DNA from: an uncultured Candidatus Melainabacteria bacterium | Lineage (GTDB): Bacteria > Cyanobacteriota > Vampirovibrionia > Gastranaerophilales > Gastranaerophilaceae | Direction: 5' to 3' | DNA: 39,774 bases | Assembly: GCA_947361615.1 (NCBI GenBank) | Contig: CANAJP010000013.1 | Coordinates: forward strand, 1 to 39,774 | In this document: piece after piece, positions 1 through 39,774 of the stretch | How positions within the stretch are numbered: position 1 is the stretch's first letter | Layout of the letters: each line of letters starts with the position of its first letter | Made by a program: the position numbers and the translations under genes | Notes under the pieces: model-generated | Databases searched by the model: none | What the model saw: the letters and a program-made list of their open reading frames with translations, nothing else | Told to the model about the DNA's origin: nothing

Positions 1-54
1 CACCTTAGCCGAAATGGTGACACTACAAGGCTTTTCAGACTCTAATTTTTTCAT
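1..54 (-). CDS. 5' end of an unidentified gene, cut by the window edge
   Basis: An ATG at 52-54 on the minus strand opens a frame that runs off the left edge after 18 codons (MKKLESEKPCSVTISAKV). A strong ribosome binding site (AAAGGAG) lies about seven bases upstream. It follows folC with a 33-base gap in the same direction, so it is probably the next gene of the same transcript. Too little sequence is present to name a family. Confidence 0.6.
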   Translation of the reverse strand, partial: MKKLESEKPCSVTISAKV

Positions 55-87
55 AAATGCTCCTTTCTGTATATTGGATATTATGAA

Positions 88-1233
88 CTATTTTTCAAAA
101 ATTGTCAACTCTTTTATCATATAGAATGAACCGCAGATGATGTTAAGTTTGTCGGGGGTGATTTCGCTTCCACTGTAAGGCTTTGACGGGTACGGGCAAA
201 CTGCCTGCAATTCTTCTACTGTGCAGGAATTCGGGTTGTCAAAATGGTAGAAATAGATTTCATCATTCGACGTGAATAGCGTATTTATCATTTTTTCATA
301 GTCTTTGTGGCGTAAACAGCCGAAAATAAAGCGTCGCGGTTCGGACGGAAATATGGTGTCTAGGCTTTCACGCAGCGCCACTGCGCCGTTGGGATTGTGC
401 GCGCCGTCTATTATAAGATTTTTGTCCGCGTGGTATTCAAACCGACACGGGTGCTGAACTTTTGGGAGCGCTTTTTGTACTATTGACTGTGGAATTTGCG
501 GGAAAAGTAACTGGATACAATTGAGCGCGAGCGCAAGATTTTCTCCCTGATAGGTTCCTTTGAGTGAAAGATTTGTTGTATCTGAAAACGGGGTCACAAG
601 CAGAAAAAGAGAGTTATTTTCGTCCGCCGCGTCTTTGATTTCTTCATAACCCTCGCTTGTAATGACTGGGCAATTAGGTTTTATAATCCCCGCTTTTTCA
701 AACGCTATTTTTGAACGTGTGTTGCCGAGCCGTTCTGTGTGGTCAAGGTCGATGTGGGTTATGATTGAACAGAGGTTTGACTTTATAACGTTTGTGGCGT
801 CAAATCGTCCGCCAAGTCCTGTTTCTAGAATTACATAATCAACTTTTTCGTTAGCAAAATATTTGAACATAACCGCCGTTAGAATTTCAAATTCTGTCAA
901 ATCTTCGCCAATCGCAACGATTTCGGTCACAAGGTCGGCAAAGGTTTCGCGTGGAATTTCTACCCCGTTAATTTTTATGCGTTCTGTGTATTCGAATATG
1001 TGCGGGCTTGTGTAGAGGCCTGTTTTGAACCCTGCTTCTTGCAAAATCGTGGCTAAAATAGCGCAAACAGAGCCTTTCCCGTTCGTGCCGGCCACGTGAA
1101 TACATTTTAAATCGTCTTGAGGGTTGCCGAGTTTTTCTAAGACTGATTTAATTCGTTCCAGCCCGAGTTTTATCTGGAATTTACCTTGAGAAGTGAGCAG
1201 TTTTATTGCGTTTTCGTATGATAAGTTTGTCAC
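88..1233 (-). CDS. folC: FolC, folylpolyglutamate / dihydrofolate synthase
   Basis: A Mur-ligase-superfamily enzyme that adds glutamate to folates (and in many bacteria also to dihydropteroate) using ATP in the cytoplasm. The 381-residue length is normal for the family. The N-terminus has the ATP-binding loop HVAGTNGKGS at residues 46-55, followed by the TSPH motif near residue 75 that is typical of FolC. A C-terminal Mur-ligase-like glutamate-binding domain contains IIDGAHNPNG. Translation starts at a GTG that shares one base with the murG stop (TAGTG), which implies coupled translation. Its place after murG, where murC or murB often lies, is a local rearrangement of the cell-wall cluster. 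I cannot tell whether it is mono- or bifunctional. Confidence 0.93.
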   Translation of the reverse strand: MTNLSYENAIKLLTSQGKFQIKLGLERIKSVLEKLGNPQDDLKCIHVAGTNGKGSVCAILATILQEAGFKTGLYTSPHIFEYTERIKINGVEIPRETFADLVTEIVAIGEDLTEFEILTAVMFKYFANEKVDYVILETGLGGRFDATNVIKSNLCSIITHIDLDHTERLGNTRSKIAFEKAGIIKPNCPVITSEGYEEIKDAADENNSLFLLVTPFSDTTNLSLKGTYQGENLALALNCIQLLFPQIPQSIVQKALPKVQHPCRFEYHADKNLIIDGAHNPNGAVALRESLDTIFPSEPRRFIFGCLRHKDYEKMINTLFTSNDEIYFYHFDNPNSCTVEELQAVCPYPSKPYSGSEITPDKLNIICGSFYMIKELTIFEK

Positions 1234-2342
1234 TATAAGCCTGCGTTCAGTTGTTCTATAATCTTTTCTACACCATCAAATTTTGCAAGTTTTGAGGCGT
1301 TAGCTTGAAGTTCTTTTAGTTTTTCACCTTTAAGTGAAAGGATAAGTTCAAGAAGCTTTTCGCCCGTAGTGTCTGCGTCTTCAAGGTACAGAGCCGCTCC
1401 GTGAGAAGTCATATAACGTGCGTTAATTCGTTGATGGTCAGCCGCAGCGTGGGGATATGGTACAAGAATTGACGCGATACCACTTGCACAGATTTCTGAT
1501 AAACTTAAAGAGCCTGAGCGTGCAACCGCGATGTCAGAAGCTTTAAGAACAGAAACCATATCTTCAAAGTAAGGACGTACGATAAGGTTTGAATCCTGTT
1601 TGTAAGTCGGATAATGTTTTAGTAATTCTTCATTTACGTCGTTAAAATGGCGTTTACCTGTTTGGAAAATTACTTGAAAACCTTCTTGTGAAAGTTTTTT
1701 TAGAATTTGAACGGTTGCCGTATTAATTGTTTGTGCGCCCTGCGAACCACCCATAATGCAGATTGTTGTTTTGTCTTGAAGCCCTAAGTTTTCAAGCGCC
1801 TTTTCTCTTGTGAGAGTTTGGAATTCTTTTCTTATAGGGTTTCCGTTAATGTAAATGTTTTTGTTGTTTATAAAATTTTTTGCGTCTTCGAAAGCGAGTG
1901 AAATACTTTTAGCGCCGGAAGCAAGGTTGCGTGTAACCAGCCCCGGTTTTGCGTCGCAGTCGTGCAGAACATAAGGAACTTTCAGGAGTCTTGCCGCCAT
2001 AACAGTTGGCGCAGAAACGTAGCCGCCTGTGCCAAAAATAGCGTCGGGTCTGTATTTTAGAATATAAAAGCAGGATTTTAAAATCGCAAGCGCCAGTTTT
2101 ACGCCCCAGAGAATGAATTTCGGGTCGGCTTTTCGCGGCATTCCTGCGACATCGACACCTAAGAATTTGTAGTTTTTTGAACGAATAATTCCGAATTCTA
2201 AATTTTTCGGGTTTCCGATATAAAAAATTTCGTCTGTAGTATCTTTTTTCAAAAGCTCTTCAAATACTGCAAGTGCAGGGTATATGTGACCGCCGGTTCC
2301 ACCGCCGGTTATAAAGTATCTTAGTTTATGCTCTTTGTCCAT
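1233..2342 (-). CDS. murG: MurG, UDP-GlcNAc:lipid I N-acetylglucosaminyltransferase
   Basis: It transfers GlcNAc from UDP-GlcNAc to lipid I, making lipid II on the inner face of the cytoplasmic membrane. Diagnostic features are the N-terminal glycine-rich loop GGGTGGHIYPA (residues 13-23), the second-domain loop GGSQGAQTIN near residue 200, and the donor-binding segment containing RSGSLSLSE near residue 275. The length of 369 residues is slightly longer than the usual ~355. The ATG at 2342 overlaps the 3' end of ftsW by 17 bases, and the stop overlaps the folC start, so expression is probably tightly coupled within the operon. Confidence 0.96.
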   Translation of the reverse strand: MDKEHKLRYFITGGGTGGHIYPALAVFEELLKKDTTDEIFYIGNPKNLEFGIIRSKNYKFLGVDVAGMPRKADPKFILWGVKLALAILKSCFYILKYRPDAIFGTGGYVSAPTVMAARLLKVPYVLHDCDAKPGLVTRNLASGAKSISLAFEDAKNFINNKNIYINGNPIRKEFQTLTREKALENLGLQDKTTICIMGGSQGAQTINTATVQILKKLSQEGFQVIFQTGKRHFNDVNEELLKHYPTYKQDSNLIVRPYFEDMVSVLKASDIAVARSGSLSLSEICASGIASILVPYPHAAADHQRINARYMTSHGAALYLEDADTTGEKLLELILSLKGEKLKELQANASKLAKFDGVEKIIEQLNAGL

Positions 2343-3543
2343 TTTCTTTGCTGCCTATTTTAGTAATTCTTTTCTTAGAGATATTGAGTAAAATGCCTAT
2401 CATAATCATTGAGGTTATGAGTGATGAACCGCCGTAGCTTATGAATGGAAGCGGTACACCTGTTGCAGGGATAAACGAACTTGTAACGCCCATGTTAATA
2501 AATCCCTGAATTCCGATAGAGAATGTTAAACCGATTGCAAGGAGTTTTCCGTACATATCCTGAGCCTGACCTGAGATTAGAAGCCCGCGATACATAATTG
2601 TGAGGAAAAGAATAATTATGAAAACGCACCCGATAAAACCCCATTCCTCTGCAATAACGGCGAAAATGAAGTCGGTGTGGCATTCAGGCAGATACGCTCT
2701 TTTTTGAACAGAAGCGCCATAGCCAAGCCCCATAAAACCGCCTGATGCGAAAGCAATCAGCGATTGAATAATATTATAACCTTTTCCGAGCGGGTCAAGT
2801 TCAGGGTTAAGCCAGGTTTTGATACGACCCAACTGGTAAGCTTTAATCGCTCCGCCGCCTGCGATTGCAGAACTTGCAAGTTTAACGATGATAGCCATAA
2901 CGCCTGCGCAGAAAGTTCCCAGAACTCCCCAGATTATAGGCAAAGCCCCGCCTGCGCAGATAAACATTACAAACGCAGTTATGCACAAAAGCATTACCAT
3001 ACTAAGGTTTGGTTGAATTAGGATTAAAATCAATGCAATTCCAAGTGGTGCGAATGTTGTAGTCCATTTTACAGGATCCATTATGCTTGCGTTATTTTTA
3101 AACGCTGAGGCCAAAAGCATTACAAAAATTGGTTTTGCAAACTCTGATGGCTGCAATTGAATTCCGCAGAAATTAATCCATCTTGTCGCACCGTTAACGT
3201 TTACCCCGAGCGACGTAAACTTAACCATAATAAGCATTACGAGTAGTGTAATGAACGCGGGTTTATTATATTTTTCGAGTTTTTTGTAGTTGAAATTTGT
3301 GAAAAAAAGCATTGCAAAGAACCCGATAACAAACGCCAGAACCTGTTTTTGCAGGAATAAAAACGGCGAAAGTCCGTCAGATAAGCATTTTGGCCCTGTG
3401 GCTGAGAAAATTGCCATAAAACCGATTATAATAAGAAACATAACAGCCGCAAGAAGTGTTTTGTCAGGCGGTGATACGATTAGGCTTTTAATTTTGCTTC
3501 TGGAATTATTCAGCGGTGACTTATTATAACTTGGTTCTGACAT
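2326..3543 (-). CDS. ftsW: FtsW, SEDS-family peptidoglycan glycosyltransferase
   Basis: A polytopic membrane protein that polymerises lipid II during division together with a class B penicillin-binding protein. Around ten hydrophobic segments are visible, along with the signature GVTSSFIPATGVPLPFISYG near the C-terminus that defines FtsW/RodA/SpoVE. Position between murD and murG favours FtsW over RodA. An upstream in-frame start at 3624 exists, but the ATG at 3543 (MSEPSYNK) gives a 405-residue protein of normal length, follows purine-rich AAGGAA and GAGGAAAGG segments, and removes an unlikely N-terminus lying inside murD. With this start the overlap with murD is 20 bases. Confidence 0.93.
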   Translation of the reverse strand: MSEPSYNKSPLNNSRSKIKSLIVSPPDKTLLAAVMFLIIIGFMAIFSATGPKCLSDGLSPFLFLQKQVLAFVIGFFAMLFFTNFNYKKLEKYNKPAFITLLVMLIMVKFTSLGVNVNGATRWINFCGIQLQPSEFAKPIFVMLLASAFKNNASIMDPVKWTTTFAPLGIALILILIQPNLSMVMLLCITAFVMFICAGGALPIIWGVLGTFCAGVMAIIVKLASSAIAGGGAIKAYQLGRIKTWLNPELDPLGKGYNIIQSLIAFASGGFMGLGYGASVQKRAYLPECHTDFIFAVIAEEWGFIGCVFIIILFLTIMYRGLLISGQAQDMYGKLLAIGLTFSIGIQGFINMGVTSSFIPATGVPLPFISYGGSSLITSMIMIGILLNISKKRITKIGSKENGQRA

Positions 3544-4975
3544 ATTCCTTGAATACCTTTCCTCTTTCTTCGTAGCTTGAGAACATATCGAAACTTGCGC
3601 ACGCAGGCGATAAAAGCACGACATCAGGGTTTAGGCTGATTGCTCTGTCGATTGCGCCCTCGAATGTTTCTTCGTTAATTATATTATTGAACCCGTTTGC
3701 GCGCAAATTTGTTTCAAATCTTTGCGCAGCTTCGCCGATGAGAATAACGGTTTTGATGTGGTTGTTGATTGAGTGGCAAAATTCGGTTAAATCGGTGTTT
3801 TTGTCACGTCCGCCTGCGATTAACGCTACATCGCAGTTGTTGAAAGAATCAATTGCAACGATAGAAGCTTCAGGGTTTGTGGCTTTTGAATCGTTGTAGA
3901 AAGTTGTTTTGCCAAGAACTCCGCATTTTTCAAGCCTGTGTTCAGGTGCTTTAAAACTCATAATTCGAGCGCGAATGCTTTCTGTTGTGACGCCGATAAG
4001 TTTTGCCACGATTATTGAACACATTATATTTTGATAATTGTGTTGGCCGATAAGTGGACAATCCGCAAGTGTGATGATTTTTTCTTCCTTGCCGTTGCGT
4101 TTATAAATTATTACGCCATCGCGGATGAATGCGCAATTTTCGCCCTTTTCGCCATCAAAAAAGAACACTTCTCCACGACATTCAGGCGCAAGTTCGACTA
4201 ATTTCGAATCTTGTGCGTTCAAAATTGCATAAGCCGCGCCATTCTCTCCTGCGAAAATTTTCGCTTTTGCTTTGAAATAATTCTCTAAGCCCTGATGCCA
4301 GTCGATATGATCAGGTGTAAAGTTCGTGAATACAGCGATTTTTGGCTGGAATGTGTTACTTGTTTCAAGCTGGTAAGAGCTTGCTTCAAGTATTAACCAA
4401 TCCAAGTCTTTTTCCAGCAAGTCGCATGGCGGAAGTCCGATGTTTCCGCAGGCTTCGGCTTTGAATTCACTCTGAACAATGTGCGCAGTGAGTGCTGTTG
4501 TCGTCGTTTTGCCGTTTGTTCCCGTGATTACGGCAAACGGAACTTTTGTCAAACGCCACGCAAGTTCTACTTCTGAAATTATTTCCACTCCATGTTCGCG
4601 TAGTTTTGTATAAATTTCGCTATGTGGCGGAATTCCCGGGCTTGCAATCGCAAGTTCTGCTTTATTGATAAACTCTTCGCTATGTCCACCAGTTTCAATT
4701 TTTATGCCCATTGCCGTAAGGTTTTCCACAATCGGTTCGTAATCAGGTCGGATTTCACGGCGTTCTGTGATGTAAACATTGGCACCGCGATTGCGTAACG
4801 CTTTTGCCGCTGCCAGTCCGCTTTTTGATAGGCCTAAAACCAGTACGTTTTTGTTGTCCGAGAAAGTTTCACTAGCGAAACTTTTGAGTGGCGTATTAGA
4901 CTGCGCAGTCGCAGGTTGACCTGCGTTAGCAGGGCAAGCAGGCGACGGAGAACAGCTTTTGTTATTTAATTCCAT
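3524..4975 (-). CDS. murD: MurD, UDP-MurNAc-L-alanine:D-glutamate ligase, with repeat-derived N-terminal extension
   Basis: It adds D-glutamate to UDP-MurNAc-L-Ala in the cytoplasm. The Mur ligase core begins near residue 42 with the nucleotide-fold motif VLVLGLSKSG, followed by the ATP loop TGTNGKTTTT (151-160), the central Mur domain with NFTPDHIDWH, and the C-terminal domain with YNDSKATNPEA. Residues 1-41 do not belong to the family: residues 6-30 (KSCSPSPACPANAGQ then PATAQSNTPL) are encoded by the dispersed repeat at 4886-4960. The start is secure: ATG 4975 has GGAG six bases upstream, and no in-frame start occurs between the repeat and the core. The start overlaps mraY by 14 bases. Confidence 0.95.
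   Translation of the reverse strand: MELNNKSCSPSPACPANAGQPATAQSNTPLKSFASETFSDNKNVLVLGLSKSGLAAAKALRNRGANVYITERREIRPDYEPIVENLTAMGIKIETGGHSEEFINKAELAIASPGIPPHSEIYTKLREHGVEIISEVELAWRLTKVPFAVITGTNGKTTTTALTAHIVQSEFKAEACGNIGLPPCDLLEKDLDWLILEASSYQLETSNTFQPKIAVFTNFTPDHIDWHQGLENYFKAKAKIFAGENGAAYAILNAQDSKLVELAPECRGEVFFFDGEKGENCAFIRDGVIIYKRNGKEEKIITLADCPLIGQHNYQNIMCSIIVAKLIGVTTESIRARIMSFKAPEHRLEKCGVLGKTTFYNDSKATNPEASIVAIDSFNNCDVALIAGGRDKNTDLTEFCHSINNHIKTVILIGEAAQRFETNLRANGFNNIINEETFEGAIDRAISLNPDVVLLSPACASFDMFSSYEERGKVFKEYVRTKL
4886..4960 (-). repeat. Copy R1 of a ~75-bp structured repeat, translated inside MurD
   Basis: Aligned without gaps to R2 (8738-8812), it keeps the ends (plus-strand GAGTGG...GCTTTT) and the nested stems. 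The inner stem is CCTGC-GTTA-GCAGG and the next is GTCGC/GCGAC. One base away on the left lies a 22-base near-palindrome (4863-4884, AAAGTTTCACT / AGCGAAACTTT) in the same position as the palindrome beside R2. On the coding (minus) strand the frame is open and gives a Ser/Pro-rich peptide ending SNTPL, which becomes part of the MurD N-terminus. Confidence 0.85.
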
Positions 4976-5939
4976 ATAAACTCCAGTGTAAGATAAATGC
5001 TATTGTTGATAAAACTGCTGATACAAGCCCGAATATAAGTACAATTTTCTTTTCAGACCATCCGCAGAGTTCAAAGTGGTGGTGAATCGGAGCCATTTTA
5101 AAAACTCGTTTCCCTGTGAGTTTGAAGCTTGTAACCTGAATGATTACCGATAATGTTTCCATTACAAATACAGCGCCGATAAGAATAAGTAAAAGTTCAA
5201 ACTTGCCCAAAACTGCAATCACGCCAAGAAGTCCGCCCAGTGCTAGTGAACCGGTGTCGCCCATGAAAACTTGCGCTTTCGGCTTGTTATATTTCAGAAA
5301 TCCTGCCAGCGCACCCACGACAGTTGCTGAAATAATGGCTTCCTGATAAGCACCTTTTGTCCAGCAGATAATCGCACATGCCGCAAACGCAAATACGCCT
5401 GTGAATGAAGCCAGACCGTCGAGTCCGTCAGTGAGGTTATAAGCGTTTGACGCACCTGTTATCACAAACACTGCGAAAATCGGGTAGAACCAGCCGAGCT
5501 GCAGGTCGTAATTTCCAATTTGTAAAATCGTTGCGTTAGGGTTCATCATCATCATATAAGCCACCGGCAGAACCCCGATTGCTATCTGGCGTAAAAGCTT
5601 TCCGCGTGCAGAAAGACCATCGTTTCCTTTGCCTTTGATTTTAATATAATCATCCTGAAACCCTGCAAAGAAATAGAACAAAAGGGTTAAAAGAATTATA
5701 ATGCTTGTTGTTGAGAATTTTTGTGCCATTAACAGCGTTATTACTGATGAAATGATTATCGCAGCGATAATGAAAACGCCACCCATCGTTGGAGTTCCCT
5801 GTTTTTTTGCGTGGGCTTCGGGGGCAAGTTCTTTAACATACTGACCAATCATTTTTTTTCTCAGAAAATCAATGAACGGCACCCCGAACAGGATACACAA
5901 AATCATACTTAATAAAAATCCGACAAACAGCATTGTCAT
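4962..5939 (-). CDS. mraY: MraY, phospho-MurNAc-pentapeptide translocase
   Basis: An integral membrane enzyme that transfers phospho-MurNAc-pentapeptide from UDP to undecaprenyl phosphate, forming lipid I. The 325 residues contain about ten hydrophobic segments. Family motifs are visible: EAHAKKQGTPTMGGV near residues 41-55, the Asp-rich FQDDYIK near 93, NAYNLTDGLDGLA near 165, the MGDTGSLALGG segment near 226, and MAPIHHHFE near 282. The start is three bases after the murF stop and is preceded by AAGGAG at nine bases. Its 3' end overlaps murD by 14 bases. Confidence 0.97.
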   Translation of the reverse strand: MTMLFVGFLLSMILCILFGVPFIDFLRKKMIGQYVKELAPEAHAKKQGTPTMGGVFIIAAIIISSVITLLMAQKFSTTSIIILLTLLFYFFAGFQDDYIKIKGKGNDGLSARGKLLRQIAIGVLPVAYMMMMNPNATILQIGNYDLQLGWFYPIFAVFVITGASNAYNLTDGLDGLASFTGVFAFAACAIICWTKGAYQEAIISATVVGALAGFLKYNKPKAQVFMGDTGSLALGGLLGVIAVLGKFELLLILIGAVFVMETLSVIIQVTSFKLTGKRVFKMAPIHHHFELCGWSEKKIVLIFGLVSAVLSTIAFILHWSLYGIK

Positions 5940-5942
5940 TGG

Positions 5943-7256
5943 TTATATCTCCTTTAAATAATTTATAATTTCTTCAAATTTCATTGAACGTGACGCTTTA
6001 AAAAATACGTTGGAATTTTTCGGTGCTTTACGTAGAAATTCGGCGGCTTCGCTGGTGGTGCCGACGCTTGTCACATCAAAATCTTTTAATTCTTTTGCAA
6101 TGTTACGGCTAAGGTTGCCGACAGTCAGGAAAATAGTTCCTTTTGGCGCTATTTTTGCGATTTCTTTGCCGACCTGAGTGTGAAGTTCTGCTTCTGTTTC
6201 GCCGAGTTCGCCCATATCACCAAGCACAACAACAGGGTGCGGGTAAAGACCAAGGAACGCACTTACAGATGCTTTCATTGAATCAGGGTTCGCGTTATAA
6301 CTATCGTTAATCAGGTTCAAATCTATGACCCGTTCTGCTTCCCAGCGTTTTTCAATCGGTTTGTAAGACGCAAGTCCGCGCTTTATTTCATCAGGTGTCA
6401 TTGCAAGCGTCAATCCCGCTTCTATTGCTGAAATAGCGTTTTCAACATTGAAATCGCCTTCTGTAAAAATTTCATACTCATTTTCTTTATAAATAAATCT
6501 TGTATATCCCGCTTTGCGTTCCAAAACTTTTGCGTCTTCAATCGAATAGAACAATTTTTCACCCGTAAAATTGTTGAATTTACGCAGACGTTCGTTGTTA
6601 TGCGCGATAAGTTTGCCGTTCGGGTTCAGGTGTTGCGCAATCTCACATTTTGCAATCGCAATATTGTCCAACGAACCCAGGCGGCCGAGGTGTGCGGTTC
6701 CGGCGTTTGTAATAATTGCAATGTCAGGCTCTGCGTAGCGTGAAAGAAGTTCGATTTCTCCTAAACCTCGCATTCCCATCTCCACGATTAGAACTTCTGT
6801 GTTTTCATCTGTTGAGAAAATTGTCTGACAAAGCCCGATTTCATTGTTATGGTTTGAAAGCGTTTTGACCGTGTTGAATTTTTCTTTAAGAACCGCAAAA
6901 ACCATCTCTTTCGTCGTCGTTTTACCGGAACTTCCCGTAATTGCAAGAACTTTTGGCCCAATTTTGTGGCGGTAAAAGTTGGCCAGTTTTAAATATGTTT
7001 CAAGAGTGTTTTCAACTTTGAGAACTATCTGCGCGTTTTCAGGGTATTCGTCACGCGTTATAAAACAGCCGATTGCACCGCTTTCGATGGCTTTATCAAG
7101 AAAATTTTCGCCGTCAAAATTTGCACCCTTTAATGGCAAATACAAATCTCCAGTTTTTATTGTTCTTGTATCAGTCGAAATCTCAATATTACCAATAGTT
7201 TCGGTTGCTTTTATGATGTTGGCGCCGGACGCCTTGATAATCTCTTCTAACTTCAT
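5943..7256 (-). CDS. murF: MurF, UDP-MurNAc-tripeptide:D-Ala-D-Ala ligase
   Basis: It joins D-Ala-D-Ala to the UDP-MurNAc-tripeptide in the cytoplasm, the last soluble step before MraY. Visible features are the N-terminal uridine-binding domain with STDTRTIKTGDLYLPLKG (28-45), the ATP loop ITGSSGKTTTKEM (106-118), and NDSYNANPDSMKAS near residue 317 in the C-terminal part. The length of 437 is normal. It is the first gene of the minus-strand wall cluster. The -10 like hexamer TATAAT ends six bases before the ATG, leaving no room for a ribosome binding site, so a leaderless or very short-leader message is possible. Confidence 0.96.
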   Translation of the reverse strand: MKLEEIIKASGANIIKATETIGNIEISTDTRTIKTGDLYLPLKGANFDGENFLDKAIESGAIGCFITRDEYPENAQIVLKVENTLETYLKLANFYRHKIGPKVLAITGSSGKTTTKEMVFAVLKEKFNTVKTLSNHNNEIGLCQTIFSTDENTEVLIVEMGMRGLGEIELLSRYAEPDIAIITNAGTAHLGRLGSLDNIAIAKCEIAQHLNPNGKLIAHNNERLRKFNNFTGEKLFYSIEDAKVLERKAGYTRFIYKENEYEIFTEGDFNVENAISAIEAGLTLAMTPDEIKRGLASYKPIEKRWEAERVIDLNLINDSYNANPDSMKASVSAFLGLYPHPVVVLGDMGELGETEAELHTQVGKEIAKIAPKGTIFLTVGNLSRNIAKELKDFDVTSVGTTSEAAEFLRKAPKNSNVFFKASRSMKFEEIINYLKEI

Positions 7257-7262
7257 ACTCTA

Positions 7263-7268
7263 ATTATA
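7263..7268 (-). promoter_or_regulatory. Possible -10 element of the murF operon
   Basis: A perfect TATAAT lies on the minus strand with only six bases (TAGAGT) before the murF ATG. No convincing -35 is seen 16-18 bases upstream. If used, transcription would begin at or next to the start codon. Confidence 0.45.
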
Positions 7269-7323
7269 CCGCTAACACATGTACCGTGGCGATTGTTTAA
7301 GAAATGTGTAGTAACGATTAGGC

Positions 7324-7352
7324 TTGACTAATTAATAAATATGCTACATAAT
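7324..7352 (+). promoter_or_regulatory. Sigma-70-type promoter of the poly-G prepilin gene
   Basis: TTGACT, a 17-base spacer, then CATAAT. The predicted leader (about 7360-7426) contains two small hairpins, GCCGC-TGA-GCGGC and TGGCG-ATA-CGCCA. The second lies directly before the ribosome binding site GAAAGGA. Confidence 0.6.
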
Positions 7353-7426
7353 ACAAATAAAGAAAGGATGTGCCGCTGAGCGGCTTCCATAATTAGATAA
7401 TGGCGATACGCCAAGAAAGGATTATT

Positions 7427-8447
7427 ATGAAACGAAGACTTGTAAACATGTTATCAGGGGGGGGGGGGGCGTTTCTTAACCGCCTTTACTATGGCGGAGA
7501 TATTGCTTTCCCTAACGATTATTGGTGTAGTTGCAGCGATAACACTTCCGTCATTAACTGGTAACATTAACGAACGAACATGGAATACTCAGCGTAAAGC
7601 CCTTTATGCTCGAATGAGTCAGGCAATTTCTCTTATGCCGGCGTTGAACGGGTATGGAACGGTTATGCAGGCGACATCTTCAGCATCTGCTATCGATACA
7701 GCCGCAGAAACTTTTATTACCGCAGGATTATCTAAGGTCTTTAAAATTAATAATATCTGTGGAGAAAAGCTTGAGGACTGTGGAATAGTCAGCAAGTATA
7801 CTGATTTGAAAGGTACTCAAAAGCCGATGCCAAAATCTCTTAGTGAATTACATTCTACGCTTGTAAGTCGTCCAGCTTTTAATGTTGGAGTTACATCTTT
7901 CCCGGCGTTTACGCAAAATAATGTGAAGGCTGCGGCCTTTGAAACTGCTAATGGAGAAAGCATTCTACTTTTCTACAATCCAACATGTGTTTCATCTCTT
8001 GGCGAGAAAGGTACAAGTCTTGTTATGCAAAGTAAAATGTGTGCCAATTTAATCTATGACCTCAATGGTAGTAAGGGGCCGAACACTGTCGGTAAGGATA
8101 TTGGGATTATGACAATTTATTATCCTATTGACAGTATGGTTGTTACTGTACAGCCTGCAACACAAGATGCAGCCGGAGGTGCTGCTGTTGTGGGTGCTGC
8201 CACAAATGGAGCTTGTGCGGCAATGGATTCAGAATATAGGATGCCAAATCTGGAGGAATTAGCTGCAATTTATATTAACTCAAATATGTTTGGTCGAAAT
8301 TTGTCTGGTGCTTACTGGGCTTCAACGAGGTTTGTTAATCATAATAACCTTGTTCAATGGCATATTTCTATGGGAACAGGTATTCTCGGATGGGATCCAA
8401 CAACGGATACTTCTAAATTACGAAAAGTTCTCTGCGTAAAAAGATAG
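7427..8447 (+). CDS. Type IV prepilin-like protein with a DUF1566-like C-terminus; reading frame broken at a poly-G tract
   Basis: ATG 7427 has a good ribosome binding site (AAGAAAGGA) and starts MKRRLVNMLSGGGG. A run of 13 G (7457-7469) then shifts the frame by one base. The long open frame (from ATG 7491, MAEILLSLTIIGVV...) carries the rest. With 12 G the two join as ...SGGGGRFLTAFTMAEILL, a classic prepilin leader: a short basic N-terminus, a cleavage site before FTMAE with the conserved Glu at mature position 5, and a hydrophobic helix. The last ~80 residues, with YRMPNLEELAAIY, YWAST and LCVKR, resemble DUF1566/Fibrobacter-type lectin-like domains. The protein is probably a surface or secreted pseudopilin. 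As read it is off, either by genuine phase variation or by a homopolymer sequencing error. Confidence 0.8.
7457..7469. repeat. Poly-G tract (13 G), candidate phase-variation switch
   Basis: Thirteen consecutive G residues fall between codon 10 and the prepilin cleavage region. The upstream start (7427) and the prepilin frame (7491) are 64 bases apart, which is one more than a multiple of three. Tract lengths of 9, 12 or 15 would therefore restore the full protein. Confidence 0.95.
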
Positions 8448-8453
8448 AATAAT

Positions 8454-8489
8454 AAAACGGCGGGAGTTTAAAAAAACTCCCGCCGTTTT
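8454..8489. terminator. Bidirectional rho-independent terminator
   Basis: A perfect 16-bp stem (AAAACGGCGGGAGTTT and its complement) with an AAAA loop sits between the convergent prepilin gene and the DUF1858 gene. A/T runs on both sides make it usable from either strand. Confidence 0.92.
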
Positions 8490-8491
8490 AA

Positions 8492-8689
8492 CTATTTTAT
8501 AAGCGCGTTGATTTCGTCAACCATCGCGTCAGCGTCAAATCCGTGAACTTTCGCGCCGGCTTCAAGGTTTTCAAAGTGTGCTGCTGCGCAGCCAATGCAA
8601 CCTAAACCGTATTTTCTGAATACTTCTACGCTTTCAGGACAAGAGTTTACAATGTCCATTATGTTCATATCTTTTGAAATTTTTCCCAT
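8492..8689 (-). CDS. DUF1858 redox-disulfide domain protein
   Basis: A 65-residue single-domain protein of the DUF1858 family (hybrid-cluster-protein-associated disulfide domain). The start MGKISKDMNIMDIVNSCPE and the CIGC pair at residues 31-34, in the context RKYGLGCIGCAAAHFE, are the family hallmarks. The CxxC pair probably does thiol/disulfide or metal chemistry, but the partner is unknown; no hybrid cluster protein gene is seen nearby. The ribosome binding site is strong (AAAGGGGAAG). Its upstream leader contains repeat copy R2 and the flanking palindrome 8715-8736, which could affect expression. Confidence 0.88.
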   Translation of the reverse strand: MGKISKDMNIMDIVNSCPESVEVFRKYGLGCIGCAAAHFENLEAGAKVHGFDADAMVDEINALIK

Positions 8690-8734
8690 TTTCTTCCCCT
8701 TTCATTTGTTCGAGAAAGGCTCGCTAGCGAGCCT

Positions 8735-8830
8735 TTAGAGTGGCGTGTTAGACAGCGCAGTCGCGGGTTGGCTTGCGTGAGCAAGACAAGCAGGCGACGG
8801 AGAACTGCTTTTAATTGACTTTCCAGCCAT
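8735..8830 (-). CDS. 31-codon micro-ORF made mostly of repeat R2
   Basis: ATG 8830 opens MAGKSIKSSSPSPAC, continues through LAHASQPATALSNTPL, and stops at TAA (8735-8737), just where the 22-base palindrome begins. The peptide matches residues 6-30 of the MurD extension closely. No clear ribosome binding site is visible, so this may be a decayed gene start or an untranslated copy rather than a working gene. Confidence 0.35.
   Translation of the reverse strand: MAGKSIKSSSPSPACLAHASQPATALSNTPL
8738..8812 (-). repeat. Copy R2 of the ~75-bp structured repeat, with perfect flanking palindrome
   Basis: The inner stem is CTTGC-GTGA-GCAAG, the middle stem is GTCGC/GCGAC, and an outer pairing GCAGT/ACTGC is also possible. 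One base to the left (8715-8736) is a perfect 22-base palindrome made of AAAGGCTCGCT and AGCGAGCCTTT. The copy lies in the leader of the DUF1858 gene, in the same orientation to its gene as R1, R3 and R4. Confidence 0.87.
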
Positions 8831-8866
8831 TTTCATTAAACATTATACACGAAAGTTGGAGGTAGT

Positions 8867-9046
8867 ATGGAATTTTTCAAAAATCTGTTTACAAATGATA
8901 ACAGTATAATCGGGCTTTGCGGATTTGAGCAGGAAGATGAAGGCGTACCGATATTTAACAGAGTTTTTGAGGATTGTAATTATGCCCCGCCGGTTAATTT
9001 GATGTACAAAAACCAGCAGCACCTCAAAAATATTTTCGGGTGTTAA
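8867..9046 (+). CDS. Small protein of unknown function, 59 aa
   Basis: The ATG at 8867 follows an excellent ribosome binding site (GGAGG, five bases away). The frame encodes 59 residues starting MEFFKNLFTNDNSIIGLCGF and ending LKNIFGC. It has no signal peptide or membrane helix, three cysteines, and a mildly acidic middle. I do not recognise a family. It lies between the DUF1858 gene (opposite strand) and another small gene on its own strand. Confidence 0.65.
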   Translation: MEFFKNLFTNDNSIIGLCGFEQEDEGVPIFNRVFEDCNYAPPVNLMYKNQQHLKNIFGC

Positions 9047-9133
9047 TATTTCTTAATATTTGCGTGTAAAAAAGCAATTCCCCAAAACAAAAATTCTTTA
9101 TAATAATATAGGGAATTATTTTGGGATAAGACT

Positions 9134-9325
9134 ATGTCATTAAATGTACAAGCTGTAAATATTAATAGTATTGGTCGTAAGCCGTTATTCAACGCTTATA
9201 ACTACAACCCTGAAAAATTTGTGCAAAATTCTTATGCTGTTAAGGGTGACTTACAACATCCTGAAAGTCGTACAAATTACGGTGCTGATGATAACCGCGG
9301 AATGGGCGTTTATTATCTGGCGTAA
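9134..9325 (+). CDS. Small protein of unknown function, 63 aa
   Basis: Starts MSLNVQAVNINSIGRKPLFN and ends GMGVYYLA. It is polar and Asn/Tyr-rich, with no signal peptide. A TATAAT at about 9100 and a weak purine stretch (GGGATAAG) precede it. Its stop codon directly abuts the stop of the convergent gene 9326-9607. The N-terminal style (a short polar protein naming no known domain) is similar to that neighbour, so the two may be lineage-specific. No function can be assigned. Confidence 0.6.
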   Translation: MSLNVQAVNINSIGRKPLFNAYNYNPEKFVQNSYAVKGDLQHPESRTNYGADDNRGMGVYYLA

Positions 9326-9607
9326 TCAGGCGATGAAGTCAAATTTTTGCGCTCTGGTTTCGTCCTTTACGTTTGGGTGTAAAAGATTAAAATTGTTGCC
9401 GTCTACCTGTGCAAACGGGTTGGCGGTTTGTGTGTTTGAGCGTCCGTAGGTCAAAAGGCTTCCGAATGTTTTGTCTACGCGGCCTGCGCCGGTTTTATTC
9501 TGCAAATCCTGAATGAATTCGGGCGGATACCCGCGTTGTGCTTGAAAATTCACAGCCCCGACACGCTCGTAGTATTGATTTGTTTTGTTGTCTACTGCTG
9601 AAATCAT
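9326..9607 (-). CDS. Small protein of unknown function, 93 aa
   Basis: Starts MISAVDNKTNQYYERVGAVN after a good ribosome binding site (GGAGAGAAG). It is polar, rich in Asn/Gln, with no cysteines, membrane segments or signal peptide; it ends KDETRAQKFDFIA. Its stop abuts the stop of the convergent 63-residue gene with no base between. I recognise no family. Confidence 0.65.
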   Translation of the reverse strand: MISAVDNKTNQYYERVGAVNFQAQRGYPPEFIQDLQNKTGAGRVDKTFGSLLTYGRSNTQTANPFAQVDGNNFNLLHPNVKDETRAQKFDFIA

Positions 9608-9678
9608 ACTTCTCTCCTCATAAATATTAAGGATTTTGAGGCAAGAGAATTTCAGATTTTTTTAAAAAATTTACAAAC

Positions 9679-10305
9679 TTAATAAATCGGTAGGTAGCCG
9701 GAATATTTCAAAGAATTTAATTTTTCGTAATAGCTGATTTGGGTTGCGCTGCCGGTTTTTATGTAAAAGTTGAAAATTTTGTCTTTCGGTAGATTCAGCG
9801 CAGAAACTATTGCCGCCTGAATTACATCGGGATAAGTCACAAGTATAATACGGTTTCCGATGTTTTCTTGTATAATCTTTTCGATTGAAGCGCCGACGCG
9901 GTCGACAAATTCCGTTAGAGTTTCTGCGTTAGGACAAATCCTTTCGTCAGGTTCGTTGACAAATTTTTCAAGTGTTTCCGGCTGGTTTTTCACGATTTGT
10001 TTAAGTGTCATATTGTTCCAGTTACCGCATAGCAATGGTTTTAATTCGTCAATAACTTCTATGTTTGATTTGTAGAGTTTCGCAATAATTTCGGCACTTT
10101 CCACTGCACGTGTGCCGCAGGAAGAATATATTTTGTCGTTTTTTACAGAACGTTTTTTCAGGAAAAGACAAATTTTTTCCATTTCTTCATAGCCGGCTTC
10201 GTTTAAAGGCGGGTAATTTTCGCAGTTAGAGTAACGGTTTTCTTCCGAGTAAATCGTTGCTCCATGGGCTATAAATGTTATTTTGCAGCGTCTGTTGAAA
10301 AACAT
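9679..10305 (-). CDS. Histidine-phosphatase-fold protein with degraded catalytic motifs
   Basis: The fold is that of the phosphoglycerate mutase/histidine phosphatase superfamily. The order of elements fits: ITFIAHGAT, then IYSSCGTRAVESAEII, then ILVTYPDVIQAAIV. The usual RHG is AHG, so the phosphate-binding Arg is lost although the nucleophilic His remains. The second catalytic His (normally SHGG or similar) is replaced in VTYPD. Activity is therefore doubtful, and a binding or regulatory role is possible. I chose ATG 10305 (MFFNRRCK, 208 aa) because GAGGA lies seven bases upstream; a longer frame from TTG 10374 would run through repeat R3 in a different reading frame from the other copies. 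Confidence 0.75.
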   Translation of the reverse strand: MFFNRRCKITFIAHGATIYSEENRYSNCENYPPLNEAGYEEMEKICLFLKKRSVKNDKIYSSCGTRAVESAEIIAKLYKSNIEVIDELKPLLCGNWNNMTLKQIVKNQPETLEKFVNEPDERICPNAETLTEFVDRVGASIEKIIQENIGNRIILVTYPDVIQAAIVSALNLPKDKIFNFYIKTGSATQISYYEKLNSLKYSGYLPIY

Positions 10306-10323
10306 AAAATATCCTCTTTTCCC

Positions 10324-10397
10324 GAGTGGCGTACTAGACAGCGAGCCACGGGTTGGCACACGTGAGTGTGACAAACAGGTGGCGAAGTACTGCTTTT
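10324..10397 (-). repeat. Copy R3 of the structured repeat, in the leader of the histidine-phosphatase-like gene
   Basis: The sequence has diverged but the pairing is kept: inner stem CACAC-GTGA-GTGTG and middle stem GCCAC/GTGGC, both changed on both sides relative to R2. It is one base shorter than R1 and R2, so the SNTPL reading frame is lost; this copy is probably untranslated. A minus-strand TATAAT lies a few bases upstream of it (about 10403-10408), so the transcript may begin with the repeat. No palindrome flanks this copy. Confidence 0.8.
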
Positions 10398-10416
10398 CTT
10401 TATTATAACATATTTT

Positions 10417-11388
10417 TTATATGTTGAATAGTGCAAAAGTAAGATTTTCTATAACGCTAGGGGCTTGAATGTCGAGGGCAGCCTGTTTTTTTGCAATACT
10501 TACAGCTTTAAGGTCGGAAAGAAGCTTAACACGAAGTTGGCCGTTTTGATAATTACTTTTTAATAATGAATTGAGATAGCTTTCGACCTGATTAATTGTG
10601 GTATCAAAGCCATTTTCTTTGATTATTGCGAGAAGTTCGTCTTTGAAGTCCCAGAGTTCGTTTTTGTCGCGTGACATGTATCCGTCCATCAGGCTTGAAA
10701 CAAGTGAGAATTCACGGTTTTCTTCCATTTGTGCGGGAACAAAGAAACATTGTGAGCGTGAAACGATTGTTGAAATCATATCGGTTTTGTCTTTTGTCAA
10801 AAATATAAAAGTTGTGTTTGACGGTGGTTCTTCAAAGGTTTTGAGAAGCGAGTTTGCTGCTTCTTCCTGAAAAACGCGGTAATTTATTCCCTGAACATTG
10901 CCCTCGTCGTCTTTGTCGCAGAAAATTATTACGCGATGATAGTCAGAGGTTACCATAAGGTCTTTTTTGATTTCTTGAGTTTGACGGACAGAAATTACGG
11001 TTTTTGTTTTGTCGTGGGTTGTTTTGTAATCGACTCTAGATACCGTTCTGACTGCAGGATGTTGGTTTTCTCTAATCCATTTGCAATTCAGGCATTCGCA
11101 GGTTTGCGTACCGTTTTCTTTGCAGTTTAAAAGTCTTGCAACTTCAAGTGCAAGTTCGTATTGTGCAGGCGCATCACTTCCAAAAAACAAAATACAGTGC
11201 GAAATTTTAGAAACATTTTCATGGCTGAAATATTTCATTAAAAAAGGGTATTTATCGCCCAAGAAAATTTCACGGCTTGGTTTCGTGAAATTTTCGAGTG
11301 GTGTATTAGACAGCGCAGCCGTGCGCGACCCGCGGTTCAGCGGGGCGGAAGCGGCGGAGTACTGCTTTTCATCGTACAAAGAAGGCAT
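10417..11388 (-). CDS. holB: DNA polymerase III delta' subunit (HolB-like), with repeat-derived N-terminal extension
   Basis: A clamp-loader AAA+ family subunit. Recognisable parts are ISHCILFFGSDAPAQYELAL (about 60-80) in place of a canonical Walker A, the zinc-type cluster CKENGTQTCECLNC (about 90-105), KTVISVRQTQEIKKDL, and EEAANSLLKTFEEPPSNTTF with SRSQCF, which are delta'/DnaX signatures. The loss of a GKT loop fits delta'. Residues about 8-33, ending AALSNTPLEN, come from repeat R4. The start ATG 11388 has AGAGGTGG upstream and overlaps holA by 20 bases. An alternative start at MKYFSHEN (about codon 52) lacks a ribosome binding site. Confidence 0.85.
   Translation of the reverse strand: MPSLYDEKQYSAASAPLNRGSRTAALSNTPLENFTKPSREIFLGDKYPFLMKYFSHENVSKISHCILFFGSDAPAQYELALEVARLLNCKENGTQTCECLNCKWIRENQHPAVRTVSRVDYKTTHDKTKTVISVRQTQEIKKDLMVTSDYHRVIIFCDKDDEGNVQGINYRVFQEEAANSLLKTFEEPPSNTTFIFLTKDKTDMISTIVSRSQCFFVPAQMEENREFSLVSSLMDGYMSRDKNELWDFKDELLAIIKENGFDTTINQVESYLNSLLKSNYQNGQLRVKLLSDLKAVSIAKKQAALDIQAPSVIENLTFALFNI
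11296..11369 (-). repeat. Copy R4 of the structured repeat, at the holA-holB junction
   Basis: It starts exactly at the last base of the holA stop codon (TGA, then AAAGCAG) and runs into the holB N-terminus in frame. The inner stem is CCCGC-GGTTCA-GCGGG and the middle stem is GCCGT/GCGGC with one G-U pair. A 12-bp hairpin with a nine-base loop (11263-11295, GAAAATTTCACG / CGTGAAATTTTC) touches it directly, at the same side as the palindromes of R1 and R2. Confidence 0.82.
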
Positions 11389-12319
11389 TTGCCACCTCTC
11401 TTTCTACATCGAGTGCCTGACCGCTTTTGATACGGTATTCGCAAGTCGTAAGGTTTTCTTTAAGTTTAGTTAGGTCGCGAAGTGATGTGTTTTTCATCTT
11501 TTGAAGCGTTAATTTGATTACATATTCGTTCATTCCTGTCAGGCGCGTTAGGTCAAAATTGTTTAGTTTTGACTTTGACTTGAGCGTAACCCATTTTCTT
11601 ACCATTGTTTGAAGTGTTGCAAGAATTTTAATCGGGTGGTCTTTATCCAGAAGTTTTTTGTATTCCAGAAGCGCTGTATCGTATTGCATTTGCATTAAAG
11701 CGTCAGATAGCGCGAATAAGTCTTCATTATTTGTACAAATTTCTTTTACATCGTTTTCGTCAGCAGTGTCTTTCGGGTGGACTGAAATCGCAAGTTTTTG
11801 GATTTCAGAATCAAGCTGGCGCAGGTTGTTGCCTATCATTGAAATAAGTGTTTGAACGGCGTTTTGTGTAAGGTTCAGTTTGTAACCCTTTGCCTGTTTT
11901 GAAATCCACGCTGAAAGTTCCGGTTTGTAGGTCGGAATAGTCGGAAACTCTTTTGAGTTTTGTTTTACCAGAAGTTTGAATAATTTTCTGCGCGAATCCA
12001 GTTTTTTGCCTTCATCGCGCGGAATTTTAGCGGTAAAAACTATATCAAGGCTTTCGTTATTGTCTTCGAGAGCTTCGGTAATCTGTTTAATTTCTTTATC
12101 TTCAAAGGTTTCGGAAAAATATTTAACGCACTCAATTACGATAAGCATTTTTCCGAACATCATCGGTTGGCTGCGCAAAATAGCCATAAGGTCAGGAAAT
12201 TTCGGATGGTCATAGGTCTTGAAACTCATTTCAAGAAAATTAGGATCGAGTTCTTTTTTAAGCTTTTCGACCTCTAAATCAATATTAAAATCTTCATCTC
12301 CGTAGAAAAAATAAATCAT
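11369..12319 (-). CDS. holA: DNA polymerase III delta subunit (HolA-like)
   Basis: The clamp-opening subunit of the replicative clamp loader. The N-terminus MIYFFYGDEDFNIDLEVEKL matches the usual delta start, where a degenerate GxE/D replaces the P-loop. The C-terminal third, with PIKILATLQTMVRKWVTLK and an all-helical end, is typical of HolA. I chose ATG 12319 (316 residues, AGGG four bases upstream) over an upstream in-frame ATG at 12361, which adds 14 residues that the family lacks. It overlaps holB by 20 bases, so the two clamp-loader subunits are translated from one message. Confidence 0.88.
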   Translation of the reverse strand: MIYFFYGDEDFNIDLEVEKLKKELDPNFLEMSFKTYDHPKFPDLMAILRSQPMMFGKMLIVIECVKYFSETFEDKEIKQITEALEDNNESLDIVFTAKIPRDEGKKLDSRRKLFKLLVKQNSKEFPTIPTYKPELSAWISKQAKGYKLNLTQNAVQTLISMIGNNLRQLDSEIQKLAISVHPKDTADENDVKEICTNNEDLFALSDALMQMQYDTALLEYKKLLDKDHPIKILATLQTMVRKWVTLKSKSKLNNFDLTRLTGMNEYVIKLTLQKMKNTSLRDLTKLKENLTTCEYRIKSGQALDVEREVANAFFVR

Positions 12320-12372
12320 AATCCCTAACACAATTTTAGCAACAGAAAACATAAAAGGCAAGTTGTAAATGA

Positions 12373-12390
12373 GGCGGGAAATTTCCCGCC
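12373..12390. terminator. GC-rich palindrome after the glucokinase gene
   Basis: A perfect 18-base palindrome (GGCGGGAAA / TTTCCCGCC) lies just past the ROK gene stop on the minus strand and upstream of holA. There is no clear T run on the minus strand, so it may be a weak terminator or a transcript-end hairpin. Confidence 0.45.
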
Positions 12391-12399
12391 CCGCAAAGT

Positions 12400-13350
12400 T
12401 TAGTTTTCAATCAAAAGACTTGCTCCGATGACACCTGCAGTGTTTCCAAGTTGTGCCGCAACAACTTCGACTGCTCCGCCTGCGATTTCCATTGCACGGT
12501 CTTTTATCGTGTTTCTGACAGGTTCAAGGAAGATTTCGCCAGCGTCTGCCACACCGCCGCCGATGATTACACGTTCAGGGTTAAGCAGGTTTACAACGCT
12601 TGCAAGGCCTATACCCAAGTATTCGCCCATCGTTTTAAAAATTCGCTGTGCAACTTTATCGCCAGATTTTGCAGCTTCCGCTACGATATAGGCTGAAATC
12701 TCAGGGTTTGCAAGTTCTCTGTATTTAGTAGACTTGCCGCCTTTGATGTAATCTTCTGCCATCGCAACGATTGATGGGGCTGAAACAAATGCTTCCATAC
12801 AGCCTGTGTCACCGCAACCACACATAGGGCCGTCATGCATTTGAAGTTTAATGTGGCCGATTTCACCGGCTGCGTTGCTTGCACCGCGAACAACTTTGCC
12901 ATTGATAATCAAACCTGAACCAACACCTGTTCCAACAGTTACGCAAACGAGGTTCTGGCAGCCTTTTCCTGCACCTGCAAAGTATTCGCCAAGTGCCGCA
13001 CATCTTGCGTCGTTATCTATTCTTGTCGGGATATGAAATTCATCTTCAAGCATTTTAGCAATAGGAACATTTACCCAGCCAGGAATGTTTGGAAGAAGTT
13101 TCACAATGCCGTTTTGACAGTCAACCTGACCGGGGAAACCAAAACCAATACCTTGAATTTCTTTTGCTTCGGTTTTAGTTTCTTTCATCAGGTCGTAGAT
13201 TGCCTGTTTAATATTGTTAACTGTGTATTCATAACCCATTTCCGCGCGTGTCGGAACCGAGTTTGAATAGATTATCTGCCCCTCGTCGGTTACGAGTGCA
13301 ATTTTAACGTTTGTACCGCCAACATCAATACCAATTCTCTTCTTTACCAT
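12400..13350 (-). CDS. glcK: ROK-family glucokinase
   Basis: It most likely phosphorylates glucose with ATP in the cytoplasm, feeding glycolysis. The N-terminal ATP-binding segment RIGIDVGGTNVKIAL (5-19) and the second phosphate motif CVTVGTGVGSGLIING (136-151) fit the ROK fold. The catalytic Asp is in IDNDARC (Asp114). GEIGH (163-167) supplies the zinc His, and CGCGDTGCMEAF (177-188) supplies the three zinc cysteines. There is no N-terminal helix-turn-helix, so it is a kinase rather than a ROK repressor. The 316-residue length is normal. Substrate specificity (glucose or another hexose) is inferred from the closest family pattern, not proven. Confidence 0.9.
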   Translation of the reverse strand: MVKKRIGIDVGGTNVKIALVTDEGQIIYSNSVPTRAEMGYEYTVNNIKQAIYDLMKETKTEAKEIQGIGFGFPGQVDCQNGIVKLLPNIPGWVNVPIAKMLEDEFHIPTRIDNDARCAALGEYFAGAGKGCQNLVCVTVGTGVGSGLIINGKVVRGASNAAGEIGHIKLQMHDGPMCGCGDTGCMEAFVSAPSIVAMAEDYIKGGKSTKYRELANPEISAYIVAEAAKSGDKVAQRIFKTMGEYLGIGLASVVNLLNPERVIIGGGVADAGEIFLEPVRNTIKDRAMEIAGGAVEVVAAQLGNTAGVIGASLLIEN

Positions 13351-13395
13351 ATTATTGTACTCCCTTTGAGAGAAATTTTATGATAAAATTAAGTT

Positions 13396-14313
13396 TTATT
13401 CAAGCACTTCTTTCAGGTGCGAGAATCTTTTGCTTTCTCTGATTTTTTTGAGTGCAACGTTTTCAAGTTGTCGAATTCTTTCTTTTGAATATCCCAGACT
13501 CTGGCCCAGTTGCTCAAGGGTTTTGGTTGTGGTGTTGTCAATTCCGAAGCGGCAGCGGATAATCTCTTTTTCTTTGTCGTTCAGAATTGTCATTAATTCA
13601 TCGATATTTTTACGAACGATTTTATCGTTGGTTTGGATTTCGGGTGATTTGTATTTTGTATCTTCCAGATAATCCATTACGTTCAAATCGTCTGTTACGG
13701 GCGTTTCAAGGCTTATTGGCTCTTTTAAAATCGCGCGTTTGATTTGTACAACTTTATCCAACGGCAAATCCATTGCCTCTGCAATTTCCTGTTCGGTGGG
13801 TTCAATGCCTGTTTTGATAAGAAGTTTCGACTTTGTTTTGTTGTATTTGCGAATTTTGTCAATCATGTGTACAGGAATACGAATTGATCTTGCGTTGTTG
13901 GCAATCGCGCGCATAATGGTTTGCTTAATCCACCAGGTTGCATAAGTTGAAAACTTGAAGTTTTTCGAGTAATCAAATTTTTCTGCGGCTTTGATTAAAC
14001 CAAGCGCGCCTTCTTGAACAAGATCCATAAAAAGAATTCCCTGTCCGATGTATTTTTTTGCAATACTTACAACAAGCCTGAGGTTTGCTTTGACAAGCTT
14101 TTTCTTGGCAAGTTCGGCTTTTAATCCTTTTTCTTCCTGAATTTGTCGTCCGAGTTCTTTCTCCTCGTCTGGTTTCAGAAGTTTAATTTTACCGATACTT
14201 TTGAGATACATCTGTAAAATATCTTCTTCGTGAGCGATACAACTAAAAGTTTTCGGCTCATCTTCCATTTCGTCTAAAAATTCAAAATTCTCGTTAAGCT
14301 TACATAAATCCAT
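13396..14313 (-). CDS. RpoD-like sigma-70 factor (short, group 1/2 type)
   Basis: It directs RNA polymerase to -10/-35 promoters. Region 1.2 ([16 protein letters not shown]), region 2 ([16 protein letters not shown] through [18 protein letters not shown]), region 3 ([11 protein letters not shown]) and region 4 with the helix-turn-helix ([20 protein letters not shown]) are all present. The protein lacks region 1.1 and the long non-conserved insert, giving only 305 residues. It could be the primary sigma factor of a reduced genome or a group 2 paralogue; the window alone does not decide this. The start ATG 14313 has AGGAG nearby. It lies downstream of rnpB and its terminator on the same strand. 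Confidence 0.92.
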
Positions 14314-14372
14314 TTTACTCTCCTCTTAATTCTCTAATTGTCATGACGTGAGGTAGAGAAAAAAGTTGCATT

Positions 14373-14397
14373 AAAAAACCCCTCTTTTGAGGGGTTT
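14373..14397 (-). terminator. Rho-independent terminator of rnpB
   Basis: A nine-bp stem (AAACCCCTC / GAGGGGTTT) with a four-base loop is followed on the minus strand by a run of T. It begins a few bases after the mature 3' end of RNase P RNA and separates it from the sigma factor gene. Confidence 0.9.
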
Positions 14398-14401
14398 AAA
14401 A

Positions 14402-14751
14402 AATAAAGCAGGTCATAAGCCGTGTTCTGTTTCCCGGTAATCATCTGTCTTGGATTCACATTACTGTGAACCACCAGCGATTTTGTCTGAAGATGGCGGG
14501 CCGCCTTAACCTTCAATTTAATCTTGCATCCAATCGGGGGTTGCCTTGACGCGTTATCTCTCGACTCCGCCGGTAAGCTCTTACCTTACCGTTGCACCAT
14601 TGCCTGTGATTTGAAATCCATCGGCTGTATGTTTTCTGTGGTCCTATCCACCGGTTCACACCGTCCGGACTTTCTCCGGCGATTTGCCCTGAGATGCACG
14701 GACTTTCCTCACTCCCTTCGAGCGGAAGCGCGATTACCCGTCTGCTTTATT
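14402..14751 (-). ncRNA. rnpB: RNase P RNA (bacterial type A)
   Basis: The catalytic RNA that trims tRNA 5' leaders. Read on the minus strand, the 5' and 3' ends pair perfectly as helix P1 (AATAAAGCAG with CTGCTTTATT). The universal box GAGGAAAGTCCGTGC follows near the 5' end, then CCGGAGAAAGTCCGGACGG, and near the 3' end the conserved ACACGGCTTATGACCTGC. The ~350-nt length is normal. It starts only four bases after the stop of the prepilin gene, so its promoter must lie inside that gene or it is processed from a joint transcript. A terminator follows directly. Confidence 0.96.
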
Positions 14752-14755
14752 AAAA

Positions 14756-15445
14756 TTAGTCTTCATCACCGCCAATAAGTTTTGTTTTGCCGGAGAGAAT
14801 ATTGATAAACGCATCTTGTCCGCCAAGCACTTTTAATTGGCCGTTAGGTGTAATTGTGATTGAAATTCTGTCGAATTTTTTCTTCTGAACATTTTTTAAA
14901 TCTGAATTACAAGATGCTCCCCAAGTGTCTGCAGTACCGCACGCCTTTAATGAAGTACCGTTATAAGCGTTTACACCATCATCCTTACCATCAACATCTA
15001 TCTCAATTGTTCCGTTGGTAGTTGCAGATGTGCCGACTGTTTGAAGTCCGGAAATGTTCCAGGTCATACCATCCATAGTTGTGATTGTGGTTGGTGATGT
15101 TGTACCTGTACAAGCTGTAGCAAGATCATCTTTAATGTTTAATTTTGAGGCAAACAAACAAGGTAATTTAGCGCTGCCATTAATATTTATTGCTGCATTG
15201 AATGGGCTTTTTACTGCATCTCTGTTGTCAAAACCAACAGTACCATCTTTTTCCGGATAGTACGCTGCATCATTTATCAGGCTCTGAATTATAGTTTCTG
15301 TTGCGTAATATGCTTTTTTCATCATTATAGCATTTTTGTTCGGGGTCATTTGTAATATTACCGGAACCGATGCCGCGATAATTATGCCCAGAACAAGCAT
15401 TGCGATTAATATTTCGGATAAAGTGAATCCTTGTAATTTTCTCAT
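14756..15445 (-). CDS. Type IV prepilin-like (pseudopilin) protein
   Basis: The leader MRKLQG is cut by prepilin peptidase before FTLSEILIAMLVLGIIIAAS, which has the conserved Glu at mature position 5 and the hydrophobic assembly helix. The remaining ~200 residues are polar, with four cysteines (one pair in KACGTADTWGASCNSD) and no known domain. I chose ATG 15445 because GAGG is ten bases upstream; for the in-frame ATG 15454 the same site is one base away. It ends KLIGGDED just before rnpB. It probably belongs to a type IV pilus or type II secretion-like system encoded elsewhere. Confidence 0.88.
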   Translation of the reverse strand: MRKLQGFTLSEILIAMLVLGIIIAASVPVILQMTPNKNAIMMKKAYYATETIIQSLINDAAYYPEKDGTVGFDNRDAVKSPFNAAININGSAKLPCLFASKLNIKDDLATACTGTTSPTTITTMDGMTWNISGLQTVGTSATTNGTIEIDVDGKDDGVNAYNGTSLKACGTADTWGASCNSDLKNVQKKKFDRISITITPNGQLKVLGGQDAFINILSGKTKLIGGDED

Positions 15446-15628
15446 GATTTTCATACCTCGTAATGTTCACATTATATCATATTTGAATGAGTATTTCAAT
15501 ATGTGTTAAGTATATTGGTAAAAAGTTGAGGTTTTAGATGTTTTATTGCGCGTAGGTGGGATTTATTTATTTGCCTAATACCTGATAATGTATTTGTTAC
15601 TATTGGCCCACCGCCAGAAAGGACTATT

Positions 15629-15913
15629 ATGAAAAACGAAAAAGAAAAAGAAACTTTAAAAGAAAAAATGGCTGATACTGCCGAAAAAGCTAAAGAAAAA
15701 GCAAAAGAGGTAAAAGAAGACCTTAAAGCAGGCGCTGAAAAAGTAAAAGAAAAAGTTCATGAAACTAGCGAGCGCGTAAAAGATGGAGCTGTGAAGATGG
15801 GAGAAAAAGCTCACGAAACCGGCGAGCATATTAAAGAAAAGGCGCATGAGGCGAAAGAGAAAGTCGCTGAAAAAATTGATGAAGCCAAAAATAAAAAGAA
15901 AGATAAGGCATAG
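15629..15913 (+). CDS. LEA-like charged repeat protein, 94 aa
   Basis: Almost the whole protein is a Lys/Glu/Ala amphipathic helix of repeating ~11-residue units (variants of EKAKEKVHETGERVK), like group 3 LEA and apolipoprotein-like stress proteins. It has no signal peptide, cysteine, tryptophan or proline-rich segment. Such proteins usually protect membranes or proteins under dehydration or other stress; that role is inferred from composition only. It has a good ribosome binding site (GAAAGGA) preceded by a small hairpin (TTGGC...GCCA), the same arrangement as upstream of the prepilin at 7427. A terminator follows at 15928-15959. Confidence 0.75.
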   Translation: MKNEKEKETLKEKMADTAEKAKEKAKEVKEDLKAGAEKVKEKVHETSERVKDGAVKMGEKAHETGEHIKEKAHEAKEKVAEKIDEAKNKKKDKA

Positions 15914-15927
15914 TTTATTTTTATTTT

Positions 15928-15959
15928 AAAAAGAGGTGCTTAACAAAGTGCCTCTTTTT
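15928..15959 (+). terminator. Rho-independent terminator after the LEA-like gene
   Basis: A nine-bp stem (AAAAAGAGG / CCTCTTTTT), a 14-base loop and a T run on the plus strand, 15 bases after the stop codon. Confidence 0.85.
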
Positions 15960-15971
15960 GTGCATGGGACG

Positions 15972-16001
15972 TTGACAAAGGATGGTTTTTTACTATATAA
16001 T
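15972..16001 (+). promoter_or_regulatory. Consensus sigma-70 promoter of the autotransporter gene
   Basis: Perfect TTGACA and perfect TATAAT hexamers separated by 18 bases, about 30 bases upstream of the start codon. This is the best promoter in the window and suggests strong constitutive transcription. Confidence 0.88.
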
Positions 16002-16033
16002 ACATATTTATTAAGCAGGATTAAGGATTAATT

Positions 16034-19000
16034 ATGAAAAAGAAATACAAGTCGTTTTTAATGGCCTGTGCAGCGGTTATGCTTTGTTGCACAATTAATA
16101 GTGAAAAGTCTTTGGGTTTGGATATCGTTGAAGGTCAGACCTATGAAAATAAGACCGACGCTGCATATAATTCTATAATGCAGGCTTACGGTGGTATCAG
16201 CGCTACTGTAAATAGTGAAGTTCGTAGTGTTAATAATACTTTTAGAAATAATACTAATACGCACGGTGGTGCTTATGGAATGCCCGGTGGCGGCGGCGTA
16301 ATTTACAACTTTAACGGTTCGGTTTTTATTGACGGAAGTACCTTTGACTCAAACAAAAGTACTGCTGATATTAGTAAAGCAGGCGGCGGTGCTTTGATGT
16401 TACATAGTACAAAATCTGGCACTATTTCTGACGCTAATTTTATAAATAACTCTGCGGTGCGTGACGGCGGTGCGATTTATATGAACGGCACTAAGAATAT
16501 TGTTATTTCGGATTCAAATTTTACAGGTAACCACGCCGGTGGTTACGGTGGTGCAATAAGGCTTAATAATGTTTCTATTAATGATAGTTCTATTGCTCAC
16601 GCAATTCACGATACTGTTTTTGAACAAAACTCTGCGACTGAGGGTGGAGCTATATATGTAGATGGAACAGTTGCTTCATTTGATAATCTGACTTTTAATG
16701 AAAACACAGCTAAGGCTGGCGGTGCAATAGCAATTTATCCAAGCAGCTCACTGGCACAGGGGATAACTATCAATAACAGCCATTTTACAGGTAATATTGC
16801 AGATGAAAACGGCGGCGCAATTTATTCACTGGGTACTTTCAAGGTTAATGGTGGTGAGTTTTCTAAAAACGAAGCTCGTCAAGGTGGTGCAATTTATATT
16901 GCGAATGACGACCCGAACATTATTGAAAATACAGTGTTTACCGGTAACAAATCGGAATATCTCGGCGGTGCCATTGCTGTAAATGAGGGAACTGTACAAA
17001 TTAATAACAGCAGATTTGAGGGCAACCATGCAGGAACACGTGGTGGCGCGATTACGTTTGTTGTAAAACAAAATAATACCTCTGAAGCTAACCCGATGAA
17101 ATCGTTGTTGATTTATAACACAGATTTTGTTAATAACACAAACAATCAAAATAGCGGCGGTGCTATTTATGTAAATGTTTCACAGGACCCTGCGATTCGT
17201 GGTCTTAAAATGGTGAAAATCGTTTCTAATGACGGTAAAACACATGAATTTACCGGAAACATGCATAATATTGATGACACTTACGGTTCACCGGAATCCA
17301 ATGCTTTATATATTGATAGTGGTACAGTCCAGCTTCAAACAACCGGTGAAGGCAGCAGATTGCTATTTAACGACGGTATTGCTGGTTCTAACTGGTCAAC
17401 TACCAATGCAAAACTTGAATTAAACGGTGATATCGTTTTCAACGGGCAGGTTAAAAATATCGAGGTAACACAACAGGGTGGAACTTTAACGCTTAATCAG
17501 GCTGAAAGCAGTAATCTTGCTGAGGGCAAGGCTATCATGGAGAATGTCGACCTTTATCTTGACGGTGGTAAGCTTGATATGGCAAATGGTAAGCTTGATA
17601 CGCTTAACCTCGGAAACTTTGAAGCGAGAAATTCAGAAGATATTCAACTAGCGTTCGACGCTGACCTTTCACAAGGAAAAAGCGATTTTATCAATGTTTC
17701 TAAAGAAATGTCAGGCGGGTTAAAATTTGACGCCGAACACGTTGATATAAAAATTAAAGACGGGAAAGCGGATAGTTTCCAATTATTTAACAGAATCGGT
17801 GAGGATTTTGAATGGGCCACAGGCGATGAGTTGGTTCAATACAGTGACAAAAGAAAATACACGCTTTCACTTGGCGAAGATGGTATTGTTAATGTCGCAA
17901 GCGATACGACAAACGGACTTGTGGATGCAATTATCGCGGAAGGTGCTAGAGTTTATCGTTCTGATGTGGATATCACGCTTGAAGATGCAGATTCACTCGG
18001 GGCTATGGGTGGCGAGTATTTGAAAATAAACCTTGACGGTGCAGATTTAGACGGTGCTGGTAAAGGCGGTATTATTGTTGCTGACGACCAAAGACTGGAA
18101 ATGGTTAATATGGGGCTTAGCAACGGCGCTAAATCCGTTCATAACTTCAACGGTTCTGTTGTTGATAACGCAGGTGAATTAACTGTTATGGAATCTGTGT
18201 TCAAAAATAATTCAACAGAATTAAGCGGCGGCGTTCTTAATAACACAGGTGTTGCGAGAATTTATAACTCATCTTTTATTGATAATAATGCAGGTGTTAA
18301 CGGCGGTGCGATTAACAACAGCGGAAACCTGACTATTACGGCTGATAAACGGGATATAGTTTTCTCCCGAAATACTGCAAACGGTGTTGGAAATGATATT
18401 CACATGGAAAAAGCCGTTGTTCCTGATGTTGAGGAAGAAGCAGTTGCTCTGAATGTAGATACAACGCCGACTTTGACTCTGAACGGCGCTAAAAATATTA
18501 CTTTCCACGGTGGAATTAGCGGTGTTGGTAACATTATAAAAGAGGATTATGGAACATTAAAACTCGGCGGTGATAACAGCAATTACACAGGTGATGTTCA
18601 CTTTAACGCCGGCGAAACTATTCTTTTAAAAGATTCTAAATATTTCTCTGCGGCAAATACATATTTTGAAAACGGTTCTATGTTGAACCTTATTAACAAT
18701 CAGGCTAATTCCGTGAATTTTGGGAACCTTCATCTTGACGGTGATGGCGGCAGACTTGGCTTAGATGTTAATATGATTAATGGTGAACACGACTCAATTG
18801 CCGCTAGCAGTGTAACAGGTGATGGAAAACTTATTATTGATAAAGTTAATGTCCTTTATGATAACAGAGATTTAAAACCTGTTACAATGTTTGATATTGT
18901 TGAAAAAGATGCTGATGGAAATAGTCCGTTGCTCGGTAGAGTTGAACTTAATCCGAACACAGCAACCGAAGCTTACGGCCCTATTTACAGATACGGCGTG

Positions 19001-20032
19001 GAATATAAACCGGAAACAGGACAAATGTTGTTCTCCGGTGCAGGCGGAAAGGATTACAAAGGCTACAACCCTGCTGTAATGACAGGGCCTGTCGGTGCGC
19101 TTGTCGGTGCATATCTTACACAGTTGAATTCTTACGAGATGGCATTTAATAATATGGATATGTTTATGCTTATGCCACGTGAGAAAAGAGATGCAATTAA
19201 ACATAGAAATATTTTCGCTTCAACACAGGGCGGGCCATATTCTCCAACGCTTAACCCGCATGAAGAAAAAGGTGCATGGGTTAAGCCTTACAGTACTTTT
19301 GAAAACGTAGGTCTTAGCAATGGCCCGAAAGTTCATAACGTTGCATACGGTTCATTCTTCGGTGTTGACTCAGATTTGACAAGATTAAAACACGGATTTG
19401 ACGGAATTTTGTCATTCTATGCAGGATACAACGGAAGCCACCAAACTTATAACGGCAACGGAATATACCAAAATGGCGGTCAGCTTGGTGTAACCGGTAT
19501 CGCTTATAAAGAAAATTTCTTTACAGCATTGACAGCAAACGTTGGTGCTAATATCGGTGAAGCCAGCACAATGTATGGAAACGATAATTTTACAATGCTT
19601 ATGGCCGGTATTGCTTCTAAAACAGGTTATAACTGGGAACTTGCAAAAGGCAGATTTATCGTTCAGCCTAGTTATTTGATGTCATACAGTTTTGTTAATA
19701 CATTTGATTACCATAATGCTGCCGGTGTTAGCTTGAACTCAGATGCTCTGAACGTTATTCAAATCAATCCAGGGTTGAAGTTTATCGGAAACCTGAAAAA
19801 CGGCTGGCAGCCTTACCTCGGGTTCTCAATCGTTTGGAATATCATGGATGATACGAAATTCCGCGCGAATGATGTTGCGCTTCCACAATTAAGTATTGAC
19901 CCTTATTTCAATTATGGGCTCGGGGTTCAAAAAACCGCTGGTGAAAGAATGACAGGCTTCTTACAAGCTATGTTTAGATCCGGCGGAAGATCAGGTGTAG
20001 GCTTACAATTCGCATTCAGATATAAGTTGTAA
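16034..20032 (+). CDS. Pmp-type autotransporter (polymorphic outer-membrane-protein repeats plus beta-barrel)
   Basis: A 1332-residue surface protein. Residues 1-29 form a signal peptide (MKKKYKSFLMACAAVMLCC...). The passenger contains about a dozen GGA[IL] motifs, each near an FxxN or SxFxxN motif, between residues ~115 and ~390 and again near 745-760. These are the polymorphic-membrane-protein repeats known from chlamydial adhesins and predict a beta-helix. A serine/glycine-rich PL-type stalk follows (LKLGGDNSNYTGDVHFNAGE near 850). The last ~260 residues look like an autotransporter beta-barrel ending in GVGLQFAFRYKL; the final residue is Leu rather than the usual Phe/Trp. Probable role: adhesion or surface display, inferred. 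A perfect promoter lies upstream. Confidence 0.9.
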   Translation: MKKKYKSFLMACAAVMLCCTINSEKSLGLDIVEGQTYENKTDAAYNSIMQAYGGISATVNSEVRSVNNTFRNNTNTHGGAYGMPGGGGVIYNFNGSVFIDGSTFDSNKSTADISKAGGGALMLHSTKSGTISDANFINNSAVRDGGAIYMNGTKNIVISDSNFTGNHAGGYGGAIRLNNVSINDSSIAHAIHDTVFEQNSATEGGAIYVDGTVASFDNLTFNENTAKAGGAIAIYPSSSLAQGITINNSHFTGNIADENGGAIYSLGTFKVNGGEFSKNEARQGGAIYIANDDPNIIENTVFTGNKSEYLGGAIAVNEGTVQINNSRFEGNHAGTRGGAITFVVKQNNTSEANPMKSLLIYNTDFVNNTNNQNSGGAIYVNVSQDPAIRGLKMVKIVSNDGKTHEFTGNMHNIDDTYGSPESNALYIDSGTVQLQTTGEGSRLLFNDGIAGSNWSTTNAKLELNGDIVFNGQVKNIEVTQQGGTLTLNQAESSNLAEGKAIMENVDLYLDGGKLDMANGKLDTLNLGNFEARNSEDIQLAFDADLSQGKSDFINVSKEMSGGLKFDAEHVDIKIKDGKADSFQLFNRIGEDFEWATGDELVQYSDKRKYTLSLGEDGIVNVASDTTNGLVDAIIAEGARVYRSDVDITLEDADSLGAMGGEYLKINLDGADLDGAGKGGIIVADDQRLEMVNMGLSNGAKSVHNFNGSVVDNAGELTVMESVFKNNSTELSGGVLNNTGVARIYNSSFIDNNAGVNGGAINNSGNLTITADKRDIVFSRNTANGVGNDIHMEKAVVPDVEEEAVALNVDTTPTLTLNGAKNITFHGGISGVGNIIKEDYGTLKLGGDNSNYTGDVHFNAGETILLKDSKYFSAANTYFENGSMLNLINNQANSVNFGNLHLDGDGGRLGLDVNMINGEHDSIAASSVTGDGKLIIDKVNVLYDNRDLKPVTMFDIVEKDADGNSPLLGRVELNPNTATEAYGPIYRYGVEYKPETGQMLFSGAGGKDYKGYNPAVMTGPVGALVGAYLTQLNSYEMAFNNMDMFMLMPREKRDAIKHRNIFASTQGGPYSPTLNPHEEKGAWVKPYSTFENVGLSNGPKVHNVAYGSFFGVDSDLTRLKHGFDGILSFYAGYNGSHQTYNGNGIYQNGGQLGVTGIAYKENFFTALTANVGANIGEASTMYGNDNFTMLMAGIASKTGYNWELAKGRFIVQPSYLMSYSFVNTFDYHNAAGVSLNSDALNVIQINPGLKFIGNLKNGWQPYLGFSIVWNIMDDTKFRANDVALPQLSIDPYFNYGLGVQKTAGERMTGFLQAMFRSGGRSGVGLQFAFRYKL

Positions 20033-20084
20033 GGACTTGTATAAGTTAGCCGTAAAAATATCTATACGGGTAATAAAATTTATT

Positions 20085-20136
20085 TTGCCGTTATAAAACA
20101 ATATTTTTATGAAAAAAATATTTATTATAACGGCAA
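20085..20136 (+). promoter_or_regulatory. Long inverted repeat enclosing the start codon of the MlaA-hydrolase gene
   Basis: TTGCCGTTATAA (20085-20096) and TTATAACGGCAA (20125-20136) are perfect 12-base inverted repeats. Between them AATATTTTT and AAAAAATATT can pair further, leaving the ATG (20109) in a tiny loop. No Shine-Dalgarno sequence is visible. The hairpin could limit translation or act as a thermosensor-like or processing element. Confidence 0.7.
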
Positions 20137-22196
20137 TTTTATTATGTCTGACCGGTGCGGCAGGCGCTGATGAACTTATTAAACAGCAGGCTAAATACCC
20201 TGATTACGGATATATGTATCTTGGCCCTGATAAGTTCGAAAAACTTAATAGAAAGATGTTCGCGTTTAACCTCGGGCTTAACAAATACGCGGTGCGACCG
20301 GTTCATATTCTGTGGTCATCAATTATGCCTGAGTATGGTATCGAACGTATTCACAGTGCGTACAAAAACATTGAATATCCTAAAAGGCTTGTAAGCAGTT
20401 TGCTTCAAAAGGATTTTAAAACTTCAGGCCAGGAAACCGTAAGATTTTTAACAAATACCACGTTGGGGCTTGGTGGAATGTTTGACCCCGCAAAAAGATT
20501 TTTCCATATTGAACCTACAACCGAAGACATGGAACAGGCTTTGACAAAATGTAAATGCTGTTCGGGGCCATTTATTGTGCTTCCGGGGCTTGCAGGCGCT
20601 ACAACACGTGGTATGGCAGGAAGGGTTCTGGATATGTCGCTTAACCCGACAACTTACGTCGGAACTCCGGTTCTTGCAATGGTAAAAGCAGGTTTGACCG
20701 TAAACAGAACCTCATATATGCAGCCTTTGATTAAAATGATAGAATCGACTTATGCTGATCCTTATGAAATTGCGCGTAAAATGTACGGTTTGGATAGTTA
20801 TATTAAAAGCGAAAACTTTGACAGAAAACACGTACTTGAAAACGGGTTTAAAAATTTGGAAGAACCGACGGAACAGGAAAACGCAGAACTCGTTGAGTTG
20901 CGTGGTCTTGATACTTGCGGAGATGAGTTGATTCTCACACGGATTGACAGCGGCGAAAAAAAGGTTGAAGATAATCTCGTTGAAAGCAACACTGCAAATG
21001 TTCCTGCACTTGAAGCTGATATGGTTTTACCTGATTATAATCCGCAGTGTCCTGTTGTAGATTCAATGCGCACGGCTCTTTTTGATCTGCCTGATGTGGA
21101 TTCTTCTATTTGGAACGAACTTTCCATCTGGAACAGATGTTTCAGCAAAAAAATTAAAACTTCATCTGTTAGCGTAACACCGGACAAAGAAGAGTATAAA
21201 TTCCGCTATATTCTGCAAAAAGATAAAAATTCGCCGCTTGCAATAATTTATCCGTCGATCGGTGAGGGAATTCAATCCCACCATTCTGTTATTATGGCAA
21301 AACTTTTCTATGACGCAGGCTATTCCGTTGTAATTCAAGGCAGTCATTTTCAGTGGGAATACGTAAAAAGCATGCCCGACGATTACCGCCCCGGAATTCC
21401 TGCTAAAGATGCGGAGTTCCTGAAAAATGTTACCGCAAAAATTGTTGAAAAACTTCAAACCAAATACGACTGTCAGTTTGGCGAAAAAACAATTATCGGA
21501 ACTTCACTCGGTGCAATGATGACGCTTTTCGTTGCTAATAGTGAGTATAAGGAGGATACCCTCGGCGTTACAAAATATATTTCAATCTGTCCGCCAATCG
21601 AACTTACATATGCGCTTGAACAGGTCGACAAAAACGGCGAGGAATGGTATAAAAATCCTAACGATTTGAAAAATAGAGTTGCACAAACCGCCTCTAAAGT
21701 TGTTCAGCTTTCTAATATGAAAGATGAGCAAAAAGATTTTAAAATCGGAACCCTTCCATTTACCGAAGAAGAGGGAAAACTTATAACAGGGTTTGTAATG
21801 CACCAGAAACTTTCGGATTTAATTTTTACGCTTGAAAAAGCTCCGAAAACTCAGGCTACCGGTATATATGATGTTTTGAACAACATGAACTACCACGATT
21901 ATATGGAAAAATATTTTATCGGGCAGGAATACCGTAATGTTCAGGCATTAAGCTATGACACGAGCCTTTTATCTCTTGCACCGTATTTAAAAAACGGTTC
22001 GAACTATAAAATTTACCACTCGATAGATGACTATCTTGTAAACCGGAAACAATTGAAAAACCTTAAAGCGCTTTCTGGTGCTAAAACTGTGCTTTTGAGT
22101 AACGGCGCCCACCTTGGATTTATGTATACACCGGAATTCATCGGCGACTTGAAAAAGGAAATCGTATTAAACGAAAAAGTTTCAATGATGGAATAA
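20109..22196 (+). CDS. MlaA (VacJ) domain fused to an alpha/beta-hydrolase domain
   Basis: A 695-residue exported protein. Residues 1-20 are a signal peptide ending GAAGA; there is no lipobox cysteine, unlike most MlaA proteins. Residues ~40-235 match MlaA, the outer-membrane part of the Mla phospholipid-transport system: LNRKMFAFNLGLNKYAVRPV, VRFLTNTTLGLGGMFDPAKR, TEDMEQALTKCKCCSGPFIV. A linker of ~120 polar residues follows. Residues ~365-690 form an alpha/beta hydrolase with nucleophile elbow GTSLG (Ser466), probable acid Asp640 or Asp641 and His668 in NGAHLGF. An envelope lipase or acyl-ester hydrolase coupled to lipid transport is an attractive inference. The substrate is unknown. A terminator follows at once. 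Confidence 0.85.
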   Translation: MKKIFIITAILLCLTGAAGADELIKQQAKYPDYGYMYLGPDKFEKLNRKMFAFNLGLNKYAVRPVHILWSSIMPEYGIERIHSAYKNIEYPKRLVSSLLQKDFKTSGQETVRFLTNTTLGLGGMFDPAKRFFHIEPTTEDMEQALTKCKCCSGPFIVLPGLAGATTRGMAGRVLDMSLNPTTYVGTPVLAMVKAGLTVNRTSYMQPLIKMIESTYADPYEIARKMYGLDSYIKSENFDRKHVLENGFKNLEEPTEQENAELVELRGLDTCGDELILTRIDSGEKKVEDNLVESNTANVPALEADMVLPDYNPQCPVVDSMRTALFDLPDVDSSIWNELSIWNRCFSKKIKTSSVSVTPDKEEYKFRYILQKDKNSPLAIIYPSIGEGIQSHHSVIMAKLFYDAGYSVVIQGSHFQWEYVKSMPDDYRPGIPAKDAEFLKNVTAKIVEKLQTKYDCQFGEKTIIGTSLGAMMTLFVANSEYKEDTLGVTKYISICPPIELTYALEQVDKNGEEWYKNPNDLKNRVAQTASKVVQLSNMKDEQKDFKIGTLPFTEEEGKLITGFVMHQKLSDLIFTLEKAPKTQATGIYDVLNNMNYHDYMEKYFIGQEYRNVQALSYDTSLLSLAPYLKNGSNYKIYHSIDDYLVNRKQLKNLKALSGAKTVLLSNGAHLGFMYTPEFIGDLKKEIVLNEKVSMME

Positions 22197-22197
22197 A

Positions 22198-22222
22198 AAA
22201 GGAGCGGAAAACCCGCTCCTTT
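22198..22222. terminator. Bidirectional terminator between convergent genes
   Basis: A perfect 10-bp stem (AAAGGAGCGG / CCGCTCCTTT) with a five-base loop lies between the MlaA-hydrolase stop and the stop of the minus-strand gene at 22226, with A/T tracts on both sides. Confidence 0.92.
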
Positions 22223-22225
22223 ATT

Positions 22226-22885
22226 TTATTTTTGCAAATGTTTATGAAGTTGATAATCATCTCCTAATGCTTCTTTTAATTGAACTTCCTGTTCGCTTGT
22301 ACCTTCACCTTTGACTTCTAAGACTTCAAGTGGTGATGTTACTTCTTCGCCATTCATATATACACCAGTTTGGTTGTAGAATATTTCTGTAGTGTCTTTT
22401 TCGTCCATATGTACAGTGTTATTAGAAGTATTTGGACCTAGTTCAACATAATCTTTTTGCATATTGCCATTGACATACCAGCTTTCTTCTTGATCTACAA
22501 ATATTTCATTGCCACTAGAATGTCCGTATAAGTTAATATGGTCTGTTTTGTTTGGCGTACCGTAAATTTTTGCATCATCAAGGTCTGATATATTTATATA
22601 AGATTTGTCAGGATTATACCATTCTTGCCTTAGCCCAATACTTTCAACACTAGGATTTTTCTTAGGATTGGTCTGATCTGGAAAATCAATTTGTACACCG
22701 GGTTTTAGAAATACTGTATTCATTTTTTTTCCGTTTTGAATATAAGATTTTGTCTTGTCCGCATCAATCTGATCTTTTCTAAATTCAACGTTTCCAATTT
22801 TTACCTTTTGTGCTTCTTTAGGTTTTGCAGGCGCTTTTGTTTGTGCTGTAGTTTTTGAGCTAATTGGTTTTACTGGGTCTGTCAT
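22226..22885 (-). CDS. Hypothetical protein, 219 aa, low-complexity N-terminus
   Basis: Begins MTDPVKPISSKTTAQTKAPA, a Pro/Lys/Ala/Thr-rich disordered tail of ~25 residues with no signal peptide. The rest is polar, with repeated short beta-like units (KIYGTPNKTDHINLYG, GNEIFVDQEESWYVNG, NTVHMDEKDTTEIFYN, GVYMNGEEVTS) spaced about 20-25 residues apart, suggesting a beta-solenoid or parallel-strand repeat. The C-terminal 25 residues are helical. The ribosome binding site is AAGGAG. I do not recognise a family. It sits just outside the integrated element. Confidence 0.7.
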   Translation of the reverse strand: MTDPVKPISSKTTAQTKAPAKPKEAQKVKIGNVEFRKDQIDADKTKSYIQNGKKMNTVFLKPGVQIDFPDQTNPKKNPSVESIGLRQEWYNPDKSYINISDLDDAKIYGTPNKTDHINLYGHSSGNEIFVDQEESWYVNGNMQKDYVELGPNTSNNTVHMDEKDTTEIFYNQTGVYMNGEEVTSPLEVLEVKGEGTSEQEVQLKEALGDDYQLHKHLQK

Positions 22886-23101
22886 AATTCAATCTCCTTA
22901 ATTAATATCTGAAGTACTTCCTTGTGTCTTACTTCTATATAAAAACATTTGGATTGCTAAAATTGCAGATTTTTCAATGTATTATATCTATTTTTTAGAA
23001 AATGGCGAAATGGTGCGACATTCCAGCTTCATAAAAATTAATATATTATGACTTAATAAATCTGGTTTTTAGAAAAAACAGATGTTACAAAGGGAGTTTT
23101 T

Positions 23102-23431
23102 ATGAATATAAAACGTGAATTAGGTGAAAAAATAAAACGTGCAAGGAAAAATCGAGGCTTTACGCAAGAGGGGCTTGCTGAAATGATAGATATTTCATCG
23201 CGAAATTTGAGTAATATTGAAGTTGGAGCGAATTTCCCAAAATCAGAAACGCTTGAAAAGATATTAAAAGCACTGAATATTACGACTCAGGAGCTTTTTG
23301 AAAACGATTATCTGCGTGAAAGCGATGAATTGCTGACAGACATTAACGAGTATTTGAACCGCGTAAAAGATAATCGTTCAAAGTTAGAAAAAATTTATAA
23401 AATGATGAAATTTTTTGTTGAAGAGGGTTAA
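23102..23431 (+). CDS. XRE/Cro-type DNA-binding regulator
   Basis: A 109-residue protein with an N-terminal HTH_3 domain: LGEKIKRARKNRGFTQEGLA then IDISSRNLSNIEVGANFPKS (recognition helix around SRNLSNIE). The C-terminal ~40 residues are a helical dimerisation tail. AGGGAG precedes the ATG, and a short inverted repeat (TCTG...CAGA, about 23061-23085) lies in the leader. It ends in a strong terminator, four bases before the tRNA-derived repeat that bounds the island, so it is chromosomal by position. It could still be a remnant of older insertions at this site. Confidence 0.85.
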   Translation: MNIKRELGEKIKRARKNRGFTQEGLAEMIDISSRNLSNIEVGANFPKSETLEKILKALNITTQELFENDYLRESDELLTDINEYLNRVKDNRSKLEKIYKMMKFFVEEG

Positions 23432-23432
23432 A

Positions 23433-23461
23433 AAAAGAGGTGATTTTTAATCACCTCTTTT
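23433..23461 (+). terminator. Rho-independent terminator after the XRE gene
   Basis: A 13-bp stem (AAAAGAGGTGATT / complement) with a three-base loop and T-rich flank ends four bases before the left attachment repeat. Confidence 0.92.
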
Positions 23462-23464
23462 AAA

Positions 23465-23509
23465 TGGTTGCGGGAGCTGGATTTGAACCAACGACCTTCG
23501 GGTTATGAG
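23465..23509. repeat. Left attachment repeat (distal att copy, tRNA-fMet fragment)
   Basis: A 45-bp sequence identical to the 3' half of the tRNA-fMet gene at 39693-39737, from the encoded CCA end to the anticodon (GGTTATGAG). The identity stops abruptly after GAG, where TTGTAGAAC replaces the rest of the tRNA. Confidence 0.96.
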
Positions 23510-23638
23510 TTGTAGAACACTGTATTTGTAAGGATTTTCAGATTTTATTAGAATTTATCACTATTTATTACCACACATAGATTTGAGCTAGTTTGGATTG
23601 CTCATTTTTTGTCATAATTATTTATGCTTTATCAGAAC

Positions 23639-23657
23639 TTTTGTAACCTTTTTGCAA
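23639..23657. repeat. Putative integrase arm site, left copy; remainder of 23510-23852 without genes
   Basis: TTTTGTAACCTTTTTGCAA occurs here and again at 39612-39630 in the same orientation, about 130 bp and 63 bp inside the two element ends. Placement fits arm-type binding sites of a tyrosine integrase. The rest of this 340-base stretch is AT-rich with one G-rich patch (about 23712-23723); I see no gene in it. Confidence 0.6.
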
Positions 23658-23852
23658 TCGAAATGCGATTTATCCTCCTTTGAAGTATTCATAAACTTCA
23701 CCATACATACCTGCGGGGGAGGGGATAAAATTTATATGGATATATATAATCTGAGTCGCAGAAAAATTTTGTAATTTTTGAAATTTATATTTGGGCTGGT
23801 TATGAAAAAGTGAAATATGGTTAAGAATTGCTAATGCTTATTTCATTTTTAG

Positions 23853-23881
23853 TTGATAAATTGAAATAAGTATATTATAAT
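23853..23881 (+). promoter_or_regulatory. Promoter of the Fic-OLD-UvrD operon
   Basis: TTGATA, 17 bases, then a perfect TATAAT, giving a leader of about 20 bases before the fic ATG at 23911. Confidence 0.75.
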
Positions 23882-23910
23882 AAGTTTGTTGTTTCAATTT
23901 AGGTATAATC

Positions 23911-25053
23911 ATGAAAAATCGAGCAGGTTATTTTAAATCAAATTTATCAGGTGAAATGGAATACAAATCTTTTGTTCCGTCTGTTTTGCCGCCTAATCCT
24001 ACAATAGAATTAAGCAATGATATTGTAGAAATACTTGTTAAAGCAAATAAACAGCTTGCTTTACTTGAAGGTATTGCAACAAGAATTCCTAATATGGATT
24101 TGTTTATCTCTATGTATGTAAGAAAAGAAGCATTGATGTCCTCGCAAATTGAAGGAACACAGGCAACTTTAGAAGATGTTCTTGACCCATGTTTAGAAGA
24201 AAACACTAATAGACCTGTTGGTGATGTTGTAAATTATATCAAGGCAACTGATTTTGCGATAAATAAGTTAAAAGAACTTCCTTTGTGCAATAGGCTAATC
24301 AAGCAAGCACACGAAGTTTTGTTATCGGGTGTTAGAGGTGAAAATAAAAGTCCGGGTGAATTTAGGCATTCTCAAAATTGGATAGGTGCAGCTGGTTGCA
24401 ATTTGCAAAATGCCAGATTTGTACCACCAAATGTTGTTGATATGAATGAGGCAATGTCAGATTTAGAAAAATATATTAACTCTGAAGATGATTTGGATGT
24501 GTTAATTCGTGCTGGATTGATTCATTATCAATTTGAAACTATTCACCCATTCTTAGACGGAAACGGTAGAATCGGACGCCTGTTAATTACTCTATTCTTA
24601 ATAGAAAAACAAGTTTTAAGCACTCCTGCATTATACATTTCATATTTTCTAAAGAAGAACAGAATTGAATATTATGATCGCATGAGTGAAGTTCGGTTAA
24701 AGGGCAATTACGAACAATGGGTTAAATTTTTCTTAGAAGCGGTTTATGAATCCGCAAAAGACGCAACCGAAACGATTGATAAATTGATTGCGTTGCACGA
24801 CAAAAACTGTGTAAAGGTTGAAGAACTGGGACGCCGTGCTAAAAATGCAATGAGAGTGTTTGAATATTTAGAGGCAAATCCTATTATAGAAATTCAAAAG
24901 ACAGCAAAAGAGCTTGATATAGCGTTTAATACAATGTCTAGCATAGTTAAAGATTTATCTAGTATCGGCGTCCTCGAGCAAACTTCAACGCAATCAAGAA
25001 ATAGAACTTTTGCCTATAACGAGTATTTGGAAATACTAAAAGAGGGTACATAA
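23911..25053 (+). CDS. Fic-domain protein (probable AMP-transferase) with inhibitory helix and winged-helix tail
   Basis: Fic enzymes usually move AMP from ATP to a hydroxyl on a target protein. The active-site motif HPFLDGNGRIGR (212-223) is complete. The N-terminal helix carries the inhibitory motif SSQIEG (77-82), matching [S/T]xxxE[G/N], so this is an autoinhibited class II Fic. Residues ~305-380 form a winged-helix DNA-binding domain (KTAKELDIAFNTMSSIVKDL). The 380-residue layout is common for Fic proteins on mobile DNA. The stop codon touches the ATG of the OLD gene, so it is the first gene of a three-gene operon. It may act as effector, toxin or operon regulator; the sequence does not decide. 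Confidence 0.93.
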   Translation: MKNRAGYFKSNLSGEMEYKSFVPSVLPPNPTIELSNDIVEILVKANKQLALLEGIATRIPNMDLFISMYVRKEALMSSQIEGTQATLEDVLDPCLEENTNRPVGDVVNYIKATDFAINKLKELPLCNRLIKQAHEVLLSGVRGENKSPGEFRHSQNWIGAAGCNLQNARFVPPNVVDMNEAMSDLEKYINSEDDLDVLIRAGLIHYQFETIHPFLDGNGRIGRLLITLFLIEKQVLSTPALYISYFLKKNRIEYYDRMSEVRLKGNYEQWVKFFLEAVYESAKDATETIDKLIALHDKNCVKVEELGRRAKNAMRVFEYLEANPIIEIQKTAKELDIAFNTMSSIVKDLSSIGVLEQTSTQSRNRTFAYNEYLEILKEGT

Positions 25054-26652
25054 ATGATAAAAAAGGTAAGAATTCAAAATTATAAACAGTTTAAAGATAT
25101 TACCATATCATTTAATGAAGGCTGTAATATAATTATTGGCAATAACGATGCAGGGAAAACATCGCTATTGGAAGCAATTAATTTAGCCTTAACCGCAAAA
25201 TTATATGGTCGTGGTATTATTCAAGAGCTATCTCCATATTTATTTAATCAAGAACTTGTTAATCAATATGTGAATGATGTTAAACTGGGAACAAATCCTG
25301 CCTTACCAGAAATTATTATAGAAGTGATTTTTGATGATTCTTTTGAAGACAAAAGTTTTCAGGGGCCAAACAATAGTTTAGAAGAAGATTGTTGTGGAGT
25401 TTCATTAAGAATTCACTTTGATAAAGCCTTTCAAAAGGAATATGAAAATTATAAAGCAGAAACTGAAGAAATTACCAATATACCTATTGAATACTATACA
25501 TATGAATGGCTTTCTTTCGCATATGGAAATGATAAATTTACAAAATTACCATTAAGAACACATTTAATTAATAATATTGAACACAGATATAATAATGGTG
25601 TTGATAAATATATTGCCTCTCTTATTGAATACAATTTAGGAAGTAAAGATAAAGCTTTGCTAGCATTAAAATATAGGAAATTGAAAGAAGATTTTATAGA
25701 AGACCCTAAAATAACAGAAATAAACGACAAATTTACAAAAGAAGAATTTAAAATATCTGATAAAAAGACAATTGTATCTATAGACACCTCAGCAAAAGCC
25801 TCTTGGGATTCAACTTTATCATTATATTTGAATGATATACCATTTAGATTTATTGGAAAGGGAGAACAAAATTCAATCAAAACAAAGTTAGCCATTAAAG
25901 CTCATATTGAAAAAGCTAGTCTTATAATGATAGAAGAACCAGAAACAAGCCTTTCTTATTCAAATTTGAACAAATTAATTAATAACATTGAAGAGCTTTG
26001 CAAAGAAAAACAAATTATCATTACAACACATAGTTCTTTTGTAATGAACAAATCTGGCTTGGAAAAAACTATATTACTTAATGGTGATAGTTGGTTGTCA
26101 ATTAAAAATTTAGATAAAGAAACATATGACTATTTTAAAAAATTACCAGGCTTTGATACTTTGAGAATGATTTTATCTAGAAAAACAATTTTAGTTGAAG
26201 GTCCATCTGATGAATTAATTGTCCAAAAAGCATATAAAGATAAGTATGATAAACTACCAATTGAAAATGGTATTGATGTTGTATCTGTTAGGGGGTTGTC
26301 ATTTAAACGCTTTTTAAGTATATCAAAAATTTTAGGTAATAAAATCGTAGTTATTACTGATAATGATGGCAAGATAAACGCATTAGAAAATAAATACAAA
26401 GATTATAAAGACTGTTCAAATATCAAATTGTGCTGGTCAACAGATAAAACACTAAAAACTTTAGAACCTAATATTTTAGCTTGCAATAATATTGATAAAT
26501 TAAAGGAAATATTCGATAAAACAGATATGACAAATGATAAATTTATTGAATATTTTCAAACTAATAAAACAGAAGTTGCATTAAGAATATTTGAGACTGA
26601 AAAAGGAGCTGTGAAATTTCCACAGTATATAGAAGATGCCATTTCAGAATAA
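25054..26652 (+). CDS. OLD-family ATPase/TOPRIM nuclease (GajA-like)
   Basis: N-terminal ABC/SMC-type ATPase: Walker A GNNDAGKTS (29-37), signature-like GKGEQNS, Walker B SLIMIEEPETSLS (about 289-301) and H-loop TTHSS. The C-terminus is a TOPRIM domain with KTILVEGPSDELI (Glu near 383) and VVITDNDGK (acidic pair near 433-435). This order, followed by a UvrD-like helicase gene, defines class 2 OLD proteins, including GajA of the Gabija anti-phage system. GajA is a DNA nicking endonuclease held off by nucleotides and released when phage replication depletes them; that is family knowledge. The 532-residue length is somewhat short. It follows fic with no gap and overlaps the helicase gene by 17 bases. 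Confidence 0.9.
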   Translation: MIKKVRIQNYKQFKDITISFNEGCNIIIGNNDAGKTSLLEAINLALTAKLYGRGIIQELSPYLFNQELVNQYVNDVKLGTNPALPEIIIEVIFDDSFEDKSFQGPNNSLEEDCCGVSLRIHFDKAFQKEYENYKAETEEITNIPIEYYTYEWLSFAYGNDKFTKLPLRTHLINNIEHRYNNGVDKYIASLIEYNLGSKDKALLALKYRKLKEDFIEDPKITEINDKFTKEEFKISDKKTIVSIDTSAKASWDSTLSLYLNDIPFRFIGKGEQNSIKTKLAIKAHIEKASLIMIEEPETSLSYSNLNKLINNIEELCKEKQIIITTHSSFVMNKSGLEKTILLNGDSWLSIKNLDKETYDYFKKLPGFDTLRMILSRKTILVEGPSDELIVQKAYKDKYDKLPIENGIDVVSVRGLSFKRFLSISKILGNKIVVITDNDGKINALENKYKDYKDCSNIKLCWSTDKTLKTLEPNILACNNIDKLKEIFDKTDMTNDKFIEYFQTNKTEVALRIFETEKGAVKFPQYIEDAISE

Positions 26653-27766
26653 CTATTTTTTACATGCTGTTGCTGGTTCAGGCAAAACAACAAAACTTGT
26701 AAAACTAGCACTTAGAGCTAAGAATAAAAAAATACTCATAACAACATATACCAATAAAAATACAAATGAGATAAAAAATAAAATTATTGAAAAATTTGGA
26801 TATATTCCGGAAAATATAGAAGTAAAAACCTGGTTTGGCTTCTTATTGAGTGATTGTATAAGACCATATCAGAGAGTTTTGGGGCTAACAAGAAGAGTCT
26901 CTGATATGTATTTTACAGTACAGGATCCACATAATAAAAAACTTCCAAATGGGACTATAATAAAAACAGCTAAACGTGAAGATGGTATAAAATATTATAT
27001 GAACAAAGAAAACAAGATATACTCTTGTTTCTTATCAGACTTTGCTTGTAGCTGCAATCACAAAACAAAAGGAGCTTTAATAAAACGAATAGAAAAATGT
27101 TACGATTATATTTTCGTCGATGAAGCTCAAGATTTATCAGGTTGGGATTTTAGCTTTTTAGATTTATTACTTCATTCTAATTCTAAAATTTTAATAGTTG
27201 GAGATATGCGACAAAATTTATTTGATACACATAAATCAAATAAAAATAAAAAATATGCAGAAAATTTACATTTATACTTTATAGATAAACAGAAACAAAA
27301 ACTTGGTAAATTAAAAGAAATGATTGTAAGTTATAGATGTAACCAAATAATATGCGATTTTGCGGATAAACTTCATAAAGATTTACCTCCCACAAAATCG
27401 TTAAATTTAGAGCAAAATTCCCACTCTGGAATTTTTTATATAACGGAAAATCAAATAGAACAATACGTTCAGGCCTTTTCACCTAAGATTTTAGTATGGA
27501 ATAAGGGAAATAAAATATGTAAATTATATAAATCTTTAAATTTGGGAGATTCAAAAGGATTAACTTTTGATAGAGTTATTATTTCTCCAACAGCAGAAAT
27601 TACAAATTATTTAAAGCTAGGTAATTTTTCTAAAGAATCTTTAGTTGTTAAAAACAAATTATATGTTGGAATTACACGAGCAAAATACAGTGTAGCTTTT
27701 ATTGTTAAAGATAATGAAGATTTATCAAAATATGCATTTAGTGAAATAATTCAATGGAAGAATTAA
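26636..27766 (+). CDS. UvrD/PcrA-like SF1A helicase (GajB-like)
   Basis: The motifs occur in order: HAVAGSGKTTKL (10-21, Walker A), TTYTNKNTNEI (motif Ia), YIFVDEAQDLSGWDF (about 158-172, motif II), ILIVGDMRQNLF (motif III), SYRCNQIICDFA (motif IV), DSKGLTFDRVII (motif V) and LYVGITRAKYS (about 341-351, motif VI). At 376 residues it is much shorter than UvrD (~720) and even than typical GajB (~490), so it probably lacks large 1B/2B insertions. Its start lies inside the end of the OLD gene without a strong ribosome binding site, implying translational coupling. In Gabija, GajB binds the GajA tetramer and senses DNA ends. Confidence 0.9.
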   Translation: MPFQNNYFLHAVAGSGKTTKLVKLALRAKNKKILITTYTNKNTNEIKNKIIEKFGYIPENIEVKTWFGFLLSDCIRPYQRVLGLTRRVSDMYFTVQDPHNKKLPNGTIIKTAKREDGIKYYMNKENKIYSCFLSDFACSCNHKTKGALIKRIEKCYDYIFVDEAQDLSGWDFSFLDLLLHSNSKILIVGDMRQNLFDTHKSNKNKKYAENLHLYFIDKQKQKLGKLKEMIVSYRCNQIICDFADKLHKDLPPTKSLNLEQNSHSGIFYITENQIEQYVQAFSPKILVWNKGNKICKLYKSLNLGDSKGLTFDRVIISPTAEITNYLKLGNFSKESLVVKNKLYVGITRAKYSVAFIVKDNEDLSKYAFSEIIQWKN

Positions 27767-28699
27767 TTAATTTTCGTTAAACATATCTTCATCAATTTTT
27801 TTTATCAAAATAGTTTCTTCTAATTGGACACCGATATTATATTCAATCATAAGCTTTGCCAATGCTTGTCCATCAATTAAAATGATTGTATCACTAACTT
27901 CTTTTGCACATTTTTTAGCAGCTTCTGTATACTTAGAAGTAGTAATAAATACCCCTTTAGTAGCCTGTTTTTGCCGTAATGCACCCACAAATTTTTGAAT
28001 TTCAGGTCCTGATACTGTTGCTTTATTCCACATTTTAGCTTGAATATATACTTTATCGAGCCCCAAAACATCCTGTTTAATAATACCATCTATGCCTTCA
28101 TCGCCAGACTTGCCTTTTAATTGAATTATATCATCATACGAACTACCATATCCCATATTTACTAATAATTTAGCAACAATTTCTTCAAAAAAGCTAGAGT
28201 CATTCTTAGCTAATAATTTTTCAAGTAAATCATTTTCTAAATTCGTATTCAGAGTATCTCTACCTGTATAAATCATATCATATGGTGTTTGCGTATTCTC
28301 TAATTCAATGTCTTCCTTTTGGATTTCCTTGTTTACTTTTTTAGTAGAAGTATTACTTAATTTCTTAAACTCACAAAAAGAATCAAATTGTTTTAAGTAA
28401 TTATTGTCTATTGTTTTAGGGTTAGACTTAAGAACTTTCAAACCTAAATCCGTAATTTTAGACATATTTCTTTGAGGATAATATATTAAACCTGCTTTTT
28501 TTAAATATGTTCTTGCCCAATGAACACGATCATGAAAAATTCTTTTTGGATTGTTAGAATAACGCATAGCTTGGTCTTCTTTAGATAACTTTAATCTATC
28601 GGCTACAGCATTTGTAATTTCTGTTCCATTATGTTCGAATCCATCTCCTAAAAATATAAGTACAGGATACATTAATTTTTCATAATCAGGTATTGGCAT
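27767..28699 (-). CDS. Mrr-like restriction endonuclease
   Basis: The N-terminal Mrr winged-helix domain starts MPIPDYEKLMYPVLIFLGDG. The C-terminal Mrr_cat domain has SGDEGIDGIIKQDVLGLDKV (catalytic Asp) then YIQAKMW (QxK in place of ExK), the standard Mrr nuclease signature. Mrr-family enzymes cut methylated or otherwise modified DNA, or act as guardians against foreign DNA. I chose ATG 28699 (310 aa) because GAGGAAA lies seven bases upstream and the N-terminus then matches the family; an upstream start at 28777 would overlap the helicase gene and add 26 atypical residues. It is 58 bases after the helicase stop on the same strand, probably one operon, and ends tail-to-tail with the GajB-like gene. 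Confidence 0.9.
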   Translation of the reverse strand: MPIPDYEKLMYPVLIFLGDGFEHNGTEITNAVADRLKLSKEDQAMRYSNNPKRIFHDRVHWARTYLKKAGLIYYPQRNMSKITDLGLKVLKSNPKTIDNNYLKQFDSFCEFKKLSNTSTKKVNKEIQKEDIELENTQTPYDMIYTGRDTLNTNLENDLLEKLLAKNDSSFFEEIVAKLLVNMGYGSSYDDIIQLKGKSGDEGIDGIIKQDVLGLDKVYIQAKMWNKATVSGPEIQKFVGALRQKQATKGVFITTSKYTEAAKKCAKEVSDTIILIDGQALAKLMIEYNIGVQLEETILIKKIDEDMFNEN

Positions 28700-28757
28700 A
28701 ATATTTCCTCTATTCTTAGGAATATTTTCGCATTTCAAAAAATAAAAACAAGTAGTA

Positions 28758-31337
28758 TCAGTTAAGTATCGAATCAAGTGTATTTCTTAATATCATTTCT
28801 TCATTACTACCATTTGTCTTAAATCTTAAAAATGTAATATCGTATTTTGTCAAAATATTATTTTTTAAGATATCTCTTTCTGCTTGTGGAGTTCCATCTT
28901 CATGGTATGCAACTCCATCAACTTCAATTGCTAATAAAGGTGATTTATCAATTGTTTTATATATGACAAAGTCAATATGAGTTAAAGGATTAAGTACATA
29001 TTGTTTTTCCCTACCTGCTTCCAATAGATTCTTATTTTTAATAAGAGATTTTAATGGTACATGAATTGCGACCTCAAATTGATTTTTATAATATTTTTCT
29101 AAGACTTCTGATAAAAAATTATATGTAATATTTTCACTATCATAATTTGAAACTTTTTTCTGCTTTGATAGAATTTCATTTTTTCTTGATTCATAACACT
29201 TATACAAATAATCAAAAATTGAATAAACATTACTTTCTACAACATCAAAATTATTATATTTTATGTAGTTTATAAGGTCACTAATATTTTTATCTTTTGA
29301 AATTTCACCTGAATCCACAATCAAAAATAACTGTTCAATTGCTCTCGAAACCGCAACATTCAATCTGTTTGAATTATCTGTAAAATCACTTATTTCATTA
29401 TCAACAGTTGAGATTATAATAACTTTATTTTCTTGTCCCTGAAATTTGTCTACAGTATCAGCTTTTACGGTTGTATTTTTGAATGTCTTTTTTAAAGCTG
29501 CAGTTTGATTTCTATATGGTGTTACTATTCCAACAGAACAATCATCAAGACACAAATTATATTTTGGAATAATTTCTTGAGTTATAACGTCAATTTGTCT
29601 TTGGTTGTAGTGATTTCTATCATGGTTTCCTTCTGTTGTATAATACAAAACCAAAGGCATTTTATTTGTTTGAACATCACTTAGAATAATTAATTCGTTA
29701 TTATAAAACTTTTTATTACAAAACTCTATGATTTTAGAATGACAACGATAATGTTCTTTTAGTAATGTAGTTGGTGCCCCTTCAAAGAGTTCTGCTATTG
29801 AAGATAATAAACAATGATTTTTGTATCTGTATTTTTCATTTATATTATATTGTGAAAAGATTTTATCCGTAGCTCTTGCAATTTCTGACGTAACAACATT
29901 AGGTAACTGTTTTAAATCCCCAACAATTACAGCTTTTGGGGCACAAGCTAATGCTAAAGCACCTGTGCATAAATCTACTTGCGAAGCTTCATCAATAATG
30001 ACATAGTCATACATAACATCATTTGCTAGACAGTTTTTCAAAGAATATGTTGTGCTCAAAATTACAGGATAATCTTGAATAAATCTTAAAGATTTTGATT
30101 TAAGTTCATCTAATTTGTATGTATCTCTTTCTTTAGAGTTATATTTTTTGTAAAGTTCATTTTTAAATACTTCAGCAGATAAATTTGTATATTCTTTCAT
30201 CTTAGAATCGAAATCATAAAAAGATAACTCTTTTTCTATGTTATTTATGTTTGATTCCAATTCTTTAAACTTTAATTCATAAAATTTTCTTTGAAATTGA
30301 ACTTTTAAAAATTCAAGAGTGTATTCCCCATTTTTAATTAAATTGTGTAAGGTTAATCTTCTTTTATCCCAAAATTTTAGATGCTCTGATAAAATGAATA
30401 AAATTTTTATAATTATATTTTCATGATAGATTTCAATATAATTATCACACGCAAAAATCATATCTAACATTTGAGTTGAATTTCTTGCGTTTCTTATGCA
30501 TTTAGGGTCTTGTCTTATTTCAAATGTTTTATAATAATCTTGAAAATGTTTAAATTCGACTTCTATATCGGAAAGCTCTTGTCTTAGTAGTGCTAATTTA
30601 TTTTGAGACTCTAACTTTTCTTTTAACTCTTGATATTCGAGATTTAATTTTTTATGTAAATTATCAAGTTTTTCTGATTCTATATACCAATTTTCAATGT
30701 TTGGTAATGGTGATTGTGAGTTTATGAATTCTTGTTTATTTTCAAGGTTTCCAAGATATGCAGCAATAAAATCAACATCATATTTTTTCAACTTATCTAA
30801 CACATTTTGAGTTGCAGAATTATTGCTAGAAACAACTGCAACACTTTGGCCGGACATAACAATATTTGCAATTATATTCAATATAGTTTGCGTCTTGCCT
30901 GTACCGGGCGGGCCTTGAATTATACTTAACTCATTTGATAAGGCTTTATTTACAGCTTGCGCTTGGCTATTATTAAATCCAAAAGGATATACAACGTTTT
31001 GCTTAAATTCACAATTATTAGAAATCCTTTGACTAAGGAATTTAGCTAACATACTATCATTATCTATAAACTTTATTTTGTTATAATTAGATAATAAAAT
31101 ATTTTTTCCATTTTTTTCTAAACCAACAGCACCTGCAATATCTTTTAGATAGTTAAAACAAATTTTTGATTTCCTATCCTTGAGAGCTGATTCGATTACT
31201 TTGACGTTATATGCTGCATAAGTATATTGTTTCCCATTATTAAAGACAACATTGTATTTGTTCCCGATTTTTTTATATTTAACAACTTTGTTTGTACATT
31301 CTTTACCTTTTAAAAATATGCGAAAATCTTTTGTCAT
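28758..31337 (-). CDS. SF1 (UPF1-like) helicase with C-terminal DUF2726-like nuclease domain
   Basis: An 859-residue protein. Residues 1-120 are an unassigned beta-rich region. The helicase motifs are SIIQGPPGTGKTQT (138-151), YDYVIIDEASQVDL (about 441-454), AVIVGDLKQLPN, KEHYRCHSKII, DKFQGQENKVIIIS and RLNVAVSRAIEQL. A coiled-coil-like insert (about 215-400) splits them. The last ~150 residues carry HIDFVIYK and LLAIEVDGVAYHEDG, then an arginine/lysine-rich helix and ITFLRFKTNG, which match the DUF2726/Vsr-like PD-(D/E)xK fold. Single-protein helicase-nucleases of this sort occur in defence islands. A TATTAT -10-like sequence lies right before the ATG and no Shine-Dalgarno is seen, so the message may be leaderless. 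Confidence 0.85.
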   Translation of the reverse strand: MTKDFRIFLKGKECTNKVVKYKKIGNKYNVVFNNGKQYTYAAYNVKVIESALKDRKSKICFNYLKDIAGAVGLEKNGKNILLSNYNKIKFIDNDSMLAKFLSQRISNNCEFKQNVVYPFGFNNSQAQAVNKALSNELSIIQGPPGTGKTQTILNIIANIVMSGQSVAVVSSNNSATQNVLDKLKKYDVDFIAAYLGNLENKQEFINSQSPLPNIENWYIESEKLDNLHKKLNLEYQELKEKLESQNKLALLRQELSDIEVEFKHFQDYYKTFEIRQDPKCIRNARNSTQMLDMIFACDNYIEIYHENIIIKILFILSEHLKFWDKRRLTLHNLIKNGEYTLEFLKVQFQRKFYELKFKELESNINNIEKELSFYDFDSKMKEYTNLSAEVFKNELYKKYNSKERDTYKLDELKSKSLRFIQDYPVILSTTYSLKNCLANDVMYDYVIIDEASQVDLCTGALALACAPKAVIVGDLKQLPNVVTSEIARATDKIFSQYNINEKYRYKNHCLLSSIAELFEGAPTTLLKEHYRCHSKIIEFCNKKFYNNELIILSDVQTNKMPLVLYYTTEGNHDRNHYNQRQIDVITQEIIPKYNLCLDDCSVGIVTPYRNQTAALKKTFKNTTVKADTVDKFQGQENKVIIISTVDNEISDFTDNSNRLNVAVSRAIEQLFLIVDSGEISKDKNISDLINYIKYNNFDVVESNVYSIFDYLYKCYESRKNEILSKQKKVSNYDSENITYNFLSEVLEKYYKNQFEVAIHVPLKSLIKNKNLLEAGREKQYVLNPLTHIDFVIYKTIDKSPLLAIEVDGVAYHEDGTPQAERDILKNNILTKYDITFLRFKTNGSNEEMILRNTLDSILN

Positions 31338-31653
31338 ACCAATTATAATACCACAACCTCTGTTAACTTTTAGGTAATTTGATTTTCCAGATATGCTAAA
31401 TCAAAAAAGAGGAAAGAATAGAGAATACCAGTATTCAAGACAAATTAAATACAAATAAAACTTCTAAAATCTTCTTTACAATTAGTTCTAATACTTACTT
31501 CTAAGAATTGCTACTCGCATAAATTAACTGGATGTACAAAATGCTACTTCTACGCTAATATGCAAATATTGCAGGTTTAAATCGTCGGGCGCCTGTATAG
31601 ATTAGGCTAAATCAGCTAGATACACGCATATAAACACAAAGGAGTAAAATTTA
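31338..31653. other. 316-base divergent intergenic region
   Basis: It separates the helicase-Mrr operon (minus) from a small plus-strand gene. It is AT-rich apart from one patch (CGTCGGGCGCC, about 31583) and contains no open frame or RNA I recognise. It must hold promoters for both directions. Confidence 0.5.
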
Positions 31654-31887
31654 ATGTGCGATAAAAAATCGTTAAAACTATTAGAACAAAGAATTTCAGA
31701 CGCAAAAATGATTTTGTACGAGTTAAAAGTATTTGTAAAACTTGGTGCCCTGGCTAGTGATTCTTGTTTTATTGATGAAGGGTTACAGCTTGATAAGGCT
31801 GGTGAAGATTATTATATACTTTTTAGAACAATAAATAGTAAACTAGACAAGTTAACAGAAATACTAGATTTTAAAGATTTTACCTAA
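31654..31887 (+). CDS. Small helical protein, 77 aa, unknown function
   Basis: Starts MCDKKSLKLLEQRISDAKMI after a very good ribosome binding site (AAAGGAG). Two predicted helices (residues ~5-30 and ~52-72, IDxLTEILDFKDF-like) flank a short polar linker. No DNA-binding motif, signal peptide or known domain is visible. It lies between the defence cargo and the regulatory/replication half of the island, so an antitoxin, anti-repressor or accessory role is conceivable but unsupported. Confidence 0.65.
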   Translation: MCDKKSLKLLEQRISDAKMILYELKVFVKLGALASDSCFIDEGLQLDKAGEDYYILFRTINSKLDKLTEILDFKDFT

Positions 31888-31926
31888 AGATAACTGATTT
31901 CTACAGTTTAATAAATTTGTCAAGAA

Positions 31927-32139
31927 TCAAATGTCAAAAAGATTAGATGGTTTAATATTCAATGCCCTTGCAATTTTAAAAACATTTTCAACTGTTGTAT
32001 TTCTTTCACCTCGCTCAATCATACCAATAAAATTAGGTGACATATCAAGAATTTCAGCCAGTTCAAGTTGAGTTAAATTATGTTCTAATCTTAAAAATTT
32101 TAACCGTTTACCAAATTTTTGTAAATCTTTTTTGCTCAT
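31927..32139 (-). CDS. Small XRE/Cro-type repressor, 70 aa
   Basis: A single HTH_3 domain with nothing else: LQKFGKRLKFLRLEHNLTQL, ELAEILDMSPNFIGMIERGE, then a helix ending KPSNLFDI. The recognition helix is around SPNFIGMIERG. It is transcribed away from the PDZ gene at 32262; the ~120-base divergent region between them is the natural place for its operator. It probably acts as the element's lysogeny-type or copy-control repressor, by analogy only. Confidence 0.88.
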   Translation of the reverse strand: MSKKDLQKFGKRLKFLRLEHNLTQLELAEILDMSPNFIGMIERGERNTTVENVFKIARALNIKPSNLFDI

Positions 32140-32261
32140 ATTAACATTTTCGTGATAATATACAACTAATGGAACAAACTGACCGTGCGTTTATGTGTAT
32201 AAATCTTATATATATAGGCACTTTAAAGATAAACACTAAGCGTGGTTAAGAAAGGTAAATT

Positions 32262-33008
32262 GTGAAAAAATTTTTATTAACTGGTCTAATCGGATTTATA
32301 TTATTTACTGATATTGCATTTGCACAAACTCGAATTTGTGGCATAGGTGTAAATATTGTAAAAGACCCGTATAATAAAAAAGTATTTGTTTTTAAAATAC
32401 TCCCGGATTCCGTCGCGTCAAAATATAATCTGCCAGAAGGAGCTGAGATTTTAGAGATTGATGGGAAGAAAGTAAAAAAATTAGATATAAATCAAATTAG
32501 TAATTTAATAAGAGGGGAAGAGGGGAGCATAGTAAATCTATTAGTAAAGTACAATAATAGGGATGAAAGTTACTCTATTGCTAGAGCAAAATTTATTCTT
32601 CCAGAAAATAAAGAAACAAAATTTGATACTCATTGGAAACAAGTTGCTCCAATAAATAAACGTATTGAACCTATACCTCAAAATATTCTAAATAGTATGA
32701 GTAAAAAATGGTATAGTGAAGTTGTACCATTTACAAATTATTGGCTAAATAGAAAAGCGGAATTTAAAAATGGATATAATGCATGTATGACATATTCTGA
32801 ATCCGAACAAAATGTCTGTCTTATTAACTTAACCAATAGAGAAATAAATAAAACGGCTCATGATGAACAACTTGAAGTTCAAGAAAATATGTTAAGACAG
32901 CAAACTATACAGAATTCTTTAAATGCAGTAAATCAAATACAAATGAATAATAATCTTTATAATATAAATAACAATTTAAGAAATATTAACAATAAATTAC
33001 CATATTAG
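32262..33008 (+). CDS. Exported PDZ-domain protein
   Basis: It starts at GTG (GAAAGG upstream) and encodes 248 residues. A signal peptide MKKFLLTGLIGFILFTDIAFA is followed by a PDZ domain (about residues 25-105: CGIGVNIV, VFVFKILPDSVASKYNLPEG, AEILEIDGKKV). No protease domain follows; the middle is polar, with three cysteines, and the end is Asn-rich (NNNLYNINNNLRNINNK). PDZ domains bind peptide C-termini, so this is likely a periplasmic binding protein. Exported PDZ proteins are unusual cargo on such a small element. It heads a group of three genes (to 33748) with two exported products. Confidence 0.8.
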   Translation: MKKFLLTGLIGFILFTDIAFAQTRICGIGVNIVKDPYNKKVFVFKILPDSVASKYNLPEGAEILEIDGKKVKKLDINQISNLIRGEEGSIVNLLVKYNNRDESYSIARAKFILPENKETKFDTHWKQVAPINKRIEPIPQNILNSMSKKWYSEVVPFTNYWLNRKAEFKNGYNACMTYSESEQNVCLINLTNREINKTAHDEQLEVQENMLRQQTIQNSLNAVNQIQMNNNLYNINNNLRNINNKLPY

Positions 33009-33052
33009 GTTAGGTGAAAGATGAAAAAATATTTATAAAAGGGGGGGATATT

Positions 33053-33397
33053 ATGGGATTATTTTCAGGATTAGTTGGATGTTTAAGTGTTGCGGTTAAT
33101 AAGCGTGGTACATTTATAAATTTTGCTATGCAATATTTGAAACAAGCTGATATTAGTTATGCTCATTTAATGCCATATTTACCTATACTTGTTGATATGG
33201 TTTTTGAATATTCAAAAGAACATCATTACCAAATTGCTGATGAGTTAGATGTTTTAGAAGCAAGTCTATATACTTGTGTTATGAAAATTGCAGAGGATGA
33301 ATTGAGGTTATTACCGTGTAATAACAGAGCATTACCTATAGCAGACGGGTTTATTATAGCTACAAATTTTATGGCTAAAAATAAGATAGGAAGTTAA
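33053..33397 (+). CDS. Hypothetical cytoplasmic protein, 114 aa
   Basis: Starts MGLFSGLVGCLSVAVNKRGT. The ATG at 33053 is preceded by a GGGGGGGA purine run; an in-frame GTG at 33014 would add 13 residues and has no ribosome binding site. The product is mainly helical with hydrophobic patches (AHLMPYLPILVDMVFEY) and contains ALPIADGFIIATNFMAKNK. No family recognised. It ends three bases before the next gene, so the two are probably co-translated. Confidence 0.65.
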   Translation: MGLFSGLVGCLSVAVNKRGTFINFAMQYLKQADISYAHLMPYLPILVDMVFEYSKEHHYQIADELDVLEASLYTCVMKIAEDELRLLPCNNRALPIADGFIIATNFMAKNKIGS

Positions 33398-33400
33398 ACA

Positions 33401-33748
33401 ATGAAAAATTACATCTTAAGTTTTATTATAGTTGTTATTTTTATGTCCCAATCCGCACAAGCACAACAAGACATAACCATTCATGAAACATTTGAAGTTA
33501 ATCCTGACATGGAAATGCTTATAAGTCATGAGTATTACAACAATGGAATCAAGATTAAGGGGATTAAAATTAAACAAGTTGAAATAAAGAAGGACACCTA
33601 TATAAAAAACGGGGAGATTATTGAAGGTGAACCTAATTATATTTATGTAGTGATAGAAATAACAGATATGCAGGGCAATAAGACTGAAATATTAGGTGGC
33701 AAAATTTTATCTGTTGGAGATTATGCTTATAAGTTGCAAGATGATTAA
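33401..33748 (+). CDS. Small exported protein, 115 aa, unknown function
   Basis: A clear signal peptide (MKNYILSFIIVVIFMSQSAQ, cut near AQA-QQD) precedes a ~90-residue beta-rich, charged domain with IKIKGIKIKQVEIKKD and YIYVVIEITDMQGNK. There are no cysteines or known motifs in the mature part. Together with the PDZ protein upstream it suggests that the element alters the host periplasm or surface; the actual role is unknown. Confidence 0.7.
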   Translation: MKNYILSFIIVVIFMSQSAQAQQDITIHETFEVNPDMEMLISHEYYNNGIKIKGIKIKQVEIKKDTYIKNGEIIEGEPNYIYVVIEITDMQGNKTEILGGKILSVGDYAYKLQDD

Positions 33749-33931
33749 GAAAATATTTTAGATGTAGAACATTTACTTTTTGGATAAAATAACAAGTTCT
33801 TATTATATATCTGCGTCCCTAGATTTTGTAAGTAGGAACACAAAAAGACCTTAAATTTCTATCAATATTATAAAATTTTAATACTGGATTTGAATATAGG
33901 CATGGTATGTATAATTTTAAAATTTTGAAGG

Positions 33932-33974
33932 TATAGACATAAGTGTCTATATTTTATTTTTTTAAGTATAGACA
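33932..33974. promoter_or_regulatory. Operator-like TATAGACA repeats in the 33749-34072 intergenic region
   Basis: TATAGACA (33932-33939), TGTCTATA (33944-33951, inverted) and TATAGACA (33967-33974) occur within 43 bases. The first pair forms a palindrome with a four-base centre. The site is about 100 bases upstream of the winged-helix gene at 34073. The rest of the 324-base gap is AT-rich with no gene that I can support. Confidence 0.6.
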
Positions 33975-34072
33975 AAAGTTCACATAACTAATTTGTAAAA
34001 AATGGTACAATAAGAAAATGCCAAATTTTTATCAATTGGCTGAGAGTACTAGAAAATGAAAGGATTTTAGTA

Positions 34073-34453
34073 ATGGAAATTGAAAAATTTATTGAAATGA
34101 CACAACCGGATTTAGACAAGTATGAATTGATGACTATTTTAAGAGGTTATGAATGGGTGATTGACAATTCGCTTTATATAGATAAAAACAAAAGGTTTTG
34201 TTCATATATGGGAAGTGTTATAAAATTATCTAAAAGGCTATTAGATGCACTATGTATATTAGCGGAAGAACCTTATAAAGCACATATTCTTGATGAATAT
34301 AATTATGATAATGAGCGGCAAATAGTAAGAAGAATAACTAAAGCATTTCAAAATGCAGGCTTCAAAAAAAGTATTATTATGAAAATAAGAGGGGTTGAGG
34401 GCTACAAGATAAATACCTCTATTCTGCCAGAAGCATTCATTATTACAAAATAA
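34073..34453 (+). CDS. Winged-helix regulator related to OmpR/PhoB C-terminal domains
   Basis: A 126-residue protein. Residues ~50-120 follow the Trans_reg_C pattern: IKLSKRLLDALCILAEEPYK, then a recognition-helix segment NERQIVRRITKAFQNAGF, then the beta-hairpin IMKIRGVEGYKIN, which corresponds to the familiar 'vrGvGY' end of OmpR-type proteins. There is no receiver domain; the first 45 residues are helical and unassigned. It lies between the TATAGACA operator-like site and the replication region, so it may control its own gene or the primase-helicase gene. Confidence 0.7.
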   Translation: MEIEKFIEMTQPDLDKYELMTILRGYEWVIDNSLYIDKNKRFCSYMGSVIKLSKRLLDALCILAEEPYKAHILDEYNYDNERQIVRRITKAFQNAGFKKSIIMKIRGVEGYKINTSILPEAFIITK

Positions 34454-34544
34454 TTTTTGTCACAAGTAATGATAAAATTGTCACAATCATGAACTTAGAC
34501 TAATATGCTACTAAAGATGAAAATCGTTATACAAGGAGAAACGT

Positions 34545-34649
34545 ATGACGATTTTTATTTTTGAAAAATTTATAACTAAAGGGGATACGAAAACTAATTT
34601 ATTTGTAAATCTACTACGTATAGTAATGTTGCCGAGATTGAACATGTAA
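34545..34649 (+). CDS. Possible 34-aa small protein or leader peptide
   Basis: ATG 34545 follows ACAAGGAGAAACGT, an excellent ribosome binding site, and encodes MTIFIFEKFITKGDTKTNLF... ending RLNM. It stops just before the iteron-like repeats. It could be a leader peptide or a start site of a decayed gene. Evidence is limited to the ribosome binding site and the open frame. Confidence 0.4.
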   Translation: MTIFIFEKFITKGDTKTNLFVNLLRIVMLPRLNM

Positions 34650-34654
34650 CCAGC

Positions 34655-34766
34655 TGGTTATTATGGTTATTAGGGTTACTAACTTTTTATTTTTAAAAAT
34701 TTTATAAAACTAAAATAAAAAATAAAATATAAAATAGTTTTAAAATTTTTATTAACCGAAATAACC
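34655..34766. other. Putative replication origin of the element
   Basis: Three tandem nine-base units (TGGTTATTA, TGGTTATTA, GGGTTACTA; 34655-34681) are followed by about 70 bases made almost only of A and T, then two inverted relatives of the unit (ATTAACC 34751-34757, AATAACC 34760-34766). The primase-helicase gene starts 45 bases later. Iterons, an AT-rich unwinding segment and an adjacent replication gene are the usual layout of a plasmid or satellite origin. No experimental proof can be drawn from sequence alone. Confidence 0.6.
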
Positions 34767-34810
34767 GCTTTTTATTAGTAGTACAAAATTAAGAAAAGGA
34801 GAATATTCTT

Positions 34811-37390
34811 ATGAAAGAATATAATAAACTTCTCCTGGCGTTAAGTGTAGCTTCAAAAGTTATTACAAATCAAGTAGACGCCGGGACAATTACAACAGTT
34901 AAAAATATAACAAAAGAAAAATTTAACAATTTAGTAAATTTTCATTTGTTAGGACAAACAAGGGTAGGTGTTGCTCCGGAAATTGAAGGTCAACCAGATA
35001 AAGTTTTGTTTGGCTGTATTGATATAGATTGCAAAGATTTAGACATAGATGAGAAATACAAATTAGCAACAACCATAAAAAACAATTTACAAAAAGATTA
35101 TCATCTAATTGCAAATATAGAAAAATCCAAATCTAAAGGTTTTCATGTTTGGGTATTTTTTCAAAATCATCAAGATAGAGATTTTATAAAAAATATCTTG
35201 CTGGATGCTGTAAACAAATCAACTGATAGAAAAATAGCAAATGGTGAAATTGAAATTTTTCCAAAGGGAGACAAAGGAAATGCTATATTTTTACCATTCT
35301 TTGGATTATTCAAGGATAGCAGTAATTTCAATGAAAAATATTTTCAAGAAATGAAATCATGTTTGGTTAAAGGTACCAGCATGGAGATTGTTAAAAATCC
35401 ATTAGATACAATCAAACAGGCAATCAATAATAATGATTCTGTATTGAATTTGTTATTAAAGTTAAAGGAGTACCCATTATGTATTAGAAAAGCCGCACTA
35501 AATTGGGAAAGAGGGGAGCGCAATACTTTGACATTTGCCATAGCAGGAATTCTAAAAAAGATTTCTAAATTATCATTAGAAGACTCCATAGATGTAGTTA
35601 AACGTATTGTCCAATTTAATAATGACGAAGAAATACAAATGCGGATAAATGCAGTAAAGAATACCTACAAAAATGATGAAGTAGCTGGTTGCTCAATTTT
35701 ACAAGGTAATAATCAAAACTTGTCGTTGGTAGTTCCACTTTGTAATTCTAATTGTAATTTAATCGAAAAAGGTTTATCTATCAAAAGTAAAGTTAGAAAC
35801 CTCCAAATACACAATAAAGGACTAGTTTTAAAAGATAAGGTTGCTCAACTAGTTATATCAACAATAGAAGAATTCGGTAAGATTTTTGTTTTTAATCATA
35901 AGTATTACCTTTTCTTGAAAGATGAAAAAGAAATAATCCCCTTATTAGAAGATTCAAGAACATTAAAAAATCTTCTTACTAAATGGGGAATTAATGCTTC
36001 AGAAGGATTATTTCGATTTGTTCTTCAGGAACTATTTGCTCATTGTGCTGACAATGCCGTAAATGTTGATATACATAAATTTGCTTATTATGATTGTGAA
36101 AACTTTATACTATATCTTTATAATACACCAAAGTCTATCCTAAAAATTACAGAAGACCAAATTTCAAGTATTGAAAACGGTGACGATGGAGTTTTATTTG
36201 AAGAATTACCAGGTTATCAACCGTTTAAATTTGTCAATTTTGATAAGGATAAAAATTATCTGCTTGAATTCATCATTAGAGACCTTAATTTAGATGACAG
36301 CAACCCGAATATTAATCCTCGTACACTTTTAGAGTTATGGTTTTTCAGCTTGTTTTTTGAATCGATTATGCCGACAAAACCGCTGCTTGTTACTATCGGT
36401 GAAAAGGGCAGTGGGAAAACTTCAATTCTAGAACGAATGGGTAAACTTTTAATGGGTGAAAAGTTTGGTGTAACCTCTACTACACCCGACTATAAAAACC
36501 TTATTACGCTCATTACAAATAATTACTTAATTGTGTTGGATAATATGGATTCACCTACTACACAGATAAACGATACATTAGCAAGAATTTCAACGGGTCA
36601 GGTTGTGATGGTTAGGGATTATTATACTACAAATACTCAAGTAGAATATGACGTAAAATGCTATGTTGCCTTAACTTCAAGAAAACCACACTTTACAAGA
36701 GACGATGTTGCAGACCGTTTGGTGTGTATATTTCTTGGTCGTTTTGAGGAAAAGAAGGGTTTTAGAGCTCAAAACCAACTTAATAAGAAAAACTCAATAG
36801 TACGTAATGAAGCTATGAGTTATGTTATATCTAGACTTCAGAAAATTATTAAAAATTTAAAAAAGAATAATGATAAAACATATAAACATGTATTTAGAAT
36901 AGCTGATTTTTCTGATTTTGCATTGAGGGGTGCGGATAGTGAGGAAGAACAAAAAATGCTAAGTAATCTCTTTTCTGCACTAGCACAGCAGCAAAAAGAT
37001 TTTGCAACACAAGACGATATTATTTATACATTATTAAAAGAAATTGTAAGTACAAAACCTAATCAAGGTCAAAAGTTTTCAGCTGCAGATTTGTATAACG
37101 AATTCAAGCATAAGGCTGAAGAATTAGAGTTAGATAGATTTTTTAATAACATTTATTCTACTCCTAAAGCTTTAACAACTCATCTAATGAATATCAAAAG
37201 TAATATTGCAAATGAAATTATAATACATAGACAAAAAGGACACGGTAATAATTACTACTACTCATTCGTAAAAGTTGATGATTCTAAACCTATGACCTCA
37301 AATGAATCAGTAGAAATGCTTATGGATAGGTCTGTTGAAGAACAAATTGATGCTTATGAAACCTATGACAAAGGGGGTAAAGATGAATAA
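34811..37390 (+). CDS. Primase-helicase replication protein (AEP-type primase plus AAA+/SF3-like helicase)
   Basis: An 859-residue initiator-like protein. Residues ~40-170 match the archaeo-eukaryotic primase fold of the TOTE/PrimPol type: metal pair CIDIDCKDL (Asp71, Asp73), SKSKGFHVWVFF (106-117), and EIFPKGDKGNAIFLPFFG (148-165). A zinc-like cluster (CSILQGNN...LCNSNC, about 295-317) and a linker follow. The helicase begins near 515 with Walker A TIGEKGSGKTSIL (528-540), Walker B-like NYLIVLDNMDSP (about 573-584) and an arginine-finger region around ADRLVCIFLGR. Such proteins start and drive replication of phage satellites and plasmids. The ribosome binding site is AAGGAG. The putative origin lies directly upstream and the excisionase-like gene overlaps its end by eight bases. 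Confidence 0.88.
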   Translation: MKEYNKLLLALSVASKVITNQVDAGTITTVKNITKEKFNNLVNFHLLGQTRVGVAPEIEGQPDKVLFGCIDIDCKDLDIDEKYKLATTIKNNLQKDYHLIANIEKSKSKGFHVWVFFQNHQDRDFIKNILLDAVNKSTDRKIANGEIEIFPKGDKGNAIFLPFFGLFKDSSNFNEKYFQEMKSCLVKGTSMEIVKNPLDTIKQAINNNDSVLNLLLKLKEYPLCIRKAALNWERGERNTLTFAIAGILKKISKLSLEDSIDVVKRIVQFNNDEEIQMRINAVKNTYKNDEVAGCSILQGNNQNLSLVVPLCNSNCNLIEKGLSIKSKVRNLQIHNKGLVLKDKVAQLVISTIEEFGKIFVFNHKYYLFLKDEKEIIPLLEDSRTLKNLLTKWGINASEGLFRFVLQELFAHCADNAVNVDIHKFAYYDCENFILYLYNTPKSILKITEDQISSIENGDDGVLFEELPGYQPFKFVNFDKDKNYLLEFIIRDLNLDDSNPNINPRTLLELWFFSLFFESIMPTKPLLVTIGEKGSGKTSILERMGKLLMGEKFGVTSTTPDYKNLITLITNNYLIVLDNMDSPTTQINDTLARISTGQVVMVRDYYTTNTQVEYDVKCYVALTSRKPHFTRDDVADRLVCIFLGRFEEKKGFRAQNQLNKKNSIVRNEAMSYVISRLQKIIKNLKKNNDKTYKHVFRIADFSDFALRGADSEEEQKMLSNLFSALAQQQKDFATQDDIIYTLLKEIVSTKPNQGQKFSAADLYNEFKHKAEELELDRFFNNIYSTPKALTTHLMNIKSNIANEIIIHRQKGHGNNYYYSFVKVDDSKPMTSNESVEMLMDRSVEEQIDAYETYDKGGKDE

Positions 37391-37565
37391 ACTTTATCCG
37401 GTATTTGAAGCCGCTATTATGTTGCATATTTCTGAAAGTACACTTTACAGGTGGATTCATCAACGAAAAATTGAGTATGTAAAAATCGGTTCTAGGGTTC
37501 TGTTTACTGATGAAATGCTAAATGATTACATCAGGAAAAACACAGTTACAACTGAACAAACTTAG
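37383..37565 (+). CDS. xis: Excisionase-like MerR/HTH_17 DNA-binding protein
   Basis: A 60-residue protein MNKLYPVFEAAIMLHISEST then LYRWIHQRKIEYVKIGSRVLFTDEML. This is the HTH_17 ('excisionase family') pattern: an SESTLYRWI helix and a wing KIGSRVLF. I chose ATG 37383 (AAAGGGGG upstream) rather than an in-frame start at 37335, whose extra 16 residues lie inside the primase-helicase gene. It overlaps that gene by eight bases and precedes the integrase, the usual place for a recombination directionality factor. A large hairpin follows it. Confidence 0.85.
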   Translation: MNKLYPVFEAAIMLHISESTLYRWIHQRKIEYVKIGSRVLFTDEMLNDYIRKNTVTTEQT

Positions 37566-37578
37566 TTTTCACGGCACC

Positions 37579-37614
37579 GTGAGCACCGTGCCGCCTTAAT
37601 GGTACGGTGCTCAC
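37579..37614. promoter_or_regulatory. Strong hairpin with repeated GCACCGTG motif between xis and int
   Basis: A 14-bp stem (GTGAGCACCGTGCC with GGTACGGTGCTCAC, one G-U) encloses an eight-base loop. The left arm is part of a direct repeat (GGCACCGTGAGCACCGTG). There is no following T run. It may be an operator, an RNA stop/processing site or both, separating excision and integration functions. Another small GC hairpin (CCCTCAGGG) follows at about 37616. Confidence 0.75.
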
Positions 37615-37706
37615 TCCCTCAGGGGGAATAATTGAAGTTAGCAAAATTTAGTAAAGGGGCTTACAAACTCCTAAAAACACGACAAAATTAAATTAGGTGA
37701 TATAAA

Positions 37707-38813
37707 ATGTCAATAAGAAAAAACAAGAAAACAAATAAATGGGAATTTGATTACAAAGACCTTAGGGGTAAACGTCAAATTAAAAAAGGTTTCAAAACAA
37801 AAGCAGAAGCTGAGAGAGCATATAATAAAATGATTGAGGACTTAAATAAAGGCTTGAATCCCGTTAATGCAAAGATTACATTAAAAGAAGCCGGTGAGTT
37901 ATATCTTAGACTTCACGCAAGTGCAAACTGCAAGCCTTCTACTTATAAAACTTACTGCGGATATTTAGCAAATCTTTTAATACCATTCTTTGGAAATTTA
38001 AATATCAATGAAATTAGTCCTATTCTTGTAAAAGAATTTATCAAACAAATGCAGGAAAAAGAACGTAAAAACTCAACAATAAACAAATATATAAAATTTA
38101 TGAGTGCAATATACAATTTTATGATTGATAGCGACGCCGCAACAAGAAATCCTATTGCACGAATTAAACCTCTAAAAGAAGTCAAAAACGATAAGATTAG
38201 AGCTCTTTCAACGCAAGAAGTTCAAGCCCTATTATCAAAAACAAAAATTGTTTACCCAGATTTTTATCCTTTGTTATTTACCGCTTTATTTACAGGTATG
38301 CGTAGAGGAGAATTACTTGCTCTTACTTGGGATTCTATAAACTGGGTAAAAGGAAAAATTACAGTTGATAAAAACTATGTTAACGGCAGATTAGGGACAC
38401 CTAAATCAAGTAAAAACAGATATGTTGATATGAGTGATGAGCTCGCAAGAGTTCTCAAAGAATGGCGACTTGCCTGCCCTCACAGTGAATTAAATCTTGT
38501 ATTTCCTAACAGTGAAGGCAAATATCAAAGTGCAGACAATATGATAAAAAGAAGATTTATCCCTTCACTGAGTCGTGCCGGCATTGATTCTATTCGCTTT
38601 CACGATTTAAGGCACACTTATGCCAGCTTACTGCTTGCTAACGGCGCCCCGATGAAATATGTGCAGTACCAGTTGGGACACTCTTCAATCACTATGACAA
38701 TGGATTTATACACCCATTTATTGCCGGAGGTTAATGATAAGTGCGTAAACTTGTTGAACAGTATTGTAAATCAAACTATAGAACCACAAGAAAATAGAAA
38801 ATTTGGAACATAA
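37707..38813 (+). CDS. int: Tyrosine recombinase (phage-type integrase)
   Basis: It integrates and excises the element at tRNA-fMet. The N-terminal arm-binding AP2-like domain (KKTNKWEFDYKDLRGKRQIK, then KGFKTKAEAERAY), the core-binding SAM-like domain (TLKEAGELYLRL to about 155), and the catalytic domain are complete. Catalytic residues are Arg199 (TGMRRGE), Lys233 (GTPKSSKN), His299 and Arg302 (FHDLRHTYAS), His325 (LGHSS) and Tyr335 (MDLYTHLLP). The 368-residue length is typical for integrases of Gram-positive-type elements of the Tn916/phage class. It reads toward the tRNA end. GGTGA is a modest ribosome binding site. Confidence 0.96.
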   Translation: MSIRKNKKTNKWEFDYKDLRGKRQIKKGFKTKAEAERAYNKMIEDLNKGLNPVNAKITLKEAGELYLRLHASANCKPSTYKTYCGYLANLLIPFFGNLNINEISPILVKEFIKQMQEKERKNSTINKYIKFMSAIYNFMIDSDAATRNPIARIKPLKEVKNDKIRALSTQEVQALLSKTKIVYPDFYPLLFTALFTGMRRGELLALTWDSINWVKGKITVDKNYVNGRLGTPKSSKNRYVDMSDELARVLKEWRLACPHSELNLVFPNSEGKYQSADNMIKRRFIPSLSRAGIDSIRFHDLRHTYASLLLANGAPMKYVQYQLGHSSITMTMDLYTHLLPEVNDKCVNLLNSIVNQTIEPQENRKFGT

Positions 38814-38861
38814 AAACAACAACTCGTTTATATTATTTTATCTATCAAATAATTCATAGTC

Positions 38862-39596
38862 CTATATTGATACATCTCGTTCTGATATATTGATTTTACA
38901 CAATCTATCATAAGTTTCAACATCACAAAATTCCAATAAAAAATCACTAAAACCAATTATAATATGAATAAAATTATGATTATGATATTCAATTCTATCT
39001 ATTTTATTATATTTTGCATAGTATGCGGTTAATGATACTCCTTCTGTAGAGAATACTACATGAGCTTCTTTCATTAAACAACTGTGCTTATATGCATTGT
39101 GTAAATCATTGATAATATCAAACAATGGTTCGTATTTTGTATAATTTAAATCTTTTTTAATTTCTATAGCTAAATTTGTATTACTATTTTTTAATTCACC
39201 AATAGATGCAATTTCTATTTTATTGCGTTGTAAAACATTATTTGTATCATAATAGCAACATAAAATCATAATGAAATCATCTATTATACGTTTCATAATA
39301 TGTATAATATTTTCTTTTTCATTGTTAATTTCACATAGGTTTCTTATAATACCTCTTTGTGAATGCCTTCTATAAACCTTTTCTATCTGTTCATTTATAT
39401 AAATGAGACTATCAAACGTTTCCAATGCAATCATTATCGGATTTAAAATTTTAATTGCCTGATACTTTATTATTTTATTATAAATTGGAGATACCATTTG
39501 GGGTTTTACTATTAACCTTGTATCAATATGATATCCTTTATAATCATCTCTACAACCAGAATCAAAGTTTTTCTCTGTAATATGAATTTTAGACAT
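38862..39596 (-). CDS. Hypothetical protein next to the right attachment site, 244 aa
   Basis: I chose ATG 39596 (MSKIHITEKNFDSGCRDDYK, AAGGA upstream); a longer frame beginning at 39719 would overlap the tRNA gene and arm site. The product is mostly helical in its middle and carries LHNAYKHSCLMKEAHVVF near residue 175; the NAYKH part is reminiscent of HEPN-type or self-regulatory proteins but is not a match I trust. It has no signal peptide or membrane segments. As the gene nearest the tRNA it is convergent with int and likely cargo. Function unknown. Confidence 0.65.
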   Translation of the reverse strand: MSKIHITEKNFDSGCRDDYKGYHIDTRLIVKPQMVSPIYNKIIKYQAIKILNPIMIALETFDSLIYINEQIEKVYRRHSQRGIIRNLCEINNEKENIIHIMKRIIDDFIMILCCYYDTNNVLQRNKIEIASIGELKNSNTNLAIEIKKDLNYTKYEPLFDIINDLHNAYKHSCLMKEAHVVFSTEGVSLTAYYAKYNKIDRIEYHNHNFIHIIIGFSDFLLEFCDVETYDRLCKINISERDVSI

Positions 39597-39611
39597 ATTT
39601 TCCTTGAAAAT

Positions 39612-39630
39612 TTTTGTAACCTTTTTGCAA
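39612..39630. repeat. Putative integrase arm site, right copy
   Basis: TTTTGTAACCTTTTTGCAA, identical to 23639-23657 and in the same orientation, 63 bases inside the right attachment repeat. It lies between the last gene and the tRNA. Confidence 0.6.
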
Positions 39631-39692
39631 CTTTTACTCATTTTTGCATTAAAAAAGGTTTCAGTTAAATGTCTGAAACCCTTTGTTTTAAT

Positions 39693-39769
<77 letters not shown>

Positions 39770-39774
39770 TTATT

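Follow-up and report, generated by a model that had tools for sequence, protein, structure and literature searches.

The window, a stretch of 39,774 nucleotides, belongs to a 1.83 Mb metagenome-assembled genome (G000) of the genus Candidatus Gastranaerophilus, Melainabacteria (108 contigs, 95.6% complete), and carries a gene for a type IV prepilin in which a run of 13 G residues lies between the start codon and the pilin reading frame (Table 1). The window has 35% GC and a second-longest G run of 7; the chance expectation for a G run of at least 13 is about 1e-5 to 2e-5. Directly 3′ of the tract, the prepilin frame reads cgtttcttaaccgcc followed by TTTACTATGGCGGAG; with 13 G the start frame yields a 45-aa dead-end peptide, with 11 or 14 G a product of 16–17 aa, and with 9, 12 or 15 G a prepilin of 338–340 aa, the 12 G form joining MKRRLVNMLSGGGGRFLTA to FTMAEILL. 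An earlier note on this DNA had placed 13 G residues between ATG 7427 and the FTMAEILL frame and had held that the gene is one base out of frame, with 12 G restoring the leader; both statements are confirmed, the first in the sequence and the second by translations at 9–15 G. Two criteria of translational phase variation mediated by simple sequence repeats are thus met, namely a long repeat at the 5′ end of the ORF (here 30 nt past the ATG) and toggling between complete and truncated ORFs as the repeat number changes. ATG 7491 encodes the M of the invariant FTMAE, and a product initiated there would lack the leader altogether. The terminator-like hairpin downstream suggests that this copy is its own transcription unit; the syntenic counterpart of the locus in a related genome, G004, is ungated, reading MKKTFTMMLG directly into FTMAE.

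Table 1. Coordinates of features in the window and at the diversity-generating retroelement (DGR) of G000 contig 32; class A copies are defined in the text.
Feature	Location	Strand	Basis or remark
Sigma-70-like promoter TTGACT-17-CATAAT of the prepilin gene	window 7324..7352	+	consensus scan, 10/12 matches; consensus match only
Shine-Dalgarno-like GAAAGGA, 5 nt 5′ of ATG	window 7415..7421	+	sequence; recurs in paralogs
Start codon + ten codons, MKRRLVNMLS	window 7427..7456	+	length fixed, sequence varying across class A copies
Poly-G tract, putative switch; 13 G in assembly = OFF, one above in-frame 12	window 7457..7469	+	position common to dozens of paralogs
Leader remainder RFLTA in pilin frame	window 7470..7484	+	translation
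Pilin N-terminal helix FTMAEILLSLTIIGVVAAITLPSLTGNINERTWNTQRKAL	window 7485..7604	+	practically invariant across prepilin family
Mature pilin ORF, 320 aa + stop	window 7485..8447	+	sequence
C-terminal Lcl_C-like C-type lectin domain	window 8199..8429	+	Pfam PF07603 E=7e-5, Foldseek 8q4e
Intrinsic-terminator-like hairpin, 17 bp stem, 3′ of stop codon	window 8453..8490	+	consensus match only
Gabija GajA	window 25054-26652		defence island
Gabija GajB	window 26636-27766		defence island
Type IV methyl-directed restriction enzyme	window 27767-28777	-	defence island
DGR reverse transcriptase (RT)	G000 contig 32, 14489-15754	-	
Template repeat (TR)	G000 contig 32, 16007-15845		
Avd-like ORF	G000 contig 32, 16216-16611		
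Variable repeat (VR), 3′ end of prepilin copy	G000 contig 32, 17448-17286		

Elsewhere in the window, a 1332-aa protein with Chlamydia polymorphic membrane protein repeats adjoins a 695-aa MlaA-like protein (16034–22196), the defence island (23911–31337) also encodes a SoFic-like protein and a large helicase with DUF2726, and an 859-aa protein (34811–37390) contains an archaeo-eukaryotic primase domain like those of TOTE conflict systems.

The encoded protein satisfies the criterion for a type IV prepilin, with a leader ending in A before F (TA followed by FTMAEILLSLTIIGVVAAI), a hydrophobic helix and Glu at +5; cleavage after the A, before the F at 7485, is predicted from this motif alone. 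An AlphaFold2 model built with 50 family members (mean pLDDT 84.4, pTM 0.81) places helices at residues 3–19 and 28–50, and weak matches were obtained to GspG, GspH and ComGE profiles. The C-terminal domain resembles the C-terminal domain (CTD) of Legionella Lcl (8q4e), the top bacterial match in Foldseek (prob 1.00, TMt 0.60, E=5.5e-3; 21% identity over 107 columns), which is likewise retrieved by profile search (E=7.5e-4); Foldseek also returns numerous C-type lectin chains, every one at E>0.001, and with these matches the fold criterion for a C-type lectin domain is satisfied. PF07603 is matched by 31 of 50 family members (best E 2e-9), and the window copy itself misses the Pfam gathering score for Lcl_C/DUF1566 (23.5 bits against 34.9), for which reason the domain is termed ‘Lcl-like’ rather than Lcl_C. 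Legionella Lcl is a collagen-like adhesin, whereas the window pilin lacks collagen-like repeats and carries the domain on a type IV pilin helix; a lectin or adhesin function of its ectodomain is inferred. Assembly ATPases of the T2SSE family are present in the same genome (4 matches over cut-off). No match to the prepilin peptidase family Peptidase_A24 was found in this assembly, probably a consequence of assembly incompleteness, and the peptidase is present in 6/6 sister genomes.

The window copy is one member of a large family. A genome search gave 113 matches to it in G000, where the 5′ regions were read at 90 listed places and 89 distinct copies tabulated; a start and a tract are seen in at least 54 of these, three are ungated, one has a tract without a start, and 31 end at a contig edge within 450 nt upstream, near the tract. 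The shared device consists of a start codon, 10 or 16 codons, a tract of 9–14 G and a leader that is open in the pilin frame. Most copies fall into two classes: in class A the tract starts 30 nt past the ATG, which in most of these copies is preceded by AGAAAGGA; in class B it starts 49 nt past the ATG and the conserved start region is a different one. Tracts of at least 10 G number 127 in G000 and 87–111 in five sister species, to which the poly-G prepilin device is common; a sixth sister, G006, has no such tract, and other genera of the family have between 0 and about 90. In sampled stretches of the five sister species, an automatic rule placed 72 of 92 tracts of at least 9 G upstream of a prepilin, several of the other 20 being truncations at stretch ends or prepilins that escape the motif. 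The same architecture, with 10–11 G, occurs in G042, a member of a different genus. Among named genomes the closest are Ca. Gastranaerophilus phascolarctosicola Zag_221, three Gastranaerophilales/Melainabacteria MAGs and a further one labelled Fusobacterium, in which the same family occurs; viral contigs contributed no relatives that would give independent tract lengths. The JAMPIJ01 records (L154 etc.), from a MAG titled Fusobacterium sp. NALB_7963_5, contain the Gastranaerophilus-type pilin family together with a DGR, and are apparently mislabelled.

Tracts of 10–14 G were also observed within other genes (L329, L336, L337, L341 and L343 in G000; L320 and L321 in G002), and a further genome, G019 (L299, L300), has many poly-G tracts, with no gated prepilin among the stretches that were read; from these, poly-G switching seems widespread in this bacterial family.

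Tract and FTMAE are separated by anything from 0 to over 130 codons, and repeated palindromic elements frequently make up this interval. Of 98 copies whose leaders measure at least 60 nt, 93 have the pilin frame open across it, where shuffling predicts about 14; the other two frames are open in only 0–4 copies per genome. Some of the long leaders and all of the short ones contain no in-frame alternative start, so translation must start upstream of the tract. Peptides encoded by the palindromic elements (CHPELVSGS..., MLKRVQHD...) were seen in open frame between tract and pilin helix (L014, L026, L095), lengthening the leaders of gated prepilins to over 100 residues.

Paralogs carry in-frame tracts (G9, G12) and out-of-frame tracts (G13, G11, G14). 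When frame states are counted from the conserved start, most copies are OFF and the OFF copies are concentrated in a single frame, one G in excess: the ON:+1:+2 counts are 6:38:5 in G000, 3:8:0 in G001, 4:20:1 in G002 and 5:16:1 in G004, with 82 of 89 pooled OFF copies at +1 (p=2e-17, a value that is somewhat optimistic because G002 and G004 share orthologs; G000 alone gives 38 of 43). This strong bias is absent in G003 (10:7:7) and G005 (6:9:2), and in G042 the offset is one G too few (3:0:25). Copies whose in-frame length is 12, 13 or 11 have modal lengths of 13, 14 and 12, respectively (Fisher p=1e-6 and 4e-9); the excess base tracks frame, not length, and a length equilibrium alone is ruled out, since length goes with frame class. 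States differ between orthologs (G000 L014 with G13 OFF and G005 L215 with G12 ON; G002 L151 with G12 ON and G004 L160 with G14 OFF), and the phase-variation criterion of differing lengths and states is therefore satisfied between paralogs and between species, though not between isolates of one species. Syntenic orthologs of G002 and G004 are often equal in length (13/13, 12/12). The OFF lengths are more uniform than a naive random walk of phase variation would leave them, and slippage may be slow or selection strong.

So consistent an offset in four genomes, with intact OFF ORFs behind it, could also be read as the expressed state itself, the +1 position being corrected in a fraction of products by ribosomal frameshifting or by RNA polymerase slippage on the G run to give low constitutive expression, and homopolymers of such length are slippery. 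The offset is, however, reversed in G042 and absent in G003, and the out-of-frame copies exist alongside in-frame ones and ungated ones with plain leaders; this reading is regarded as unlikely.

All tract lengths derive from metagenome assemblies, and an artefact in which every true tract is in frame and assemblies miscount G by one, up or down, has to be weighed on the same figures. In every frame class of G000, G001, G002 and G004 the mode is displaced by precisely one G, and in G042 by one in the opposite direction, as would follow from a constant miscall, and poly-G is difficult to sequence: assemblies break at prepilin tracts, and many G000 contigs (e.g. L023, L024, L025) end, beside prepilin starts, in G/C runs of 49–54 that are probably dark-cycle poly-G read artefacts. 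As a control, tracts matched in length were read in non-prepilin genes of these assemblies, preference going to those flanked on either side by long ORFs; the set is small (13) and was picked by hand from the tract table. In G000–G002, 9 of 13 control tracts are in frame against 13 of 81 prepilins (p=2e-4), and in G042 the frame is kept at 4 of 4 other 10–11 G tracts that are followed by long ORFs, against 3 of 28 prepilins (p=1e-3). These tracts make a constant +1 miscall unlikely and argue for a real, family-specific resting state, and the same assemblies contain in-frame prepilin copies; an artefact is accordingly given little weight. The possibility raised earlier, that the true length is 12 G everywhere and the assembly in error, is countered only indirectly, by these mostly in-frame tracts of equal length in other genes.

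That the consensus puts most copies out of frame might also be expected of decaying pseudogenes whose frameshifts are ordinary decay. Among 87 prepilin ORFs of G000, however, none is shorter than 250 aa, the frame is open up to the tract, and the N-termini are nearly identical: over 86 copies the first 40 residues are 99.5% identical at the amino acid level, with 4-fold sites near saturation, and over the 45 OFF copies alone they are 99.1% identical, with 4-fold sites at 0.36 (0.30 at saturation). Proteins that are never made could not stay so conserved at near-saturated synonymous sites; the OFF copies are under selection, they are not pseudogenes, and decay is scarcely credible as an explanation. 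The same near-saturation rules out recent homogenisation of the conserved N-terminus by gene conversion. This last point bears on a further proposal, in which the G tract acts as a DNA structure (G-quadruplex) that makes pilin genes recombine, like the one near Neisseria pilE, with the frame incidental. Between syntenic orthologs the start–tract–leader segment is often exchanged or replaced, with gene body and flanks staying about 89–96% identical, as such recombination might leave them; yet the frame is strongly patterned and stays open downstream, and no homogenising conversion has passed through the N-terminal codons, which leaves this proposal very improbable.

The reading preferred here, and considered highly probable, is that the tract is a slipped-strand contingency switch of a lectin-like type IV prepilin that is itself one unit of a repertoire of about 90–110 genes. 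The phase-variation switch proposed for this prepilin in the earlier note draws strong support from the architecture of the paralogs, the open frame and the selection on OFF copies. Replication slippage, which is inferred in the absence of reads, would alter the number of G residues separating the fixed start from the prepilin frame; one third of tract lengths would give the complete prepilin with its leader, and the rest a short dead-end peptide. Expression and adhesion are likewise inferences, as is the cause of the one-step bias, whereas architecture, copy number, frames, selection on OFF copies and the DGR described below rest on the sequences themselves. The repertoire would be kept mostly OFF by selection against many pilins being ON together, and slippage would be biased, towards loss in the 12–14 G tracts of Gastranaerophilus and towards gain in the 10 G tracts of G042. 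Together, these forces may gather tracts one step from ON, above the in-frame length where loss dominates and below it where gain dominates, from where single cells would be able to turn on one or a few pilins. Selection combined with biased slippage would explain why the offset is constantly one base, why it is reversed in G042 and why it does not depend on absolute length.

A second diversifying device acts on one member of the family. A complete DGR lies on contig 32 of G000 (14489–18157, L306) and satisfies the criteria for such elements, with an RT, an Avd-like protein, a TR and a VR with A-specific mismatches; in a prepilin paralog, the lectin domain serves as the VR. Mismatches between TR and VR fall at template A in 10 of 11 cases in G000, 12 of 12 in G004, 9 of 9 in G002 and 20 of 21 in G006, and a DGR RT was found in 7/7 genomes of the genus. 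The target is itself poly-G gated in G002 (G12, +1), G004 (G15, +1) and G005 (G11, in frame). In G003 and G006 it is ungated, and in G000 its start falls beyond the contig end. That the window copy is a target finds no support, since the TR matches none of the G000 loci read other than the contig 32 copy. DUF1566 domains with putative pilin structures have been reported among DGR targets (PMC6642488), and known DUF1566/C-type lectin DGRs share the RT, the Avd-like protein, the TR, the VR in a C-type lectin domain and the mismatches at template A; the element described here differs in that its target is a member of a prepilin family with poly-G switches and has a tract of its own in G002, G004 and G005. 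Whether all of this amounts to a two-layer system, with some 100 lectin-tipped pilins resting one slip from ON, a DGR acting on a poly-G-switched member, and a resting frame set by bias and selection with a genus-dependent sign, is judged evenly balanced.

Known systems offer partial likenesses. Neisseria Opa proteins are encoded by complete paralogs scattered over the genome, each switched independently in translation by a repeat of its own, as proposed for the pilin repertoire. Here, by contrast, the repeat is homopolymeric G rather than a pentamer, the genes are about tenfold more numerous and the product is a prepilin rather than an outer-membrane barrel. Neisseria pilE/pilS resembles the present family in type IV pilin diversity, with a conserved N-terminus and a variable C-terminus, but the genes described here are complete, with their own start and tract. 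Cassette conversion from silent partial copies lacking start and promoter was rejected, as copies with a visible 5′ end have their own start region, and synonymous divergence speaks against conversion of N-terminal cassettes. The Opa repertoire comprises about 11 genes (PMC3745409). The poly-G loci of Campylobacter, Helicobacter and Neisseria share with the system proposed here poly-G translational phase variation of surface genes. Campylobacter strains have 5–81 putative phase-variable genes of mixed function, with tracts peaking at 9–10 G (PMC6321876), whereas here one homologous family gives most of the 87–127 tracts of at least 10 G per genome, tracts peak at 12–14 G, OFF copies are concentrated in one frame and the lineage is one of non-photosynthetic Cyanobacteriota. 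No paper joining Gastranaerophilales with phase variation was found in the literature searched, most subscription papers lying outside that search; a study of termite Gastranaerophilus reports pilA, pilB, pilC, pilT and pilD, with no mention of the repertoire in the available part of the paper.

In practical terms, these pilins will look like frameshifted pseudogenes in annotation. About 100 replicate switches with differing in-frame lengths in one genome make the settling of a contingency repertoire into a resting state testable. If the preferred reading is true, repeat switching and DGR mutagenesis, usually separate diversifying devices, would be joined on one gene; about 5% of the genome would consist of switchable pilus adhesins (estimated by setting some 100 genes of 1 kb each against 1.83 Mb); and the family would be among the largest homopolymer-switched single gene families described, in an uncultured, non-photosynthetic sister lineage of Cyanobacteria.
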